A stretch of 64,000 nt of DNA from Devosia sp. 66-14 (GTDB taxonomy: Bacteria; Pseudomonadota; Alphaproteobacteria; Rhizobiales; Devosiaceae), in NCBI GenBank assembly GCA_001899085.1, contig MKVB01000002.1, positions 847,167 through 911,166 of the forward strand, read 5' to 3'. This document shows positions 1 through 64,000 of this stretch, piece after piece. Under the pieces are notes generated by a model. That model did not search any database, was not told where the DNA came from, and worked only from the letters and a program-made list of their open reading frames with translations. The position numbers and the translations under genes are program-made. The first letter of the stretch is position 1. Each line of letters starts with the position of its first letter.

Positions 1-507
1 CGCACACTCGCCTGGCTGATGCCGCGGCAAACCAGCCCCGCCGGCCTGTTCCGGCCGGTCGGTACCGCCGGGTTTGCCGATCTGCGGCTGCCGCCAAAGT
101 CCTTCGACCAGCAACCGGTGGAGGCGGCTGCCACCATCGCGGCGTGCTATGCGGCCTGGTCGCTCACCGGCAATGCCGCGTGGCGGGCGGCGGCTTCGCT
201 CGCCTTTTCCTGGTTCCTCGGCCAGAACGATCTGGGCCTCGCGCTGATCGATGCCGAGACCGGCGCCTGTCGCGATGGGCTCCATCCCGATCGAGCCAAC
301 CAGAACTGCGGCGGCGAGTCGGTCGTCTCATATCTGCTCAGCCTTTCCGACATGCAGCGCTTCGAGCGGGCCGGAACCACCCAACCCCACACGCAGGCGC
401 TGTCCGGCGCTTGGCGCGATATGCAGAGGTCTTCCCATCAGCAGTTCCGAGGCCGTCTTGTCGCCAGCGACATTCCTAAACCGGCAGGCCCTCTACCTGC
501 GCCCTGA
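1..507 (+). CDS. Glycosyltransferase-type protein, C-terminal part (cut by window edge)
   Basis: Only the last 168 codons are present and the reading frame is open to base 1, so the start lies upstream. The visible part is rich in Ala and aromatic residues (AACYAAWSLTGNAAW, then FLGQNDLG, then NQNCGGESVVSYLLSL), the style of an alpha-helical (alpha/alpha)6-barrel domain rather than a Rossmann glycosyltransferase core. Proteins with this tail are commonly GT4-type glycosyltransferases carrying a C-terminal glycosidase-like barrel and sit directly upstream of a GH130 enzyme, as here. The end overlaps the proposed start of the GH130 gene by about 50 bases. The family assignment rests on the context and tail only. 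Confidence 0.55.
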   Translation, partial: RTLAWLMPRQTSPAGLFRPVGTAGFADLRLPPKSFDQQPVEAAATIAACYAAWSLTGNAAWRAAASLAFSWFLGQNDLGLALIDAETGACRDGLHPDRANQNCGGESVVSYLLSLSDMQRFERAGTTQPHTQALSGAWRDMQRSSHQQFRGRLVASDIPKPAGPLPAP

Positions 508-1759
508 TCCGGCCCGGGTGATCGTCCGGCCATTCCGGCCGGCCACCGAGCCCAAGGATCTGAAGCCGACCGACAAGACGCGGGCGAACCACATCGTCGA
601 CCGGGTGCTGGCGCTCGATGCTGCAACTGCCGAGCGGCAGCTCGCTTCAGTGCTGGAGAATTTCGCGGGACGACATCGGAACCTGCTCGCCACGTTCGAA
701 GCGCGGGCTCAGGAGATGGAAGAGGCGTTGACGGAGCATTTGCCGTTCACCGAGGTGCAACGGCGGCTCGTCGGCTCCTACTTCGTGCACGAATATTCCT
801 TCGAAGCCTCGGCACTGTTCAACCCGAGTATAGTGGTACATCCTGATCAATCGCTGGCGCCACCGGGTGGGCTACGGTTCGTGCTGAGCCTTCGCGCCGT
901 CGGCGAAGGGCACGTCTCGTCGCTGACCTTCCGCGCCGGCAGCATCACCAGGGATGGCAGCGTCAGCGTCGATCCGACGGCGCGTCTCGCCGCCATGCCG
1001 CGGGCGAGCGGGCTCGTCCCCTGGCCGGGCGACGCGCCGGTCGATCTGACGTTCAAACCCGATGAGGATATCAGCGAGCGGGTGATCTTTCCGGTCACCG
1101 GCTGGCAATCGAACGGCATCGAGGACGCCCGTTTCGTCCGCTTCGAAGATGGTGACAGCCACACCTATTATGCCACCTACACCGCCTATGACGGTCGTTC
1201 GATCCGCTCCGAATTGCTGCAGACCGACGATTTCGTAAGCTTCCGGATGCGCCCCTTGGGCGGCAGCGCCGCCCGCAACAAGGGCATGGCGCTGTTCCCA
1301 CGCAAACTCGATGGCCGCTACGCCATGATCGGCCGGCAGGACAACGAGAACCTCTATCTCATCTATTCCGACGACCTCCACAGCTGGGATGGCGGCCAGC
1401 CGATCCTCAGGCCGGAATGGCCCTGGGAGTTCGTGCAGATTGGCAATTGTGGTTCGCCGATCGAACTCGACGAGGGGTGGCTGCTGTTCACCCACGGCGT
1501 CGGCCCGGTCCGCCGCTACGCCATCGGCGCGGCGCTGCTCGACAAGCGTGATCCATCAAAGGTCATCGCCCGCTCGCGCGAGCCGCTGGTGCACCCCGAT
1601 CCCCAGCAGCGCGAGGGCTATGTGCCCAACGTGGTCTATACCTGCGGCGCCATCCGGCACGGCCCAAGGATCATCCTTCCCTACGCGGTGTCGGACACGT
1701 TTTCCAACTTCGCTACCATCGGCATCGACGCCTTGCTCGGGGCGATGGAACCGCAATAA
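458..1759 (+). CDS. Glycoside hydrolase/phosphorylase family 130 protein
   Basis: Predicted 433-residue cytoplasmic enzyme of the GH130 five-bladed beta-propeller family, whose members phosphorolyse or hydrolyse beta-mannosides. Supporting motifs are FNPSIVVHP (about residues 128-136), TGWQSNGIEDARF with the GxED motif at about 220-223, then ARNKGMALFP and IGNCGSPIELDEGW further on. In this family the Asp of the GxEDxR motif acts as general acid; here the usual Pro after ED is Ala. The frame is open back to base 251, but I prefer the TTG at 458, giving MSPATFLNRQ, because family members begin close to this point. It follows, and slightly overlaps, a glycosyltransferase-like gene. The exact substrate cannot be read from the sequence. 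Confidence 0.8.
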   Translation: MSPATFLNRQALYLRPDPARVIVRPFRPATEPKDLKPTDKTRANHIVDRVLALDAATAERQLASVLENFAGRHRNLLATFEARAQEMEEALTEHLPFTEVQRRLVGSYFVHEYSFEASALFNPSIVVHPDQSLAPPGGLRFVLSLRAVGEGHVSSLTFRAGSITRDGSVSVDPTARLAAMPRASGLVPWPGDAPVDLTFKPDEDISERVIFPVTGWQSNGIEDARFVRFEDGDSHTYYATYTAYDGRSIRSELLQTDDFVSFRMRPLGGSAARNKGMALFPRKLDGRYAMIGRQDNENLYLIYSDDLHSWDGGQPILRPEWPWEFVQIGNCGSPIELDEGWLLFTHGVGPVRRYAIGAALLDKRDPSKVIARSREPLVHPDPQQREGYVPNVVYTCGAIRHGPRIILPYAVSDTFSNFATIGIDALLGAMEPQ

Positions 1760-1772
1760 AGGGAGCTACCAG

Positions 1773-2021
1773 ATGAGCCCGGACATGGCCTCCACCGAAC
1801 AGATCACCTTCCGCCATCCGTTCATGCTGCCAGGTCTCGATCGTCCGCACCCGCCGGGGACCTTCGACCTGGTCACCGAGCGCGAGGCGCTGGATGTCTC
1901 CTGGCCGGCCTTCCGGCTGAGCATGACGATCCTGCTCACCGAGGCGGGCGCCGTCGAGGCCGTGCCGGTGACGCGCAGCGAGCTCGATGCCGCGCTGCGC
2001 CGCGACGGCGAGCCGCAATAG
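1773..2021 (+). CDS. Small conserved hypothetical protein (82 aa)
   Basis: An 82-residue protein starting at an ATG 13 bases after the GH130 stop, with GGGAG at 1761-1765 as ribosome binding site. It contains TFRHPFMLPGLDRPHPPG followed by an acidic stretch and ends with a DAALRRD segment. There is no signal peptide or membrane segment. Proteins with this HPF-LPG-DRPHPPGTF signature are short conserved proteins of unknown function in rhizobia-like bacteria, to my knowledge. The frame continues open upstream inside the GH130 gene, but the codons there are a shadow. It is probably cotranscribed with the GH130 gene. Confidence 0.65.
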   Translation: MSPDMASTEQITFRHPFMLPGLDRPHPPGTFDLVTEREALDVSWPAFRLSMTILLTEAGAVEAVPVTRSELDAALRRDGEPQ

Positions 2022-2125
2022 TTCCCGATCTCATGCATTCGCCCGGACGGGGCCATGCACCCGTGCTAGTCTCGTCCACTTGCGCGCATTCCGCGCGCTC
2101 GTCTGACGATGATCGGACACTTCAA

Positions 2126-2473
2126 ATGCAGATCCCGACTTGGTTGAAACCCGGCCTGATGGGCGCGGGTGCAGGCGCCATCGCCCTTGCCATCGTGGGC
2201 TTCAGCTGGGGAGGCTGGGTCACCGGCGGATCGGCACAGGATATGGCGAAGAAGGCCTCCAACGCTGCCGTCGCCTCGGCGCTCATCCCCTATTGTGTCG
2301 ATCGCGCCGGTGCCGCCGATGCCGCTACGGTGCTGACCGAACTCAAGGGCGCCACCACCTATGCGCGCAAGGGCATCGTCGAAAAAGCCGGCTGGGCCAC
2401 CCCGCTCGGCGCCGACAAGCCGAACACCGACCTGGCGCAGGCCTGCCAGCTGAAACTGGCCGAAGCGTTCTAG
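2126..2473 (+). CDS. Small single-TM conserved protein
   Basis: A 115-residue protein starting with MQIPTWLKPGLMGAGAGA and followed by a hydrophobic segment (about residues 9-30, AIALAIVGFSWGGWVTGG). This suggests an N-terminal membrane anchor with the rest in the periplasm. The soluble part holds two cysteines (IPYCVD and QACQLK) that could form a disulfide. The WLKPG...VGFSWGGWVTGG pattern recurs in conserved hypothetical proteins of Hyphomicrobiales. The ATG at 2126 was preferred over the longer frame from 2033 because the upstream part has no protein-like character. It is followed at once by a GC-rich hairpin. The function is unknown. Confidence 0.65.
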   Translation: MQIPTWLKPGLMGAGAGAIALAIVGFSWGGWVTGGSAQDMAKKASNAAVASALIPYCVDRAGAADAATVLTELKGATTYARKGIVEKAGWATPLGADKPNTDLAQACQLKLAEAF

Positions 2474-2481
2474 GCGATGCC

Positions 2482-2503
2482 GGCCCTGCCGCGGGGCAGG
2501 GCC
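2482..2503 (+). terminator. GC-rich hairpin after the small membrane protein gene
   Basis: A 9-bp perfect stem GGCCCTGCC / GGCAGGGCC with a four-base loop lies 8 bases after the stop at 2473. It is not followed by a strong T run, so intrinsic termination is likely but not certain. Confidence 0.5.
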
Positions 2504-2616
2504 GTGCTTGATGGCGTGGGTCGGCGTCCCCAGACGCCGACTTTTCGCTACCCCTTCGGCCAGCCTGAGGGATCACTACCCGCCGTAGCGCGTTCTCCCT
2601 GCAAAAGGAGCACGCC

Positions 2617-2820
2617 ATGTACCAGGACACCGACAAGTTCGTGGATCTCAACTTCGAGCAGAGCGTGCGCCAGGCGGCGTATCTGCTGTGGGAGCGAGAC
2701 GGCCGGCCGCTGGGCAGCGAGAAGGAATACTGGTTCCGCGCGCTCGAGGAGCAACTGGCGGCACGGGACAGGTCCATCGACCAGGCCGGCGGTCCCCCGC
2801 CCACCGCCGCCAACGACTGA
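2617..2820 (+). CDS. DUF2934 domain protein
   Basis: A 67-residue protein matching the DUF2934 pattern: VRQAAYLLWERDGRPLGSE followed by KEYWFRALEE, in which an AYxLWE-x-GRP-G turn is followed by a W-x-x-A helix. The start at 2617 has AAAAGGAG about 8 bases upstream (2604-2611). The tail (GGPPPTAAND) is likely disordered. DUF2934 proteins are small, widespread in soil alphaproteobacteria and of unknown function. It stands alone between an upstream hairpin and the esterase promoter region. Confidence 0.75.
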   Translation: MYQDTDKFVDLNFEQSVRQAAYLLWERDGRPLGSEKEYWFRALEEQLAARDRSIDQAGGPPPTAAND

Positions 2821-3055
2821 GTACGGGTCCAGCACCGGGACTGCCGCGGACGGCGGTTGCGGCCGGACCTCTGGTCCTATTTGACAAGCAGGTCGCTTCG
2901 ACTACAACCGCGGCGATCGGAGTTCTTCCGATCTGCCGGCTTCTGGTCCCTGGTACGGACAGTTGTCCCTTCGATACGGCCTGCTGCGTACGCGCCCTGC
3001 TGTCCCGGGCGCGCGCCGGGCGATTCATCGGCACATATCACCAGGGAAATCATCC

Positions 3056-3856
3056 ATGTCCGCGCTTGTCGCCAACCTCGCCTCGTCTCGCTTTTTCGCC
3101 CACGCCGTTGCGGCGGAGGTCGAATACAACACTCTGCTGCCGGTGGATGCAGATCCCGACCAGCCGCTCCCGCTGATCCTGCATCTGCATGGCGCGATGT
3201 CATCGGCTGCCTCGCTGGAGCGGTCCCGTCCGGCCTATGAGGCCGCCTGGGCTGCAGGCCAGTTGCCTGCGGCGCTCGTCGTCACGGCCTCGACCCCCAC
3301 CGAGGGCGGGTTTTACATCGATTATCCCGGCGGACCCTCCTGGGAAACCTTGGTCGCGGAGGAACTGCCGCGCCATCTGGGCGAACGCCATCGGCTGGCG
3401 CAGCAGTCGGCGGTGCTCGGCTTCTCCATGGGTGGTTATGGCGCGTTGAAGATGGCGCTGCGCCACCCTCGGGCATTTCAGGCGGTGGCCGCGCTCTGCC
3501 CGACGATATTTCCGGCGGAGCGCCCCGACGAAGTTCCCGAGCGCAATCGACCGTCCGTGCTCGGTAAGCTCAACGAGGCAATGCGGTCAGCCGGCTACAC
3601 CGCCGCCAGCGTGCATGGCATCGTGCGCGGCAATGCGGCAGCGCTGCGCGCGGCGGGGCCGAGAATCTACTTCGATTGCGGTGATGCCGACGAGTTCAAC
3701 CTGCACGATGGCGCCAGCCACCTGCATCGACTGATGCTCGACCTGTCGATCCCGCACCAGTTCCGGTCCATCGCCGGCGCCGGCCATGCCGACCAGCACG
3801 CGGCTGCGCGGCAGGCCGACGCGATCCGGTTCATCGGAGCGGCCCTCGGCGGGTAG
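3056..3856 (+). CDS. Putative esterase, alpha/beta hydrolase (esterase D-like)
   Basis: A 266-residue alpha/beta hydrolase of the putative-esterase type (PF00756-like). The start is MSALVANL at ATG 3056, with CAGGGA upstream. LHLHGAMSS (about residues 42-50) provides the oxyanion strand and turn, GFSMGGYGALKMALRHP places the nucleophile at Ser124, and GAGHADQH puts the catalytic His near 244; the acid is probably within the FDCGDADEFN segment. No signal peptide is apparent, so it is probably cytoplasmic. The closest described types are S-formylglutathione hydrolase and acyl esterases, but formaldehyde partner genes are absent, so the substrate is open. Confidence 0.75.
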   Translation: MSALVANLASSRFFAHAVAAEVEYNTLLPVDADPDQPLPLILHLHGAMSSAASLERSRPAYEAAWAAGQLPAALVVTASTPTEGGFYIDYPGGPSWETLVAEELPRHLGERHRLAQQSAVLGFSMGGYGALKMALRHPRAFQAVAALCPTIFPAERPDEVPERNRPSVLGKLNEAMRSAGYTAASVHGIVRGNAAALRAAGPRIYFDCGDADEFNLHDGASHLHRLMLDLSIPHQFRSIAGAGHADQHAAARQADAIRFIGAALGG

Positions 3857-3921
3857 GGCGCCTGCGGCTCGCGTTGTCGCGGGGGCGTCACTGCTCTATT
3901 GAGGCCGGCGACCGGGTTCGG

Positions 3922-4671
3922 ATGAGGGTGACGGCAGTGGGATGGGACGCGCTGCAGCTATGGGGCGATGACGTCGAGCGGATCGAACGGCTCTCTGGCG
4001 GGGTCGCCAATGATGTGTGGAGCGTGCGCATCGGCGGGGCCGTGGCAGTGGGCCGGCAGGGGCGGCGCAGCGATGCCGACCTGGGCTGGGAGGCCGGGCT
4101 GCTGCAGCATCTCGGCCGCAACGGCCTCGCCGTGCCGGTGCCGATCCCGACGCGCGATGGCCGGCTGTTCGCCGATGGCCTGATGCTGATGAGCTATGTG
4201 GAGGGCGGCCCGCCGGAGACGGAAGCCGACTGGCGCCGGGTGGCCGAGACACTGCGCCGGCTGCACCGGCTGACGACGGGCTGGCCGCAGCGGCCGGGCT
4301 GGAAAGCGTCGGGCGAGCTGATCGTCGCGACGCATGGCACGCGGATCAACCTCGACGCCATGCCGGCCGAGGGCGTCGCGCGCTGCCGGGCCGCCTGGGC
4401 CCGGCTGATCGGCCGCCCGACCAGCGTCGTGCATGGCGACCCCAACCCGCGCAATATCCGCGTCACGGCGGAACGTGTGGCGCTGATCGACTGGGACGAG
4501 TCGCATGTCGATGTGTCCGATCTCGACCTGGTGCTGCCGCATAATGCCGCCGGGCTCGATGCCGCGTTCCACGACATCGCCGCCCAGGCCTCGGCCGCCT
4601 GGGAAGCCGCGGTGTGCTGGGACGACGATTATTCGAAGCGGCGGCTCGCCGAGGTGCGGGCGGTGGAGTGA
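3922..4671 (+). CDS. APH-family phosphotransferase
   Basis: A 249-residue protein with the aminoglycoside phosphotransferase / choline-kinase-like fold. The Brenner motif HGDPNPRN has the catalytic Asp at 173 and Asn at 178, and the metal-binding Asp is at 190 in LIDWDES. The N-terminal lobe contains RLSGGVANDVW and a GWEAGLLQHL segment typical of these small kinases. Such proteins phosphorylate small hydroxyl compounds (aminoglycosides, thiamine, homoserine, choline), and the sequence does not say which. ATG 3922 was chosen; the frame is open to 3874. It ends 10 bases before the convergent HD-domain gene. Confidence 0.75.
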   Translation: MRVTAVGWDALQLWGDDVERIERLSGGVANDVWSVRIGGAVAVGRQGRRSDADLGWEAGLLQHLGRNGLAVPVPIPTRDGRLFADGLMLMSYVEGGPPETEADWRRVAETLRRLHRLTTGWPQRPGWKASGELIVATHGTRINLDAMPAEGVARCRAAWARLIGRPTSVVHGDPNPRNIRVTAERVALIDWDESHVDVSDLDLVLPHNAAGLDAAFHDIAAQASAAWEAAVCWDDDYSKRRLAEVRAVE

Positions 4672-4681
4672 TCGCCGCCGG

Positions 4682-5395
4682 CTATTCGGGCCAGGGGCCG
4701 ATCGGCCCGTCATCGCTGCTTCCGTCAAGGAATCCGACCAGCCAGTTGTTCTCGCCGGCCGGCTCGCCATGGCGGGTTACGTGGCCCGCGGCGAGGCTGC
4801 GAAACCCGGTGTTGAAGCCGAGCCGCGGCCGTTCGGTCAGCACCGCTTCGATCTGAGCCGGGGTCAGCTCATCGTAGGGCTTGTAGCCGAACAGATCGAC
4901 TCCGGCGCCGACCTGCACCATGGCGATCTCCCGGATGGGGTTGAGCGCCGTGCCCGGGGTGGTGTGCAGTGCGATCGCCTGCCCGATATCCCCGGCGCGC
5001 GCCGCCAGCGCCGGCCGCGCCAGCGCCCAGCCGCGCGCAAAGTCGCCGCCGGCCGCCTCGAAGCTGTGGCCCGCCACCTCGTAGGGCTGCAGCAGCCCGA
5101 TATCGTGCAGCACGGCGGCAACGAACGCCACTTCGGCATCGTAGGACCAGCCGGCGCGGTCTGCCGCCCAACTGGCCCAGACGAATGTCCTGATGCAATG
5201 GTTGAGAAGCGAAGGTGGCATTTGCTGTGTCGCGAGCTGCAGCGCTTCGCGGGCTGCCGGACTATCCGGCAGGCGGATGCCGAGGGCGCCCGCGGCTTCG
5301 CCGGCGTGGGTCGAGCTATGGGCGAAGCCGATTATCGCCTGCGCTGCGCACAGGATGCAGAAGTGGCGTCGATTGATCCCGTGGGTGTGCTCCAT
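4682..5395 (-). CDS. HD-domain protein with possible twin-arginine leader
   Basis: A 237-residue HD-superfamily protein. The metal motif AVLHDIGLL has His97-Asp98, an upstream conserved His lies in LLNHCIRT (about 66), and GHSFEAAGGDFA plus ALHTTPG follow as in small HDIG/cyanamide-hydratase-like enzymes. The N-terminus reads NRRHFCILCAAQAIIGFA (residues 8-25), a twin arginine before a hydrophobic stretch, as in Tat leaders, which is unusual for this family. No alternative downstream Met before residue 59 would remove it. It is transcribed toward the APH gene. The activity (phosphohydrolase or nitrile/amide hydratase) is not determinable. Confidence 0.7.
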   Translation of the reverse strand: MEHTHGINRRHFCILCAAQAIIGFAHSSTHAGEAAGALGIRLPDSPAAREALQLATQQMPPSLLNHCIRTFVWASWAADRAGWSYDAEVAFVAAVLHDIGLLQPYEVAGHSFEAAGGDFARGWALARPALAARAGDIGQAIALHTTPGTALNPIREIAMVQVGAGVDLFGYKPYDELTPAQIEAVLTERPRLGFNTGFRSLAAGHVTRHGEPAGENNWLVGFLDGSSDDGPIGPWPE

Positions 5396-5578
5396 CCTCG
5401 TCTCCCCGCACTGCCATCGCGCCGGTGTGCGCAGCGATCCCAGCAGAACCGCCGGTCATGACTGTCCTGCGGCGCAACACTTCCGATCCTGTGCACGGCG
5501 AATGTTTCTACTTGAAGCAATTGCGGCCATGTTTGCAATATCCAGAGGAGACGGTGCGAGCAAAGCGGGGCGGGAAAT

Positions 5579-6358
5579 TTGAGCGCGGCAAACAGGTCCG
5601 GGGCTGCGGCGTATGAGCGACTTGGCGCCACGCTCGACACCCTGCCTGTGCTGGTGGAGGGAGAGTCCAAGGTCGTACGGCTGCTGCCGGACGGGAACGT
5701 TGCCATCCAGCTGAAGCCGACGCTGTTTTCCTACAAGGCAAATCGGGCCGACAGCATTCCCGGCACCGAAGCGCTCCGTCTCAGGATAAGCGAGCTGCTA
5801 TGGGACAGCCTTCGCCGGCAGGGCATCGAAACCACCATCATCCATGTGGGGGCCGACTATTACGTCAGCGAGCGGGTGGCGGCCCCTCCCATCGAGGTCA
5901 TCGTCAAGGCCGCCCATGTCGGAACGCCCAAGCACATCTACAAAGGCATGGATGGCTTCCTGACCCGCGATGGTGGGCGCGTCCTCCAGGACCAGCGGCA
6001 CGAGCCTTATGTCCGCTTCGATTGGCGAAATCCGCTGCCCGAGCGCGACGAATGTCTGCCCATCGCCCTGGCCGACCGCTTCATCGACTGCGAGGTCGCC
6101 TCGCAGACGGCATTGGCGGCGTTTCGGGCGCTCGACAGGCGATTGTCGCGCTGTGGCATCAGCATCCTCGATATCTGCTTTTTCATCACCGCCGACGGCA
6201 GGAAGATTTTCGGCGAGGTGTCGCCGGACTGCATGCGGGCCAAGCGGACTGGCGTGGATCTCGACAAGGACCTGTGGCGGCAGGGGAGGGACGGGCCAAC
6301 GATCATAAGGCGTTGGACCGAGTTTCTGGATTTGCTCGAGGGTTCGGCCGATGACTGA
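5579..6358 (+). CDS. PurC-like (SAICAR synthetase-fold) ATP-dependent ligase
   Basis: A 259-residue protein resembling phosphoribosylaminoimidazole-succinocarboxamide synthase. VLVEGESKVVRLL corresponds to the PurC YEGKAKxxY segment, with Glu in place of the first Lys. IEVIVKAAHVGTP matches the PurC PxEVVVRN region, and the Mg/ATP motif is GEVSPDC (Glu213, Asp217), followed by the usual Arg/Lys-rich segment. PurC joins aspartate to CAIR using ATP; this divergent copy could perform a comparable amide ligation on another substrate. The TTG start at 5579 is the only in-frame start near the N-terminus. A good AGAGGAG lies about 28 bases upstream, which fits that start poorly. It overlaps the next kinase gene by 8 bases, implying joint expression. 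No other purine gene is nearby. Confidence 0.75.
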   Translation: MSAANRSGAAAYERLGATLDTLPVLVEGESKVVRLLPDGNVAIQLKPTLFSYKANRADSIPGTEALRLRISELLWDSLRRQGIETTIIHVGADYYVSERVAAPPIEVIVKAAHVGTPKHIYKGMDGFLTRDGGRVLQDQRHEPYVRFDWRNPLPERDECLPIALADRFIDCEVASQTALAAFRALDRRLSRCGISILDICFFITADGRKIFGEVSPDCMRAKRTGVDLDKDLWRQGRDGPTIIRRWTEFLDLLEGSADD

Positions 6359-6878
6359 CAGCTTGCTCGTGGCCGGGCGCGCCATCGCACTCGATGGTCA
6401 CGACGGAAGCGGAAAATCCTCGGTTGCGGCGGCGCTCGCCGCCAGGGGGTATGGGAGCGTGGTGAAGCCGTTCAGCGCCGGGCTGGGCGATTACATCGCC
6501 CATCTGTGGGGCAACAGGCACTTTGCCGAGGCCGACAGGGCAGCGCGGTTTGCCGTGCGGGCGGTGAGCCGGGTACCGGGGCGCCTGATCTTCGATCGGC
6601 ATTGGCTGACCATGGCGACCGTGCTGCCGGAGCGTTACATGAAGGCTTGGGAGCGCCCGAAAACCGTGGTCTGCTGGGCCGATCTGCCGACCACCATCGA
6701 GCGGCTGCGCCAGCGCGGCGAAGAAATCGGTGATCTCGACTATCACCGCTTCTACCTCGACGAGTATCGGCGGATCGCCGACAGGGCGGGGGTTGCCGTG
6801 GTCGAGACGACCTCGCTTTCCGTAGCCGAGGCCGCGACGGCCATCGCCGAGATACTGGGATTGCGGACGACAGCCTAG
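6351..6878 (+). CDS. Thymidylate-kinase-like P-loop NTPase
   Basis: A 175-residue P-loop kinase. The Walker A motif is GHDGSGKSS (residues 16-24). RLIFDRHW corresponds to the DR(x)W/Y motif of nucleoside and nucleotide kinases, VVCWADLP is the strand preceding the LID, and RLRQRGEEIGDLDYHRFY resembles the LID and following helix of thymidylate kinase. Size and order of motifs fit a small-molecule or nucleotide kinase. The start overlaps the end of the PurC-like gene by 8 bases, so the two proteins probably act in one pathway. The 3' end overlaps the convergent radical SAM gene by 4 bases. The substrate is unknown. Confidence 0.7.
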   Translation: MTDSLLVAGRAIALDGHDGSGKSSVAAALAARGYGSVVKPFSAGLGDYIAHLWGNRHFAEADRAARFAVRAVSRVPGRLIFDRHWLTMATVLPERYMKAWERPKTVVCWADLPTTIERLRQRGEEIGDLDYHRFYLDEYRRIADRAGVAVVETTSLSVAEAATAIAEILGLRTTA

Positions 6879-8644
6879 GCTGCGTCGGTGCTCCGCAGCA
6901 CCTCGACACTGTTGTCGTAGCGGTCGAAGCCGACAAAAGACGGCTTCACCCGGATCGTCCAGCCGGGAAGCGCCAGCGCGATGCTCCCGCCGCCTGAGCT
7001 CCATCTGCCCAGGCCCGCTTCCAGCTGGGCAGCCAGCGCCTCCTGCCAGGAACAGTCTGTCAGCAGCCGCCCTTCGAGGTCTTCGCTTGCAGCGAAGTCG
7101 GCGCCGGTGGCTGCGGCGAGGGCCTGCCTGAACTGGGCAATCCAGAGTGCGCGCTCGGCGTGGTTCAGGCGCTTGATGACCTGGCGGACCAGGTCGGAGC
7201 GCTCCACCTCGGCGCCATCCTCGAGCCGGTGCTGCGTGCGGGTCAGGCGGCGCCGAACCGCCGAGACGCGCGCCCCCGAGCCGGCGTCGTAGGCTTTCTG
7301 GAAGAGCCGGAACTGGCGTTCGACCTGATGAACCCGAGGGTCGGTGAACTCGTAGTTCCAGCGCTCGCTGAGCGGGGCAGCGGCCAGCCGACCGGCAGTG
7401 CGCAGGCGGTCGAACTCCGGGGTGCCCCAATAGACGTTCATGCGGTTCTGCAGGTGCGTGGTCTTGCACAGCCCGGTGCCGACCACATAATCGAACTGCT
7501 GCTGCAACTCATCGATCGTCAGGTCGGGCTCGAACATGATGTAGCCGAACTCGATGGCGTTCGGCTCGAAGAAGCTCCGCAGCGTCGCCAGGGCGGCCTC
7601 GTTGTCGGCGACCGTCGTGCCCTTGTTGAAGCGCTCGAGCACGCCGGGCGCTCCCGCTTCGAGGCCGATGAAGACGCGACTCAGGCCGGCCTGCCGCATG
7701 TGCCCGACCAAGCCCTCGGTGACGCTGTCGGCGCGCATCTCGGCATAGAACTGCACCGGCACACCGGCCTCGATCATCAGGTCGCAGAACTCGTGCACCC
7801 AGCGTTCGCCGCGGCGCGAGGGCTCGACGAAGAGATCATCGACAAACGACATGCGGGTGATGCCGTAGCGTCGCACCAGGTCGGTGATCTCGGCGACCAC
7901 GTTCTGCGGGCTGCGCCGACGCACCAGTCGGTTGCCGTAGATCTGGTGAATGGAGCAGAACGAGCAGGCGGCGTAGCAGCCGCGCGACGAGACGACATAG
8001 GCCGAGGCGCCCTGCAACGATGCCTCGTCGGCACCGTCGAGATCGGGTCGCGCCGGCGGCGGCAGCAGGTCGAGATCGTCCAGTCGCGGCCGTGCCGCGG
8101 TGGCGAAGGGGCCGTCGGCGCCCCTGACGGTCAGACCGGCTACGGTCTCGGGCGCTGCGCCGCTGACGAGGCCGTGGGCCAGGTCGACGATGATGCCTTC
8201 GCCTTCTCCCATCGCCACGGCGTCGATCGCCGCGCACTCGAGCAGGATTTCACTGGCCGCAGCGGAAGCAAAGACACCGCCAAGCACGATAAAGGTCGAA
8301 CTGTCGTTCGTCTTGAGGCCGCTGGCGACCTCCCGCGCGGCGGCATAGGCCCGCTGCGAGTTCACCGAAATGCCGACGAGGCGCGGCGCACCGTGGCGCG
8401 CGACCCGCGCCACCACTTCGGCGGGGCCGAGCTCTTCGCGTTCGGCATTGACCGCGAGAGCGTCGAAGCCATGGCTGCGCAGCGCCCCCAGCAGGTAGCC
8501 CAACGCCAGGCTTTCGCGCAGGCGTTCGCGGTTCTTGGCGGCGCCGGAGGGCAGGTACGGGTGGATGAGAGCGATGCCGGGGATCGGGCCGACATGCTGC
8601 TGTCCCCAGTATTTGCCTGGCGATGCGGCCGGGTTGCTTGCCAT
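6875..8644 (-). CDS. B12-binding-like radical SAM protein
   Basis: A 589-residue protein with the BchE-like layout. An N-terminal Rossmann/B12-binding-like domain (about residues 20-180) has VGISVNSQRAYAAA, VLGGVFAS and DAVAMGEGE. A radical SAM TIM barrel follows, with the cluster motif CYAACSFC at Cys223, Cys227 and Cys230, and SFVDDLFVEP and FIGLEAG motifs after it. The C-terminal about 170 residues are not recognised. I see no DxHxxG cobalamin-ligating His in the N-terminal domain, so B12 may bind base-off without it or not at all. The family covers methyltransferases, cyclases and other radical chemistry. It converges on the PurC-like/kinase pair. The ATG at 8644 is followed by a plausible N-terminus. 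Confidence 0.8.
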   Translation of the reverse strand: MASNPAASPGKYWGQQHVGPIPGIALIHPYLPSGAAKNRERLRESLALGYLLGALRSHGFDALAVNAEREELGPAEVVARVARHGAPRLVGISVNSQRAYAAAREVASGLKTNDSSTFIVLGGVFASAAASEILLECAAIDAVAMGEGEGIIVDLAHGLVSGAAPETVAGLTVRGADGPFATAARPRLDDLDLLPPPARPDLDGADEASLQGASAYVVSSRGCYAACSFCSIHQIYGNRLVRRRSPQNVVAEITDLVRRYGITRMSFVDDLFVEPSRRGERWVHEFCDLMIEAGVPVQFYAEMRADSVTEGLVGHMRQAGLSRVFIGLEAGAPGVLERFNKGTTVADNEAALATLRSFFEPNAIEFGYIMFEPDLTIDELQQQFDYVVGTGLCKTTHLQNRMNVYWGTPEFDRLRTAGRLAAAPLSERWNYEFTDPRVHQVERQFRLFQKAYDAGSGARVSAVRRRLTRTQHRLEDGAEVERSDLVRQVIKRLNHAERALWIAQFRQALAAATGADFAASEDLEGRLLTDCSWQEALAAQLEAGLGRWSSGGGSIALALPGWTIRVKPSFVGFDRYDNSVEVLRSTDAA

Positions 8645-8765
8645 CAGCGGCTCGTCGCAAGAAGTGCTGTGGTCAAAGTGCCTCCCACGCCGTCGGAGAA
8701 CCGACGACGGTGAGACTTATAGTGTTGACGAAAAGTTGTCGACCGAGATGCACGCTCCGCCGGCG

Positions 8766-9818
8766 TCAGCAGGCGCGGACGCTGTCGCGGAGCATGATGG
8801 TGCAGGGGATTTCGAAGCGCTGGGTGTTGCTGGTGTGCTCGCCCAGCACGATGTCGGTGATGAGTTCGGCGGCGCGGCGGCCGAGTTCGGCGGTGTCCTG
8901 CTGCACCGTCGAGAGCGAGGGGGTCATGAACGGGCCGACGGCGGCGCCGTCGAAGCCGATCACCGAGACATCGCCGGGCACCGCGAGGCCGGCATCGAGC
9001 ACGGTCTTGATGAAGCCGATGGCGGTGTCGTCATTGGCGCAGATCACCGCGGTGGGGCGGTCGGCGGCGGCGCGGCCGAGGAAGTCGTGGCCGGCGGCGA
9101 TGCCGCCTGAGAAGTTGAAATCGCCCTGGCTGAGGCTGAGCGCGGTTTCGGGCAGGCCGCTCGCCGCCAGCGCGTCGCGGACGCCGCGCAGCCGTTCGAT
9201 CTCGTGATAGTTGTCGAGCCGGCCGCGCACATAGAGAAAGCGCCGGTGGCCGAGTTCCACCAGTTGCCTCGCGGCGTCGCCGATCGCTTCGTGATCGTTG
9301 CTGATGACGCTGGGAATGTTCTTGCCGCTCAGGTCGAAATGCAGCGACACCATGGGCAGGCCGAGATCGTCGAGGCTGCGCCCGGCGACTTCGGGGATGT
9401 TGGTCGCCATCAGCAGCACGCCCGACACCGTGCCGCCCAGCGCCACCGCGAGGATGTGCTCGTCGGCATCGGCCTCGCGCGAGACGTTGGCGATGAGCAG
9501 CGAAAAGCCGCGCTCGCTGAGCCCGCTGCCGGTCGCCCGCAGCACTTCGGTGACGGTCTGCGAGGCGCCGACATAGAGCTCTTCGGGCAAGACGATCATG
9601 ATGGTCCGGGCGGTGCCGATGCGCAGGTTCCGCGCCGTCTGGTTGCCGCCGGTATAGCCGAGCTTCTTGGCCGCGGCCTCGACCTTGAGCCGGGTCGGCT
9701 CGGCAATGCGGCCCGGCATGGTCAGGGCGCGGCTCACCGTCGATGTCGCGACGCCGGCTTCGCGCGCCACATCGGCGATCGAGGGCCCTGCCGTCCGTAT
9801 CTCCGTCCGCTTCGCCAT
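8766..9818 (-). CDS. LacI-family transcriptional repressor
   Basis: A 350-residue LacI-family regulator. The N-terminal HTH is SIADVAREAGVATSTVSRAL (residues 13-32), followed by the hinge helix region (GRIAEPTRLKVEAAAKKLGY). A periplasmic-binding-protein-like sensor domain follows, with VSVIGFDGAAVGPFMTP and STVQQDTAELGRRAA, as expected for sugar-responsive members. It is transcribed away from, and lies upstream of, the GMC oxidoreductase and sugar importer genes. A perfect 16-bp LacI-type palindrome at 12060-12075, directly in front of the importer, is its probable operator. The ligand is likely the imported sugar or its oxidised derivative. Confidence 0.9.
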   Translation of the reverse strand: MAKRTEIRTAGPSIADVAREAGVATSTVSRALTMPGRIAEPTRLKVEAAAKKLGYTGGNQTARNLRIGTARTIMIVLPEELYVGASQTVTEVLRATGSGLSERGFSLLIANVSREADADEHILAVALGGTVSGVLLMATNIPEVAGRSLDDLGLPMVSLHFDLSGKNIPSVISNDHEAIGDAARQLVELGHRRFLYVRGRLDNYHEIERLRGVRDALAASGLPETALSLSQGDFNFSGGIAAGHDFLGRAAADRPTAVICANDDTAIGFIKTVLDAGLAVPGDVSVIGFDGAAVGPFMTPSLSTVQQDTAELGRRAAELITDIVLGEHTSNTQRFEIPCTIMLRDSVRAC

Positions 9819-9899
9819 CGGTTCTCGGTCCTGAGCCCGCTTGAAGCGGGATTGTCACGTAGCAGCAGAGGCTTGTGAGCGTCTAGGGGTGGGCTTGCT

Positions 9900-9999
9900 G
9901 CTCCCCTCCCCCTTGAGGGGAGGGGCCGGGGGTGGGGGTGGTGCGGTGATCACCGATGGACCCCCACCCCCCACCCCTCCCCTCAAGGGGGAGGGGAGC
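9900..9999. repeat. 100-bp intergenic palindromic repeat, family A, copy 1
   Basis: The 26-base arms at 9900-9925 and 9974-9999 are inverted copies of each other. Each arm contains its own hairpin (CTCCCCTCCCCCTTGAGGGG core). The inner part includes GGTGCGGTGATCACCGATGG. A second copy at 13454-13553 has the same length and the same core in the opposite orientation. It lies between the LacI gene and the end of the GMC gene, so both transcripts could end in it. Confidence 0.8.
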
Positions 10000-10033
10000 G
10001 ATCGCCTCGGACATCGGAGATTGCCTCCGCCCC

Positions 10034-11677
10034 TTACCCCCGCAACTCCTTCGCCAACTGCCGACACGCCCGCACCGTCATCGCCATGATGGTCAGCGTC
10101 GTGCCCGAGACGCCGCCGCCGGGGAAGGCGCTGGCGTCGGTGACGAGGAGGTTGGGCACGTCCCAGCTGCGGTTGTGGCGGTCGAGCACCGAGTCCGTCC
10201 TGGCTTCGCCCATGCGCGCCCCGCCGGCCTCGTGGATGGCGGCGCCCATCACCATGGTCTTCTTGAACAGGGCGCGGAAGGCCAGCCGGCTCAGCGGGTC
10301 GGCGTCGGGGTAGGCGCCGCGGCCCATTTCCCGGAGCCCCAGGGGCGAGCCGACATATTCGAGTTCGCCGCCGGCGCCGGTGACGGTTTCGACCAGCGCG
10401 GCGAGTTCGCGCTCGAGCGTCGCCTGGTCTTCGCGGCCGATCTTCACCCGGATATGGGCGATCGGCATGCCCCAGGCATCCTTGCGGCGCGGGTTGAGGG
10501 TGACGCGGTTGTCGGGGTCGGGCGCCATCACGCCATAGCCGAAAAAGCTCAGCCGGGCCGGGCTGTCGGGCGCGGTGCGGCTGCGGCCGATCGAGCCCTG
10601 GTAGGCGAAGTCATTGCTCGCCGCGCCGTCCTTGCCGACAAAGCGCGGCAGGTAGACGCCGCCCGAGGGGCCGTAGAACGGATCGGCCGGCGCTGTGTCG
10701 GCGGTCGACCAGCCTTTGGCGGCGGGGAAGCTGCCGGCCGCGACGCAGGGCAACTGGTCGACGAAATAGCGCCCGAGCAGGCCGGAGCTGTTGCCGAGCC
10801 CCTGGGGGTGCCGGTCGGAAGCGGAGTTGAGCAGCAGCCGGATGCTTTCGATCGGTGAGGCGCAGAGCACCACGGCGCGGGCGCTCAGCACCTGCACCTT
10901 GCCGGTCACCGTGTCGATCGCTTCGACGCCGGTGGCGCGTTCGCCGCTCGCGTCGGTCAGCACTTTTCGGGCGATGGTGTTGTAGCGGATGTCGAGCCGG
11001 CCCGAGGCGATGGCCTCGCGCAAGGGGCGTAGCACGCGGGTCGGCTCGGGGCCGATATAGCGCCAGGTCACCACCTTGCGCTCGGGCCACCTGGCTTCCA
11101 CCGCCGCCTTGAACTGCTGCTCGGGCCCGGTCAGCTCGGCCCGATGCGCATAGAGGCTGTCGGGCAGGGTGGGGACGTTGTCGGGCTGGCCATAGAGCTC
11201 GAGCGAGCGCTCGACCTCCTCGTAGAACGGGGCGAGTTCTGCATAGTCGATGGGCCAGTCGACGCCCTTGCCGGTGCGGCTCGCGACCTTGAAATCGTCG
11301 TCGGTCCAGCGCAGCAGCACGCGCCCGAACGTATGGGTCCGCCCGCCGGCCTGGCGGGCCCGGATCCAGACGAAGGGCGCGTCCTTCGGCGTAGAGTAGG
11401 GGTGCTTGAGGTCGTTGACGAACAGATGCCGCATGCGGCCATCGAAGAACGCGGCACGGGCCTGCACGCCCTGGCCGCTCAGCGTCGCCTTGGCGCGTTG
11501 CCAGAGGTTGATATCGGTCTGGCGCGGACGGTTGGCGGCATCGAAATCGCCGGGGCCGATCGCCGGGCCGGCCTCGAGTTGCAGCACCTTCAGCCCCTGC
11601 GCCGTCAGCTCCGCCGCCGCAAACATCCCTGAAGCGCCCGAACCGATGATCAGCGCGTCGTAGGTGGCATCAGCCAT
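10034..11677 (-). CDS. GMC-family FAD oxidoreductase
   Basis: A 547-residue glucose-methanol-choline oxidoreductase. The FAD dinucleotide motif GSGASG is at residues 12-17 (DALIIGSGASGMFAAAEL), and an FAD-contacting Arg/Gly-rich region RQAGGRTHTFGR lies near 110-120. VVLCASPIESIRLLL is in the middle, and the active-site His is near 482 in AAIHEAGGARMG. The C-terminal catalytic region reads GGVSGTTLTIMA, where most relatives have an Asn/His-Pro-Thr context. Such enzymes oxidise alcohols or sugar hydroxyls, for example at C3 of glycosides. No Tat leader is seen, so it is probably cytoplasmic. It sits between the LacI gene and the sugar importer, divergent from the latter, and probably prepares a keto-sugar for the TIM-barrel enzymes. 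Confidence 0.85.
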   Translation of the reverse strand: MADATYDALIIGSGASGMFAAAELTAQGLKVLQLEAGPAIGPGDFDAANRPRQTDINLWQRAKATLSGQGVQARAAFFDGRMRHLFVNDLKHPYSTPKDAPFVWIRARQAGGRTHTFGRVLLRWTDDDFKVASRTGKGVDWPIDYAELAPFYEEVERSLELYGQPDNVPTLPDSLYAHRAELTGPEQQFKAAVEARWPERKVVTWRYIGPEPTRVLRPLREAIASGRLDIRYNTIARKVLTDASGERATGVEAIDTVTGKVQVLSARAVVLCASPIESIRLLLNSASDRHPQGLGNSSGLLGRYFVDQLPCVAAGSFPAAKGWSTADTAPADPFYGPSGGVYLPRFVGKDGAASNDFAYQGSIGRSRTAPDSPARLSFFGYGVMAPDPDNRVTLNPRRKDAWGMPIAHIRVKIGREDQATLERELAALVETVTGAGGELEYVGSPLGLREMGRGAYPDADPLSRLAFRALFKKTMVMGAAIHEAGGARMGEARTDSVLDRHNRSWDVPNLLVTDASAFPGGGVSGTTLTIMAMTVRACRQLAKELRG

Positions 11678-11735
11678 GGTGAGAATTGCTCCGTTCTAAA
11701 GGTGAGCCGGTTGTGACGCCGGCGGTGGTGCGAGC

Positions 11736-11893
11736 GCCTTCTCCCCTTGCGGGAGAAGGTGCCCGAAGGGCGGATGAGGGGTATCTCTCCGCGTACTGGG
11801 TCACTCCTCGCTTCGCTCGGAGCGCGCTACACTTCGTTGCGCGTGCCCCTCATCCGGCGCTGCGCGCCACCTTCTCCCGCAAGGGGAGAAGGC
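11736..11893. repeat. 158-bp intergenic palindromic repeat, family B
   Basis: Inverted arms 11736-11781 and about 11846-11893 share the CCTTCTCCCCTTGCGGGAGA core followed by GCGGATGAGGGG. The centre is AT-poorer and imperfectly palindromic. The motif resembles REP/MITE-like repeats that are scattered in many alphaproteobacterial genomes. It lies in the 483-base gap between the divergent GMC and importer genes, upstream of the LacI operator. Confidence 0.75.
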
Positions 11894-12059
11894 AAGCCGG
11901 TGCGTGTTGCAGGCTGTTGCGATCAACCTGCTTCACCCCGACAACTAATTCATCCGCGCCAATGGCTTAGCGTCCGGCCCGCTGGCGCTCTGAACTGCCC
12001 ATCTCATGTGCATAAATCCCGCTTGCGTACAAAATCAGCATATGCAACCAATAGCGTCA

Positions 12060-12075
12060 TGGCAATCGATTGCCA
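12060..12075. promoter_or_regulatory. Predicted LacI-family operator
   Basis: TGGCAATCGATTGCCA is a perfect 16-bp palindrome with the central CG typical of LacI-family operators. It lies 86 bases before the ATG of the solute-binding protein gene and in the same locus as the LacI gene at 8766-9818. Control of the importer operon by that regulator is inferred. Confidence 0.7.
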
Positions 12076-12160
12076 AGCCTAACCGGTGTCTCGAGGGAAG
12101 ACGTCTAGCGGCGCCCAGGGACTCAAGACGCCTACTCATCACCAGCTCGGGGAAACAGGT

Positions 12161-13432
12161 ATGATGTCCACCAATCGCGTAGCCCGGAGGGCGGTCCTTG
12201 TCGGCGCCTCCGCGTTGGCCGTGTCGCTCGGCCTTGCCGCCACTGTTCATGCAGAGACCATTGACGATGCTCCGGCGAGCGGAGTGCTGCAGGTGTGGAT
12301 CGGCGGTGCCGAAGGCGAGAAGCTGCCGAGCTTCCTCGCCGATTTCGAGAAGGCCAACCCCGAGCTCAAGGTCGAGATCACCCAGATCCCGTCCGACCAG
12401 TTCGATGCGAAGCTGTTGACCGCGATCGCCGCCGGCACGGTGCCCGACCTGGTGCGGCTCTATTCGCAGAGCCAGGCCAGCCTGATGGCCACCGGGGCCT
12501 TCGCGCCGGTGCCCGAGGGGCTGGTCAAGGCGGAAGATTTCTTCCCCGGCGCCTATGCCACCAGCGTCAAGGGCGGCGTCGCCTACGGCGTGCCGATGGA
12601 TGCCTACGCCACCATGTTCCAGTATCGCAAGGATCTCGCCGACAAGGCCGGGCTGGCGGCACCCAAGACCTGGGACGAGATGAAGGCCTTCGCCAAGGCG
12701 ATGCAGGGGCAGGGCGCCACCTGGGGGCTCGGCATGGATATCGGCTACGATATCTACAATGCCCAGGGCCTCAACGAATATGTGCACCAGAACGGCGGCG
12801 GCTTCCTCAGCGCCGACGGCACGCAGTGGACCATCAACTCGGACGCCAATGTCGCAGCGCTCGACTATTGGGGCTCGTTCTTCAAGGAAGGCCTCGCCTC
12901 GCCTGACGGTCCGAAATTCCTCGATACCGTGCCGTGGTTCACCTCCAACGAGATCGCCGGCAAGGATATCGGGCCGTGGTTCGAACAGTGGCTGGTGGAT
13001 GCCAATGGACGCGACTGGGTGAACGCCAACCTCGCCACCGCAATCATGCCGGCCGGCCCCGCCGGGAGCGTCTCGGCGCTCGGCTCGGGCAGCCTCGCGG
13101 TGCTGAAGGACGGCAAGAACCAAACCGCCGCCTGGAAGCTGGTGCGTTACCTGAGCCAGCCCGAAACGCAGGTCGGCTGGTACAAGTATTTTGGCAGCCT
13201 GCCGGCGGTAAAGGCGGCCTGGGATGATCCGGCGATTGCCGGCAACGGGTTGCTCAACGCCCAGCGCGAGGCACTGCAGACCGCCGTCGACGTGCCGCAG
13301 GTTTCGACCTGGAACCAGGTCGGCACCTATCTCGGCCAGCAGATGGAACTGGTGGCCCGCGGCCAGGCCACGGCCAAGCAGGTGCTCGACGACGTGCAGG
13401 CATTCGCGGAGGGGGCCGGGGTCGGCAACTGA
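12161..13432 (+). CDS. Sugar ABC transporter substrate-binding protein (CUT1 type)
   Basis: A 423-residue extracellular solute-binding protein (family 1, MalE-like). It has a signal peptide (about residues 1-32, with two Arg before ALAVSLGLAATVHA). LQVWIGGAEGEKLPSFLADF and TAIAAGTVPDLVRL are typical of sugar binders, and a Trp/Tyr-rich C-terminal lobe follows. It captures a sugar or glycoside in the periplasm for the two permeases downstream. The ATG at 12161 was chosen after GGGGAAACAG; the frame is open to 12086 without protein-like character. A 100-bp palindromic repeat separates it from the permease genes and may lower or stabilise expression differentially. Confidence 0.9.
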   Translation: MMSTNRVARRAVLVGASALAVSLGLAATVHAETIDDAPASGVLQVWIGGAEGEKLPSFLADFEKANPELKVEITQIPSDQFDAKLLTAIAAGTVPDLVRLYSQSQASLMATGAFAPVPEGLVKAEDFFPGAYATSVKGGVAYGVPMDAYATMFQYRKDLADKAGLAAPKTWDEMKAFAKAMQGQGATWGLGMDIGYDIYNAQGLNEYVHQNGGGFLSADGTQWTINSDANVAALDYWGSFFKEGLASPDGPKFLDTVPWFTSNEIAGKDIGPWFEQWLVDANGRDWVNANLATAIMPAGPAGSVSALGSGSLAVLKDGKNQTAAWKLVRYLSQPETQVGWYKYFGSLPAVKAAWDDPAIAGNGLLNAQREALQTAVDVPQVSTWNQVGTYLGQQMELVARGQATAKQVLDDVQAFAEGAGVGN

Positions 13433-13453
13433 GGCGGCTTTCGCTGAAGGGGT

Positions 13454-13553
13454 GCTCCCCTCCCCCTTGAGGGGAGGGGCTGGGGGTGGGGGTCCATCGG
13501 TGATAACCGCACCACCCCCACCCCCCACCCCTCCCCTCAAGGGGGAGGGGAGC
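13454..13553. repeat. 100-bp intergenic palindromic repeat, family A, copy 2 (inverted core)
   Basis: Same length and arms as the copy at 9900-9999. The inner segment reads GTCCATCGGTGATAACCGCA, which is the reverse complement of the inner segment of copy 1 apart from one base. It sits between the binding-protein gene and the first permease gene of one operon, so it can form a strong hairpin in the mRNA. Confidence 0.8.
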
Positions 13554-13590
13554 TCAAGAATCTAACGCCATTCCGTCTCGGAGAATTCTG

Positions 13591-14487
13591 TTGGCCAATG
13601 TGGGCACAAGGCGGGGATCGTCGTGGCAGACTGCCACGGCCTGGCTGTTCGTCGCGCCGTTCCTCGCGATCTTCCTGGTCTTCACCGCCATCCCGGCGCT
13701 GGTGGCGCTGGTCTACAGCTTCACCGACATGGGCGTGGCCGATATCCGGCGCCCGCTCGAGGTGGATTTCACCTTCCTCGACACTTTCGCCCGGGTGCTG
13801 ACCAATGCCGGGTTCCTCAAGTCGCTCGGCACCACCGGCATCTTCATCGTCATCGGAGTGCCCCTCACCATGGCGATCGGGCTGGTGCTGGCACTCGCCC
13901 TGAACAGCGGCATCCGGCGGCTCCGCGCCGTCTATCGCTCGGCCTTCTACCTGCCCGTCATCACCAACATCGTCGCCGCGGCGGTGATCTGGCAATACGC
14001 CTTCACCCTGAAGGGGCCGGTCAACACCTTCCTCGCAGAGCTCGGGCTGCTTGGTCCGAACTGGCTGGGCGACCCCAACATGGCGATCGGCACGGTGATC
14101 CTCCTCACCACGTGGCGCAATGTCGGCACCTGCATGGTGCTGTTTCTCGCCGGGCTCCAGGCCATTCCCGAGGATGTCTACGAGGCGGCGGCGATCGATG
14201 GCGCTTCGGCCTGGCGGCGGTTCCTGTCGATGACGCTGCCGCTGTTGAAGCCGGCGACCGTCTTGGTCAGCGTGCTGATGACGGTCTCCTACATGAACAT
14301 CTTCGATGAGCCTTACCTGCTCACCAAAGGCGGGCCGCTCAGCGCCACCAAGTCGGTGGCGCTGTGGGTCTACGAGCAATTCGGGCACGGCAATATCGCC
14401 GCGGCGATGGCCGGTTCCTACGTCATGCTGGCGATCGTGGTGCTGCTCGGCATCCTGCAGCTGCGTATGCTGAGGGCCTGGCGATGA
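13591..14487 (+). CDS. Sugar ABC transporter permease (MalF-like)
   Basis: A 298-residue inner-membrane permease with about six transmembrane segments, the first in TAWLFVAPFLAIFLVFTAIP. The cytoplasmic EAA loop for ATPase docking is EAAAIDGASAWRRFLSMTLP (about residues 194-213). The TTG at 13591 is used as start because GGAGA lies 8-12 bases upstream and the only nearby ATG (13598) is out of frame. The stop overlaps the ATG of the next permease (ATGA). It forms the heterodimeric channel with that protein. No ATPase gene is in this operon, so a shared MsmX/UgpC-type ATPase encoded elsewhere is probably used. Confidence 0.9.
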   Translation: MANVGTRRGSSWQTATAWLFVAPFLAIFLVFTAIPALVALVYSFTDMGVADIRRPLEVDFTFLDTFARVLTNAGFLKSLGTTGIFIVIGVPLTMAIGLVLALALNSGIRRLRAVYRSAFYLPVITNIVAAAVIWQYAFTLKGPVNTFLAELGLLGPNWLGDPNMAIGTVILLTTWRNVGTCMVLFLAGLQAIPEDVYEAAAIDGASAWRRFLSMTLPLLKPATVLVSVLMTVSYMNIFDEPYLLTKGGPLSATKSVALWVYEQFGHGNIAAAMAGSYVMLAIVVLLGILQLRMLRAWR

Positions 14488-15314
14488 GCGGCAAGCACCG
14501 GTTGCGCACCGCGCTGCTCTATGCCGCGCTGACGCTGGTGGCAGTCATCGTGCTGCTGCCCTTCGTCTGGGTGCTGTTCGGCGCCTTCAAGACGCAGGGC
14601 GAGATCATGGCGGCGCCGGGGGCCTGGCTGCCGCAGGATTTCTCCAACCTCGCCAATTTCGCCGAGCTGTTCGAGCGCCGCCAGTTCGGCACCTATATGG
14701 GCAATTCGCTGATCGTTTCGGCGTTCACCGTCGCCTCGAACGTCTTGTTCAGCTCGCTCGCCGGCTATGCGCTGGCAAAGCTGCCGTTCAAGGGCAGCAA
14801 GCTGGTGTTCGGCTGCATCCTCGCGGCGATGATGATCCCCTATATCGCGCTGTTCGTGCCGCAATTCTTCATCATCGTGCAGTTCGGGCTGGTCAACACG
14901 CTGGCCGGCATCATCCTGCCGATCGCGGTGATGCCGATCGCGGTGTTCATCATGCGCCAGTTCGCGGATTCGGTGCCCGACGAGCTGCTGGAAGCCGCCC
15001 GGCTCGACGGCGCCGGCGAGTTCCGGATCTTTTTCGGCATCTTCCTGCCGCTGGTCGGGCCGGCGATCGCCACGGTCGCCATCATCACCTTCCTCAACTC
15101 GTGGAACTACTTCCTCTGGCCGCTGATCGTGGCGCAGGACCAGGGCACCTACACCCTGCCGGTAGGCCTCGCGGTCGCCAGCCAGGCGGCGCGCTCGATC
15201 GACTATGGCCTGCTGCTCGCCGGCGCCATCGTGGTGCTGCTGCCGGTGCTGATCCTGTTCCTGTTCCTGCAGAAATACTTCGTGCGCGGCGTCGCCGTGA
15301 CCGGGCTCAAGTAA
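14484..15314 (+). CDS. Sugar ABC transporter permease (MalG-like)
   Basis: A 276-residue second permease of the CUT1 importer with about six transmembrane segments. The EAA loop is LLEAARLDGAGEFRIFFGIF (about residues 171-190), and the C-terminus YFVRGVAVTGLK is characteristic of MalG-type subunits. It starts at ATG 14484, overlapping the previous stop by 4 bases. It pairs with the upstream permease and the binding protein at 12161. Confidence 0.92.
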   Translation: MSGKHRLRTALLYAALTLVAVIVLLPFVWVLFGAFKTQGEIMAAPGAWLPQDFSNLANFAELFERRQFGTYMGNSLIVSAFTVASNVLFSSLAGYALAKLPFKGSKLVFGCILAAMMIPYIALFVPQFFIIVQFGLVNTLAGIILPIAVMPIAVFIMRQFADSVPDELLEAARLDGAGEFRIFFGIFLPLVGPAIATVAIITFLNSWNYFLWPLIVAQDQGTYTLPVGLAVASQAARSIDYGLLLAGAIVVLLPVLILFLFLQKYFVRGVAVTGLK

Positions 15315-15358
15315 CGCCCACACCCCCTCAGATCATTTCATCCAGCGGAGATAAGTCC

Positions 15359-16282
15359 ATGGCCAGCCGGCTCGCGACCGACATCATCACCTTCTACCAT
15401 CCCCGGTTCTGGGGCCTCGAAAGCGAGGCCGAGCTCGGGAGCTGGGCGGCGGCCAATCTCGACAGGTTCTGGAGCACGGTGCTCGACGCGCTGGGCGAAG
15501 CCGGCGTCAGCGGGCTCGAACTGACCTTCGCGCCGGGCAGTATCGACAATGTGCTGAAAGCCTTCGGCAGCGCCAAGGCGTTCCGGGCCGAGCTCGAAGG
15601 GCGCGGCCTCGCGGTGGTCAGCGCCTTCATGGCCGATGCGCCGGCCTGGAGCGGCACGCCCGATCTCGGCGCCATCGTCGCCGACGCCGAACGGCGCGCC
15701 GCGTTCATCGCCGAGGCGGGCGGCGAGATCCTCGTCACCGGGCTGCCGATGCGGAAGACTCGCGGCGTGCGGCCGCCGATGTTCATCGACCAGGCGTTCA
15801 TGGGTCAGATGGCCGGCATCGCCCATGCGGTAGGCGAGGCGATCGAGGGTGCCGGCATCAAGCTGGCGCTCCACACCGAATCCAACAGCGCATTGTGGTA
15901 CGAGCGCGATATTGCGCTGTTCATGGCCTATACCGACCCGCGCTATGTCTGGCTCTGCCCCGATAGCTGCCACATCACGCTGGGCGGCGGCGATCCCGTG
16001 CGGGTGGCGCGCCAGCACGACCAGCGCATCATCCTCGCGCACTGGAAGGATGCGGTGGGCAAGATCGAAGCCGACCTCACGATCGACCACTCCATCTACA
16101 GCCAGCAGCAGCGCTACATGGCCGATTTCGGTGCCGGCATCGTCGATTGGAATGCCTGGTCGGAGGCGATGCTCGCGACTCCGGGCAAAGACACCGTGCT
16201 GCTCGAACTCGATGCGGCGAGCGATCCGGTGGCGGCGCTGAAGGCCGGCCGGACGGTGGTCGAAGCGGTGCGCCGGAAGTGA
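15359..16282 (+). CDS. TIM-barrel sugar isomerase/epimerase-like protein (AP endonuclease 2 family)
   Basis: A 307-residue xylose-isomerase-like TIM-barrel protein. VSGLELTFAPGS is the first barrel strand with an acidic metal ligand candidate. IKLALHTESNS carries a His and Glu expected to bind the divalent metal, YVWLCPDSCHITLGGGDPV supplies Asp and His, and ILAHWKDAVG supplies a further His. The nearest described types are IolE-like inosose dehydratase and sugar-phosphate isomerase/epimerases. ATG 15359 has AGCGGAG upstream. It is encoded after the permeases and overlaps the second TIM-barrel gene by 4 bases, so it probably acts on the imported sugar after oxidation by the GMC enzyme. Confidence 0.8.
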   Translation: MASRLATDIITFYHPRFWGLESEAELGSWAAANLDRFWSTVLDALGEAGVSGLELTFAPGSIDNVLKAFGSAKAFRAELEGRGLAVVSAFMADAPAWSGTPDLGAIVADAERRAAFIAEAGGEILVTGLPMRKTRGVRPPMFIDQAFMGQMAGIAHAVGEAIEGAGIKLALHTESNSALWYERDIALFMAYTDPRYVWLCPDSCHITLGGGDPVRVARQHDQRIILAHWKDAVGKIEADLTIDHSIYSQQQRYMADFGAGIVDWNAWSEAMLATPGKDTVLLELDAASDPVAALKAGRTVVEAVRRK

Positions 16283-17073
16283 TCGATTTTTCCATCTCGA
16301 TCGAGCTGGCTTTCGCCGAAGCCGAGCGCCCGTTCCCCGAGCGGGTGCGGGCCGCGGCCGCGGCAGGCTTCCCGGCGGTGGAAATCTGGGACTGGCGGGA
16401 TAAGCCGCTTGCCGAACTCGGTCGAGCGCTGCGCGACACCGGGACCCGGCTCGAAACGCTCTGCGTCGAGGATTGGCGCGACAAGTGCCAGCTCGCCGAC
16501 CCGGCCGCGCATGCCGAATTCACCCGGCGGGTGGCTGAGACGGCGCAGGTGGCGGTGGAGCTCGGCTGCCCGAAGCTGGTGGTGCTGGCGGGAGACCGCC
16601 GCGCCGGCGTGCCCCTCGAGGATCAACTGGCCGTCGCCGGGGAAGCGCTGCTGCGGGCCTCCGATGCGGTTGCCGACCTGCCGTTCGAGCTGCTGGTCGA
16701 AGTGGTGAACCGGGAGTTCGAAGGGCCCAATGCGCTGCTGCAGGACAGCGAAAGCGCCCTCGAGCTGCTGCGCCGCCTGGCCCGGCCGAACCTCCGTTTC
16801 CTCTATGACCGCTACCACGCCATCCTCAATGGCGAGCCGCTCGGCTGGGCGGTCGACGGCAACATGGCGCTGGTCGGCCACATCCAGGCTGCCGACATCC
16901 CGGGGCGGCACGAGTTCGGGGCAGGCAGCCACGATTGGGCCAAGGAACTGCGCTGGCTGCTGCAGGCGGGCTATGCGGGCTATGTCGGGATCGAGGCGGT
17001 GCCGGTGGGGCCGAGCGAAGGGTTGTATGCGGGCGCACGGGCGCTGCTGGGGCAGGCGCCGGCCTCTCGGTGA
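16279..17073 (+). CDS. Hydroxypyruvate-isomerase-like TIM-barrel protein
   Basis: A 264-residue member of the hydroxypyruvate isomerase-like family (Hyi type). FPAVEIWDWRDKPL comes at the N-terminal barrel edge, LLVEVVNREFEGPNALL carries the metal-binding Glu, and FLYDRYHAILNGEPLG supplies Asp and His. The family-typical HIQAADIPGRHEFGAGSHDW comes next, with VGIEAVPVGP near the end. The GTG start at 16279 overlaps the previous stop (GTGA), indicating translational coupling. It is the last gene of the operon before a palindromic repeat. It probably isomerises or epimerises a keto-sugar; true hydroxypyruvate isomerase activity is possible but unproven. Confidence 0.8.
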   Translation: MIDFSISIELAFAEAERPFPERVRAAAAAGFPAVEIWDWRDKPLAELGRALRDTGTRLETLCVEDWRDKCQLADPAAHAEFTRRVAETAQVAVELGCPKLVVLAGDRRAGVPLEDQLAVAGEALLRASDAVADLPFELLVEVVNREFEGPNALLQDSESALELLRRLARPNLRFLYDRYHAILNGEPLGWAVDGNMALVGHIQAADIPGRHEFGAGSHDWAKELRWLLQAGYAGYVGIEAVPVGPSEGLYAGARALLGQAPASR

Positions 17074-17200
17074 TCCTCCCCCGCGTGGCGGGGGAGGGGG
17101 ACCGCCGAAGGCGGTGGAGGGGGCGGCAAGAGTCGCCGTGAGTCTGGCTCCCCCCTCCACCAGCTTCGCTGGTTCCCCTCCCCCGCCACGCGGGGGAGGA
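17074..17200. repeat. 127-bp intergenic palindromic repeat, family C
   Basis: It begins right after the stop codon at 17073. The outer arms TCCTCCCCCGCGTGGCGGGG and its inverted copy ending at 17200 each form a small hairpin. Inner arms (GGCGGTGGAGGGGG against CCCCCTCCACCAGC) pair as well. It lies between the TIM-barrel gene and the convergent LysR gene and may terminate both transcripts. Confidence 0.75.
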
Positions 17201-17224
17201 TAGTCGAGGGCTGGTGGACCGCCC

Positions 17225-18082
17225 CTAAAACCCCGCCAGCGCAATAAACTCTCTGATGGCGCCGAGGTCGCTCACCTCCGGGTGGGCCACCAGGTATTCC
17301 GCCGCTGCCACATCGCCGCCGGTAAGTGGGATGCCGCGGAGCCGGCTGTCATGGCCCCGTTCCTTGTCGAGCACGATGCCGAGGCCGATGCCGGCGGCGA
17401 CGGCTTCCTTCACCGCTTCGCGGCTCGCCAGCACCAGCTGGCGGTCGATTTCGACGCCGCGGGCGGCGAGCGCCTGTTCGAAGATCTGCTGGGTCATCGA
17501 GCCGTGCTCGCGGGTGACGAAGGGCTGGCCCGCGAGTTCGGCGATATCGACGCTGTCGCGGTCCGCCCAGGGATGGTCGGCCGGCAGCACCAGCACGACG
17601 TGCTGGTCGACCAGGCGGTGGCAGACCAGGTCGTTGATCGGCGCGGTCAGGGTGACGATGGCGAGATCGACCCGCATCTGCGCCACCAGGTCGAGCAGGG
17701 CGCTGGAATTGTGCATGCGCGTTTCGATCAGCACCCCCGGATGGGTGGCGCGAAAGCGCCGGATCAACGGCAGCGCCACGTGCGGGCCGCAGAGCCCGAT
17801 CGCGAGGTGGCCGCTGCGCACCTGCCGGCCATTCTCGAGCCGGGCCGACACATCCTCCAGTCCCTTGATGATCTGGTGCACATGCGGCAGCAGCGCCGTA
17901 CCGTCGGCGGTCAGCTCGACGCCGGTGCCGCGGCGATGGAACAGCCGGCCGCCCATCGCTTCCTCGAGCGCCCGAACGTGCTGGGTGATGGCGGGCTGGC
18001 TGACATTGAGCAGCTGCGCCGCCGCGGAAAAGGTCCCCTGCTTGGCCACCGCGTGGAAGGCGCGCAACTGGGCGAGGTTCAT
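17225..18082 (-). CDS. LysR-family transcriptional regulator
   Basis: A 285-residue LysR-type regulator. The N-terminal winged HTH includes FHAVAKQGTFSAAAQLLNVS and QPAITQHVRALEEAMG, followed by a periplasmic-binding-like effector domain with SGHLAIGLCGPHVA and DLAIVTLTAP. It is divergent from the aminoethylphosphonate-type importer operon. A T-N11-A dyad (TAAGTG-T-CACTTA at 18101-18113) lies 19 bases before its start codon, so it likely controls the importer and itself. The inducer is presumably the imported compound. Confidence 0.9.
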   Translation of the reverse strand: MNLAQLRAFHAVAKQGTFSAAAQLLNVSQPAITQHVRALEEAMGGRLFHRRGTGVELTADGTALLPHVHQIIKGLEDVSARLENGRQVRSGHLAIGLCGPHVALPLIRRFRATHPGVLIETRMHNSSALLDLVAQMRVDLAIVTLTAPINDLVCHRLVDQHVVLVLPADHPWADRDSVDIAELAGQPFVTREHGSMTQQIFEQALAARGVEIDRQLVLASREAVKEAVAAGIGLGIVLDKERGHDSRLRGIPLTGGDVAAAEYLVAHPEVSDLGAIREFIALAGF

Positions 18083-18100
18083 CTGGGCTCCAGCGTCAAA

Positions 18101-18113
18101 TAAGTGTCACTTA
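18101..18113. promoter_or_regulatory. LysR-type T-N11-A operator candidate
   Basis: TAAGTGTCACTTA is a perfect 6+1+6 dyad with T and A exactly 11 bases apart. It lies in the 124-base gap between the divergent LysR gene and the ABC importer operon. Position and shape fit a LysR regulatory binding site; binding itself is inferred. Confidence 0.6.
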
Positions 18114-18206
18114 AATCGCACATGGTCTCCATACAGCAAACTTATAACGGTTCCGCAACTGCCGCACACTCGAACCCAGAGGGCAGGGCAATCCAAGGAG
18201 ACAGGA

Positions 18207-19157
18207 ATGCGCCAAATTCTCTTCACCACCGCCGCCGCGATCAGCCTGCTGCTGAGCGCCGGCGCCAACGCCCGCGACCTCGTGCTGTATGATGCGTCGG
18301 AAGATGTCGGGGCTGCGCTCAGCTCGGCCTTCCAGGCGGCGCATCCCGATATCAAGGTGCAGGTGGTTTCGGGCTCGACCGGGCCGATCACCGAACGCGC
18401 CATCGCCGAAATGGGCAACCCGCAGGCCGATGTCGTCTATCTCGTCAACAACGTGGCGCTCGAGCAGCTGAAGAATGCCGGCGTGTTCGAGCCTTATGCG
18501 GCGCAGAGCACGGTGATCCGCGACGATTTCCGCGACCCGGACAATTTCTACACCCGCTACTTCGCCACCACGATGTGCATGGTGGTCAACCGCGACCGGC
18601 TGGCCGACAAGAAGCTGCCGATGCCGACCACCTGGGAAGACCTGATCAAGCCGGTCTACAAGAACGAGATCTCGATGCCCTCGCCGATGCAGTCGGGCAC
18701 CGGCTCGACCATCCTCTCGACCTTTGTCGATGCCTTCGGCTGGCCCTTCGTCGAGAACCTGCACGAGAACGTCTATCAGTATTCCGATGGCGGTTCGGGC
18801 GGCGCGCAGCTCGCCGGTACCGGCGAAGTGACGATCGGGCTCAGCTACGACACCACCTGCTATGCCACGCAGTCGGCCGGCCGGCCGGTCGATGTGGTGT
18901 TCGGGCGGATCACCCCCAATACCAGCGAAGGCGGCGGGCTGGTGGCCGGGGCGCAGCACCCGGAAGAAGCCAAGCTGTTCCTCGATTGGATGGCCGGTGA
19001 AGACGCGGCCAAGATCCTCGGCGGGCTGGTCGGCGCCACCGCGGTGCCGGGCCATGGCCTCGTCAATCTCGATGAGGTGACGATCTGGGCGATGCGCCGC
19101 CCGGTCGATATCGAGGCCTTCCGCAAGGAGTGGGCCGGCAAGTTCGTCACCAACTGA
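18207..19157 (+). CDS. ABC importer substrate-binding protein, 2-aminoethylphosphonate/Fe-type
   Basis: A 316-residue periplasmic binding protein with signal peptide (MRQILFTTAAAISLLLSAGANA). LVLYDASEDVGAALSSAF and ADVVYLVNNVALEQL follow, and then MPTTWEDLIKPVYKNEISMP with PSPMQSGTGST. This last segment is characteristic of the PhnS2/AepX-like binding proteins for 2-aminoethylphosphonate, which are sequence relatives of Fe(III) binders. The iron-type Tyr-Tyr ligand pair is not obvious. The LysR gene, ATPase, fused permease and PLP enzyme around it support an aminophosphonate role. The ATG at 18207 is preceded by AAGGAGACAGGA. The next gene begins on its last base. Confidence 0.8.
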   Translation: MRQILFTTAAAISLLLSAGANARDLVLYDASEDVGAALSSAFQAAHPDIKVQVVSGSTGPITERAIAEMGNPQADVVYLVNNVALEQLKNAGVFEPYAAQSTVIRDDFRDPDNFYTRYFATTMCMVVNRDRLADKKLPMPTTWEDLIKPVYKNEISMPSPMQSGTGSTILSTFVDAFGWPFVENLHENVYQYSDGGSGGAQLAGTGEVTIGLSYDTTCYATQSAGRPVDVVFGRITPNTSEGGGLVAGAQHPEEAKLFLDWMAGEDAAKILGGLVGATAVPGHGLVNLDEVTIWAMRRPVDIEAFRKEWAGKFVTN

Positions 19158-20275
19158 TGCTGCACGTGGCCGCAAACGAGGCCGTGATGCGGTCCGCCCT
19201 GCCGGGCGGGCCGCACTCAATCGGCAGCCCGCACCTTCGGGTTGCAGGGGTCAGCAAGCGGTTCGGCGCGATGCTGGCGGTCGATGCGGTCGACCTCGCG
19301 ATCGACAGGGGCGAGTTCGTTACGCTGCTCGGCGATTCCGGCTGCGGCAAGACCACGCTGCTCAGGATGATCGCCGGCTTTGCCACCCCCGATGGCGGCC
19401 GCATCTGGCGCGGCGATACCGACGTCACCCACGCACCCTCGGCCAGCCGGCGCATGGGCTTTGTGTTCCAGTCCTATGCGCTGTTCCCGACCAAGACGGC
19501 GGCGCAGAATATCGGCTTTGCCCCGCGCATGGCCGGGCGCCCGCGTCGCGAGGTGGCGCAGCGGGTGGCGGAACTGGCGGCGATCGTCGAGATCGACCGG
19601 CTGCTCGATCGTTATCCGCACGAGCTGAGCGGCGGCCAGCAGCAACGCGTGGCGCTCGCCCGGGCGCTGGCGGCGGAACCGGAAATCCTGTTGCTCGACG
19701 AGCCGATGTCGGCGCTCGATGCGCGCATCCGGGCCAAGCTCCGGACCGAACTCCGCGGTCTCGTCGATCGGCTGGGAATGACCGCGCTCTATGTCACGCA
19801 TGACCAGGAGGAGGCGCTGGCGCTGTCCGACCGTGTCGCGGTGATGCGCGCCGGACGGATCGAGCAGGTCGGCAGCCCGGGCGAAATCTACCACCGGCCG
19901 CGCTCGCGCTTCGTCGCCGAGTTCATCGGCACCTCGAACCTGCTGCGCGGCACGGTGGAGGCGGCTGGGCTCTCGATCCACGGCGCGCTGTGGCCGATCG
20001 GCATGACCGGCGCCCGCCCCGGCGACAGGCTGGATGTGCTGGTACGCCCCGAGCATCTGCGGCTCGCTGCGGCCGGCGCGCCGGGCGGCATGAGCGGGGT
20101 GATTACCGGCTCCACTTTCCTCGGCGCGGCGCGTCGGCTGACGGTCAGGTGCGATGACGGGCTCGAGCTGATCGTCGAAGAGGCGTCGACGGCGAGCGCC
20201 ATGCCGTCGGGTCGCGTTTCCATCGTCGCCGACTATGCCCATGTGGTGCCGCTGGCGCCCGAGGCGGCAGCGTGA
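19157..20275 (+). CDS. ABC transporter ATP-binding protein
   Basis: A 372-residue importer ATPase. Walker A is GDSGCGKTT (residues 59-67), the Q-loop is in FVFQSYALFPTKTA, the signature is LSGGQQQR (157-164), Walker B is ILLLDEP (Asp181-Glu182), and the H-loop is in LYVTHDQEE. A C-terminal TOBE-like regulatory domain contains DVLVRPEHLRLAA. It energises the permease encoded next. The start at ATG 19157 shares a base with the previous stop (TGATG); ATG 19187 is an alternative. The stop overlaps the permease GTG start by 4 bases. Confidence 0.9.
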   Translation: MLHVAANEAVMRSALPGGPHSIGSPHLRVAGVSKRFGAMLAVDAVDLAIDRGEFVTLLGDSGCGKTTLLRMIAGFATPDGGRIWRGDTDVTHAPSASRRMGFVFQSYALFPTKTAAQNIGFAPRMAGRPRREVAQRVAELAAIVEIDRLLDRYPHELSGGQQQRVALARALAAEPEILLLDEPMSALDARIRAKLRTELRGLVDRLGMTALYVTHDQEEALALSDRVAVMRAGRIEQVGSPGEIYHRPRSRFVAEFIGTSNLLRGTVEAAGLSIHGALWPIGMTGARPGDRLDVLVRPEHLRLAAAGAPGGMSGVITGSTFLGAARRLTVRCDDGLELIVEEASTASAMPSGRVSIVADYAHVVPLAPEAAA

Positions 20276-22419
20276 GCATGCCTGTTCGCGGCATCCCCTT
20301 GCGCCGGCTGCCCGGCATCATTGCGGCGAGCCTCGTTGCGGCGCTGCTGCTGGTGTTCATCGTGGTGCCGGTCGGGCTGGTGCTGCTGAAGAGTTTTGAC
20401 AATTCCGGCCGCCTGCCGGATTGGCGCCTCGCCGAAATCACCGAGGAGGCGCTGCAGCTCATGCCGGAGGCCGAGCGCGACGCCGCCACGGCGCGCTGGG
20501 TCGCGCAGGCGACGCTGGCCGAGCGGGTGGCCGCCATGGCGGTGGCCTATGATCTCGCCGGGCTGGCGCCGGGGTGGGACGTGGCTGCGCCGTTCGAGCA
20601 CCAGCAGACGGCAATCGAGGCGGCGCTGTCGGCGCTGCAGCCGGCCCAGCTCGCGGCGGTGGAGGCGGCGTTTCCCGTCGCCCACATCATGCTGCACAAG
20701 CGCATCGCGCTCGCCTTTGCGGTGCGCGACCAGCTGTCGTCAGAGGATTTCGACCGGCTGCGCGCCGCCAAGCAGGAGCGCTACGGGCTCGACAATTACG
20801 CCGCGGTATTCGCCGACACGTATCTGCGCAAAGCGGCCGTCAACAGCGTCACCCTGGCGCTGATCTCGGTGCTCACCACGGTGAGCATCGGCTATGCCAT
20901 CGCCTATGGCCTCAATCGCGGCGGCATCGCCCGGCCGGTGCTGACCCGCAATATCCTGCTGCTGCCGCTGGTGGCGCCGCCGATCATGGTGGCCACCGCC
21001 ACCACCATGCTGTTCGGCCGGCGCGGCCTCATCACCTACACGCTGTTCGAGCAGACGCTGGGGATTTCCAGCGCCGACAGTTTCAACGTCTATGGACCGC
21101 TCGGCATCATCATCGCCCAGACCCTGTCGTTCCTGCCCACCACGCTCATCGTCCTCGACAATGCGATGCGGCGGCAGGATGGGCGGCTCGAGGAGGCGGC
21201 GCTGATGCTGGGGGCAGGGCGGCTCAAGCTGTTCAGCAACGTCACCCTGCCGCTGAGCTGGCCGGGGCTGAAGCGCGCCATGGTGCTGGTGTTCATCCAG
21301 AGCCTCACCGATTTCGGCAACCCGATGATCCTGGGGCGCGATACGCCGGTGCTGGCGGGGGTGATCTACAACGAGATCACCAGCTTCCAGAACACCCCGC
21401 TCGCTTCCGCCATATGCCTGTGGCTGATCATCCCCTCGCTGCTGCTCTATCTGGCGCTCGAGCAGATCGGCCGGCGCAAGCGCTATGTCAGCAACGATGC
21501 CGGGACGCCCGCCGAACATCGCCAGCCGCTGCCGGTGCGCATCGCGCTCACCAGCCTCGCCGGCTTCTTCTGCGTCATGATCCTCGCCATCTACATCGTC
21601 ATGGCGCTCGGCTCGGTGACGAAGATCTGGGGTATCGACTGGACCTTCACCCTCGCCTATTTCACCCCCGAAGGGCTGGGCGCCGGCATGGAGGGCACCG
21701 GCTATGGCTCGCGCGACGGCGGGCTCGACGAGGTGTGGAACAGCGTGCGGGTCGCCGCCATCGCCGCGCCGCTCGGCGGGCTCCTGGCGCTCGCCATCGG
21801 CTATGTCGCCGAGCGGATGCGCCGCCCCTGGGGCGATATCATCGCCTTCGAGGCGCTGATCCCGGCGATCCTCCCCGGCATCATTTTCGGGGTCGGCTAC
21901 ATCATCGCCTTCAATGCGCCGTTCGGCATCAAGTGGCTGTCGCTTAGCGGCACCGAGGCGATCATCATCATCAACATCATGTTCGGCAATCTCTATGTCG
22001 GGGTGCTGGCAGCCCGCGCCGCGCTGCAGCGCATCGACCAATCGGTCGACGAGGCGGCAGAAAATCTCGGCGCCGGGATGCTGCGCCGGTTCTGGGAAGT
22101 GACGCTGCCGATGCTGCGCATCGCGGCGCTGCTCGGCATCCTCTACGTCTTCATCGACGGGCTGACGACGCTGTCGTCGATCATCTTCCTCGTTTCCGGC
22201 AATATCGACCTCGCCTCGGTCGCCATCTTCAGCGCGGCGAGCGCCTCGAACTACGGTTATGCGGCGGCCAAGAGCGTTGGCCTCCTGGCGGTGTCGGCGC
22301 TCGCCATGGGGGTCGTGGTCTGGGTCGAGCGGCAGACCCGCCGCGCCCAGGGGATGCCGGCAACATCGAACGGACGCCGGCAGGAACTGACGGTGATGGG
22401 CGCAGGAGCGACATTCTGA
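20272..22419 (+). CDS. Fused two-domain ABC permease with soluble insert
   Basis: A 715-residue inner-membrane permease containing both channel halves in one chain. There are two BPD_transp domains, with EAA loops at about 306-326 (EEAALMLGAGRLKLFSNVTL) and about 594-613 (EAAENLGAGMLRRFWEVTLP). It resembles SfuB/FbpB and PhnU2-type permeases. Between the first hydrophobic segment (about 12-36) and the first domain lies a roughly 130-residue soluble, Ala/Glu-rich helical insert (about 45-175), longer than in the usual 550-residue relatives. The GTG start at 20272 overlaps the ATPase stop. It works with the binding protein and ATPase upstream. Confidence 0.88.
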   Translation: MSMPVRGIPLRRLPGIIAASLVAALLLVFIVVPVGLVLLKSFDNSGRLPDWRLAEITEEALQLMPEAERDAATARWVAQATLAERVAAMAVAYDLAGLAPGWDVAAPFEHQQTAIEAALSALQPAQLAAVEAAFPVAHIMLHKRIALAFAVRDQLSSEDFDRLRAAKQERYGLDNYAAVFADTYLRKAAVNSVTLALISVLTTVSIGYAIAYGLNRGGIARPVLTRNILLLPLVAPPIMVATATTMLFGRRGLITYTLFEQTLGISSADSFNVYGPLGIIIAQTLSFLPTTLIVLDNAMRRQDGRLEEAALMLGAGRLKLFSNVTLPLSWPGLKRAMVLVFIQSLTDFGNPMILGRDTPVLAGVIYNEITSFQNTPLASAICLWLIIPSLLLYLALEQIGRRKRYVSNDAGTPAEHRQPLPVRIALTSLAGFFCVMILAIYIVMALGSVTKIWGIDWTFTLAYFTPEGLGAGMEGTGYGSRDGGLDEVWNSVRVAAIAAPLGGLLALAIGYVAERMRRPWGDIIAFEALIPAILPGIIFGVGYIIAFNAPFGIKWLSLSGTEAIIIINIMFGNLYVGVLAARAALQRIDQSVDEAAENLGAGMLRRFWEVTLPMLRIAALLGILYVFIDGLTTLSSIIFLVSGNIDLASVAIFSAASASNYGYAAAKSVGLLAVSALAMGVVVWVERQTRRAQGMPATSNGRRQELTVMGAGATF

Positions 22420-23648
22420 TGGACAGCGAAATCTCCGCGAGCGCCGAGCTGGTCGCGCGCGACGCCAAGGTGTTCTTCCACCAGCATGGGTCGAGCCCGT
22501 GCCTCGCCGGGCTCAAGAGCGTGTCGGGCAGCTGGATCGAAGATCTCGACGGCCGCCGCTATCTCGATCTGCACGGCAACACCACGCACCATATCGGGCA
22601 CGCCAACCCCGAACTCATCGCCGCGCTGAAGGCGCAGCTCGATGTGCTGACCTTTTCGCCGCGGCGCTATGCCAACGAGCCGGCGACCGCCCTGGCGGAG
22701 CTGCTGACGGCGCAATGGCCGGGCGGCGCCGCCAAGGTGCTGTTCACCACCGGCGGGTCGGACGCCATCGAAGTGGCGATCAAGCTCGCCCGCGTCGCCA
22801 CCGGCCGCAGCGCCACCATCTCGCTCGAAGGCGCCTATCACGGCCACGGCTTCGGCGCCTTCGGGCTGTCGCGCGCCGTCCCCGATGCGCGGCTCGGCAG
22901 TTTCCTGGCGGACCGGGTGCATGTGCGGCCCTACTGGAAGCACGGCGCGGCGGCGATGCTGCACGATATCGAGCGGGCGCTGGTCAGCACGCCCGGCGGC
23001 GTCGCGGCGCTGATCGCCGAACCGATCCGCTCCAACTGCCACGTGCCGCCACCCGAGCTCTGGCCCGAAGTGCGCCGGCTCTGCGATGCCGCCGGCACGG
23101 CGCTGATCTTCGACGAAATCCCCTCGGGCCTCGGCAAGACCGGGAAATTCTTCGCCTTCCAGCATTTCGACGTGCGGCCGGATATGGTGGTGCTGGGGAA
23201 GGCTTTGGGCGGCGGCCAGCTGCCGATCGCCGCGGTGCTCGCCGATGTCAGGTTCGATGTGGCGCCGGAACTGGCGCTCGGCCACTACACGCATGAAAAG
23301 AACCCGCTGACCACCAGGGCGGCGCTCACCACGGTATCGATCATCCTCCGCGACGGCCTGCCGGCGCGTGCCGCCGCGCTTGAGCAACTGGTCCGTGCCC
23401 GCGTTTCGGCCAGCCCGTGGCTGCGCGGCGTGCGGGGCAGGGGCTTGCTGCTGGCGCTGGAACTGACGCAGCCGCCAGCCGACGAGGGCCGCCTCCTCGC
23501 CGCGCTGCTGGCGCAGGGGGTTTCCACCACCACCAAGGGTGATGACGCGATCGGCTTCTCACCGCCGCTGACGATTTCGGAGGCGGAGATCGAGCTGGCG
23601 CTGGAGGGGATCGGGCGGGCGGTCGAGGGCCTCGAGCCGCGAGCGTAA
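22419..23648 (+). CDS. Class-III PLP enzyme, PbfA-like ammonia-lyase/aminotransferase
   Basis: A 409-residue class-III aminotransferase-fold protein. KVLFTTGGSDAIEVAIKLAR and GAYHGHGFGAFGLSR are the phosphate-cup and aromatic regions, DEIPSGLGKTG supplies the PLP-ring Asp, and the Schiff-base Lys is at about 261 in VVLGKALGGGQ. The TFSPRRYAN segment (about residues 70-78) resembles (R)-1-hydroxy-2-aminoethylphosphonate ammonia-lyase (PbfA) more than ordinary aminotransferases. It overlaps the permease stop (TGATG), which fits a role in degrading the imported aminophosphonate. Phosphonatase or PhnW genes are not in the window, so the assignment stays provisional. Confidence 0.75.
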   Translation: MDSEISASAELVARDAKVFFHQHGSSPCLAGLKSVSGSWIEDLDGRRYLDLHGNTTHHIGHANPELIAALKAQLDVLTFSPRRYANEPATALAELLTAQWPGGAAKVLFTTGGSDAIEVAIKLARVATGRSATISLEGAYHGHGFGAFGLSRAVPDARLGSFLADRVHVRPYWKHGAAAMLHDIERALVSTPGGVAALIAEPIRSNCHVPPPELWPEVRRLCDAAGTALIFDEIPSGLGKTGKFFAFQHFDVRPDMVVLGKALGGGQLPIAAVLADVRFDVAPELALGHYTHEKNPLTTRAALTTVSIILRDGLPARAAALEQLVRARVSASPWLRGVRGRGLLLALELTQPPADEGRLLAALLAQGVSTTTKGDDAIGFSPPLTISEAEIELALEGIGRAVEGLEPRA

Positions 23649-23654
23649 AGGGGG

Positions 23655-23700
23655 GCAGTCGGCGGCCCTCTCCCGCTTGCGGGGGAGGGCCGCCGACTGC
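23655..23700. terminator. Strong bidirectional hairpin between convergent genes
   Basis: A 16-bp perfect stem GCAGTCGGCGGCCCTC / GAGGGCCGCCGACTGC is extended by a CCCGC/GCGGG pair toward the loop. It lies 6 bases after the PLP-enzyme stop and 22 bases before the end of the convergent AraC gene, so it can terminate both. Confidence 0.75.
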
Positions 23701-23721
23701 AGGCTCCGTGACTCTGCCGCC

Positions 23722-24618
23722 CTACACCAGCGACACCACACCCCTTGCCTCGCCGCGCAGGCGTTGGGCGTCCTGGCTGGGTGGGGCGCCGAACTGGCGG
23801 CGGTATTCGCGGCTGAACTGCGAGGGGCTGTCATAGCCGACGCGGAAGCCGACGCCAGCGACGTCGTCGGGGGAGGCGGCGAGGTGCAGGCGGGCCTGCT
23901 GCAGGCGAATCTGCTTCTGGAACTGGATCGGGCTCATCGCCGTCACCGCCTGGAAATTGCGGTAGAAGGCCGAGGGGCTCATGCCGCAGATCTCCGCCAC
24001 ATCCTCGACCCGGAAGGCGCTGGCATGGTGCTCGCGGATCCAGCGCACGGCGCGGGCGATGTGGCTGAGATGGCTGTCGGCGAGGCCGAGCTGGCGCACC
24101 GTGGCGCCCTGTTCGCCGACGATCAGCCACCACAGGATTTCGCGCTTCAGCAGCGGCGCCAGCACGGCCAGGTCGCGCGGCCGGTCGAACAGCCGCAGCA
24201 GCCGCAGCACGGCATCGAGCAGTTCGGTGGGAGCATCGGAGACGATCAGCCCGGAGGGCGCGCCACCGGGCCGCTCGAGGCTCTGCGAGCCGGCTTCCAG
24301 CAACAGCTCGGCGATGCTGGGCGGGTGCAGCACCAGGCCGAAGCCGCGCGCCGGCTGTTCCGGGCTGGCGCCGACGAACTGGCCGGTGATCGGCAGGTCG
24401 ATCGAGGCGACCAGATACTGGCCCCTACCATAGCGATAGAGCCGGTCGCCCAGCGCCAGGCGCTTCTCGCCCTGGGCGATCAGCGCCATCACCGTGCCGG
24501 TGGTCGAGTGTTCCTCGATCGAGGCGTTGTGTTCGGCGAGCAGCACGCCCTCGACCGGCGTCGACGCATCGGGCCGGGCATGGCGGGCGATCAGCGCATT
24601 GAGTTCATCGATCGGCAT
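23722..24618 (-). CDS. AraC-family transcriptional regulator
   Basis: A 298-residue AraC-type regulator. The N-terminal region (VEGVLLAEHNASIEEHSTTG and QYLVASIDLPITGQF) matches the AraC-type N-terminal domain of PF06719-like members. The C-terminal double HTH contains RVEDVAEICGMSPSAFYRNF and FRVGYDSPSQFSREYRRQFG. It is divergent from the monooxygenase-hydrolase-SDR genes, which it probably activates. A 7-bp inverted repeat (CAAACGA-N5-TCGTTTG) lies between them. Confidence 0.88.
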   Translation of the reverse strand: MPIDELNALIARHARPDASTPVEGVLLAEHNASIEEHSTTGTVMALIAQGEKRLALGDRLYRYGRGQYLVASIDLPITGQFVGASPEQPARGFGLVLHPPSIAELLLEAGSQSLERPGGAPSGLIVSDAPTELLDAVLRLLRLFDRPRDLAVLAPLLKREILWWLIVGEQGATVRQLGLADSHLSHIARAVRWIREHHASAFRVEDVAEICGMSPSAFYRNFQAVTAMSPIQFQKQIRLQQARLHLAASPDDVAGVGFRVGYDSPSQFSREYRRQFGAPPSQDAQRLRGEARGVVSLV

Positions 24619-24650
24619 GAAGCCTGACTAGCACCGGCGCGGGACTTACT

Positions 24651-24669
24651 CAAACGATTCTCTCGTTTG
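24651..24669. promoter_or_regulatory. Inverted repeat in the AraC/monooxygenase intergenic region
   Basis: CAAACGATTCTCTCGTTTG is a perfect 7-bp inverted repeat with a 5-base spacer, in the 164-base divergent promoter region. It may be the binding site of the AraC protein or of another dimeric regulator. Confidence 0.4.
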
Positions 24670-24782
24670 TGGTAGGATCGTGCAAGTCGTCGGTAGTCCT
24701 GTGATACCGCCCGAGGCGTAGGAAATGCTTTGGTGTCGATGCCGCCGAGCACTGGGCTCACGGCAGCGAAGGGACACCGGAA

Positions 24783-25085
24783 ATGACCATAACGCACGGC
24801 TTTCATGCCACCATGACCGCCCAGCCGGGGCAGGGCGATGCACTCGTGGCGCTGCTCGAACGCGCTCCGTCGCTCGGGCATGACGACTGCCTCGTCTTCC
24901 TGATCGGCCGCTCGGCCAGCAATCCCGACCTGGTCTTCGTCACCGAGGGCTGGCGCAGCGCCGAAGCGCATGCCGACTTTTTCGCCAGTGACGTCGCCAG
25001 GGCCTATACCGCCGAGTTCGGCCCGCTGGTGCGCGACAGCGCCTATGCCGACGAAGTGCCGCTGGGCGGCAAAGCCATCCTCTAG
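24783..25085 (+). CDS. Antibiotic-biosynthesis-monooxygenase (ABM)-type small protein
   Basis: A 100-residue ferredoxin-like alpha+beta protein. GFHATMTAQPGQGDALVALL and VFVTEGWRSAEAHADFFAS follow the ABM/putative quinol monooxygenase pattern, with the E-x-W-x-(S/D)-x-E/A-A-H-x-x-H/F motif. Family members act as cofactor-free monooxygenases or quinone-modifying enzymes, and they usually dimerise. It starts 2 bases after a GGACACCGGAA segment and precedes the hydrolase gene by about 80 bases. Together with the next two genes it may form a small detoxification or catabolic unit under AraC control. Confidence 0.75.
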   Translation: MTITHGFHATMTAQPGQGDALVALLERAPSLGHDDCLVFLIGRSASNPDLVFVTEGWRSAEAHADFFASDVARAYTAEFGPLVRDSAYADEVPLGGKAIL

Positions 25086-25166
25086 GCCCCCCACCTTCCA
25101 ATCCCCCGCGACGCCTCTCACACGCCAGCCGGCGTCGCGGCATCGCCTTGTCCCAAGGAGATCCCC

Positions 25167-26111
25167 ATGGACCGTCCCGCACTCGATCCCGAACTGGCCC
25201 GGCTGCTGGCGCAATTGCCGGCGGCGCCGGCCCTCGATGCCGAGAGCCTGCCGCTGCTGCGCCAATACAAGGTGCCGGCCGAAGCCTTTATCGAGGGGCG
25301 CGCGATCGAACGACGCGAGCTGAGCATCGCCGCCGCCGATGGCGCCACCCTGCCGCTCTCGCTGTTCCGCCCGGCCGGGCGCGGGGCAGAGGCGGCGCCC
25401 TGCATCTACTGGCTGCATGGCGGCGGCATGGTGATGGGCGACCGCTTCGCCAATCTCGATATTCCGCTCGACTGGCTCGAGCGCTTCGGCGCCGTGGTGG
25501 TGACGCTCGACTATCGGCTGGCGCCCGAGGCGCAGGGCATCACGCCGGTCGAGGATTGTTACAGCGGTCTCGCATGGATTGCCGGACACGCCACCGAGCT
25601 CGGCATCGACCCGACGCGGCTGATCGTCGCCGGGATCAGCGCCGGCGGCGGTCTCACCGCCGGCATGGTGCTGATGGCGCGCGACCGCGGCGGCCCGGCG
25701 ATTGCGGCGCAGGTACTGATCTGCCCGATGCTCGACCACCGCAATGACAGCGTCTCGAGCCGGCAATATGCCGAGGGCCCGGCGACCTGGACGCGTGCCG
25801 CCAACAGCTTCGGCTGGGAGGCGCTGCTCGGCACCGCCACGGCGGTTTCGCCCTATGCGTCGCCGGCGCTGGCGGCCGATCTCGGCGGGCTGCCGCCCAG
25901 CTTCATCGATACCGGCTGGGCCGAACTGTTCCGCGACGAAGACGCAGCCTTTGCGAGCCGCATCTGGGCGGTGGGCGGCACGGCGGAGCTGCATGTCTGG
26001 CCGGGCGGCTTTCACGGTTTCGACGCGCTGTTCCCCGCGGCGCGCCTGTCACTCGTCGCCCGCGAGACGCGCAGCGCCTGGCTCGGCCGCATCCTGAACC
26101 CCTGCAACTGA
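25167..26111 (+). CDS. Alpha/beta hydrolase, HSL (hormone-sensitive lipase-like) family
   Basis: A 314-residue carboxylesterase of the HSL type. The oxyanion motif HGGG is at residues 84-87 (WLHGGGMVMGD), the DYRLAPE motif follows, and the nucleophile is Ser158 in VAGISAGGG. The acid is probably an Asp in LFRDEDAAF, and the catalytic His is at about 283 in GGFHGFD. The ATG at 25167 is preceded by AAGGAG. It is cytoplasmic, with no signal sequence. It lies 12 bases before the SDR gene and is probably cotranscribed with it. The substrate is likely a small ester or lactone; nothing in the sequence names it. Confidence 0.85.
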   Translation: MDRPALDPELARLLAQLPAAPALDAESLPLLRQYKVPAEAFIEGRAIERRELSIAAADGATLPLSLFRPAGRGAEAAPCIYWLHGGGMVMGDRFANLDIPLDWLERFGAVVVTLDYRLAPEAQGITPVEDCYSGLAWIAGHATELGIDPTRLIVAGISAGGGLTAGMVLMARDRGGPAIAAQVLICPMLDHRNDSVSSRQYAEGPATWTRAANSFGWEALLGTATAVSPYASPALAADLGGLPPSFIDTGWAELFRDEDAAFASRIWAVGGTAELHVWPGGFHGFDALFPAARLSLVARETRSAWLGRILNPCN

Positions 26112-26123
26112 AGGATTTTTCCC

Positions 26124-26867
26124 ATGAACAGCATTCTCATCACCGGCGCGTCCTCGGGCTATGGCCACGAGATCGCCCGCCACTTTCACGACCTGGGCTG
26201 GAACGTCATCGCGACGATGCGGACGCCGCAGCCGGGCATCCTGCCGGAGTCGAGCCGCATGCGCGTGCTGCCGCTCGAGGTCACCGACGCCGCCAGCATT
26301 GCCGCCTGCGTGGCGGCGGCGGGCCCGATCGATGCGCTGGTCAACAATGCCGGGGTCGGCATGGGCGGCGCCTTCGAGATCGCGCCGCTCGGCGAGATCC
26401 GCCGCATCTTCGAGACCAACACGTTCGGGGTGATGGCGATGATCCAGGCGGTGCTGCCCAAGATGCGCGAGCGGGGCAGCGGGGTGGTGGTGAACGTCAC
26501 CTCCTCGGCGACGCTGGGCGCCTTCCCGTTCTCGGCGCCCTACACCGCGAGCAAGATGGCGATCGAAGGGCTGTCGGCGGCACTGGTGCCGGAACTGGCG
26601 CCGTTCGGTGTCAGGGTCAAGCTGGTGGAACCCGGCCTCGGGCTCGGCACCCGCTTTGCGCAGAACTCGGCCTTCGACTTCGCCGCGCAGGTGCCGCCGG
26701 CTTATGCGGCCCACGCCATGGCGGCGTTCGGCGCCCGCCCTGCCGTGACCACCAAAGAGAGCGACGTGGCCGAAGCGGTGTGGCGGGCCGTAGAGGACAG
26801 CAGCGGCCAGTTGCGCTTTCCGGCCGGCGCCGACGCGCTCGAGCTCTGGGAGCGGCGCTCCTGGTGA
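26124..26867 (+). CDS. Short-chain dehydrogenase/reductase (SDR)
   Basis: A 247-residue classical SDR. The NAD(P)-binding TGASSGYG motif lies at residues 7-14, VNNAGVG comes in the middle, and the catalytic YxxxK is Tyr140-Lys144 (APYTASKMA) with a preceding VTSSA Ser. ATMRTP after beta-2 suggests NADP preference. It follows the HSL hydrolase by 12 bases and probably oxidises or reduces an alcohol or ketone released by that enzyme. The substrate is unknown. Confidence 0.88.
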   Translation: MNSILITGASSGYGHEIARHFHDLGWNVIATMRTPQPGILPESSRMRVLPLEVTDAASIAACVAAAGPIDALVNNAGVGMGGAFEIAPLGEIRRIFETNTFGVMAMIQAVLPKMRERGSGVVVNVTSSATLGAFPFSAPYTASKMAIEGLSAALVPELAPFGVRVKLVEPGLGLGTRFAQNSAFDFAAQVPPAYAAHAMAAFGARPAVTTKESDVAEAVWRAVEDSSGQLRFPAGADALELWERRSW

Positions 26868-26875
26868 CGAAGGCC

Positions 26876-26912
26876 GGGGCAGGGCCGCTGCCAACGTGGC
26901 AGGTCCTGCCCC
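26876..26912. terminator. Hairpin between convergent SDR and AI-2E genes
   Basis: The outer stem GGGGCAGG / CCTGCCCC encloses an inner CTGCC/GGCAG stem. It starts 9 bases after the SDR stop and ends just before the convergent gene's stop, so it is placed to serve both transcripts. Confidence 0.55.
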
Positions 26913-26913
26913 C

Positions 26914-29115
26914 TCAGGCGCCGCCGGTGTCCGGCGCCGGCGGCACGTCGCCGAAGCGTGCGACGAGATCGGCGGCCATCTGTTGCAGCCGCGCCAGGTC
27001 CGCCTCGGCGAACGGGTGTTCCTCATAGTCGAGGATGACCAGCGCACCGACCGTCACGCCGCTCTCCAGCGTCAGCGGCACGCCGGCGTAGAAATCGACG
27101 CCGTTGGCCTGCAGGTATGGGTTGTCGGAGAGCGTCTCGCCCTCGATGCCGGGCGGGATCACCAGCGGCGCCTTGCGCTCGGTGATGAGTTCGGTCAGCG
27201 CGTAGGCGCCCTCGTCATCGCGATGCCGCTCGTCGGCGAGCAGGTTGATGGTAGCGAGCGGCACGCCCATGGCTTCGGCGATGGCGACGAGGGCCCGCCC
27301 CAGCTCGTCGTCGCCGCGTCCCGCCCCGAGGAAGGGTTGGCGGCCGGCCAGCTTGGCCGTCGCGGTGGCGAGGTCGAGATGGGCGTCGATCTCCTCGAGC
27401 GTATCCTCGAAGCCGTGCGTCACGCCGTCGGCCCGCAGGCTTTCGGCAGAGGCGGCGGCTCCATCCGCCGCGAGCTGGCAGACGATCACCTTCAGCCCGG
27501 GCCGGATGAACCTGAGGCGGCGCGAGACATAGCGTGCCTGCGCCTTGATGTCGGCGCCGAAATAGAACAGGCAAACCACCTCGGCGCCGTCGATATCGAC
27601 CCGGCCGATGCTCTCCTGGCGGATCGCCATCGGCGGCAGCACGCGCGATGCGATGCCGCGCGCCGCCAGCCGCTGGGCGACGACGCGGGCCGCGCTGCCG
27701 TCAATTTCGGTGCGCCCGCCGATCAGGACGACCGCGGGGCCGTCGAGCGCTTCGGCCTCGCCCAGCTCATCGATCACTGCGTCGATGCTGGTGGCCAGCA
27801 CGCGACGCTGCGCCAGCGCCTCGGGGGTATCGGACAACTCGTTGCTGGCAAGGCGCAGCGCCGGCAGCAGGATGGTTTCCTGGAAGGTCTCCAGGCCGCT
27901 CGCCTCGACGATCTCCTCGGAGATCTCGATGGCCTCCTCGACATTGCCCTTGAGCATGCGCTGATAGAGCCGCTCCGGCGGTTCGAGCACCGGTTCGCTG
28001 CCCAGCAGGGTTTCGAGCACCTGGAATTGCGGGATGTAGCGGCCGATCACCACGAGGCACACCGTCATCGGCGTCGCGAGGATAAGCCCGACCGGGCCCC
28101 ACAGCGTCGCCCAGAACATGGCCGAGAGCAGGATGGCGATCGGCGAGACGCCGGTGCTGGTGCCATAGACGCGCGGCTCGACCACGTTGGCGGTGGTGAG
28201 ATCGATCGCGAGGAACAGCACCACCGTCCAGATCAGCATGCCCCAGCCGGAATCGACGGCGAAGGCGAGGAGGAACGGGATGCAGGCGACCAGCAGCCCG
28301 CCCACGAAGGGGATGTAGCGGAACAGCATGATCATCAGGCCCCAGAGGATCGCTCCGGGGACCCCGATGAGCAGCAGACCGAGACCGAACAGCGTGCCGT
28401 AGCCGACATTGATGAAGAACTGCAGCTGCAGGTAACGCCCGACCCGCTGGCTGGCGTCGCTCATGGCGAGGTTGGTGGTGCTGTAGCCGCCGCGGCTGAC
28501 GAGGCGGATGAACCGCTCCTGCAGCTCGCCCCGCCCCAAGAGCAGGAAGATCAGGAAGATGACGACGATGGCGGTGGTGGCCAAAGGGCCGGCCAGCGTG
28601 CCCATCAGGGTGCTCACCACGCCCAGCGGATTGCCGACCTCGTTGGCGATGGTCACCGGTATGGGGCTGCCGGGCGGCCGCTGCAACGGGCCGTTTTCCG
28701 GGGCGCTCAACTGCTCGGTCAGCGAGCCGATCGCACCGGTGAGGCCATCGAGGAAGCCGCCGCCCTCGATCTGCTGCTGCAGGTCGCCGAGCTTCTTGGC
28801 GATGGTGGACTGGTAGGCGGGGAGTTCGGCGCCGATATGGATCAGCTGCGTGCCGGCGAGGTAGGCGAACAGGCCCAGGGTGAGGAGCGCGGCAACGACA
28901 CTGACGATCACCGCGATGGCATCGGGCAGGTGGAGCCTGCGGCTCAGCAGCGACACCAGCGGGCTCAGGGCAAAGGCCAGCAATATCGCCAGCACCAGAG
29001 GCACGAGAATTCCGGCGCCCAGATAGAGCAGCGCGACGACAAGGGCGAATGTCGCCACCGTCTCGAAGATGGCTCTTCGGGTCAGCGGGCGCTCGGATAG
29101 ACGCATTGCCGGCAT
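26914..29115 (-). CDS. AI-2E-family transporter fused to cytosolic B12-like and GAF domains
   Basis: A 733-residue membrane protein in three parts. The N-terminal about 370 residues form the AI-2E/PerM-type membrane domain, with about eight hydrophobic segments and the conserved GVPGAILWGLMIMLFRYIPF. A linker (PPERLYQRMLKGN) leads to a Rossmann-like region resembling cobalamin-binding folds (VVLIGGRTEIDGSAARVVAQ, then AEVVCLFYFGAD). The last about 150 residues form a GAF domain (LVAIAEAMGVPLATINLLAD, then SDNPYLQANGVDFYAGVPL). I chose the ATG at 29115 (MPAMRLSERP); 29160 and 29106 are alternatives. PF01594 proteins transport varied substrates, including Na+/H+ or signals. The fused sensor suggests gated transport. 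Confidence 0.8.
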   Translation of the reverse strand: MPAMRLSERPLTRRAIFETVATFALVVALLYLGAGILVPLVLAILLAFALSPLVSLLSRRLHLPDAIAVIVSVVAALLTLGLFAYLAGTQLIHIGAELPAYQSTIAKKLGDLQQQIEGGGFLDGLTGAIGSLTEQLSAPENGPLQRPPGSPIPVTIANEVGNPLGVVSTLMGTLAGPLATTAIVVIFLIFLLLGRGELQERFIRLVSRGGYSTTNLAMSDASQRVGRYLQLQFFINVGYGTLFGLGLLLIGVPGAILWGLMIMLFRYIPFVGGLLVACIPFLLAFAVDSGWGMLIWTVVLFLAIDLTTANVVEPRVYGTSTGVSPIAILLSAMFWATLWGPVGLILATPMTVCLVVIGRYIPQFQVLETLLGSEPVLEPPERLYQRMLKGNVEEAIEISEEIVEASGLETFQETILLPALRLASNELSDTPEALAQRRVLATSIDAVIDELGEAEALDGPAVVLIGGRTEIDGSAARVVAQRLAARGIASRVLPPMAIRQESIGRVDIDGAEVVCLFYFGADIKAQARYVSRRLRFIRPGLKVIVCQLAADGAAASAESLRADGVTHGFEDTLEEIDAHLDLATATAKLAGRQPFLGAGRGDDELGRALVAIAEAMGVPLATINLLADERHRDDEGAYALTELITERKAPLVIPPGIEGETLSDNPYLQANGVDFYAGVPLTLESGVTVGALVILDYEEHPFAEADLARLQQMAADLVARFGDVPPAPDTGGA

Positions 29116-29167
29116 TGACTGAACTCGTTTGCGTGCGGTGGCCGCAGCGGGCCACCGCACTGGTTGA

Positions 29168-29479
29168 CTACTTCACGAAGTGCTTGTTGCAAAGCTCTTC
29201 GGCTGAAGCATACGTCTTGTTGAGGACGAGCGGGTCATTGGAATAATCGAAGACCCGCAGTTTGGTCGGATCCTTGGCAGCCTGTGCTTCGGCAGCCTTG
29301 CGCGGCAGCCATTTGGTCGCGACGATATCGCTGTCGTTCCAGCTGCCGGCCGTGCCGGTGGTCACGAGGCAAGTGCGATCCTGGCCGGGCGCGTTCGGGT
29401 TGGCCTTGCTGCTTTCGGCCAAGGCGGGCGCGGCCAGCAACATGGTGGTGAGGGCGATTGCAGTGAGGGTGTTCCTCAT
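29168..29479 (-). CDS. Small secreted protein, paralogous to the tail of the SH3b protein
   Basis: A 103-residue protein with a clear signal peptide (MRNTLTAIALTTMLLAAPALA). The mature part contains RTCLVTTGTAG, SDIVATKWLPRKAAEAQAAK and RVFDYSNDP, with two Cys (in CLVT and near the C-terminus in EELCNKHF). The same order of elements occurs in the C-terminal about 65 residues of the adjacent SH3b protein (29659-30273), so both share an undescribed small domain. The function is unknown and the location is periplasmic. Confidence 0.65.
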   Translation of the reverse strand: MRNTLTAIALTTMLLAAPALAESSKANPNAPGQDRTCLVTTGTAGSWNDSDIVATKWLPRKAAEAQAAKDPTKLRVFDYSNDPLVLNKTYASAEELCNKHFVK

Positions 29480-29658
29480 TGTTCTTCTCCTTGTGCGAGA
29501 TGACGCAGCCGGTCATTGGGCCGGCCGGCGACCTGGCATCGATGACGTCCGGTTCGGGCGCCTCGCGGGTTCGCTGAGCGAACCCTCCACGACGATCGGG
29601 ACAGAACGGTACCGATCGGGCGTCGAGCGGAGCAGATCGGCTCCGCCCGATCTGTCGG

Positions 29659-30273
29659 TCACGGGTTGAGCGCATCCAGATAGGCGCAGGTTTCGCGCGT
29701 CTGGCGGTTGGTGCCGTAGTCGAAGATCGCCCTGCGATCGTTGGGGCGGTCGCGTGCTTCGGCTTCGGATCTGGGCATGACCCTGGCGCTTTCGACGTTG
29801 GCATCGGCGCCGGCTGCGACGTCGCTCTCGTCAAAGAAGGTCACGAGGCAGACGAGGTCGGTGTCAGGGCCGCTGCCGGTTCCAGGGCTATGGCCGCCGC
29901 CGGGACCCTGGCCGCCGCCGGGACCCTGGCCGCCGCCCGGACCGCCGCCAAAGCCACCGCCGCCGATGATGATGCTGAAGTTGATATTCGGCCGGGCGCG
30001 TCGGTTGCCCAGATACTCGTCATCGACGTTGTTCGAGACGAGATAGCGCGCCGAGACCCAGCCATCGGGCCCGGGGTGCGTGATGTAGCACCAGCCGTTG
30101 GAGCGGCAGCGACGGACGTTGACGTCCTCGCCTCGAAACAGCCGATCGACGACCCGGTACGAAGCCCCGGGGCCGGAGCGAACGTTCACGGAAGAGGTTG
30201 CCTCGGCAGCTTGCGCCGGGGTGATGGCAAGGCAACCGAGCAGCACCAGTGGTGCGAGGGCCAGGGCCTTCAT
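29659..30273 (-). CDS. Secreted SH3b-domain protein with Gly-rich linker
   Basis: A 204-residue protein: signal peptide MKALALAPLVLLGCLAITPA, then a bacterial SH3b domain (SSVNVRSGPGASYRVVDRL through GWVSARYLVS). A glycine-rich linker follows with GPGGGQ repeated (about residues 110-130). The C-terminal domain carries CLVTFFDESDVAAGAD, MPRSEAEARDRPNDRRAIFD and a final Cys, matching the neighbouring 103-residue secreted protein. SH3b domains in bacteria bind peptidoglycan or proteins in the envelope. The tandem repeat in the DNA (near 29890-29945) is coding. Confidence 0.75.
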   Translation of the reverse strand: MKALALAPLVLLGCLAITPAQAAEATSSVNVRSGPGASYRVVDRLFRGEDVNVRRCRSNGWCYITHPGPDGWVSARYLVSNNVDDEYLGNRRARPNINFSIIIGGGGFGGGPGGGQGPGGGQGPGGGHSPGTGSGPDTDLVCLVTFFDESDVAAGADANVESARVMPRSEAEARDRPNDRRAIFDYGTNRQTRETCAYLDALNP

Positions 30274-30300
30274 TTTCGTTTCCTTTCTTGCCGCAACGGG

Positions 30301-30329
30301 TGGGCAGCAGGCGAATTGCCCGCTGCCCA
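30301..30329. terminator. Hairpin upstream of the SH3b gene
   Basis: An 8-bp stem TGGGCAGC / GCTGCCCA with an inner GGC/GCC pair lies 28 bases before the SH3b start. It could end the transcript of the tiny membrane gene at 30466-30540 or attenuate the SH3b gene. Confidence 0.4.
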
Positions 30330-30465
30330 GGGACGAGCCCGGGTTGCGGACCGGGGCGTCCTCCGACCTCTGTGGGCCGGTTTACTGGTAGTCGGTTGGA
30401 CGATGAGACGGCCTTCGCCAACCGGTGCTCGCGGCCTGAGGGGCGCTTGTCCCCTCCGGCCGAGG

Positions 30466-30540
30466 CTAGATCAGGTATGCCAAGGTCCATGCCCCCAGGC
30501 AGGCGAAGTAAAGCAGACCGAGTACGAGGGAACGGGCCAT
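30466..30540 (-). CDS. Possible 24-residue single-TM peptide
   Basis: On the minus strand from ATG 30540 the frame encodes MARSLVLGLLYFACLGAWTL followed by AYLI and TAG. It is almost entirely one transmembrane helix with an Arg near the start. The upstream ribosome binding site is weak (CTGGACC). It is too short for ordinary gene callers. Its position between two other minus-strand envelope genes, and a hairpin downstream, make it plausible. No family is recognised. Confidence 0.35.
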   Translation of the reverse strand: MARSLVLGLLYFACLGAWTLAYLI

Positions 30541-30613
30541 GGTGGGGTCCAGGTGCAGCGTGGGGATTCGAGATGCGGGGGATGTCGGTACGGACAGGAT
30601 GCGGGCTCGCCGC

Positions 30614-30799
30614 CTACTGACCGTCGGGGACCACGTCCACGCTCACCTTGGGCACATCGATGTCGACAGTGCGCGACCCACCGGTGTTGTTGACGAAGAC
30701 GAAGAACCCGATGACCAGCACCGCGACCAGGACAATGCCGGCAATAAGGCCAGCTCCCATGCCGCCACCGCCGCCGCCATTCTCGATTATCGTAGCCAT
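30614..30799 (-). CDS. Small single-TM protein (61 aa)
   Basis: A 61-residue protein. MATIIENGGGGGGMGAGLIA starts with a glycine run, then a transmembrane segment (about residues 15-37, GIVLVAVLVIGFFVFVNN), and a short tail with TVDIDVPKVSVDV. ATG 30799 has GGAG (in CAGGAGACAG) about 8 bases upstream. Similar Gly-run plus DV(N/D)VPKV proteins are common small hypothetical genes in Hyphomicrobiales, to my knowledge. The function is unknown; the tail is probably periplasmic. Confidence 0.65.
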   Translation of the reverse strand: MATIIENGGGGGGMGAGLIAGIVLVAVLVIGFFVFVNNTGGSRTVDIDVPKVSVDVVPDGQ

Positions 30800-30913
30800 C
30801 TGTCTGTCTCCTGATGAACTGTCACCAAGAAATGTGCAGGCGCTCCGTTGGTTCCAAAAAAGACATGCAAAAACAATGCTTTAGATTGGTTGTTGGGCGG
30901 TGTCAGCGGTTTG

Positions 30914-32266
30914 TCAAGTTTGACTGGCGATCGGCAGCAGGACCACGACGCTGAGCCCTCCGGCCGCAGCCTTCTCGAAGGCCACGGTTCCCGAGTTGAG
31001 CCGGACAACCTCCTTGGCGATGGCGATGCCGAAGCCATTGCCCGATCGGTGCTCATCGAGGCGCTTGCCGCGAATGCCGAGCTGTTCGATCTGCCCCTCG
31101 AGCAGCCCGGGCCCATCGTCCGTCACCATGAAGCGCGCCATGCCGTCATGCGGCCCGCAGCTCACCACCACCTCGGATCTCGCCCATTTGGCCGCGTTCT
31201 CCAGCAGCACGCCGACCAGCTCCATCAGGTCGTGGGCGTCGATATTGGCCGATACCTTGTCGGCGCTGAGGTGCCAGAACAGATCTGCCCCCCGGCCGGT
31301 CTTGCGGATCACCGCGACGCTGCGAAGCAGCGCCTGGTCCACGGCCGTACCGAAGCCGAGATTGTCGCTGCGGATGCGCAGATGGGTGAGGCGCAACTGG
31401 TAATCGATGCGCGCCGCCATCTCCTCGCTGAGCAGCTCGAGGGCGGAGGAATTGGAATCGTCGCCGGCCTGGCGCAGGCGCTCGGCCGTCGCGCGCATCA
31501 CCGCCAGGGGCGTCTTGAGGCCGTGCGCCAGGTCATCGGCCCGCTCGCGCGACAGCTGCACCCCGCGCTCATGCACGTCGAGCAGCGAATTGACCTCTCT
31601 GACCAACGTGCCGAATTCGGCCGGGACCCGTTCATCGAGGCGCTCCACCCGGCCGGCCCGGATCTGTTCGATGCCGCGCTCGATGGCACGAACCGGCCGC
31701 AGTCCAAACTGCACGATCAGCAGTACGGCGACGAATAACAGGGCCGCGACGATGGCCATGGCGATGGCAATACTCGAACCGAATTCCATGACGCTGTGAC
31801 CACGCACGGTCAGGTCTTCGCCGACGGCGATGCGCAGCCGGCGCGGCGCAACGCCCTGGCCGGCCAGCTCGACGTCGCGGACCAGCAGCGCGAGGGACTG
31901 GCTCTCCGGCCCGGCTGCCGTGGTCAGCAGGTCTTCGCCCCGTGGCGGGGCCGGCAGGGCCAGCCTGGTGTCCCAGAGCGACCGCGAGCGCAGGCTTTCC
32001 TCCGTCCCCGGCACGTCCACCTGGTAGTAGAGCCCGCCGGCAGGGGTGCGATAGCGCGGATCGTAGAGCGCGTCGTCGGGGTTCGGCATGGTCCGGGCAA
32101 GCTCGGCGGTAAGCACATCGAGGCTGGCGCCCAGGTCCTCGAGCTGGTCGCGCCGTACCGTCTCGCCAAAGATCAGGGTGATCACGGCGCTCGCGGCGCC
32201 CAGGGTGAGCAGGCTCCACATGGTGGCGGCAAGCACCAGCCGCAGGCGCAGCGAGCGCGGTTTCAA
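30914..32266 (-). CDS. Sensor histidine kinase (PhoQ/QseC-like)
   Basis: A 450-residue inner-membrane kinase. TM1 is in VLAATMWSLLTLGAASAVIT, then a periplasmic sensor of about 130 residues, and TM2 in IAIAMAIVAALLFVAVLLIV. HAMP follows, then the H-box ADDLAHGLKTPLAV with the phospho-acceptor His at about 248. The N-box is LLENAAKWA, and the G-boxes are DDGPGL and GNGFGIAI. The TTG start at 32266 overlaps the response-regulator stop by 4 bases. It phosphorylates the regulator encoded upstream. The PepSY protein at the head of the operon suggests envelope sensing. Confidence 0.88.
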   Translation of the reverse strand: MKPRSLRLRLVLAATMWSLLTLGAASAVITLIFGETVRRDQLEDLGASLDVLTAELARTMPNPDDALYDPRYRTPAGGLYYQVDVPGTEESLRSRSLWDTRLALPAPPRGEDLLTTAAGPESQSLALLVRDVELAGQGVAPRRLRIAVGEDLTVRGHSVMEFGSSIAIAMAIVAALLFVAVLLIVQFGLRPVRAIERGIEQIRAGRVERLDERVPAEFGTLVREVNSLLDVHERGVQLSRERADDLAHGLKTPLAVMRATAERLRQAGDDSNSSALELLSEEMAARIDYQLRLTHLRIRSDNLGFGTAVDQALLRSVAVIRKTGRGADLFWHLSADKVSANIDAHDLMELVGVLLENAAKWARSEVVVSCGPHDGMARFMVTDDGPGLLEGQIEQLGIRGKRLDEHRSGNGFGIAIAKEVVRLNSGTVAFEKAAAGGLSVVVLLPIASQT

Positions 32267-32928
32267 GCAGTGTCCTCGGTGATCACGTAGCCGAAGCCGC
32301 GCCGGGTCTCGATGACGTCGACGCCAAGGCGCTTGCGCAGCCGGGCCACCAGCTGTTCGACGGCGTTCGGATCTCGGTCCACCGCCTGGTCGTACAGGTG
32401 ATCGGTCAGCTGCAACTGCGACACCACCTGGTTGCGGTGATGCAGCAGGTGCATGAGGAGGCGCAGTTCCAGCGGCGTCAGTTCGATCGGTACTCCCGCG
32501 CGGCTGACCTGCAACAGGCGGCTGTCGAGGATGAAGCCCTTGAACGCAATACGCGAGGAGGCGAGCCCGTTGGCGCGGCGCACGATGGCCCGCACCCGCG
32601 CCAGCACTTCTTCCATCTGGAACGGCTTGACCACATAGTCGTCGGCGCCCGCTTCGATGGCCTCGACCTTTTCCTCCCAGCGCCCACGCGCCGTCAGGAC
32701 CAGGACGGGTGAACGCCGGTCCGAGCCACGCCACCGTTTCAGGATGCTGAGACCGTCGAGGTTTGGCAGTCCGAGATCGAGGATGATGGTGTCGAAATTC
32801 TCGGTGTCGCCCCGATGCCAGGCAACTTCGCCATCCGCCTCCACATCGACCAGAAAGCCGGCGTGCTGAAGCGTCGTCGAGAGTGGTTCGGCGATGCGCT
32901 GATCGTCTTCGGCGATGAGTATCCTCAC
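32263..32928 (-). CDS. OmpR-family response regulator
   Basis: A 221-residue regulator. The receiver domain begins RILIAEDDQRI, with the phospho-acceptor Asp at about 51 (IILDLGLPNLDG) and the conserved Lys in DDYVVKPF. A winged-helix DNA-binding domain follows, with ELTPLELRLLMHLLHHRNQV and RLRKRLGVDVIETRRGFGY. The GTG at 32928 fits the family N-terminus and lies 1 base after the PepSY gene stop; the frame is open to 32967. It is the partner of the kinase immediately downstream. Confidence 0.9.
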   Translation of the reverse strand: MRILIAEDDQRIAEPLSTTLQHAGFLVDVEADGEVAWHRGDTENFDTIILDLGLPNLDGLSILKRWRGSDRRSPVLVLTARGRWEEKVEAIEAGADDYVVKPFQMEEVLARVRAIVRRANGLASSRIAFKGFILDSRLLQVSRAGVPIELTPLELRLLMHLLHHRNQVVSQLQLTDHLYDQAVDRDPNAVEQLVARLRKRLGVDVIETRRGFGYVITEDTA

Positions 32929-32929
32929 G

Positions 32930-33370
32930 TCACCGCTCCACCGCGCGGCCGGTCTGGGCGTCGACAAGCACGTGACGCGTCACGTTTCCGGCCTCGAGCA
33001 CAGTCACATCATAGGCCCACTTTTTCCCGATGCGTACCATCTCGACATCGAGCAGGCGGCCCTTGGACAGCCTCGCGACAGCCACGCGCAGTTCGGCAAG
33101 CGAGAGTGCCGCATTGGAAGAAACCTGTGGCAGGACGATAGCCGCATCGACGTCGGTGTCGGGCAATCGGTCCTTCCTGGCTTGTCCGGGAGGTGGCGTG
33201 TCCTTCTTTGCCTGGCCTGGGGGCTGGCTTTTCTCGGAATTGCCGGAATTGCCGCTGGAGTTGCTCGCCGCAGCGGGGTTTCTTGCGGCTGCAGGCGTGG
33301 CCGTGCCGACAGCCGCCAGGAGGGCCATCACCAGTGTCAGGCAGGTCAGCTTGCGGATCGGTGGCATCAC
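32930..33370 (-). CDS. Secreted PepSY-like protein
   Basis: A 146-residue protein with signal peptide (TCLTLVMALLAAVGTATPAAA). A low-complexity Ser/Asn/Pro/Gln linker (about 32-70, with two PPGQA(K/R)KD units) precedes a PepSY-like domain. That domain runs from LSLAELRVAVARLSKGRLLD through VEMVRIGKKWAYDVTVLEAG to DAQTGRAVER. PepSY proteins are often encoded with OmpR-type two-component systems and inhibit proteases or bind metals in the periplasm. It heads the operon with the regulator and kinase. Confidence 0.75.
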   Translation of the reverse strand: MMPPIRKLTCLTLVMALLAAVGTATPAAARNPAAASNSSGNSGNSEKSQPPGQAKKDTPPPGQARKDRLPDTDVDAAIVLPQVSSNAALSLAELRVAVARLSKGRLLDVEMVRIGKKWAYDVTVLEAGNVTRHVLVDAQTGRAVER

Positions 33371-33803
33371 GACCGTATCTCATCTCCGGGCCTGGTCGCC
33401 TCAGGTTCACGGCCCGGCGGTGCGCAGGCCTCGGGGCGGCGATCATCGCCTTGGCAGTCCACCCGCCAGCGGCTCACCTTGTCAACGATCGGCAACCATC
33501 GCATCAGCATCAGGGCATTCCAACGGCAGAGGCGCGAAACGGGCGAGGAGCGGGTGGGGGCGGGCCACTGTTGCTCCTCGCCCGCTGCGAGACCGACCAC
33601 ACTGGAGGGGTGAGCGGTGAACCGGCACCTAGTTTGGACGCAGGACGCGAGGACACTGCATAGACGCCGGTTCGAACATCGGCTTAGCACCTCTATCCTG
33701 TAATCCAGCTGACACGCGCCGCCACGGTGCCTCGCCGGCGGGCGCTCTCGCCATGGCCGCCGAAACATGGGACTTAAGCCGCGCCAGCAGCGGGAGGGGC
33801 GGG
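33371..33803. other. Intergenic region without recognisable gene
   Basis: This 433-base gap separates the PepSY operon (minus) from the P-loop kinase (plus) and must hold two divergent promoters. The open frames across it have no protein-like composition, and I see no repeat or RNA gene. Confidence 0.5.
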
Positions 33804-34346
33804 ATGCAGTTCGAGGGGCGGCAGATCGTGGTGTTGTCGGGCTCGCCCGGGTCGGGGAAGTCGACGGCTGCGGCGCGCATCGCAGCGCTCTCCGGCAGCC
33901 CGAAAGTGCACCTCCATACCGATGATTTCTGGGCGTTCATCAAGCATGGCCATGTCGAGCCCTGGCTGCCCGAGGCGGCGGCGCAGAACCGCACGGTGAT
34001 GGCGGTCGCCGCCGCAGCGGCTGAGCGCTATGCGCTCGGAGGCTATTTCGTCGTCGTCGATGGCGTGGTCGGGCCGTGGTTCGTCGAGGCATTCGCCGGG
34101 CTGGCGGTGCCGGCGCATTACGTGGTGCTGCGCACCTCGCGCCAAGAAGCGATCCGGCGCTGCCTGGAGCGTGGCGGCACGACGCTCAGCGACCCGGTGG
34201 TGGTGGCGGAACTGCATGCCCAGTTCGCTGACCTGGGGCGCTTCGAGCCGCACGCGCTCGAGGTCGGCGGGCTCGACCCGGACGGGGCGGTCGGCGCAGT
34301 GGCGACGGCGCTGAACTCGCAACGCTACCGGCTTCAGGCGGCGTGA
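33804..34346 (+). CDS. Small P-loop kinase/ATPase
   Basis: A 180-residue P-loop protein. Walker A is GSPGSGKST (residues 13-21), LHTDDFWAFI resembles the DD(F/Y) substrate region of small-molecule kinases, VVVDGVVGPWF is the Walker-B-like strand, and YVVLRTSRQEAIRRCLER precedes an Arg-rich LID. ATG 33804 follows GGGAGGGG. Relatives are annotated as AAA or gluconate/chloramphenicol-phosphotransferase-like kinases; the substrate is not evident. It stands alone with its own promoter region. Confidence 0.7.
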   Translation: MQFEGRQIVVLSGSPGSGKSTAAARIAALSGSPKVHLHTDDFWAFIKHGHVEPWLPEAAAQNRTVMAVAAAAAERYALGGYFVVVDGVVGPWFVEAFAGLAVPAHYVVLRTSRQEAIRRCLERGGTTLSDPVVVAELHAQFADLGRFEPHALEVGGLDPDGAVGAVATALNSQRYRLQAA

Positions 34347-34625
34347 CTGCCGGGCTGGCCCGAGGGGCGGCCGGCATGTCGCGCGGTCTTTTCGCAGCAG
34401 CGCGCAATGCAGTGCAGATGCGTGCAGCCGGATCGGGCTCCGGCGCAGAACAGGGCATGCAACGGCGCGCCCGATCTATCGAAGAAGCCAGCGCGTCGTC
34501 GCCTGGCTCGACGGGATAACAGCTGGTTCGGAAGTAATCGCCAGCAGTTTCGAGCGTCTGGCAATCGGGCTCTACTTTTTATATGAGCCTGTTGCGACAT
34601 GCCCAGCAGAATCGAGGTTCAGCAA

Positions 34626-35354
34626 ATGGCGAGCAAGCCGCAGCCGACTGCCGAGGCAGGCCCCGTGCGCAAGCGCGGCCATGGCGTGCAGAAAGTCTAC
34701 GAGAAGCTGCGGCAGTCGATCCTCGATCTCAGCCTGCCGCCCGGCAGTCCGCTCGATGAAATGCGGCTCTCGGAGGAGTTCGACCTGTCGCGCACCCCGA
34801 TCCGCGAGGCCATGGTGCGGCTCGCAGCGGAGGGGCTGCTGACGACGCTGCCCAACCGCAACACCATTGTGGCGCCGATCGATTTCCTCAACCTGCCGGT
34901 CTATTTCGAGGCGCTGACGCTGATGTACCGGGTCACCACCCGTGCCGCGGCAGTGCATCGGCGGCCCGAGCACCTGGTGCGCATCCGGGCGTTCGAGGCG
35001 GCCTATGCCGATGCGGTGCGGCGCCACGATGCCATGGGGATGATCGCGATCAACCGCGATTTCCATGTCGCGGTGGCCGAGGCGGGCGGCAATGTCTATT
35101 TCACCCAGCTGTTCGCCCGTCTGCTCGATGAAGGGCGGCGGGTGATGCGGGTGTTCTATTACTCGTTCGACGATGACCTGCCGCGCCAGTATGTCGACGA
35201 GCATGCCGACATGGTCGCCGCGATCGAGGCCGGCGACGCCGACCGCGCCGACGCGCTGGCGGCCACGCATGCCGCCCAGATCGTGCGGCAGATCCAGGCC
35301 TATATGGCGCGCGACACGACGAGCCGGATCGATCTGGCGCTGCAGGAGCGGTGA
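34626..35354 (+). CDS. GntR-family regulator (FadR/FCD subfamily)
   Basis: A 242-residue regulator. The N-terminal winged HTH (about residues 20-85) has VYEKLRQSILDLSLPPGSPL, and DLSRTPIREAMVRLAAEGLL leads to the wing. The helical FCD effector domain contains NRDFHVAVAEAGGN and YVDEHADMVAAIEAGDADRA, which supply the usual metal-binding His residues. The start at 34626 has GAGG 9 bases upstream; 34599 is an alternative. It probably controls the neighbouring catabolic genes through TTGTCGACA-type palindromes at 36690 and 38076. The effector is likely the amino-acid-like substrate of that pathway. Confidence 0.85.
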   Translation: MASKPQPTAEAGPVRKRGHGVQKVYEKLRQSILDLSLPPGSPLDEMRLSEEFDLSRTPIREAMVRLAAEGLLTTLPNRNTIVAPIDFLNLPVYFEALTLMYRVTTRAAAVHRRPEHLVRIRAFEAAYADAVRRHDAMGMIAINRDFHVAVAEAGGNVYFTQLFARLLDEGRRVMRVFYYSFDDDLPRQYVDEHADMVAAIEAGDADRADALAATHAAQIVRQIQAYMARDTTSRIDLALQER

Positions 35355-35374
35355 GGGGCAAGCCTGGGTGGCTC

Positions 35375-35579
35375 CCAGACCCCCTCTCTTGCGAAAACTA
35401 AGGACTTAGCTGCGCTAAGCCCAAGTTTTCGCTTTCTCCCCCGCCAAGGGGGAGAGTCCCGACTGATGCTCCCTAGCGAATGGAAGCCACCGCTCATCTC
35501 CCCCTTGGCGGGGGAGAAAGCAAAATCTTAGGTTTAGCCGTTTGGCTAAGCCTTAGATTTTGCAAGAGAGGGGGGCTGG
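35375..35579. repeat. 205-bp nested palindromic repeat, family D
   Basis: The outer arms (CCAG..CCCCCTCTCTTGC at 35375 and its inverted copy ending at 35579) pair. Inside are two further hairpins, GCGAAAACT...AGTTTTCGC and GCAAAATCTTA...TTAGATTTTGC. A pair of CTCCCCC-GCCAAGGGGGAG segments sits in the centre. The AT-rich inner hairpins differ from the other repeats in the window. It lies between the convergent GntR and DapA-like genes. Confidence 0.75.
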
Positions 35580-35658
35580 AGGGCACGATGGCTCGACCGC
35601 CCCCTCCCATCGGCAGAGGGGCCGCCGCCTGCGTTTTCTATGCCTTGGGCGCCCCCGC

Positions 35659-36597
35659 TTACGCCGCCTCGGACCAGGCGGCGTACCAGGTGCGGAAGCG
35701 CTTGAGCGATTGTTCGGCGAAGCGCCGCTGCGCCGGGCTCAGCGCGTCGGTCTCGTTGAAGTGCAGCTCGTATTCCTTCTCGCCGTTGAGCACGAGCAGG
35801 TACTTGAAGAACAGCACCAGGTCGGGGCCGGCATCCCAGGTCGAGAGGGTGATCAGCGCTTCCTCGAGCTCCCTGGCGCGGCGGCGGGCCACCGGGTCGC
35901 CTTGCTGGCCTTTGACGCAGAGTTCGACCAGGTGCAGCACTTCGCGCGGCAGGCAGTTGCCGATGCCGGTGATGGCGCCGGCGGCGCCGCACTGGATGAA
36001 GCCGTGATAGACCGCGGTATCCACACCCACCATCAGCGTCAGGTCGGGATCGGCCGAGGTGATGTGCTCGGCGGCGTAGGAGAGGTCGTTCTCGCCGCCG
36101 AACTCCTTGAAACCGACGAGGTTCTTGTGCTCGGCGCGCAGCGCGAAGAACAGGTCGGCGCGGGTGGCGAAGCCGTAATAGGGGCTGTTGTAGATCACCG
36201 CCGGCAGTTCCGGCGCGGCGGCCAGCAGGGCCTTGAAATGGGCGTGCTGGGCAGCGGCTGACGAGCCGCGGGAGAGCACGCGCGGGATCAGCATCAGGCC
36301 GGCGGCGCCGACCTTCTGGGCATGGGCGGCATGGGCCACGGCGGCCTTGGTGTTGACCGCGCCGGTACCGACGATCACCGGGATGCCGGCCTCGACCAGC
36401 CGCTCGACCCCCTGCATGCGCTCGGCATCGGTGAGCAGCGGCCAATCTCCCATCGAGCCGCAATAGACCACACCCGACATGCCGAGCCCGATCAGCTCCT
36501 TGGCCTTGCGCACCAGCGCATCGAAATCCGGCGTCCGGTCGGCGCGGCAGGGGGTCATCAGGGCGGGGATGCACCCGGTGAACGGGCTCTTGTCCAT
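35659..36597 (-). CDS. Dihydrodipicolinate synthase (DapA)-family aldolase/lyase
   Basis: A 312-residue class-I aldolase-type TIM barrel of the DapA/NanA family. GVVYCGSMGDWPLLTDAER replaces the usual GTTGE motif by GSMGD. Tyr136 is in AVIYNSPYYGF, the Schiff-base Lys164 is in LVGFKEFGG, and GAAGAITGIGN is the late strand. ATG 36597 has GGAG 8 bases upstream. In catabolic clusters such proteins cleave or dehydrate keto acids (for example deaminating hydroxyproline derivatives) rather than make lysine. It is divergent from the M20 peptidase gene and shares its promoter region with a GntR-type palindrome. Confidence 0.82.
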   Translation of the reverse strand: MDKSPFTGCIPALMTPCRADRTPDFDALVRKAKELIGLGMSGVVYCGSMGDWPLLTDAERMQGVERLVEAGIPVIVGTGAVNTKAAVAHAAHAQKVGAAGLMLIPRVLSRGSSAAAQHAHFKALLAAAPELPAVIYNSPYYGFATRADLFFALRAEHKNLVGFKEFGGENDLSYAAEHITSADPDLTLMVGVDTAVYHGFIQCGAAGAITGIGNCLPREVLHLVELCVKGQQGDPVARRRARELEEALITLSTWDAGPDLVLFFKYLLVLNGEKEYELHFNETDALSPAQRRFAEQSLKRFRTWYAAWSEAA

Positions 36598-36689
36598 AAG
36601 GTCAGCTCCAGCGGCTAAGGGCAAATCAAACGGTTCATCAAAGCGTATTGCGCTTCGTTACCATCTCCCTATAGGGTTCAGCCGACAGT

Positions 36690-36699
36690 TTGTCGACAG
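36690..36699. promoter_or_regulatory. GntR-type operator candidate, copy 1
   Basis: TTGTCGACAG differs by one base from the perfect palindrome TTGTCGACAA at 38076. It lies between the divergent DapA-like and M20 genes. The TnGTnnACnA form fits FCD-type GntR sites. Confidence 0.5.
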
Positions 36700-36765
36700 G
36701 AGAAATCCAGTCCTCCGCCTGGGAAGCAATGGCCGGGGTGCGGGGGCTGGGAGCAGGGGACTGGC

Positions 36766-38037
36766 ATGACGATCGATCCGATGGCGTTGCGTGCGGCGGT
36801 GGCCGAGGGATTTGCCCGCCAGACCCAATGGCTGGCGCAACTCGCCGCCTTTGACAGCACGCGCGGCAACGAGGCCGAATGCCAGGATTGGCTGGCCGGC
36901 GAGTTCGCTTCGCGCGGCTGGGCGGTCGACCGCTACACCATCGACGAAGTGGATATTGCCGGCCTGCCGGGCTTTTCGCCGGTGGTCGACGCCGACTATT
37001 CCAGGGCGGTGCAGGTGGTGGCGACGCACGAGGTCGAGGCGCCGGTGGGCAAGAGCCTGATCCTCCAGGGCCATATCGACGTGGTGCCGCCCGGCGCCGC
37101 CGAACTCTGGTCGCAGGATCCGTTCAAGCCTGAAATCCGCGACGGCTGGATGCACGGGCGCGGCACCGGCGACATGAAGGCAGGCGTTTCGGCCATGGTG
37201 TTCGCGCTCGATGCGCTGCGCCGGCTGGGCTATGTGCCCGGCTCGCGGGTGCATATCGAGACGGTGAGCGAGGAAGAGTGCACCGGCAATGGCGCGCTCT
37301 CGACGCTGGCGCGCGGCTATCGCGCCGATGCGGCGTTCATTCCCGAAAGCATGGGGCACCGGATCATCCGCGCCGAACTGGGTTCGGTGTGGTTCCGGCT
37401 GCGCATCCTCGGCCGGCCGGGGCATGTGCTGGCCAGCGCTTCCACCGGCTCGCACGCCATTCTCGCGGCCACGGCCTATATCGAGGCGCTGAAGGGGCTG
37501 ACGGCCGAGATCAATGCCGAGGCGGTCACGCATCCCTATTTCGGCGCCATCGCCGACCCGGTGAAGTTCAACCCCGGCAAGATCCGGGGCGGCGACTGGC
37601 TGGGCTCGGTCCCCTCGTGGTGCGAACTCGAATGCCGGCTGTCGGTGCTGCCGGGACACAGCCTGGCGCAGGTGCGCGAGCGCGTTACCGAGGCGGTGCG
37701 CCGCTGCGCCGCGGCGCTCGAAGCCGAGATGCCGGCGCTGAGCTGGATCGGCTTCCAGGCCGATGGGCATGTCTTTGCCCCCGGCACCGCGGCCGAGGCG
37801 CTGCTCGCCGATATCCATGCCGAGGTGCTGGGCCAGCCGCTCGAACCGCTGTGCCTGACGGCGACCAGCGATACCCGCTTCTACGACCTCTATTACGGCA
37901 TTCCGGCGCTTTGCTACGGCGGCAATGCCCGCGGCATGCACGCGCCGTCCGAGGCGGTGGAACTGGCCAGCCTCGCCACCACCACCGAGGTGATTGCCCG
38001 TTTCGTCGCCAACTGGTGCGGCCTCAAAGCGGCATGA
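36766..38037 (+). CDS. M20-family metallopeptidase/deacylase (ArgE/DapE-like)
   Basis: A 423-residue M20 metalloenzyme. The metal ligands are His103 in LQGHIDVVPPG, Asp136 in GRGTGDMKAG, Glu170 in SEEECTGNG (with Glu169 as general base), and His392 in MHAPSEAVEL. A dimerisation domain is inserted in the middle (about 215-320). The family hydrolyses N-acyl, N-carbamoyl or peptide bonds of amino acids. It is cytoplasmic. The context (amidohydrolase, HyuA/HyuB and an importer) suggests it removes a side group from an imported amino-acid derivative. Confidence 0.85.
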   Translation: MTIDPMALRAAVAEGFARQTQWLAQLAAFDSTRGNEAECQDWLAGEFASRGWAVDRYTIDEVDIAGLPGFSPVVDADYSRAVQVVATHEVEAPVGKSLILQGHIDVVPPGAAELWSQDPFKPEIRDGWMHGRGTGDMKAGVSAMVFALDALRRLGYVPGSRVHIETVSEEECTGNGALSTLARGYRADAAFIPESMGHRIIRAELGSVWFRLRILGRPGHVLASASTGSHAILAATAYIEALKGLTAEINAEAVTHPYFGAIADPVKFNPGKIRGGDWLGSVPSWCELECRLSVLPGHSLAQVRERVTEAVRRCAAALEAEMPALSWIGFQADGHVFAPGTAAEALLADIHAEVLGQPLEPLCLTATSDTRFYDLYYGIPALCYGGNARGMHAPSEAVELASLATTTEVIARFVANWCGLKAA

Positions 38038-38075
38038 CGCCCAAAGTTTCGGCACGATCGGGCTCAGAATCCATC

Positions 38076-38085
38076 TTGTCGACAA
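38076..38085. promoter_or_regulatory. GntR-type operator candidate, copy 2
   Basis: TTGTCGACAA is a perfect 10-bp palindrome located 127 bases before the amidohydrolase start. It matches the site at 36690 in 9 of 10 positions, linking the two promoters to one regulator. Confidence 0.55.
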
Positions 38086-38211
38086 ACTAAATATTCGCTC
38101 ATACTGACATCAAAGCGTCGCAAGCAGGACCCGGATGCGCCTTACCGACCCCAAGCAGATCTCACCCGAGCGGCCGGCAGCCGCGTCATTGCGCAGAGCG
38201 GTGATCGGCCG

Positions 38212-39444
38212 ATGAGCGCCGCGCTGAGCTTCACCAATGCGCGGCTGGTCGATCTCGAGCGCCAGGCGCTCGGCGCGCCGACCAGCGTTGCGGTCCGCGA
38301 CGGCCGCATCGTCGGCACCGGCATCGCGCCGGAGCCGGGGAGCGAGGTGATCGACCTCGGTGGCCTGACGCTGATGCCGGGCTTCATCGATTGCCACTTC
38401 CATGTCGTCGCCTGGTCGCTCGACCTCTGGGCCAATGCCATCGCTCCCGACAGCCTTGCGGCCTTGCGCGCGGCGCAGGTGATGAGCGGGCTGCTCGCGG
38501 CCGGTTTCACCACGGTGCGCGATCTGGGCGGCGCCGATCTCGGGCTGGTGCGCGGCGTGGCCGACGGGCTGGTCGAGGGGCCCGACCTCGTCATCTGCGG
38601 CAAGGGCCTGTCGATGACCGGCGGCCACACCGACCTGCGCCAGCGCACCGATATCCGGCCCGACGCGCTGGGCTGGCGGCTGGGCAATATGGGCGTTCTG
38701 GTCGACGGGGTCGACGAGGTGCGCCGCGCCTGCCGCAAGATGATCAAGGAAGGCGCCCGCTTCATCAAGGTGATGGCCAATGGCGGCGTCGCCTCGCCGA
38801 ACGATCCGATCGACGGGCTGCAATATTCCGACGACGAGATCCGCGCCATGGTCGAGGAAGCGGCCAACTTCAACACCTATGTGTCGGCGCATGTCTATTC
38901 CGACGCCTCGATCCGCCGCTGCGTGAAGCTGGGCGTCAAATCGCTCGAGCACTGCAACCTGATCGGCGAAGAGACCGCCGCCATGGCCGCCGAGGCGGGC
39001 TGCGTCGCGGTGCCGACGCTGGCGGCCTATGAGGGGTTGAAGCTCGAGGGCGCTCAGCTCGGCTTCGGCGTCGCCGAACAGGCCAAGATCGACATCGTGC
39101 GCGATGGCGGGCGCAACTCGCTCAGGGTGATGCGCGATGCCGGGCTGCCGATGGCTTTCGGCACGGATCTCCTCGGCCAGCTGCGCAAATATGGCGGGCT
39201 CGAATTCGAACTGCTCGCCCAGGTGCTGACGCCCGCCGAGATCCTCGACGGGATGTGGACAGCAGGGGCCAGGCTCTGCCGCATGGAAGGCGAGATCGGC
39301 ACGATGGCGGCGGGGGCGCGGGCCAATCTCGTCGCCTTCGACGCCGATCCATTCGCCGATATCACCAAGCTCGGCCGGCCCGAGCAGCACCTCAAGCTCG
39401 TCGTCAAGGACGGCGCCATCAAGCATGACCGGAGGCGCCAGTGA
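38212..39444 (+). CDS. Metal-dependent amidohydrolase (prolidase-like subgroup)
   Basis: A 410-residue amidohydrolase-superfamily enzyme. The HxH motif is His62/His64 (DCHFHV), the likely carbamylated Lys186 is in FIKVMANGG, His227 is in SAHVYSD, His247 in LEHCN, and catalytic Asp319 in FGTDLLG. The flanking beta-sandwich contains LVAFDADPFADI. The pattern resembles the subgroup that hydrolyses Xaa-Pro, Xaa-Arg or imide-like compounds. The stop overlaps the GTG of the GAF gene by 4 bases. It is probably an early step of the GntR-controlled pathway. Confidence 0.85.
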   Translation: MSAALSFTNARLVDLERQALGAPTSVAVRDGRIVGTGIAPEPGSEVIDLGGLTLMPGFIDCHFHVVAWSLDLWANAIAPDSLAALRAAQVMSGLLAAGFTTVRDLGGADLGLVRGVADGLVEGPDLVICGKGLSMTGGHTDLRQRTDIRPDALGWRLGNMGVLVDGVDEVRRACRKMIKEGARFIKVMANGGVASPNDPIDGLQYSDDEIRAMVEEAANFNTYVSAHVYSDASIRRCVKLGVKSLEHCNLIGEETAAMAAEAGCVAVPTLAAYEGLKLEGAQLGFGVAEQAKIDIVRDGGRNSLRVMRDAGLPMAFGTDLLGQLRKYGGLEFELLAQVLTPAEILDGMWTAGARLCRMEGEIGTMAAGARANLVAFDADPFADITKLGRPEQHLKLVVKDGAIKHDRRRQ

Positions 39445-39986
39445 GCCCCGATCTCGCGCATGCCCACCGGCTGGCGCGCGGCGCCGATGCCGCCATCGCG
39501 GTGTTCGCCTATTGCCGCGCCGGCCTCCATGCGGCGGTCGGCTCGCGCCTCACCACGGCGTCGGTCTACGACCTCGACGCCATGCGCTCGCGCCGGGTGT
39601 GGACCGACGACGCGGCGGCCTATCCGACCGGCAACTTCAAGCGGCTCGATCGCAACCTCTATTTCGAGACGGTGATCGAGCGCTGCGAGCCCTACGCCTC
39701 GACCAGCATCGAGGGCATCCAGCGGGTGTTCTTCGATTGGCAGAAAATCCAGGCGCTGGGCTTTGAATCCAACATGAACCTGCCGGCGGTCGCCGACGGC
39801 AGGGTGATCGGCACGCTCAACCTGCTGCACGAGAAGGGGCACTACACGGCCGACAAGGTCGAAGCCGCACTTGCCTGGCAGCCGGTGGCGACACTCGCCT
39901 TCCTCTTGCTCGACCAGATGCGGTCGGAAGGCGCCAACTTCCACGGCCGCAGCGGCGGCGGCAGCGCCGCGGTCATGGAGGGGTGA
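39441..39986 (+). CDS. GAF-domain protein
   Basis: A 181-residue single-domain protein with a GAF-like fold. VGSRLTTASVYDLDAMRSRR, SIEGIQRVFFDWQKIQALGF and NLPAVADGRVIGTLNLLHEK follow the typical GAF order, and a final helix ends in AFLLLDQM. It starts with GTG 39441 overlapping the amidohydrolase stop. GAF domains bind small molecules; placed before a binding-protein gene, it could sense the substrate or act as an enzyme accessory. No output domain is attached. Confidence 0.75.
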   Translation: MSPDLAHAHRLARGADAAIAVFAYCRAGLHAAVGSRLTTASVYDLDAMRSRRVWTDDAAAYPTGNFKRLDRNLYFETVIERCEPYASTSIEGIQRVFFDWQKIQALGFESNMNLPAVADGRVIGTLNLLHEKGHYTADKVEAALAWQPVATLAFLLLDQMRSEGANFHGRSGGGSAAVMEG

Positions 39987-40076
39987 GGCTTTCGCCGCCC
40001 GCTCCGGCGGTCGGCGCAACAGGTGGTCCGAGCCTACGGACCCGGCACTACACACAGGGACCCACAGGAGAACACG

Positions 40077-41069
40077 ATGAAGCACAAGATTTTCGCAGCG
40101 GCGCTGATGGCCTCGGCCCTCATCCCCGCCACCGCCATGGCCCAGGAACCGATCCGCCTGGCCTTCCTCGCCGCATCGAGCCAGAACGGCTACAATGATG
40201 CGACCTGGCAGGGCGTGAAGGCCGCCGCCGAAAAGGCCGGCGGGGTCGAAGTCGAGATCTTCGACGGCGAGTTCAACGCCGCCACCCAGTACAAGCAGGT
40301 CGAAGACATCATTGCCGGCGGCCGCTTCGACGGCATCATCATCGCCCCCAATGACACGGTCGGCATCGCCACCGCGCTCGAGGAAGCGACCAAGGAAGGC
40401 CTGCTCGTCGCCTCGACGCTGTTCCCGGTCGGCCCGGAACTGACGGTGATGACCCCGCAGGTCCCCGGCCTCACCACCACCGTCGCCTCCAACCCGGTCG
40501 ACGGCGCCACGGCGCAGGCCGAGGAAGTGGTGAAGTTCTGCGCCGACAAGGATCCCTGCAACGTCGTCATCATGATCGGCCAGCTGCAGTTCCCGTTCGA
40601 CAACCTGCGCTACAAGAGCTTCGAGACCGTGCTGTCGCAGCACGCCAACATCAAGGTCGTCGCCACCGGCGAAGGCAATTACAGCCCGGATGCGTCGCTG
40701 ACCGCGTTCCAGGACATCATCCAGGCCAACCCCAAGATCGACGCGGTGCTCTCCAACGCCGACCAGCATCTGCTCGGTGTCGAGATCGCGCTCAACGATG
40801 CCGGCATCCCGGTCGAGCCGATCTACATGATCGGCGGCGGGCTCAACCAGATCACCGTCGACAAGATCAAGGCGGGCGTGTTCGACGCAACGCTCTCGGG
40901 CTACCCGTACTCGGAAGGCTTCTATGCCGCCGATGCGCTGATCCGCGCCAAGAAGGGCGAGACGGTCGAGAACTGGATCGACCCGGCCACCAAGGCCTCC
41001 AACCCGATGATCGTCGACAAGGCCTGGCTCGACGCCCATCCGGATTTCAAGGCGGAGTGGGAAGGCTGA
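40077..41069 (+). CDS. Substrate-binding protein of an RbsB-type (CUT2) ABC importer
   Basis: A 330-residue periplasmic binding protein of the RbsB/peripla_BP_4 type with signal peptide (MKHKIFAAALMASALIPATAMA). The N-terminal lobe begins IRLAFLAASSQNGYNDATWQ, then QVEDIIAGGRFDGIIIAPND. The C-terminal lobe has IDAVLSNADQHLLGVEIALN, with Asn and Asp for ligand contact, and ends in AWLDAHPDFKAEWEG. GGAG precedes the ATG by about 7 bases. It likely brings a sugar-like or cyclic nitrogen compound to the permease for use by the HyuAB, M20 and amidohydrolase enzymes. Confidence 0.88.
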   Translation: MKHKIFAAALMASALIPATAMAQEPIRLAFLAASSQNGYNDATWQGVKAAAEKAGGVEVEIFDGEFNAATQYKQVEDIIAGGRFDGIIIAPNDTVGIATALEEATKEGLLVASTLFPVGPELTVMTPQVPGLTTTVASNPVDGATAQAEEVVKFCADKDPCNVVIMIGQLQFPFDNLRYKSFETVLSQHANIKVVATGEGNYSPDASLTAFQDIIQANPKIDAVLSNADQHLLGVEIALNDAGIPVEPIYMIGGGLNQITVDKIKAGVFDATLSGYPYSEGFYAADALIRAKKGETVENWIDPATKASNPMIVDKAWLDAHPDFKAEWEG

Positions 41070-41193
41070 TCGCCGCCACCATCCATGTGTCGGGGGCCTC
41101 GCGCCCCCGGCATCCTGAAAGCGCTGTTGATTTGGTCGCGCTTTCGAACCGGAAAAGCCGCACGACTTTTCCCCTGAGCGCTGCACGAGCGGG

Positions 41194-42735
41194 ATGCCCA
41201 TGACCAGTCCAACCATCGCCGTCCGGGTGCGGGGCGTCGCCAAGAGCTTTGGCGGGACGCGCATCCTCGAGAATATCGACGTCGAGATCGCCGCGGGAAC
41301 CGTGCATGCCCTGGTGGGCGAGAACGGCGCCGGCAAATCCAGCCTCGGCAAGATCATCGGCGGCTATTACACGCCCGACGAAGGCGAGGTCGAAATCCTC
41401 GGCACCCGGGTGGCGCGCTTTTCGCCGCGCGACGCGCTGGCGCTGGGCGTCGCCATGATCCACCAGGAGCTGCAGCTGGCGCCCGAGCTGAACGTGGTGC
41501 AGAACGTCTTTCTCGGCCGCGAGAGCCAGCGCGCCGGCATCCTGGTCGGCGGCGACGCCGCCCGCTTCGCGGCGCTGGAAGAGGCCTGCGATTTCGGCAT
41601 CGACCCGCTCGCCAAGGTGGCGAGCCTGCGCATCGCCGAGCGCCAGAAGGTCGAGATCATGCGCGCCATCGCCCGCGAGGCGCAGGTCATCATCATGGAC
41701 GAGCCGACCTCGTCGCTGACCGAGGACGAGGCCGACCGGCTGCACGAAGTGATCCGGCGGCTCAAGGGGCAGGGCAAGACCGTCATCTATGTCAGCCACT
41801 TCCTCGACCACATCCTCGCCAATTGCGACAATGTCACCATCATGCGCGACGGCAAGGTGGTGCGCACCTCGCCGATGGCGGGCGAGACCAAGCAGAGCCT
41901 GGTCGATGCCATGCTCGGGCAGGCCGCCGAAATCCTCTGGCCGGCGCTGCCTGCCGCCCCCGCCGAGACGCAGCGTCCGGTGGCGGAGCTGCGCGGCGTC
42001 AGCACCGGCACCGGGCTTTCCGGCATTTCCCTCGTCATCCGCCCCGGCGAGATCGTCGGGCTGGTGGGCCTCGTCGGCTCGGGCCGCACCGAGGTGGCGC
42101 GCGCCATGTTCGGGGCCGACCGGATCACCGGCGGCGAATACCTGATCGAGGGGGCGCCGGTGCGGGGGCGCTTTTCCGTCCACGACGCGATCGGCGCGGG
42201 AGTGGCGCTGGTGCCCGAGGACCGACGCAAGCAGGGCCTGGTGCTGACCCAGCCCACCCGCTTCAATATCAGCCTCGGCACGCTCGGCCGGATCAGCCGT
42301 TTCGGCATCCTCAACCGCGGCGCCGAGGTCAGGCAGACGCGCGACATGATCGGCCATTTCGGCATCGTGCCGGGAGCGGTCGATGGTCGGGTGGCGCGCT
42401 ATTCGGGCGGCAACCAGCAGAAGGTGCTGTTGTCCAAATGGGCGGTGGCGAGGCCCAAGCTGCTGATCCTCGACGAGCCCTCGCGCGGCGTCGATATCGG
42501 AGCCCGCCGCCGCATCCACGATTTCATCGTCGAGATGGCGCGGCAGGGCGTCGGCGTGCTGCTGATCTCCTCCGAGCTCGAGGAAGTCATCAACCTCTCC
42601 CACCGCTGCTACCTATTGAGCGAGGGCCGGATCTTCGCCGAAGAGCCCGCCGCCGCCCTGACGGTGGAAGCGGCGCTCACCCGCGTCTTTCTTGAACAGA
42701 ACAGCCAACGCAATCGCCAGGAGGCTGCCAGCTGA
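41194..42735 (+). CDS. RbsA-type ABC ATPase (two nucleotide-binding domains)
   Basis: A 513-residue tandem ATPase of the CUT2 class. Domain 1 has Walker A GENGAGKSS (residues 42-50), the Q-loop IHQELQLAPELNV, and Walker B VIIMDEP, with a signature-like segment SLRIAERQKVEIM. Domain 2 has the degenerate Walker A VGLVGSGRTEVAR, signature YSGGNQQKVLLSKW and LLILDEPSRGVDIGARR, all typical for RbsA/MglA. It starts at ATG 41194 (or 41200). It ends in TGATG with the permease start. It drives the importer made with the genes at 40077 and 42735. Confidence 0.92.
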   Translation: MPMTSPTIAVRVRGVAKSFGGTRILENIDVEIAAGTVHALVGENGAGKSSLGKIIGGYYTPDEGEVEILGTRVARFSPRDALALGVAMIHQELQLAPELNVVQNVFLGRESQRAGILVGGDAARFAALEEACDFGIDPLAKVASLRIAERQKVEIMRAIAREAQVIIMDEPTSSLTEDEADRLHEVIRRLKGQGKTVIYVSHFLDHILANCDNVTIMRDGKVVRTSPMAGETKQSLVDAMLGQAAEILWPALPAAPAETQRPVAELRGVSTGTGLSGISLVIRPGEIVGLVGLVGSGRTEVARAMFGADRITGGEYLIEGAPVRGRFSVHDAIGAGVALVPEDRRKQGLVLTQPTRFNISLGTLGRISRFGILNRGAEVRQTRDMIGHFGIVPGAVDGRVARYSGGNQQKVLLSKWAVARPKLLILDEPSRGVDIGARRRIHDFIVEMARQGVGVLLISSELEEVINLSHRCYLLSEGRIFAEEPAAALTVEAALTRVFLEQNSQRNRQEAAS

Positions 42736-43703
42736 TGGCCGACACCACCCTCACCAAGACCCCCGCCGCGCGGCGTTTCGATTTCGGCGATTTCGTGCGC
42801 CAGTATGGCGTGCTCATCATCATCGCGGTGATGCTGGTGGCGCTGACGCTGCTCTCGCCGTCATTCCTGACGCCGCGGAACCTGTTCAACATCCTCAACC
42901 AGTCGACGCCGCTGTTCATCATCGCCTGCGCGCTGACCCTGGTGATCATCGGCGGCGGGTTCGACCTCTCGACCGGCGCCATATTCGGCGTCGCCTCGGT
43001 GAGCGCGGCCTACCTCGCGGTCAATGTCGACCCGCTGGTCGCCATCATCGCGGCGCCGCTCATCGGGCTGCTGCTCGGCTCGATCAACGGCATCATCATC
43101 ACCGCGTTCAACGTCCACTCGTTCCTCGTGACGCTGGCCACCAGCCTCGTCTATCGCGGCATGGCCATCCTCATCACCAACGGCAAGCTGATCCCGGTGC
43201 GGGTCGAGGAATTCGCCTGGCTCGGCCGCGCCAAGCTCGACCTGGTCAATGTCGCCGTGCTGGTGATGCTGGCCTTCATGGTGCTGATGATGTTCATCCT
43301 CAACCGCACGACGCTGGGCCGCGCCATCTTCGCGGTGGGCGGCAACGAGGAAGCGGCGCTGCTCTCGGGCATCCGCACGAACCTCGTCAAGATCATCACC
43401 TTTGCGCTGTCGGGCGGCGCCGCCGGGCTTGCCGGGGTGATCACCGTGTCGCGGCTCTCGATGGGCGAGCCGCAGGCCGGCACCGGCTACGAGTTCGAAG
43501 CGATCGCCGCGGTGATCCTGGGCGGCACCTCGATCATGGGCGGGGCCGGCGCGATCTGGCGCTCGATGGCCGGCGTGCTGCTGATGGCGCTGATCGGCAA
43601 CGGCTTCAACATCCTCAACGTCAACCCGTTCTTCAAGGACCTGACCACCGGCGTGATCATCGTGCTGGCCGTCGCGCTCGCCGCGACCGGCAACAAGCGA
43701 TGA
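42735..43703 (+). CDS. RbsC-type ABC permease
   Basis: A 322-residue inner-membrane permease of the BPD_transp_2 type with 8-10 transmembrane segments. LFNILNQSTPLFIIACALTL, GGGFDLSTGAIFGVASVSAA and VGGNEEAALLSGIRTNLVKI are family hallmarks, as is the GGTSIMGGAGAIWRSMAG motif near the end. The ATG overlaps the ATPase stop. It forms the homodimeric channel of the importer. The HyuA gene begins 66 bases downstream. Confidence 0.92.
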   Translation: MADTTLTKTPAARRFDFGDFVRQYGVLIIIAVMLVALTLLSPSFLTPRNLFNILNQSTPLFIIACALTLVIIGGGFDLSTGAIFGVASVSAAYLAVNVDPLVAIIAAPLIGLLLGSINGIIITAFNVHSFLVTLATSLVYRGMAILITNGKLIPVRVEEFAWLGRAKLDLVNVAVLVMLAFMVLMMFILNRTTLGRAIFAVGGNEEAALLSGIRTNLVKIITFALSGGAAGLAGVITVSRLSMGEPQAGTGYEFEAIAAVILGGTSIMGGAGAIWRSMAGVLLMALIGNGFNILNVNPFFKDLTTGVIIVLAVALAATGNKR

Positions 43704-43769
43704 ACGCCTGCCACCCCCGGAATATGGCGCCATCGGCAAGCGGCCGCGGCGCGCAAACGAGAGACTGAG

Positions 43770-45839
43770 ATGTCCGACAAGATTACCCGCGTCGCCACCG
43801 ATGTCGGCGGCACGTTCACCGACCTGGTGTATTTCGAAACCGATACGCGGAGCGGCGCGCAGAGCGTCCGCACCGAAAAGTCGGATACCACGCCGCCCGA
43901 TTTCGAGAAGGGCGTGCTCGACGTCCTCGCCAAGGCCGGGGTCGAACTCGAGAGCCTCGATTTCCTCGCCCACGGCACCACCGTGGTGATCAACTCGCTG
44001 ACCGAGCGCAAGGGCGCCAAGGTCGGCCTGATCACCACCCGCGGGTTCCGCGACGTCCTGGAGATCGGCCGCGGCAACCGCCCGGATTTCTTCAACCTCA
44101 AGTACAAGAAGCCCGAGCCGTTCGTGGCGCGGTACCTCCGCCGCGAGCTCGCCGGCCGCATCGATTTCCACGGCAACGAGCAGGTGCCGCTGGATCTCTC
44201 GGGGCTGGCGCAGATCGTCGCCGATTTCCGCGCCGACGGCGTCACGGCGGTCGCCATCTGCTTCATCCACGCCTATGCCAACCCGTCGCATGAAGAGGCG
44301 GCGCTGGCGGAGCTGCGCCGGCTGTGGCCGGATGTGGTCGCCGTCGCCTCGCACCAGATCACCCGCGAGTGGCGCGAGTACGAGCGCACCTCGACCACCA
44401 TCCTCTCGGCCTATGTGCAGCCGGCGGCGCAGCGCTATCTCGAGCGGCTCGAAACGGGCCTCCGCGACAAGGGCTATGCCGGCGGGCTCTATGTGATGCA
44501 GTCCAACTGCGGCGTCGACGCGGTGGAATCGATCAAGCAGACGCCGATCACCATGGTGGAATCGGGCCCCGCCTCGGGCTTCTGGGGAGCGGCCGAGCTC
44601 GGCCGGATCATCGGCGAGCCGGACGTGCTGGCGCTCGATATCGGCGGCACGACGGCCAAGTGCTCGCTGATCAAGGGCGGGCAGGTCACCATCAAGACCG
44701 ATTACTGGATCGAGCGCGACCGCAAGTCCGCCGGCTATCCGATCATGGTGCCGGTGGTCGACCTGGTCGAGATCGGCAATGGCGGCGGCTCGATCGCCTG
44801 GGTCGACGAGTTCGACAAGCTGCATGTCGGGCCGCGTTCGGCGGGCGCCGTGCCGGGGCCGGCCGCCTATGGCCGGGGTGGCAGCAATGCCACCACCACC
44901 GACGCCAACCTGGCGCTCGGCCGCATCAACAAGGATTACTTCGTCGGCGGCAATGTCATCGCCGACATGGCGGCGGCGAACGGGGCGCTCGCCGAACTCG
45001 GCGGCAAGCTCGGGATGAGCAATATCGAAGTGGCGCGCGGCATCGTGCGCATCGCCAATTCGAACATGGTCAATGCGCTGAAGCTGGTCTCGGTGAACCG
45101 CGGCTACGATCCGCGCGATTTCACCATGGTGGTGTTCGGCGGCGGCGGCCCGATGCATGGCGCCGAGCTCGGCAAGGAGCTGGGGGTCAAGAAGGTCGTG
45201 GTGCCGCGCGGCGCCTCGGTGTTCTCGGCCTGGGGCATGCTGATGAGCGACCTGCGGCGCGATTACTTCGTCACCCAGCTGATGGATGCCGACGATCACG
45301 AGAGCCTGTCGCGGCTGCTCACGGCGACGCGCGAGCGCGCCATCGCCGATTTCGTGCGCGGGAACGTGCCGGCCGACAAGGTGAGCATCAAGGGGCTGGT
45401 GCGGGTGCGCTACCAGAACCAGGAATTCGCGGTGGAAGTGCCGCTGCCGGCGGGCGAGCCGAGCCCGGCCTCGATGGCCGAGCTGATCGCCAATTTCCAC
45501 GATGCCTATGAGCGCGAATATACCTATCGGCTCGATGCCGGGGTGGAGATCATCGGACTGCACCTGGTGGCGGCATCAGAGGTGGGCAAGCTCGAGATCA
45601 CCAGGCTCGAAAAGACCGGCGCCGGCCTCGAGCAGGCGATCAAGGGCCGCCGCGAGGTCGATTACGCCACCGAGGGCATCCACGAAGCCACCATCTATGA
45701 CGGTGCGAAACTCGAGCCCGACATGAGCTTTGCCGGCCCGGCGGTGATCGAGGACCCGGGCACCACGGTGGTGATCCAGCCGGGCAACCGCGTCAGCATC
45801 GACGACTACGGCAACATCCACATCGCCATCCAGGGCTGA
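43770..45839 (+). CDS. hyuA: Hydantoinase/oxoprolinase family subunit A
   Basis: A 689-residue HyuA/acetone-carboxylase-beta-like ATP-using subunit. The N-terminal Hydant_A_N domain starts VATDVGGTFTDLVYFETDTR and includes AHGTTVVINSLTERKGAKVG and LITTRGFRDVLEIGRGNRPD. The central Hydantoinase_A domain has VLALDIGGTTAKCSLIKGGQ and VDLVEIGNGGGSIAWVDEF, then FTMVVFGGGGPMHGAELGKE. The family performs ATP-dependent opening of lactam or hydantoin-like rings, or carboxylations. It precedes HyuB by 5 bases and follows a CUT2 importer, consistent with use of an imported cyclic amide. Confidence 0.9.
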   Translation: MSDKITRVATDVGGTFTDLVYFETDTRSGAQSVRTEKSDTTPPDFEKGVLDVLAKAGVELESLDFLAHGTTVVINSLTERKGAKVGLITTRGFRDVLEIGRGNRPDFFNLKYKKPEPFVARYLRRELAGRIDFHGNEQVPLDLSGLAQIVADFRADGVTAVAICFIHAYANPSHEEAALAELRRLWPDVVAVASHQITREWREYERTSTTILSAYVQPAAQRYLERLETGLRDKGYAGGLYVMQSNCGVDAVESIKQTPITMVESGPASGFWGAAELGRIIGEPDVLALDIGGTTAKCSLIKGGQVTIKTDYWIERDRKSAGYPIMVPVVDLVEIGNGGGSIAWVDEFDKLHVGPRSAGAVPGPAAYGRGGSNATTTDANLALGRINKDYFVGGNVIADMAAANGALAELGGKLGMSNIEVARGIVRIANSNMVNALKLVSVNRGYDPRDFTMVVFGGGGPMHGAELGKELGVKKVVVPRGASVFSAWGMLMSDLRRDYFVTQLMDADDHESLSRLLTATRERAIADFVRGNVPADKVSIKGLVRVRYQNQEFAVEVPLPAGEPSPASMAELIANFHDAYEREYTYRLDAGVEIIGLHLVAASEVGKLEITRLEKTGAGLEQAIKGRREVDYATEGIHEATIYDGAKLEPDMSFAGPAVIEDPGTTVVIQPGNRVSIDDYGNIHIAIQG

Positions 45840-45844
45840 GCGAC

Positions 45845-47509
45845 ATGAGCAAGCACGACCCCGTCACCTTCGACATCATCCAGAACGCGCTCGAAGCGAT
45901 CGCCGACGAAATGTTCGTGGCGCAGCGCAAGGCCTCGATGTCGGCCATCATCTACGAAGTGCTCGACCTCTCCTCGTCGATCCTCGACCCGGTCGGCGAT
46001 ATCGCGGCGGCCGGCGCCGGCATTCCGGCCTTCATCGGGGTGCTCGACAAGGCGGTCAAAGGCATCCTCAAGAAGTTCCCGCTGGAGAGCGTCCGGCCGG
46101 GCGATCTCTATGCCTCGAACGACCCCTATTATGGCGGGGTGACGCACCTCAACGACATGGTACTGGCCGCGCCGGTGTTCGCCGGCGACCGCATCGTCGC
46201 CTGGGTCGCCAATATCGCGCACTGGAACGATGTGGGCGGGAACGTGCCGGGCTCGATGTCGGCCGATGCCACCGAAATCTTCCAGGAAGGGGTACGCATC
46301 CCGGCGATCAAGCTGTTCGACCAGGGCGTTCCCAACCAGGCGGTGTTCGACATCCTCTACGTCAACACCCGGCTGCCCGATTTCCTCAAGGGGGACCTCT
46401 GGGCCGGCATTGCGGGGCTGCGCATCGGCGAGCGCCGGGTGCAGGAGCTGCTGGCCAAATACGGCGCCGACACCTATCTCGCCGCCGTCGCCGACTATAT
46501 GGACCTGGGCGAGCGCCGGGCGCTGGCGGCACTGAAGCTGATGCCGGCCGGCACCTATGATTATTCCGAAACGCAGGACGATGGCGCGGTGCACAATATC
46601 CGCCTCGTCATTACGCCGGAAAAGTTCACCGTCGACCTCCGCGGTAACCCGAAACAGGCGGGCTCGAAGAACTCGTCGCGCGAGGGTTCCGAAATCGCGC
46701 TGCAGCTGGCCTTCAAGGATTTCACCGATCCGGACGGGCCGGGCAATGGTGGCTGCTTCCGCCCGCTCGAGGTGATCACCGAGCCGGGCACGATCTTCCA
46801 CGTCGTCGAGCCGGGGGCGCTGGGCTATTATTCGGAAGTCGAAATCCGGCTGTTCGACATGACGCTCAGGGCGCTGGCCCACCATTTCGGCGGCATCGTG
46901 CCGGCCGGCAATTTTGCCTCGATCTGCGGCACGGTGATGGGCGGCAAGCACCCCGATACCGGGCGGCACTACACCATCGTCGAGCCGCAGGTCGGCGGCT
47001 GGGGCGGCTGGGACGGCAATGACGGCAATTCGGGGCAGTTCTCGGGCTTTCACGGCGAAACCTTCAACTGCCCGGCCGAGATCGCCGAAGCCCGCTACGG
47101 CATGTTCGTCGACCAGGTGGCGCTCAATGCCGAGCCGGGCGGCGAGGGGCAGTGGCGCGGCGGCAAGGGCATCGAGGTGCATTATCGGGTGCGCGGCGAC
47201 AACAACTTCCTGTCGCTCGGCTATACCCGCTCCACCATGCCGCCCTGGGGCGTCGGCGGCGGCCTCGACGGCTCGCTCAACTATGTCGAGCTGCGCCGCA
47301 CCGACGGCCGCAACGAGCGCTACTCGTTCGCCACCAATGTGGTGGTCAACACCGGCGACGTGATCCGCATCGTCACCGCCAATGGCGGCGGCTATGGCGA
47401 GCCCAAGGCCCGCAGCAGCGACGCCATCGCCCGCGACATCCGCGACGGGTACCTGACGCGCGAGCGGGCGCTCGAGGTTTATGGGACTGAGGGCAAGCTC
47501 GGGGGCTAA
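45845..47509 (+). CDS. hyuB: Hydantoinase/oxoprolinase family subunit B
   Basis: A 554-residue HyuB subunit. It begins DPVTFDIIQNALEAIADEMF and continues with PGDLYASNDPYYGGVTHLND, HWNDVGGNVPGSMSADATEI and NGGCFRPLEVITEPGTIFHV. The C-terminal GWGGWDGNDGNSGQFSG and IVTANGGGYGEP match the glycine-rich closing motif of the family. It forms the ATP-dependent ring-opening enzyme with HyuA. It is the last gene of the block and is followed by an imperfect GC hairpin (about 47520-47549) before the convergent subtilase gene. Confidence 0.9.
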   Translation: MSKHDPVTFDIIQNALEAIADEMFVAQRKASMSAIIYEVLDLSSSILDPVGDIAAAGAGIPAFIGVLDKAVKGILKKFPLESVRPGDLYASNDPYYGGVTHLNDMVLAAPVFAGDRIVAWVANIAHWNDVGGNVPGSMSADATEIFQEGVRIPAIKLFDQGVPNQAVFDILYVNTRLPDFLKGDLWAGIAGLRIGERRVQELLAKYGADTYLAAVADYMDLGERRALAALKLMPAGTYDYSETQDDGAVHNIRLVITPEKFTVDLRGNPKQAGSKNSSREGSEIALQLAFKDFTDPDGPGNGGCFRPLEVITEPGTIFHVVEPGALGYYSEVEIRLFDMTLRALAHHFGGIVPAGNFASICGTVMGGKHPDTGRHYTIVEPQVGGWGGWDGNDGNSGQFSGFHGETFNCPAEIAEARYGMFVDQVALNAEPGGEGQWRGGKGIEVHYRVRGDNNFLSLGYTRSTMPPWGVGGGLDGSLNYVELRRTDGRNERYSFATNVVVNTGDVIRIVTANGGGYGEPKARSSDAIARDIRDGYLTRERALEVYGTEGKLGG

Positions 47510-47563
47510 TAGCTCGAACGGCGCCGTCGGCAGCAGGCTGACGGTGCCGGTCGCTCCGCGGCT

Positions 47564-48916
47564 TCACGGGATCAGGGCGAGACGGCGGGCGGCAGCAACA
47601 GCGTCGAGCAGGCCGTAGCCGACATCGGGGTGCCAGCCGCCCGCCAACCGCGCCGTCTCACGCAGCACCCGGTTCAGCTCGGCGGAGGGAAAGCCTGCCG
47701 CCGGCAACGCCGTTCTGAGGGCCGCGATGCAGCCGGCGGCAACCGGGCAGGATGTCGACGTCCCCTTGTCGGGCACCCCGGCGCCCAGCGCCTCCGAACC
47801 GAGGAAGTGCGTATAGGCGGCGAGGTCGGGTTTCTCGCCGGCCATCCCGGGGATGCCGGGGCCTTTCGATGAGTATCCCACCCGCGCCCCGGATACGTCA
47901 CAGCCCGCCACGGTCAGCACGGCGGCGCTGGCATTGGCGCCGGCGATGGCGTGCTGGACGTTGCCCTCGCACCGGGGATGCGGACAATCATCGCCACAAT
48001 TGCCGGCGGCGAACACCAGATCGACGGCGTTGCCGGCGAGGGCGGTGAGCATCGCGGTGAAGAAGTGATTGGGGTTGTCGGCGTAACGGCCGGGGTGACC
48101 GACGAGGAAATCCATCCCCGGATTGAACATGGCCCAGCTGTTGCTGATGACGAGGCTCTTGTAGGGGCGGTCGCCGGATGGGGTGAAGGCGATCGTCCAC
48201 GCCGCGATCAGCGGCGACATGGCGGCAAACACCTGGCTCACGCGGCGCCCGATCGCCGCGCCGCCCGACGGGTTGCCCAGCATGGCGGGAATATCGATCA
48301 GCGTGGCGTTCGGCGCCGCGATCAGGGCGGAATACGCACACATCGTGCCGTGGCCCACCGGGTAGTGGCCGGGCTCGAAATTCACCCCGGGTGGGGTCCA
48401 GGACAGGCTGCGATCGAGGCTCGGTCGGAACCCCAGGCGCTGCTCCAGCCAATCGAGGTTGATCCCGGTATCGACGATGGCTATGGCGACCCCTGAGCCA
48501 TCGAGACCGGATGCCCGCAGGGTGGCGACGCCCAGCTGTGCCTCGACATCGGCCCGGGCGCCTATGGCGGGGCTGTCGAAGCAGCTGAGGCAGATATCGA
48601 GGATGGCGTCGGCAAAGACCTGCTGTCCATCGATCCGGTCGGGGACACGCTCGATGCTGTCAACCTCGAGGGTCCCCGCCATCAGGTAGGCATTGGCCTC
48701 GTCGGAGGGCACGAAGACCCGCTCGGCGCCCTGCTGCTGCGTCGGGAATGGCAGCTGCCGCGGATCGATGCGGAAGCGCTCGCTGGTCGGCAGCCGAGAC
48801 AGCACGCTGGCGAGCGCGTCCGGGGAGAAGCCCTGGCGCTGCATTTCGAACACGTCGCGCAGGGCCGGCACAGCCGGCGTGCTGAGAACGACTGGAACCC
48901 GCACCTCAGCCCCCAA
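47564..48916 (-). CDS. Subtilase (S8) serine peptidase without signal peptide
   Basis: A 450-residue subtilisin-type protease. Catalytic Asp149 is in AIVDTGINLDW, His189 in VGHGTMCA, an oxyanion-type Asn in FAAGNCGDDC, and Ser387 in GTSTSCPVAAG, where the usual GTSMAxP motif has Thr-Ser-Cys. The first about 130 residues are an uncharacterised N-terminal domain or propeptide. No signal peptide is visible. Four cysteines flank the active-site loop (CGDDCPHPRC). It is the last gene of a minus-strand operon with a c-type-haem protein and a cytochrome-like protein, and may mature one of them. Confidence 0.85.
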   Translation of the reverse strand: MGAEVRVPVVLSTPAVPALRDVFEMQRQGFSPDALASVLSRLPTSERFRIDPRQLPFPTQQQGAERVFVPSDEANAYLMAGTLEVDSIERVPDRIDGQQVFADAILDICLSCFDSPAIGARADVEAQLGVATLRASGLDGSGVAIAIVDTGINLDWLEQRLGFRPSLDRSLSWTPPGVNFEPGHYPVGHGTMCAYSALIAAPNATLIDIPAMLGNPSGGAAIGRRVSQVFAAMSPLIAAWTIAFTPSGDRPYKSLVISNSWAMFNPGMDFLVGHPGRYADNPNHFFTAMLTALAGNAVDLVFAAGNCGDDCPHPRCEGNVQHAIAGANASAAVLTVAGCDVSGARVGYSSKGPGIPGMAGEKPDLAAYTHFLGSEALGAGVPDKGTSTSCPVAAGCIAALRTALPAAGFPSAELNRVLRETARLAGGWHPDVGYGLLDAVAAARRLALIP

Positions 48917-48925
48917 CCCGCGACA

Positions 48926-50467
48926 TCAAGCCGGAGGCCACTGGAAGCCGGTCTCCTGCTTCTTTTCGACGATGTCGCCCTGGAATTCGAACTCGAAGCT
49001 CCAGGCGAACTCGGCGGGAAAGTTCTTGCGGTACTGCGCCCGGCCGAACTGCGGGAAATCGCCGACAATGGCGTGCCCGAACTGGGTGACCGGATCGTTG
49101 CGCTCCTCGTTCCGCGTCATGGGGAACTGGTGGCAGCCGATGCAACTGGTCCGGCCGTTGCCGGGGTGGGTTTCGACATTGGGGTTGCTGCACCAGGAGG
49201 TCTGGTGGTCGTAGGGGGCGGCGGCCGGCGTGAGGGCATGGGGCAGCTCTATCGGCGTCGGCACCGGGTCGAACAGCAGCGCCAGCGCCGCAGGGTCCGA
49301 TTGCGAGCCGCTGTCGATCTCCGCCTGGATCGCGTCATAGACCGCCTTCAGCGATGCGGCGAGGCCGGGCTTGCCCGGCTCGTAGCTGGACCAGGGGGTG
49401 GGATCGGCTTCGGCGAAGGCCGAGCTGACGCAAAGCTTGTAGTTCTTCCACACGCCGTTGTTGAAGTTGGCGAGGCTCGCGGGCTGATCGCTGCCGAAAT
49501 CCTCGGTGGCGGCGTTCGGATCCCACCACAGCGACACCCACACCCACTCGCGCACATCCTTGGTGACGAAGTGGATGCTGCGCAGCCCGTAGGCGACGTT
49601 GCTGGTGGTGAAGTTGGTATAGATCTGGTCCTGCGTCGGCGTCCGCCTGGTGCCGGCGGGCCAGGTGCCGATCCTGAACATGTCGGTGAGCGCCGGTCCG
49701 CTGGTATCGTGCTCGGGGATACCGTTCTGCAGCTTCGCCCAGGAGGTCTTGACCATCACCGCGGAGCGGGGGAACTCGCTGATGCAGTTGGAGAACTGAT
49801 CCGCACTCGGCGGCGGATCGGCGGCCGCTGCCGTTCGCCCGCACTCGTCGATGCCGCGGGCCTCGTGCAGCACGTGCTCGACGAATGACGGACTGAAGCT
49901 GGTGAAGCCGCGGCCCAGCCGGTCCGACAGTCCCTGCATGCCGGTGTCGCGGAACTGCAGCAACTCCTGGGACAGGCTGTCGTCGGTCAGGGTGTCGCTG
50001 AGGTTCTTTTCGGAGAAGGCCTGCATCGTCTCGGCAATCACCGGGCCGACATCGGCGCTGGGATTGGCGGCGAGAACCGGCTTCAGCTTGCTGAAGTAAA
50101 GGCCGAGCAGCGGCGCGACCTCGCTCTTGCTGCCGCCCTCATACCAGGTCTGCCATAGCGGCACCTCCACCGAGGTCGCGCCGTCGAGCAGGGTGATGGT
50201 CTGCGGCGCCAGCATCTTCTCGACCACCGCCCAGCCGAAATCACGTCGCTTCTGCATCGAGGACGCGAGGTCGGCAGCGAGGATCGCCGGATCGGTGGGA
50301 TCGGGCACGTAATCGGCGCCGCGCCCGATCGCGAGACGCCCTTCCGGGTCTGCGGCGATCTCGGGAGGGGCGGCGGAAAGGACTGCCTGGGCACTGACAT
50401 GGGTGCCGGTCAAGGCGAGCGCGAGGCAGGTTGCAATGGCAGAGGCGAGGCCAACATTCCACGTCAT
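48926..50467 (-). CDS. Secreted protein with one C-terminal c-type haem motif
   Basis: A 513-residue periplasmic protein with signal peptide (GLASAIATCLALALTGTHVS). Most of the chain (30-430) is of no family I recognise, rich in Trp/Tyr and with cysteines in IDECGR, FSNCISE and LCVSS. The haem site SCIGCHQF has Cys442, Cys445 and His446, and a C-terminal tail follows with QFGRAQYRKNFPAEFAWSFE. Size and single CxxCH suggest an electron-transfer or oxidoreductase subunit. It lies 9 bases before the subtilase and 30 bases after the cytochrome-like gene, so the three are probably one operon. Confidence 0.7.
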   Translation of the reverse strand: MTWNVGLASAIATCLALALTGTHVSAQAVLSAAPPEIAADPEGRLAIGRGADYVPDPTDPAILAADLASSMQKRRDFGWAVVEKMLAPQTITLLDGATSVEVPLWQTWYEGGSKSEVAPLLGLYFSKLKPVLAANPSADVGPVIAETMQAFSEKNLSDTLTDDSLSQELLQFRDTGMQGLSDRLGRGFTSFSPSFVEHVLHEARGIDECGRTAAAADPPPSADQFSNCISEFPRSAVMVKTSWAKLQNGIPEHDTSGPALTDMFRIGTWPAGTRRTPTQDQIYTNFTTSNVAYGLRSIHFVTKDVREWVWVSLWWDPNAATEDFGSDQPASLANFNNGVWKNYKLCVSSAFAEADPTPWSSYEPGKPGLAASLKAVYDAIQAEIDSGSQSDPAALALLFDPVPTPIELPHALTPAAAPYDHQTSWCSNPNVETHPGNGRTSCIGCHQFPMTRNEERNDPVTQFGHAIVGDFPQFGRAQYRKNFPAEFAWSFEFEFQGDIVEKKQETGFQWPPA

Positions 50468-50497
50468 GGTCGTTCTCCCTTGCGCCGAAGCGCGCGA

Positions 50498-51139
50498 TCA
50501 GGCGGGCATCTGTGCAGCGATCCAGTCGTCGAACTTCTTGATGTCCTCGGGGGGCCACAGCCCGTCGCAAGGCATATCGTCCTTCAGCCGCTCCGAAATC
50601 AGCGCGGCCCTCGATTTGACGTCGTCGTAGTTGTGCAGGTCGAAGCCGGCGGCGGCCCGCATGGCGTTCACGTCGCGCGGGCGGAACATCGGTTTGATGT
50701 CGGCTTCGAAGCTCAGTGCCGCAGGCGTATCGGGCACCACGGTTGCCACCGCCCTCGGCGAGCTTTTCCGGCTGAGCTCGATGGCCTCGTCGTGCGGCAC
50801 GATCTCGACGGTCTTGGCGTTGTTGGCGGCGGCGACCCGGATGCCGACCAGCCGCACACCCGGGGCCCAGAAGTTGGCGATGTCGACATCGGCCAGCTCG
50901 AGATGGGCGTTAATCGGGGTGATGACCTGCAGAATCAGGCTTGAGGCGGCCGGGGCGTTGGCGCTGAAATCGAACGCGAGGATGCCATCGGGCGGCGCGG
51001 CGGCGGAAGCTCTTCTGGCCAGGCTTGCGGCACTCCAACCGGTCGTTGGCACCTTACCCGTTGCAAGTATTGATATTGTTGACCGAACACCTCCAGCAAT
51101 CCGAACGGTAACCTCATCCACGGCCATGACGATTGGCAC
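50498..51139 (-). CDS. Protein with haem-less cytochrome-c-like C-terminal module
   Basis: A 213-residue protein. The first about 135 residues form an unrecognised beta-rich domain (VTVRIAGGVRSTISIL, SLILQVITPINAHLELADVD). The last about 70 residues contain FEADIKPMFRPRDVNAMRAA, GFDLHNYDDVKSRAALISER and MPCDGLWPPEDIKKFDDWIA. This has the order of a small cytochrome c domain (DI.PIF, then FDL..YDDV, then MP.DG.W, then WI), but the CxxCH haem site is replaced by RDVNAM. The GTG at 51139 has AAGGAGGG 5 bases upstream and is preferred over ATG 51127. It is first in the operon with the haem protein and subtilase. Confidence 0.65.
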   Translation of the reverse strand: MPIVMAVDEVTVRIAGGVRSTISILATGKVPTTGWSAASLARRASAAAPPDGILAFDFSANAPAASSLILQVITPINAHLELADVDIANFWAPGVRLVGIRVAAANNAKTVEIVPHDEAIELSRKSSPRAVATVVPDTPAALSFEADIKPMFRPRDVNAMRAAAGFDLHNYDDVKSRAALISERLKDDMPCDGLWPPEDIKKFDDWIAAQMPA

Positions 51140-51389
51140 GACGCCCTCCTTGCTCAAGTTGTTACTTATATCGTGTTGTGCCGTATCTGCATCTGCATCG
51201 TTGTTCTGATTGGGCGAAATTCCTAGCGCAGGTATTGAAGTACAACAAGGGATCTGCTGAAATAATATACGCACCATCAGCTGTCAGGCACTGCTGCGGG
51301 GCAGTAAGGCGATGCGATTGCTGTGGTTCTTGGCTGCCGGGTGCCAGTTTTGGCCAGTTGGCCGGAAGAAGTCACGGCAAGGGGGGATT

Positions 51390-52418
51390 ATGCGAAGCAG
51401 ATTGGCGACGGCCGTGATGGCGCTCTGCATCTCGAGCCCGGCATTGGCAGCGGACAATGTCGGCGAGTTCATCGAGAAGGGCGGCGGAACCTGGATGACG
51501 GTGGACGGCGAGTTCAAGTACGTCACGACCGCACCGATCACCTATATCGATCCCAATGGCCTCGACTGGCCGGTGCCGACGGACTTTCCGTCGGACGGCG
51601 CGTCCATTCCCTGGCCGTTCTGGCCGGTGATCGGCCATCCGTTCGGCGGCGAGTATGTGTGGGCGGCCTTCGTCCATGACTTCTATTGCGAAAGGCAGGT
51701 CCGCACCGAGGAGGCGACCCACCGAACCTTCTATTATGCGGCGCGATCCATGGGGGTCGAGGACTGGAAGGCGGATCTGATGTACTGGGCGGTCGCCACG
51801 TTTGGTCCGCACTGGACGCTGCAGACGGACAAGCAGCCGGTGCGGACCTGCAGGGTCTCGTTCGGGCACCAGATCTGCGATCTCTCATGGGAGACGCCGG
51901 CCGCGCCCCCTCAGATGATTGATTTCAACGATGATATCCTGCGAGCAGCGGCGCTGTCGAAGTTCGTGGCTGTGGCCCGCACCCTGAAGACGACCGGTGG
52001 GGCTGCGTTCGACGTGACCGCGGATGGGCCGGTCACCACCTCGATCGACAATATCGAAGCCAGCGCGGCCGCCTATCGCGAACTCTTCCTGACGCGGCAG
52101 GTCCTGACCCAGCCGGAGGCCCTCGGCCTGCTCGATGACTACCGGGCCGGAACCACCCTCGAGACGCTGAGGAGTTGGCCCAATGGCGAGGTGCCGGAAT
52201 TCAACGCGGTGGCGCGGTGGTCGCCCAACCTGTCGGGGAGCCTCGATGGCGGCTTCGTGCTGGACCAGACGCAGCTGACCGAGTGGACGGTCGACAGCGC
52301 GTTGATGGAAGCGCAGCGGCTCAACGAGATCATGAAAAATCCAACGCCGAACGAGTTGGTGCTGATGCAGAAGATCCAGGAACTGCAGCAATTCCAGCTG
52401 CCGGCGTCCGGGCAGTGA
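51390..52418 (+). CDS. Secreted DUF1353-domain protein
   Basis: A 342-residue protein with signal peptide (MRSRLATAVMALCISSPALA). The DUF1353 region (about residues 25-150) contains WPVPTDFPSDGASIPWPFWP, YVWAAFVHDFYCERQVRTEE and HRTFYYAARSMGVEDWKADL. The SDGASIP and HD motifs are the family core and look like a metal or catalytic site. The C-terminal about 170 residues are unrecognised and helical. ATG 51390 follows AAGGGGGG; the frame is open to 51312. DUF1353 is usually a small phage-type protein, so this long secreted version is unusual. It is divergent from the cytochrome/subtilase operon. Confidence 0.7.
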   Translation: MRSRLATAVMALCISSPALAADNVGEFIEKGGGTWMTVDGEFKYVTTAPITYIDPNGLDWPVPTDFPSDGASIPWPFWPVIGHPFGGEYVWAAFVHDFYCERQVRTEEATHRTFYYAARSMGVEDWKADLMYWAVATFGPHWTLQTDKQPVRTCRVSFGHQICDLSWETPAAPPQMIDFNDDILRAAALSKFVAVARTLKTTGGAAFDVTADGPVTTSIDNIEASAAAYRELFLTRQVLTQPEALGLLDDYRAGTTLETLRSWPNGEVPEFNAVARWSPNLSGSLDGGFVLDQTQLTEWTVDSALMEAQRLNEIMKNPTPNELVLMQKIQELQQFQLPASGQ

Positions 52419-52738
52419 GGCAGGAGGGGACCTGACTCGGTCAGCTCCAGTTCACGGCCGGCGGGAGCTTCGTTGATCGGCTCCTGGCGCGGCGGACGCG
52501 CAGAGGACCGCAGAGGCCGAAGACCTGCCGCGAAGCGCTGACGCGCTCCCGCCCACATTGACGAATCGCCTGGCCCGCCACCATCCTGAACGTGGCGTGG
52601 CCTGACGCCGAACCTCCCTGACCAGCCCCAGCATGGTCTGCAACGGAGGCAAAGGGACATCTGGTCTCGGGTTCATCGTTATGTCCCGATCGCGCGGACG
52701 CCTGTTGCTGGGGAACGACGTCCACGCGCGAGGATGAC
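52419..52738. other. Intergenic region without recognisable gene
   Basis: This 320-base gap lies between the DUF1353 gene and the nitrilase-fold gene. It contains no protein-like frame, clear hairpin or repeat. The ribosome binding site of the next gene (GAGGA) is at its end. Confidence 0.5.
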
Positions 52739-53713
52739 ATGACACAGAACCACAATTTCAAGCGCCGCGTGCGCGAGCGCGCTGCCAAAACCGGCGAGTC
52801 CTATACCAGCGCGCTGCGCCATCTCGGCAAGGGCCCCGATAGCGGAGGTGCGCCCAATTCCATTCGACTGGCGGTGGCCCAGAGCACCGGCCGGCTCGAC
52901 CCGGCCAATGCCGCAGAGCTGCGCGCCGCGGGAGCCGAGGCGCGGGCGCTGATGCAAGAGGCGCGGCGGGCAGGGGCGCGGATCCTCCAGTTCTCGGAGG
53001 GCTCGATGTGCTCGCCCGACAAGCGGCTCGTCTCATCGCTCGGGCCTGAGAGCGTCGGCCCGGCCGACTGGACGCGCTGCAACTGGGATCTGCTGCGCGA
53101 AGAAATCGCGGCGGTATGCCGGTCGGCGCGCGAGCTGGGCCTGTGGGTGGTGATCGGCGCACCGCACCGGCTGACGGCGCGCCGCCCGCATAGCAGCCTC
53201 TACGTGATCTCCGACCAGGGGGAATTGGTCACCCGCTATGACGAGCGGATGCTCTCCAACACCAAGCTCTCCTTCATGTACACGCCGGGGTCGGTGCCGG
53301 TGACCTTCGAGGTCGATCACATGCGCTTCGGCTGCACGCTCGGCATGGAGGCGCACTACCCCGAGCTGTTCATCGAATATGAAAAGCTCAACGTCGATTG
53401 CGTGCTGTTCTCGACCACCGGCGGCGGCCCGTTCGCCGCCGAGATCGCCGGGCACGCCGCCAGCAACAGCTTCTGGACCAGCTTCGCCGTGCACGCCCAG
53501 CACAGCACCGAAGCACCGGCCGGCATCGTCGCCCCCAACGGCACCTGGGTGGCCCGCGCCGTCGCCGGCCTCACCCCGATGCTGACGGTGGCGGAAATCT
53601 CGACCGACCCCCTGAACCCGGCGCGGCCCTGGCGCCGCACCGCCAGGCAGGGGCTCTACCAGGACCATCTGGCGGTCGATGATCAGAGAAGCGCCGAACG
53701 CACGGTGCTTTAG
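52739..53713 (+). CDS. Nitrilase-superfamily protein lacking two catalytic residues
   Basis: A 324-residue carbon-nitrogen hydrolase-fold protein preceded by a short basic extension (FKRRVRERAAKTGESYTSAL, residues 7-26). The nitrilase fold is seen in IRLAVAQSTGRLDPANAAEL, ARILQFSEGS (Glu87 in the catalytic Glu position), RELGLWVVIGAPHR, and a C-terminal ASNSFWTSFAVHAQ. The position of the catalytic Lys holds Glu169 (RYDERML instead of YxK), and the nucleophile Cys position holds Gly202 (GCTLGMEAHYPE instead of ICYE), though Cys199 is three residues earlier. It may be inactive, use other chemistry, or have a shifted nucleophile. A strong terminator follows. Confidence 0.72.
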   Translation: MTQNHNFKRRVRERAAKTGESYTSALRHLGKGPDSGGAPNSIRLAVAQSTGRLDPANAAELRAAGAEARALMQEARRAGARILQFSEGSMCSPDKRLVSSLGPESVGPADWTRCNWDLLREEIAAVCRSARELGLWVVIGAPHRLTARRPHSSLYVISDQGELVTRYDERMLSNTKLSFMYTPGSVPVTFEVDHMRFGCTLGMEAHYPELFIEYEKLNVDCVLFSTTGGGPFAAEIAGHAASNSFWTSFAVHAQHSTEAPAGIVAPNGTWVARAVAGLTPMLTVAEISTDPLNPARPWRRTARQGLYQDHLAVDDQRSAERTVL

Positions 53714-53720
53714 GGCAGGG

Positions 53721-53749
53721 GCCGGTGCGGGCGCGCTGCCCGCGCCGGC
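53721..53749 (+). terminator. Intrinsic terminator of the nitrilase-fold gene
   Basis: A 12-bp stem GCCGGTGCGGGC / GCCCGCGCCGGC (one G-T pair) with a 5-base loop is followed by TTTGCTGTT. It lies 8 bases after the stop. Confidence 0.75.
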
Positions 53750-53955
53750 TTTGCTGTTCGATGGGCGGCGGTTCGTGTTGGTGCCGAGGACCGCGGTGAA
53801 TGGCCGGTGTTGGCCCGAAGCGGTCACTTACGACCTGAGACAGCCGTCGGCGCGCAAAGTTCATCCGTTGCCACGATGCGGCGAGCTCGGGTTCGGATGC
53901 TGTACCGGACGCGATCGCGCGGCGGCGTGCCGGAGCCCGGCGTGTGCCGCTCCGG

Positions 53956-54945
53956 CTAGGTCTTGCTCAGCCGCGCAAGCACCGCATCCGTCACGTCGGT
54001 GCCGAGACGATAGGAAAATGCAGTGACACTCGTAAGGTCGTCGCTGAGCGTGCAGTCGAAAGCGAGGCCATACCACCTTTCTCCGGAGCGGAAGATCGCG
54101 CCGCTCGCCGCGAGGTGTGTGCCCGTCATCTCCGACCTGGCATAGGCTTCCGCCATCACCACGTCGGGCGTGAAGCGTTCCCCGGCATTGCCGATCTGGG
54201 CCAGGGCCTCAATGTTGCAGGTTTGCGCCAGCCGCTTGTCGGGCGGCAGCGTTTCGAGCATCGCGCGCGCCCGCGCCATGCTGGGAACACTCAGCATCGC
54301 CTCGAGATAGAAGCGTTTGGCGCTGCGCCGCGCGCCTAGCTCAAGGGTCGCGACATCGGGCTCCGCCAACGGAGCCGGCGGAGCTGTTCCTTCCGCCATC
54401 TCGCCAGTGTCGGCCGTGAGTGCGGTAACAGCCCCGTCCGGCACGCTGGTTGGGGCGGCCAGCCCCCTCACTTTGGGACGCGACAGGGGTATCGGCGCCA
54501 CCTCTGCTGAGGCGGTATCCGAACTCCGCACCGGCTCCGATGCTGCGGTGGCGGGGGCCTTGGATACGGTCTTTGCGGCTGCCGTTTCGGATGGCGGTTC
54601 GGGCGGAGACGGCTTTGCCGCCGATTTAGCTGGAGCAGTTGCTTGCTCTGCCGGTGGCGGTTCGGCTGGGGGCGTCTTGGCCGGCGGCAAGGTCGCCGCC
54701 GAAGCCTCCTCCTTTGGCTCCTCCGCAGGCGGCTCGCTGGCGCTGATCGCCTCGGGCGGCGGCACCAGTTCCACGTCGATGGCCGGCGGTGGTGCGGCTT
54801 CGGCGCTGTCAGGCGGCGGCTGCCAGAGCAAGAACGCCAGCACCCCAACATGCAGCATTGCTGAAGCCATCGTGCCCCAGACGGCCCATGGGGTACGCCT
54901 TGGCGGCTCGGGGAGCGTCGGCTCTGGCGGCGTGACTTCGCTCAT
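53956..54945 (-). CDS. DUF930-domain protein with TonB-like N-terminus
   Basis: A 329-residue membrane-anchored protein. A short cytoplasmic Pro-rich start is followed by one transmembrane segment (about 23-40, WGTMASAMLHVGVLAFLLWQ). A long Pro/Ala/Glu-rich linker (about 45-165) spans the periplasm, as in TonB-like proteins. The C-terminal DUF930 domain has KRFYLEAMLSVPSMARARAM, LPPDKRLAQTCNIEALAQIG and a C-terminal YGLAFDCTLSDD. DUF930 is typical for Hyphomicrobiales and its function is unknown. The stop lies inside an imperfect hairpin (53929-53956). Confidence 0.82.
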   Translation of the reverse strand: MSEVTPPEPTLPEPPRRTPWAVWGTMASAMLHVGVLAFLLWQPPPDSAEAAPPPAIDVELVPPPEAISASEPPAEEPKEEASAATLPPAKTPPAEPPPAEQATAPAKSAAKPSPPEPPSETAAAKTVSKAPATAASEPVRSSDTASAEVAPIPLSRPKVRGLAAPTSVPDGAVTALTADTGEMAEGTAPPAPLAEPDVATLELGARRSAKRFYLEAMLSVPSMARARAMLETLPPDKRLAQTCNIEALAQIGNAGERFTPDVVMAEAYARSEMTGTHLAASGAIFRSGERWYGLAFDCTLSDDLTSVTAFSYRLGTDVTDAVLARLSKT

Positions 54946-55063
54946 GGTTCAGCCTGCCATGACGATTGTGGGCTTTCGGTGGGGATGAGCAAGAACATTT
55001 TCGCTCGCGAGGGACTTACTGCCAATGGCCAGAAGGGGCCCGGATAATGCTGGGGCGCATGGG

Positions 55064-55089
55064 CGTCCGCTTCTGGCGCGAAGCGGACG
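55064..55089. repeat. CGTCCGCTTC hairpin repeat, copy 1
   Basis: CGTCCGCTTC and GAAGCGGACG form a 10-bp stem with a 6-base loop. A closely similar element is at 57427-57460. Translated on the minus strand these give the VRFAPEAD-like peptide known from dispersed intergenic repeats. Confidence 0.65.
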
Positions 55090-55145
55090 TCTCTTCTAAA
55101 ACATGCAACTCCCGGACTTGCGAGCAAGGTGGCCCCGCGCGTCCA

Positions 55146-55171
55146 TCACAGCCGCGGGTCCACCGGTTCGC
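55146..55171 (+). repeat. 26-bp direct repeat of the pnkp 3' end, copy 1 (outer)
   Basis: It is identical to the last 26 bases of pnkp (57473-57498) except for one base (C for G at the 16th position). Read on the minus strand it encodes EPVDPRL and a stop; the difference is synonymous (GTG for GTC). It marks the left border of the accessory island. Confidence 0.8.
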
Positions 55172-55261
55172 CGCGTGTGCGATCGGGCTGCCAAAACCGG
55201 CGAATCCTATGCCAGCCGCACCGCTCTCTCCGACTTCGCCCGTCGGTATTCTCGCCGGTGA
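55172..55261 (+). pseudogene. Gene fragment with AAKTGESY motif
   Basis: The frame reads RVCDRAAKTGESYASRTALS followed by DFARRYSRR and TGA at 55259. Bases 55187-55216 match 52781-52810 in the nitrilase-fold gene at 28 of 30 positions, covering its AAKTGESY extension. There is no good start codon with a ribosome binding site, and the left end abuts the 26-bp repeat. It is most likely a remnant of a gene with the same N-terminal module, cut by the insertion. A tiny real peptide from GTG 55175 is possible. Confidence 0.5.
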
Positions 55262-55320
55262 GTAGGGTGGTGGGCACTTGGCCGAACGGCTACTCTGTCT
55301 ACCGTTGCGAGGAAATTGCC

Positions 55321-55905
55321 TTGGACAGAAGCGAGATCAGGACGTTGTTACGACACGCCGCCAAGTTTCGGCAGAACGTCGTCTCGCTTTTTGGCGCAGA
55401 TGCTCCAGAGAGTGCCGCACTTTTGATTGGCGCGCTCGATCAGGAACGCGAGGACTTTTCACGACTCAGTTTGTACCAAGGGGCGGTCACCGAATGCCTG
55501 ATCACAGGTCACGTCACGGCGGCAGAGCGCATCGCGGTTGCAGCCCATGAAGAGGTTCAGGACATTTTCTCGCTCCTGGCACTTTCAAACACCCTGACTG
55601 ATGTCGGAAAACCCTTGCAGGGACTTGCGCATGCCAAGGCGGCGCTTGCCCAGGCAATGAGTGAACAGTCGCTTGTGAACTATGCCGCGGGCAACATGAT
55701 GCGCCAGGCCATCAAGACCGGGTCGGCAGATGTAGTGAATGAAGCCCTTGATGCTCTGGTTGATTCAACCCAAGTCCCTCGCACAGCAGACTGTGCCCTG
55801 GAAACGGACTGGATCGAGGCGGCGAATGCGCTGGGAGCCGACAAGAAGCTCACAGATTGGGTTCGCGCAGTCTCGAAGAAAAAGGGCTTCCGAGCCAAAC
55901 GGTGA
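55321..55905 (+). CDS. Hypothetical helical protein in pnkp-flanking island
   Basis: A 194-residue protein of no recognised family, predicted mostly alpha-helical. ALLIGALDQEREDFSRLSLY, HVTAAERIAVAAHEEVQDIF and LQGLAHAKAALAQAMSEQSL look like short helical repeats of TPR style. It ends in a basic KKKGFRAKR. The TTG at 55321 has GAGGA about 10 bases upstream; the frame is open to 55129, but the upstream part overlaps the repeat. Base composition is visibly more AT-rich than that of neighbouring genes, suggesting acquisition. Its place beside an immunity-type gene suggests a similar role, unproven. Confidence 0.6.
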   Translation: MDRSEIRTLLRHAAKFRQNVVSLFGADAPESAALLIGALDQEREDFSRLSLYQGAVTECLITGHVTAAERIAVAAHEEVQDIFSLLALSNTLTDVGKPLQGLAHAKAALAQAMSEQSLVNYAAGNMMRQAIKTGSADVVNEALDALVDSTQVPRTADCALETDWIEAANALGADKKLTDWVRAVSKKKGFRAKR

Positions 55906-56014
55906 GGCCGCCGCAAGTGCCTCGAACCGCCGCGGCACCCGGCGGCAACCTTGACTAACTTGGGTCCGCTATTGGTGCAAGGGAACCACGGTCACGGCGA
56001 GGAGGGCGGGTGCG

Positions 56015-56655
56015 ATGGCAGTTGATGCGATAGAAGCGGTGCAGGCAGGGTTCGGGTGGCAGGGTTTTCCCGATGCCATGTTCTATGAGGCCGCGTTTGG
56101 ACTTTGGTTCGAACTGGGCGGTGATCTCGATATGGGGCCGGTCCGCTTCCTCGAGGCGCTCGATCGAGCGAGGGCGGTGGCTGCCGAGTTGTTCTCGGGC
56201 TCGGAAACGCTCTGCGCCTTCGTTTCGATCTATGGCGGGCCGCGCGCGACCAGGCGGCAATGGAGCGCGCTGCGGCAGTTGCAGCACATGGGGTTTCGGC
56301 ATCCGTTCGGGCCGGCGAGCAAGGTGGGTTGAACGACGAAGAGCATATCGCCCAGTTTGGCGAGGACGTCTTTCGGTACTGCTATGCTGCGCCATTCGCA
56401 AAAGACGACGTAGCACTGGCTGCGCTGCTCTGGGCCAGTATTGCCAGGGAGATGGCGATCGGGCCCAAGGCCCGCTGGATCAGCAGGATACATATCGCCG
56501 ACCTGCAGAAGCGGCTTGTTCTGACCGCCTATGATGACCGGGGAATGGATGTCGCCGGGCCCGATCGGCTGGCGCTGCTGCCGCTCTACCGCAAGTTCAA
56601 CGCGTGGCTTCTCGATTATGACGGGGCCGCGATGGACGCGGAGTTCGCCGGTTGA
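56015..56655 (+). pseudogene. DUF3885-like gene split by a frameshift
   Basis: Two overlapping frames together make one DUF3885 protein. The first (ATG 56015 to TGA 56332) contains MFYEAAFGLWFELGGDLDMG and RFLEALDRARAVAAELFSGS, the family's N-terminal half. The second frame continues from about 56325 with LNDEEHIAQFGEDVF and ends in LTAYDDRGMDVAGPDRLALL and YRKFNAWLLDYDGAAMDAEF, the family's C-terminal half. Adding one G in the GGG near 56327-56329 would join them as ...KVGLNDEEH.... The break is either a real inactivating deletion or a sequencing error. DUF3885 proteins are of unknown function. Confidence 0.72.
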
Positions 56656-56674
56656 GGCGCCGCCCCCGCGCCCA

Positions 56675-56700
56675 TCACAGCCGCGGATCGACCGGTTCGC
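56675..56700 (+). repeat. 26-bp direct repeat of the pnkp 3' end, copy 2 (internal)
   Basis: It differs from the pnkp end at 57473-57498 by one base (A for G at the 13th position). On the minus strand it again encodes EPVDPRL-stop, with a synonymous GAT for GAC. It shares the preceding CGCG-CCCA bases with copy 1. It separates the DUF3885/hypothetical interval from the Imm11-like interval. Confidence 0.8.
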
Positions 56701-56758
56701 GTGATGCGCTGTCCGCGCCCGCCTGCCGTTGCCCCGAAGGCCGACACTCTACCCGACC

Positions 56759-57367
56759 TCAGTTTTCCGCCACTCTGACGAACTCGAGATTTCGGGCGCC
56801 GTGCGAAGTGATCACGTCCCGCAGTTCGTCGCTTACGAAGTGTTCCAGCGACTCCTCGTCCATCCACACCGCCTTGCCAGATACGGCTTCGTGGCGGACC
56901 ACGAACTGCGTGCCCGGCAGTCCAGACAGGGAGTATCCCTTGCGAGTTCCGCCGTCATGCAAACTGAACGGCACTGAGGACCTGTCGCCGTCAATCGCCC
57001 GAAGACGATTGCAGACGTTCAGCATGAAGTAATTCGTTCCGATGACCTGGTCTTTGTGCGGGGTCACCTTGAGAAGGGCGAACTGATGCACGCCGGGCTC
57101 AGCAGACTCGATTGCATCCTTAACCTGTTGCGACACTGCAAACCGTATCCGGCAGCTGAAGACGCAGACACTCCTCAGCGAGTTGAGCATTCGAACCTCG
57201 GTACAAAGCTCGGATGGATCGGGGATACGCCAGCCGTCCCGGAAGTCGACGCGGCGGGTTTCTCCGCCGGGATAGACCTGCCACACCTGCCAGGATTTCG
57301 CGTCGTCGACCAACTGCCCGACCACTACTCGCCCGTGCCCGTGGCTCATCTTCATGGTGTACGGCAT
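56759..57367 (-). CDS. Imm11 (DUF1629)-like immunity protein
   Basis: A 202-residue protein with the repeated pattern of Imm11/DUF1629. FAVSQQVKDAIESAEPGVHQ, then NYFMLNVCNRLRAIDGDRSS, the VVRHEAVSGKAVWMDEESLE segment, and FVSDELRDVITSHGARNLEF. Imm11 proteins neutralise toxins of polymorphic toxin or contact-dependent systems. ATG 57367 has GGAAG 8 bases upstream; 57382 is an alternative. No toxin gene is present nearby, so it is an orphan immunity gene located between two copies of the pnkp-end repeat. GC content is lower than in pnkp. Confidence 0.65.
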   Translation of the reverse strand: MPYTMKMSHGHGRVVVGQLVDDAKSWQVWQVYPGGETRRVDFRDGWRIPDPSELCTEVRMLNSLRSVCVFSCRIRFAVSQQVKDAIESAEPGVHQFALLKVTPHKDQVIGTNYFMLNVCNRLRAIDGDRSSVPFSLHDGGTRKGYSLSGLPGTQFVVRHEAVSGKAVWMDEESLEHFVSDELRDVITSHGARNLEFVRVAEN

Positions 57368-57426
57368 CGATACGCTTCCCAACCGCGGGGTTACAGTCTG
57401 GGGCCAGAGCTCTGAATGAAGTATCT

Positions 57427-57460
57427 CCAGCGTCCGCTTCCGGTGCGAAGCGGACGCTGG
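57427..57460. repeat. CGTCCGCTTC hairpin repeat, copy 2
   Basis: The 14-bp perfect stem CCAGCGTCCGCTTC / GAAGCGGACGCTGG has a 6-base loop and lies 13 bases beyond the pnkp stop. No T run follows on the pnkp side, so it is classed as a repeat that may also stop transcription. It is similar to 55064-55089. Confidence 0.7.
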
Positions 57461-57472
57461 TTCGAAAGGATG

Positions 57473-57498
57473 TCACAGCCGCGGGTCGACCGGTTCGC
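57473..57498 (+). repeat. 26-bp direct repeat, copy 3 (genuine pnkp 3' end)
   Basis: These are the last eight codons plus two bases of pnkp. The same 26 bases, with one synonymous change each, occur at 55146 and 56675 in the same orientation. Confidence 0.85.
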
Positions 57499-60022
57499 TT
57501 TCCAGCGCGAGGAGCGCGAAGACGCATTCGTGGACCTGGCGGAGCGGGGCGCCGGCGGTGAAGCGGCGGAGGGCTTCGTGGCCCAGGGCGAACTCCTTGA
57601 GGGCGAGCGCGCGCTTTCGGCCGAGGCCGCGTTTGCGCAGGCGTTCCAGATGTTCGGGCAGGTCGTATTCGGGGCCGTAGATGATGCGCAGATATTCGGG
57701 GCCCCGCACCTTCAGCGCCGGCTGCAGCAGGCCCTTGGCGCCGCGGGCGGTGAAATCGAGCGGCTTCACCACCATGCCCTCGCCGCCGGCGGCGACCAGC
57801 TCTTCCCACCATTGGCAGCCCGCAGCGCTGGAGCTGTCATCGGCCAGCGCCACTTCCAGGGTGCGGGTGCGCGTGAGGAGGCCGCTGCCCGCTTCGGCCA
57901 GCCGATCGGCCAGCGCCATGTGCCAGCGATGGTCGCGTCCGAAATGGACGGCGCCTTCGCTGGCGAGCAGGTGGAAGGGCGCGACCTCGAGATCGTCGAT
58001 GCCGTCGACCGGCCAGGCATAGGGGGCCCAGGCCTTGCCGTAGCGGATGGCGCGATCGAGGCGCTGGGCGAAGCGCGCTTCGAGCCCGCCCGTGTCGACG
58101 CCATGCGCGCTGGCCGCCGCGATGGCCGCCGTGGCAGCGCTGAGGCTGTCGACCGCCGCTGTCGCAACCGGTTCGTACTGGCCGGCGATGAGGCTCGAGG
58201 CCTTCGCCGACCAGGGCATGATCTCGGCGTCGAGCAGCAGCCAGTCGGTGCCCAGTTCGTCCCATAGGCCCGCCGCATCGGCGGCCTGCCGGAGGCGGGC
58301 CAGCACGGCGTCGCGTACCGCCGGGGCGAAGAAGGCGCGACCGGTGCGGGTCCAGATCTGGCCGGCCTCGTCGCCGATGACGCCGAAGCGGCGGCGGGCG
58401 ACCTGATCGTCGCGGCATAGCGCGATCACGGCGCGCGAGCCCATGTGCTTTTCCTCGAGCATGACGCTCGCCTGGCCGCGCTCGCGGAAATAGGCGAAGG
58501 CCTGTTCGGGGCGTTCGAGATAGCCGGCGGCGGTGCTGGTTTCGACCGGCGACATGGTGGGCGGCAGGTAGACCAGCCATTGCGGGGCGATGGCGAAACG
58601 GCTCATCACCTCGAGCGCCGCGGCGGCGTTCTCCTCGGCCACCACGACCCGGCGCATCAGCTCGGTATCGACGAAACGCCGGCCGCCGACATCGGCATAG
58701 TCGAGCATCCGGTCGGCTTCGGCCTGGCCGGTGAGGGCGTCGGCGGCGGCGAGGAACGGCCGCGCCGGCTCGGCATAGACGCGCGCGGCGGGCACGGCGA
58801 CCAGCTCGCGCTCGGGCCAGCGGAGCGCCGTGAGCTTGCCGCCGAACACGCAGCCGGTGTCGATGTCGATGGTGTTGTTGACCCACTCGGCCTCGGGCAC
58901 CGGGGTGTGGCCATAGACCACCGTGGTCTTGCCGCGATACTCGGCGGCCCAGTCGAGGCGGACGGGGAGGCCGAAAGCGTCGATTTCGCCGCTGGTTTCG
59001 CCATAAAGCGCGAACTCGCGCACGGCGCCCGAACCGCGGCCGATCAGCTCCTCCTTGAGACCGGCATGGGCGACGGCGAGGCGGCCGCCGGCGAGCCAGT
59101 AATGGCTGCGCAGCTCATCGAGGAAGCGTCGCGCCTCATTGCGGAATTCTGGCGTTTCGCGGCCGAACTGCTCGATCGACTGTTCCAGCCCGTGCGCCAC
59201 CTTGACGTCGCGGCCAGCGAGCCAGCGGCTGAGCTTCTGGTCGTGGTTGCCCTGGACGCAATAGCCGACCCCGTCGCGCAGCGCCGCCATGACGAGACGC
59301 AGCACGCCCGGCGTATCGGGGCCGCGATCGACGAGGTCGCCGACGAAGACCAGCTTGCGGCTCTGCGGCGCGATGACCTGCGGCGCCTCGGGCGAGCCGT
59401 CGATGCGGTAGCCGAGCCGCTCAAGCAGCAGGCGCAGCTCGTCGGCGCAGCCATGCACATCGCCGATAATGTCGAACGGGCCCTGGTCCTGCCGCTGGTC
59501 GGTCCAGAGCGGGCGGCGATCGATGCTGGCGGCGTCGATCTCGGCGACCGAACTCAGCCGCCAGACCTGGCGAAACCCCTCGCGCTGCAGGCCGGTGAAG
59601 CCGCGGCGGATTTCCTGCACCATGCGCTGCGGCACGGCCGGGCCGAAATCGCGGTTGGGCCGGGCGCGGTTGCGCTCGATGCAGATATCGGCGCCGGGGT
59701 CGACGACGATGGCGACGGGCAGGGCGTGGTAGCGCCGCGCCAGTTCGACCCAGCGCCGGCGATCGGCGGCGCGGACATTGGTGGCGTCGATAACGGCGAG
59801 CCGGCGGTTCTTCAACCGTTTGCCGGCAATGGCCTCGACCAGGTCGAAGGCGTCGGCGGTTGCCGACTGGTCGGTCTCGTCGTCGGCGACGAGGGCGCGG
59901 CTGTGATCGGACGAGACGATCTCGGTGGGCAGGAACCAGCGCGAGGCGAAGGTGGATTTGCCCGAACCGGTGGCGCCGATCAGCACGACGAGGCTGAAAT
60001 CGGGGATATCGAGCACGCTCAT
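57473..60022 (-). CDS. pnkp: Polynucleotide kinase-phosphatase (RNA repair)
   Basis: An 849-residue bacterial Pnkp with three modules. The N-terminal 5'-OH polynucleotide kinase has P-loop GATGSGKST (16-24). The central metallophosphoesterase has GDVHGC (Asp188, His190), VFVGDLVDRGPDTPG and VQGNHDQKLS. The C-terminal ligase-like adenylyltransferase has nucleophile Lys525 in EEKHMGSRAV, then GEGMVVKPLDF and HECVFALLALESEPVDPRL at the end. It heals broken RNA ends (5' phosphorylation, 3' phosphate removal) and works with Hen1, whose stop overlaps its ATG by 4 bases. The three-base-precise reuse of its 3' end in the neighbouring island is unusual. Confidence 0.93.
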   Translation of the reverse strand: MSVLDIPDFSLVVLIGATGSGKSTFASRWFLPTEIVSSDHSRALVADDETDQSATADAFDLVEAIAGKRLKNRRLAVIDATNVRAADRRRWVELARRYHALPVAIVVDPGADICIERNRARPNRDFGPAVPQRMVQEIRRGFTGLQREGFRQVWRLSSVAEIDAASIDRRPLWTDQRQDQGPFDIIGDVHGCADELRLLLERLGYRIDGSPEAPQVIAPQSRKLVFVGDLVDRGPDTPGVLRLVMAALRDGVGYCVQGNHDQKLSRWLAGRDVKVAHGLEQSIEQFGRETPEFRNEARRFLDELRSHYWLAGGRLAVAHAGLKEELIGRGSGAVREFALYGETSGEIDAFGLPVRLDWAAEYRGKTTVVYGHTPVPEAEWVNNTIDIDTGCVFGGKLTALRWPERELVAVPAARVYAEPARPFLAAADALTGQAEADRMLDYADVGGRRFVDTELMRRVVVAEENAAAALEVMSRFAIAPQWLVYLPPTMSPVETSTAAGYLERPEQAFAYFRERGQASVMLEEKHMGSRAVIALCRDDQVARRRFGVIGDEAGQIWTRTGRAFFAPAVRDAVLARLRQAADAAGLWDELGTDWLLLDAEIMPWSAKASSLIAGQYEPVATAAVDSLSAATAAIAAASAHGVDTGGLEARFAQRLDRAIRYGKAWAPYAWPVDGIDDLEVAPFHLLASEGAVHFGRDHRWHMALADRLAEAGSGLLTRTRTLEVALADDSSSAAGCQWWEELVAAGGEGMVVKPLDFTARGAKGLLQPALKVRGPEYLRIIYGPEYDLPEHLERLRKRGLGRKRALALKEFALGHEALRRFTAGAPLRQVHECVFALLALESEPVDPRL

Positions 60023-61395
60023 CTGCGAAACACCGCGAGCTGGGTGAGGGCGCCATGCTCGGCGTGGGGCTCGCCGACGCCTTCGATCTCGAGGCTGTAG
60101 CCATGGCGGGCCGCCACCGCCTCGGCCCAGTCGCGGAACTGGGCGCGGGTCCATTCGAAGCGGTGGTCGGAGTGGCGGAAGGCGCCGGCGCTGAGCCCAT
60201 CGAACAGCACGTTGTAATCGGCGTTCGGGGTGGTGACGACAATGGTGCGGAAACCGGCGCTGCCGAAGACCACCGCCTCGACCGCCGGCAGGCGGTCGGG
60301 CTCGATATGCTCGATCACCTCGACCAGGGCGGCCGCGTCAGTGCCGGCCCAGCGGGGATCGCGGTAGGTGAGGGCGCCCTGCAGCAGGCTGACGCGGTCC
60401 GCCTTGGGGCCGCCGGGCAGGCCGAGCTTGAGGTTTTCCGAAGCGCGCCGCAGCGACTGCATCGAGACATCGACGCCGAGAATCCGGCCGAGCGCCGGGA
60501 GCTTCAGCAGCCGGCGCAGCAACTTGCCTTCACCACAGCCGAGATCGGCAACCGAGGTGGCGCCGCTCTGGCGGATGATTTCGGCGGCGCGATCGAGGCG
60601 GAGATCGTGGGTGTTGAGCCGGGCCTCGACGATCGCCTCGGGCTGCAGCGGCGCCTCGTCCTCGATCTCGGCTTCCGGTTCGGCGGCGGCGAGGCGATCG
60701 AGCGCCGCCCGGTAGAGCTTGCGCCGGTCCTTGAGATAGCGGCGGGCGATGGTATCGCGTTCGGGGTGGGCCGACAGCCAGGCACCGCCCTTGGCCAGCA
60801 GCTTTTCCACCTCGTCGTCGCCGACCCAGTAATGCTTGTCGGAATCGAGCACCGGGATCAGCACATAGAGATGCGACAGGGCGTCGGCGAGCCGCAGGGT
60901 GCCGGCGATGGTCAGCGCCACATAGCGGGAGGGCGTGCCGGCCGGCGTCGGCAGCGCTGCGGCCGTGACCTGCCAGCCGAGCGGCGCGAACAGCCGCTCC
61001 ACCAGCTCGGCGCCACCCTGCGCCGGCAGCGGGCGGACGGTGATTTCGAGCGGAATGGCGCTGTCGGCGAGCGGCTGGCGCTCGCGCGAGGTGCCCGCCA
61101 TGGCGGTGCGAAACACCCGGTTGAGCGCCACGCTGAGCAGCGACGACGCGGCATACGGACGATCGTTGACATACTGGTCGAGCAGGCCCTCGGTCTGGCC
61201 GCGCCCCCGCACCAGCTCGATCGGGTCGACCTCGAGCAGCAGCACCGCCTCGCAGCGCTCGGCGCCGGCTTCAGGAAACAGCACATAGGACCGACCGAAG
61301 GCGTGCTCGGTCTCGTGCACGCGTCCGGGATGCTTCATCAGGAGATAGCCGAGATCGGTCGCCGGCTGGTGGGTGGTGGCAATAGACAGAAACAT
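60019..61395 (-). CDS. hen1: 3'-terminal RNA ribose 2'-O-methyltransferase Hen1
   Basis: A 458-residue Hen1. The N-terminal about 240 residues are the bacterial Hen1 ligase-activating region (DLGYLLMKHPGRVHETEHAF, then ERQPLADSAIPLEI and YLKDRRKLYRAALDRL). The C-terminal methyltransferase has VADLGCGEGKLLRRLL and the metal-binding EVIEHIEPDRL (Glu359, Glu362, His363). It continues with TTPNADYN and FRHSDHRFEW, which supplies a further His. It methylates the 2'-OH at the damaged RNA 3' end before sealing by Pnkp. I chose ATG 61395; a TTG is directly before it. The stop overlaps the pnkp start (ATGA), so the two are one operon. Confidence 0.93.
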   Translation of the reverse strand: MFLSIATTHQPATDLGYLLMKHPGRVHETEHAFGRSYVLFPEAGAERCEAVLLLEVDPIELVRGRGQTEGLLDQYVNDRPYAASSLLSVALNRVFRTAMAGTSRERQPLADSAIPLEITVRPLPAQGGAELVERLFAPLGWQVTAAALPTPAGTPSRYVALTIAGTLRLADALSHLYVLIPVLDSDKHYWVGDDEVEKLLAKGGAWLSAHPERDTIARRYLKDRRKLYRAALDRLAAAEPEAEIEDEAPLQPEAIVEARLNTHDLRLDRAAEIIRQSGATSVADLGCGEGKLLRRLLKLPALGRILGVDVSMQSLRRASENLKLGLPGGPKADRVSLLQGALTYRDPRWAGTDAAALVEVIEHIEPDRLPAVEAVVFGSAGFRTIVVTTPNADYNVLFDGLSAGAFRHSDHRFEWTRAQFRDWAEAVAARHGYSLEIEGVGEPHAEHGALTQLAVFRR

Positions 61396-61571
61396 CAATC
61401 CGGCCCAAAGGTCTTTATTTGACAGTTCGGGGCGCGATTGTCTCGCCTGAAGTGTACTGGCGACCGATGGTGTCGTTACTTTGCCCGCCGGTTCGCGATG
61501 GTCATGGGTGACCAGTTGACACCGGCCAGCTCCGGCCCCTCACTGGCCTCGAGACTGCACGGGGGGCTGGA

Positions 61572-62018
61572 TTGAAACACTTGGCGTCGGCATGGCTTGC
61601 CGTCCTCGTCGTCTCCGCGCTGACCGTCGCAGCTCAATCGTGCTCAGTGGTGCGGAGTGGCGACGTGCTGCAACACCTTGAGGATGCCGGCTTTCCCGTG
61701 GCGCTGCTGGGCAAAGCGCACGTGGCGGAACTCAAAGACTACAGCGACTTCCTCCGGTGTGAACCGCTGTTCCGTTCCGATGAGGCCTGGTCACTTTCTG
61801 CTTCCCGCCAGTTGGACGACGTCTATTGGGAGACGGTCGTTTTCAGCGTCTTCGCCTTTCCGACCCATGCCGCCGCCGTTGCCGAGATCGGCGAGCGGAC
61901 GTCCTGGGAGGCCCATGCCAGGGACAACCCTGACACCGACATCTATTACTACCTCGAGCCTCGAAGCAGCACGGCGTTCAAGGTGAGCCGGGCGCGCCAC
62001 ACACTGGGAGAGGAATGA
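61572..62018 (+). CDS. Small secreted hypothetical protein
   Basis: A 148-residue protein with an N-terminal signal (MKHLASAWLAVLVVSALTVA), followed by AQSCSVV. A Cys right after the hydrophobic part could be a lipidation site, but the -3 residue is Ala rather than Leu, so this is weak. The mature part contains DVLQHLEDAGFPVALLGKAH and many aromatic residues (DIYYYLEP). The start is TTG 61572 with a G-rich segment upstream. No family is recognised. It stands alone between two oppositely oriented operons. Confidence 0.6.
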   Translation: MKHLASAWLAVLVVSALTVAAQSCSVVRSGDVLQHLEDAGFPVALLGKAHVAELKDYSDFLRCEPLFRSDEAWSLSASRQLDDVYWETVVFSVFAFPTHAAAVAEIGERTSWEAHARDNPDTDIYYYLEPRSSTAFKVSRARHTLGEE

Positions 62019-62045
62019 GGCTCAGCCGACGCCTGTCTCCCCGCG

Positions 62046-62618
62046 TTATCGCCTCGGCTCATAGCGCAGCACGATGGCGCCGGAGGTGAGGTCCTTGCGG
62101 TCGATGGGCTTGAGCTCGACATATTTCGAGAGCCCGGCGAACAGGGTGGGGCCGTGGCCGGCAAGCCGGGGCTGCACCACGAACTCGTACTCGTCGATCA
62201 GGCCCAGTTCGGCCAGCGCCAGCGGCAGCTGCACGCCGCCGGTGAGCAGGCCCTTGCCGGGCTGCTGCTTCAGCGCCGTGACCGCCGCCTCGAGGTTGCC
62301 GCTGATCAGTTCGGCGTTCCAATCCACCTGGCCGAGCGTGCTGGAGACGACGTATTTGGGCATCGCGTCGATGGTGCGGGCGAACGGGTCGGTCCACTCG
62401 GGCGGCTTCGAGGTGCGCGTCGCCAGCCGCCAGGCGCCCTCCATCATGCCGTAGGTGACGCGGCCGAACAGCAGCGCGTCCACCCGGCTGATGGTCTGGG
62501 TGGCGTGCAGGTGCGTCGCGCGCAGCGTCGCCTCCTGCAGCGCCGGCTCGGACGGAATGGCGTTGTGGTGGACGCACCCATCGAGCGTCACGTTGATGGA
62601 ATAGATCAGGGGTCGCAT
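62046..62618 (-). CDS. RibD C-terminal/dihydrofolate-reductase-like protein
   Basis: A 190-residue protein of the RibD_C/DHFR-like family. MRPLIYSINVTLDGCV at the start, DALLFGRVTYGMMEGAW, PKYVVSSTLGQVDWNAELIS and GLLTGGVQLPLALAELGLID are the usual NADPH-fold elements. Members of this small-protein group are annotated as dihydrofolate reductases but their real substrates are mostly unknown. The ATG at 62618 overlaps the SRPBCC stop (TGATG). It is the last gene of the ArsR-SRPBCC-RibD operon. Confidence 0.82.
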   Translation of the reverse strand: MRPLIYSINVTLDGCVHHNAIPSEPALQEATLRATHLHATQTISRVDALLFGRVTYGMMEGAWRLATRTSKPPEWTDPFARTIDAMPKYVVSSTLGQVDWNAELISGNLEAAVTALKQQPGKGLLTGGVQLPLALAELGLIDEYEFVVQPRLAGHGPTLFAGLSKYVELKPIDRKDLTSGAIVLRYEPRR

Positions 62619-63136
62619 CAGGTCTGTTGCTCCTTGGTGGCGCGCGCCGCGAGGGCCCGCTCGAACCGGTCCAGCTGGGTGTTGAGCGCCAGCACAGCGC
62701 CGCGCGTCATTTCGGGGTCGGGGTGCCGATCTGCCGTCAGCACCATGCGGACGCGCCCGGCCTCGACGGAGAGCTCGACCAGCATGTCGTAGGGGTAGGA
62801 CTCGACGCCGGGGACGAAATCGATATCGAAGCGGATGCGCAGCCTTTGCTGCGGCTCGACCTCGAGGAAGCGGCCGCTCACCCAGGCCGTGGTCGGCCGG
62901 CCGAGATTGGTCAGATAGGCGACCTGCTCGGGCCCCACCGCGGTCATCACGTGATCGAAGCTGCCGCCGACCCACAGTTCGAGCACCGAGACCTCGAAGC
63001 GCATGCCTTCGGGCGCGAACCATGCCTCGAGCCCCTCCCTGGTGGTCCACAGGGCCCAGACATCCTCGATCGCGGCGTCATAGACCCGCTCGAAGCTGAT
63101 GGTGGCGGCCCCCAGTTCGGTTGCGAGAGCCTTCAT
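62618..63136 (-). CDS. SRPBCC (AHSA1-like) protein
   Basis: A 172-residue START/SRPBCC-fold protein. SFERVYDAAIEDVWALWTTR, GLEAWFAPEGMRFEVSVLEL and GGSFDHVMTAVG are typical for the Aha1/SRPBCC group, which binds small hydrophobic ligands in a deep cavity. It overlaps the ArsR stop (ATGA) and the next gene's start, so the three proteins are translationally coupled. This ArsR-SRPBCC pairing is common in soil bacteria; the ligand is unknown. Confidence 0.85.
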   Translation of the reverse strand: MKALATELGAATISFERVYDAAIEDVWALWTTREGLEAWFAPEGMRFEVSVLELWVGGSFDHVMTAVGPEQVAYLTNLGRPTTAWVSGRFLEVEPQQRLRIRFDIDFVPGVESYPYDMLVELSVEAGRVRMVLTADRHPDPEMTRGAVLALNTQLDRFERALAARATKEQQT

Positions 63137-63471
63137 TTCGGTTCCTCGCCATCGGCTGGTTTACGCCGACGCGCCAGCGCCGCGTCGAAGCGATCGAGCC
63201 GGTTCTCCCAGAGCTTCCGGTAGCTCGCGATCCACGTGTCGATCGCCCGGAACGGCTCGGCCCTGAGCGAATAGAGCCGCCTCGCGCCATCGGGCCGCAT
63301 GGTGACGAAGCCGGCTTCGCCGAGGATGCGGAGGTGCCGCGACACCCCGGACTGATCGATATCGACGGCACGAACCAGCTCGCCCACCGCCTGCTCACCA
63401 CCCGCCAGCGCCTCGACAATGCGAAACCGCGTCGGGTCGGAGAGGATCTGGAATACGCTCTCTTGCATCAT
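63133..63471 (-). CDS. ArsR-family transcriptional repressor
   Basis: A 112-residue winged-helix repressor. It begins MMQESVFQILSDPTRFRIVE, then QAVGELVRAVDIDQSGVSRH, then LRILGEAGFVTMRPDGARR with a wing LYSLRAEPFRAIDTW. The usual ArsR metal Cys pair (ELCVCDL) is absent, so it is probably not arsenic-responsive. The ATG at 63471 lies within an 11-bp direct repeat that may be its operator. It heads the operon with the SRPBCC and RibD-like genes and probably represses it. Confidence 0.85.
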   Translation of the reverse strand: MMQESVFQILSDPTRFRIVEALAGGEQAVGELVRAVDIDQSGVSRHLRILGEAGFVTMRPDGARRLYSLRAEPFRAIDTWIASYRKLWENRLDRFDAALARRRKPADGEEPK

Positions 63472-63496
63472 GGTGCATATGTATGATGGTGCATAT
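63470..63496. promoter_or_regulatory. 11-bp direct repeat at the ArsR start, operator candidate
   Basis: ATGGTGCATAT occurs at 63470-63480 and again at 63486-63496, overlapping the ArsR start codon. The region is AT-rich compared with its surroundings. Autoregulation by the ArsR protein is the likely use, inferred from the position. Confidence 0.5.
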
Positions 63497-63664
63497 ATCG
63501 AGTCAAGCCGGTGAGCGGCGGCGGTGCGGCGTAGCATGCGGAGAGCGACCGTCTTTGGTCCAAACCGGAACATTCGACAGCGGGAGTTGTCACACCTGCG
63601 ACGATGCTGGACCGGCAGCTCCGCCGGGTGTTCACTCGCCTCGCCGACCGGAGGAGGGAATGGC

Positions 63665-64000
63665 ATGCAGACCGTCGTTCCAGATCTCGACGATGTTCCG
63701 CGCCTGCGACAGCTGATGCAGGCCACGTTCACGGAGACATTTGGACATCTCTATCCTGCGAGGGACCTGGCCGCCTATCTCGAGCATGCATATTCACCTG
63801 AGGCGGTGACAGCCGAGATACTCGCTCCGTCCAATTTCTGGCGGATGGTGCTGGGGGACGACGGCCAGCCTGCCGCATATCTCGAGTGTGTGCCGGGCCA
63901 CTTGCCGCACCCGCGATGCGCCCCGGAGCATGGGGAGATCAAGCGCATCTACGTGCTCAAGAGCCACCAGGGCAACGGCCTGGGCAACCAGCTGATGCAG
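63665..64000 (+). CDS. GNAT-family N-acetyltransferase (N-terminal part, cut by window edge)
   Basis: 112 codons from ATG 63665 to the window end without a stop. The start has GGAGGAGGGA 6-15 bases upstream. RLRQLMQATFTETFGHLYPA is the N-terminal helix and LAPSNFWRMVLGDDGQPAAY covers the central strands. EIKRIYVLKSHQGNGLGNQL is the acetyl-CoA-binding motif A (Q-x-x-G-x-G). It transfers an acetyl group to an unknown amine. It is divergent from the ArsR operon across a 193-base gap in which I see only the ArsR direct repeat. Confidence 0.8.
   Translation, partial: MQTVVPDLDDVPRLRQLMQATFTETFGHLYPARDLAAYLEHAYSPEAVTAEILAPSNFWRMVLGDDGQPAAYLECVPGHLPHPRCAPEHGEIKRIYVLKSHQGNGLGNQLMQ

Follow-up and report, generated by a model that had tools for sequence, protein, structure and literature searches.

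Genomic islands integrate at tRNA genes via an integrase, and in integron cassette arrays accessory genes are added serially at one place. The locus described here, at the 3' end of the RNA-repair gene pnkp in Devosia sp. 66-14, resembles the latter in an apparently serial addition of genes at one place; its repeat is the coding end of a gene. To our knowledge, pnkp is not a recognised integration target, and in a literature search, which is no proof of absence, the word pnkp occurs in none of the 8 papers listed out of 457.

The nearest described case appears to be that of the tandem islands at trmE. The part of PMC9035990 dealing with these elements describes SGI1-related and other islands that target, in tandem, a single att site at the trmE 3' end. 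As at pnkp, this is the 3' end of a gene for an RNA-metabolism protein with short direct repeats and tandem elements; but the trmE islands, as described there, carry an integrase, are large (17.3 and 23.7 kb for two tandem islands) and have an att site of 18 bp, whereas the pnkp inserts are of 0.8 and 1.5 kb and no PF00589 integrase was found on their contig. The dusA islands, in an excerpt of PMC4482086, also have an RNA-metabolism gene as target, but insert at its 5' end and with an integrase. For the type VI clusters of Vibrio cholerae, an excerpt of PMC5361080 presents a proposal that immunity-gene arrays arise by sequential effector displacement. The likeness to pnkp would lie in the position of the newest unit beside the conserved part, with older units and a displaced 3' end further out, and in the immunity-type passengers. 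In the V. cholerae arrays, however, the displaced gene is, according to the same excerpt, an effector with its own immunity gene, whereas at pnkp the tails, short and uniform, come from a gene for RNA repair.

The features of the locus are as follows. Positions are those of the window, that is, the whole stretch of 64,000 nucleotides that was analysed.

53956..54945, minus strand: DUF930 gene, left flank; region conserved at 81-89% in five relatives
55063..55089, no strand assigned: hairpin 1, upstream of the DUF930 gene and left of copy 1; 25 of 27 bases as in hairpin 2
55134..55145, minus strand: 12-nt extension past the stop at copy 1; 10 of 12 alike with copy 2
55146..55171, minus strand: pnkp tail, copy 1, with the silent change GTC to GTG
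55169..55216, plus strand: gene scrap, 90% like codons 9-24 of the CN-hydrolase gene at 52739; adjoins copy 1 with an overlap of three bases
55258..55905, plus strand: hypothetical gene, between copies 1 and 2
56015..56655, plus strand: frameshifted DUF3885 gene, between copies 1 and 2; pieces 56015-56332 and 56260-56655 in different frames
56663..56674, minus strand: 12-nt extension past the stop at copy 2; starts 8 nt after the DUF3885 stop codon
56675..56700, minus strand: pnkp tail, copy 2, with the silent change GAC to GAT
56759..57382, minus strand: Imm11-family gene (PF07791, E 5.8e-18), between copies 2 and 3
57427..57460, minus strand: hairpin 2, left of copy 3; its stem of 14 bp is perfect and lies 12 nt beyond the stop codon of pnkp
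57473..57498, minus strand: copy 3, the functional pnkp 3' end (two bases of a Ser codon, EPVDPRL and stop)
57473..60022, minus strand: pnkp, polynucleotide kinase-phosphatase-ligase (TIGR04075, 1312.7 bits, cut-off 750; PF16542 and others)
60019..61398, minus strand: hen1, 3'-terminal RNA ribose 2'-O-methyltransferase (TIGR04074, 619 bits, cut-off 340)
62044..63515, minus strand: right flank, common to one relative (G004) at 87%

The original prediction was that the last 26 bases of pnkp recur twice to the left of the gene, in the same orientation and with one mismatch each, and enclose intervals of about 1.5 kb and 0.8 kb holding a hypothetical gene, a broken DUF3885 gene and an Imm11-like gene. 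All of this is borne out at the exact coordinates. The three copies share one orientation with start-to-start spacings of 1529 and 798. A single base separates copy 1, and likewise copy 2, from the pnkp end, and the two differ from one another at two bases. The two DUF3885 pieces match the family with E-values of 6.7e-7 and 3e-20, and the hypothetical gene has only a sub-threshold match in Pfam (0.045) and none in NCBIfam.

A scan of the whole 5.72-Mb genome for the 26-mer with up to three mismatches gives three sites, all at this locus, and none of the 18 other genomes of the genus that were searched contains a match. The 26-mer is not a genome-wide repeat family, and the scattering over the genome that had been named as an argument against insertion is not seen. 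In 2000 Markov-resampled regions of 3473 nt each, the best match to the 26-mer always has at least six mismatches (six once, seven seventeen times), whereas the actual sequence contains two sites with a single mismatch. It is barely conceivable that copies 1 and 2 arose by chance or through the independent decay of whole pnkp genes. The high conservation of the tail would suit such an origin, but the genome scan and the simulation rule out chance, and decay is unlikely to leave the same 26 bases twice without the adjoining gene body. Nor does a general habit of duplicating gene ends show in the part of the genome surveyed. We surveyed 864 kb (stretches of 400, 140 and 260 kb and the window) for repeats of at least 24 bases and at least 90% identity, 200-4000 bp apart, which reach the stop of an ORF of at least 150 aa, and found a single other pair, in tandem paralogues. 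The repeat arrangement at the pnkp end is confirmed as real, exact and unusual. The tandem paralogues resemble outer-membrane proteins (named by eye); the survey gave further repeats, 78 of them in the 400-kb stretch, which were judged only collectively.

The edges of the repeats are sharp. On the gene-body side, all three copies diverge at one base, with C, G and T respectively following GGTTCGC. On the downstream side, the likeness of copies 1 and 2 to copy 3 ends exactly at the stop codon, and that between copies 1 and 2 runs on through the 12-nt extensions (34 of 38 bases alike in all). The repeat length is therefore unequal between the pairs, 38 for copies 1 and 2 as against 26. Direct repeats on both sides of each insert could also be the long target-site duplications of a transposon-like element, but these unequal lengths, the coincidence of the repeats with a gene end and the lack of any recognised transposase make this very unlikely.

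Both mismatches are silent third-position changes in the tail EPVDPRL, a sequence found in 73 of 91 other pnkp loci (90 distinct sequences), with EPIDPRL in a further 12. The simplest reading of the sequence is that each tail copy may once have served as a working gene end. Silence alone proves little, because the third positions of the other-strand frame coincide and there are only two changes. The present pnkp has its full length and ends in the conserved tail, so the reading frame of the target is intact.

A tentative explanation, and quite possibly the right one, is that a tandem array was built by recombination that always used one short site within the pnkp end, carried out by an integrase acting in trans or since lost. 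Foreign DNA would have joined twice at the pnkp tail, the array growing outward from the pnkp 3' end. Each newcomer would bring the 26-base tail in a version of its own, and thereby a new working gene end, and the displaced old tail would remain at the far edge of the insert. The first event would have brought in the hypothetical gene and DUF3885, between tails 1 and 2, and a later one the Imm11 interval (tails 2 and 3), which would be the newest and lies next to pnkp. Serial insertion accounts best for the identical gene-side edges of the copies. It also offers a reason for silent changes in a conserved tail, since each copy would have worked as a gene end. As in islands, the inserts are flanked by direct repeats of a gene 3' end.

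The model needs an enzyme that does not show on this contig. The original prediction that no integrase is present agrees with a search for PF00589 recombinases, which gives no match on the 916-kb contig carrying pnkp, either in the inserts or nearby, and ten on other contigs (one of them below the cut-off). No mobility gene was recognised in the 0.8- and 1.5-kb inserts with Pfam or NCBIfam. Viral contigs contain no exact copy of a 25-base core taken from the pnkp tail. As to a possible viral carrier, a 21-base core matches once, in a viral contig of 4.8 kb and within an ORF. By eye, none of that contig's ORFs is pnkp, and we take this match as chance. A tRNA gene as target within the window was also considered, but ARAGORN finds none in the window and Rfam none at the gathering score in 46000-64000.

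The three framed genes are accessory. DUF3885 occurs above the cut-off in one of 19 genomes of the genus, namely the present one, and relatives of the Imm11 gene are found in 2 of 396 other genomes of the order (E <= 1e-8). The hypothetical gene has relatives at a second locus in its own genome and in three other genomes of the genus (67-73% amino acid identity), where the similarity is restricted to about the coding region. The Imm11 and hypothetical proteins have no match on plasmids. A tblastn search with the Imm11, DUF3885 and hypothetical proteins against 175 loci from outside the present genome gives nothing beyond a DUF3885 relic (see below) and the known homologues of the hypothetical gene in the genus. 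In PADLOC, run on a set without the first DUF3885 piece, pnkp and hen1 alone give matches, and these are weak. The two framed intervals, with 61.5% and 60.5% GC, are AT-richer than pnkp (70.7%; pnkp and hen1 are both at about 70%), and the DUF930 and right flanks have 67-68%. The inserts are not alone in their low GC, as the ORF at 61572-62018, beyond hen1, is also at 62.2%.

The distribution of hen1-pnkp is sporadic. One of 19 genomes of the genus has pnkp; the other matches in the genus are phosphatase-domain pieces, and no pnkp was found in the 18 other genomes, 14 of which are at least 90% complete with little contamination, so that they offer neither an empty pnkp end nor alternative cassettes for comparison. 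Within the order, 20 of 397 genomes match at E <= 1e-100, the present one included, and several of these 20 match only partially. Conservation of the arrangement in relatives, which had also been named as an argument against insertion, is not what we find: none of the 18 other genomes of the genus has it. Somewhere from 55000 to 55098, shortly before copy 1, the homology of the left flank to five relatives stops, and the region between the flanks is variable. In only one relative, G004, were both flanks found on a single contig; their order is kept, with 19.8 kb between them, pnkp is absent and an 88-bp DUF3885 relic lies at the corresponding place. DUF3885 was probably already at the locus in the common ancestor. 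As the relic lies in a genome lacking pnkp, either G004 lost pnkp or DUF3885 came first, and the history of the locus is more tangled than two clean insertions.

An array of the same form could arise with no integrase at all, by sequential replacement. Another pnkp allele would arrive together with a different downstream gene and recombine with the resident gene, homology serving at the gene-side end and illegitimate joining at the far end, while the displaced tail stays behind each time. This would explain why the likeness to copy 3 ends at the stop codon (the coding sequence being kept and the DNA downstream not), as well as the silent differences, the small inserts, the missing integrase and the cut gene scrap beside copy 1. 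It is also in keeping with the presence of an immunity-family gene (Imm11) among the passengers and with copies 1 and 2 as 3' remnants between successive accessory genes, and a model with a shifted-back 3' end of a displaced effector has been published (excerpt of PMC5361080). However, sequential displacement is associated with variable break points, and here both remnants (n=2) break at the same gene-side base, as random joining would rarely do. Displaced effectors would also have their cognate immunity genes, whereas the gene displaced here is pnkp and only Imm11 is of an immunity family. No other pnkp was found in the 18 other genomes of the genus that were searched. Identity along the gene to 11 relatives gives curves that move up and down together, with no clear mosaic, although this is a weak test with relatives that are only 64.6-71.3% identical. 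Replacement accounts better than insertion for the edge at the stop codon, for inserts of so small a size and for the scrap, but not for the breaks at one base, and we regard it as a serious alternative, though less likely than insertion. On the history the two views agree: tails are pushed outward and the newest insert lies beside pnkp.

The hairpins bear on a further explanation. Hairpin 2 may, to judge from its sequence and position, be the terminator of the pnkp transcript. Exact hairpins of the TCCGCTT...AAGCGGA type occur at only two places in the genome, 55063-55089 and 57430-57456, which are 2367 bp apart, closely alike and each just left of a tail copy; two weaker ones are on another contig (C6). 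Shuffles of the window give 0.07 matches on average, compared with four found (two sites, both strands). Such a pair could result from duplication of the DUF930-pnkp junction (hairpin and tail) around inserted DNA by slipped or template-switching repair, one tail being recopied inside, and the hairpins around the region lend a duplication history some support. What is unusual is how close together and how alike the two hairpins are, and not their count, because the same pattern read backwards as a control likewise occurs at two places in the genome. Moreover, the spacers between hairpin and tail, of 56 and 16 nt, have little in common, copy 2 has no hairpin, and junction duplication gives no reason for silent-only changes. 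We consider it improbable.

Other pnkp loci were compared for the same arrangement. Among 91 of them (with downstream sequence of at least 5 kb in 63 and less than 1.6 kb in 16), none has a repeat of its own tail downstream at up to five mismatches, except for a degenerate tandem directly after the pnkp gene of Streptomyces sp. Root431. The evidence is that of a single genome, with no case found outside it among these loci. In a Pfam scan of the ORFs downstream of pnkp (142 of 162 ORFs, 90 loci, up to two ORFs per locus within 2.6 kb), the 25 commonest of the 141 families include none of recombinases, though a single recombinase could be hidden among the rest.

Weighing these results, the integration model of the original prediction is partly supported, by the precise repeat edges, the silent-only differences and the AT-richer framed DNA. 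Against it stand the searches for PF00589 on the contig and for the 25-base core in viral contigs, both without a match, the other 91 loci, which have no tail repeat apart from the one degenerate tandem, and the lack of a recombinase among the commonest downstream families. Also counting against insertion are the unequal repeats, the scrap beside copy 1, the relic in G004, the small inserts with no recognised mobility gene and the low GC beyond hen1. The evidence suggests that the arrangement is best described as a variant of gene-end insertion, for which site-specific recombination is a candidate mechanism. It is doubtful whether one can go further and regard the 26-bp pnkp tail as a reusable joint that collects conflict-type genes, with no integrase of its own and with synonymous replacement tails.

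If serial insertion is true, foreign DNA can dock not only at tRNA genes and trmE but also at an RNA-repair operon, and a gene end can receive small inserts although no integrase resides there. The locus would then help to separate integrase action from integrase-free replacement, because the break points that the two predict for further strains differ.

The hypothetical gene was also considered as a repeat-bounded cassette in its own right. At its four other loci there is no flanking pair of at least 20 bases and 80% identity; one of them (L152) has a single 48-nt pair, 73% alike, that flanks the gene on both sides. At the left flank, a tRNA-Pro gene adjoins the DUF930 gene in three relatives. 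In the present genome, G004 and a further relative (G015), the tRNA-Pro region is elsewhere, and the homology starts at, or at most three bases from, the tRNA 3' end.

The repeats of the 26-bp pnkp tail are bracketed by two near-identical hairpins, 2367 bp apart; the genome has no other exact hairpin of this type. Copy 1 is adjoined by a 48-bp scrap with 90% identity to the start of a CN-hydrolase gene located 2.4 kb to its left. The features concerned, including those of relatives (G, genome of the comparison set; C, contig; L, extracted locus), are:

Window 55063-55089, hairpin 1
Window 57430-57456, hairpin 2
Window 55169-55216, CN-hydrolase scrap
Window 52763-52810, its counterpart in the CN-hydrolase gene
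G004:C1:771625-771712 (L146), DUF3885 gene relic, 88 bp
L147:11028-11104; G000:C10:3492-5866; G004:C1:4194878; G015:C2:558522, positions for the DUF930 to tRNA-Pro(TGG) synteny comparison
Window 9899-9999 and 13453-13553, palindrome-like repeat pair
Near window 11717-11910, 17049-17202 and 35357-35606, further palindrome-like repeats

In G004, a syntenic relative without pnkp, the place matching the locus holds the DUF3885 relic, whose cut end adjoins an apparent half-hairpin resembling those in the window. Two more indels lie beside the repeat locus: window 47508-53727 (approximately 6.2 kb) compares with only 132 bp in G004 (783752 to 783620), which is close to an empty site, and conversely window 53823-53886 (63 bp) compares with approximately 9 kb in G004.

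Synteny from the DUF930 gene, the left flank of the array, to tRNA-Pro(TGG) is broken in this genome, G004 and G015, at the tRNA 3' end or within three bases of it, and unbroken in G002, G005 and G010. This pattern hints at an old insertion or rearrangement there.

Elsewhere in the window, the palindrome-like pair consists of approximately 40-bp repeats (98-100% identity, spacing 3554 bp) with relatives in G002, G005 and G010. In Streptomyces sp. Root431 (L044), the genome's own pnkp tail is duplicated in degenerate form, with five mismatches, a few tens of bases 3' of the pnkp stop codon.
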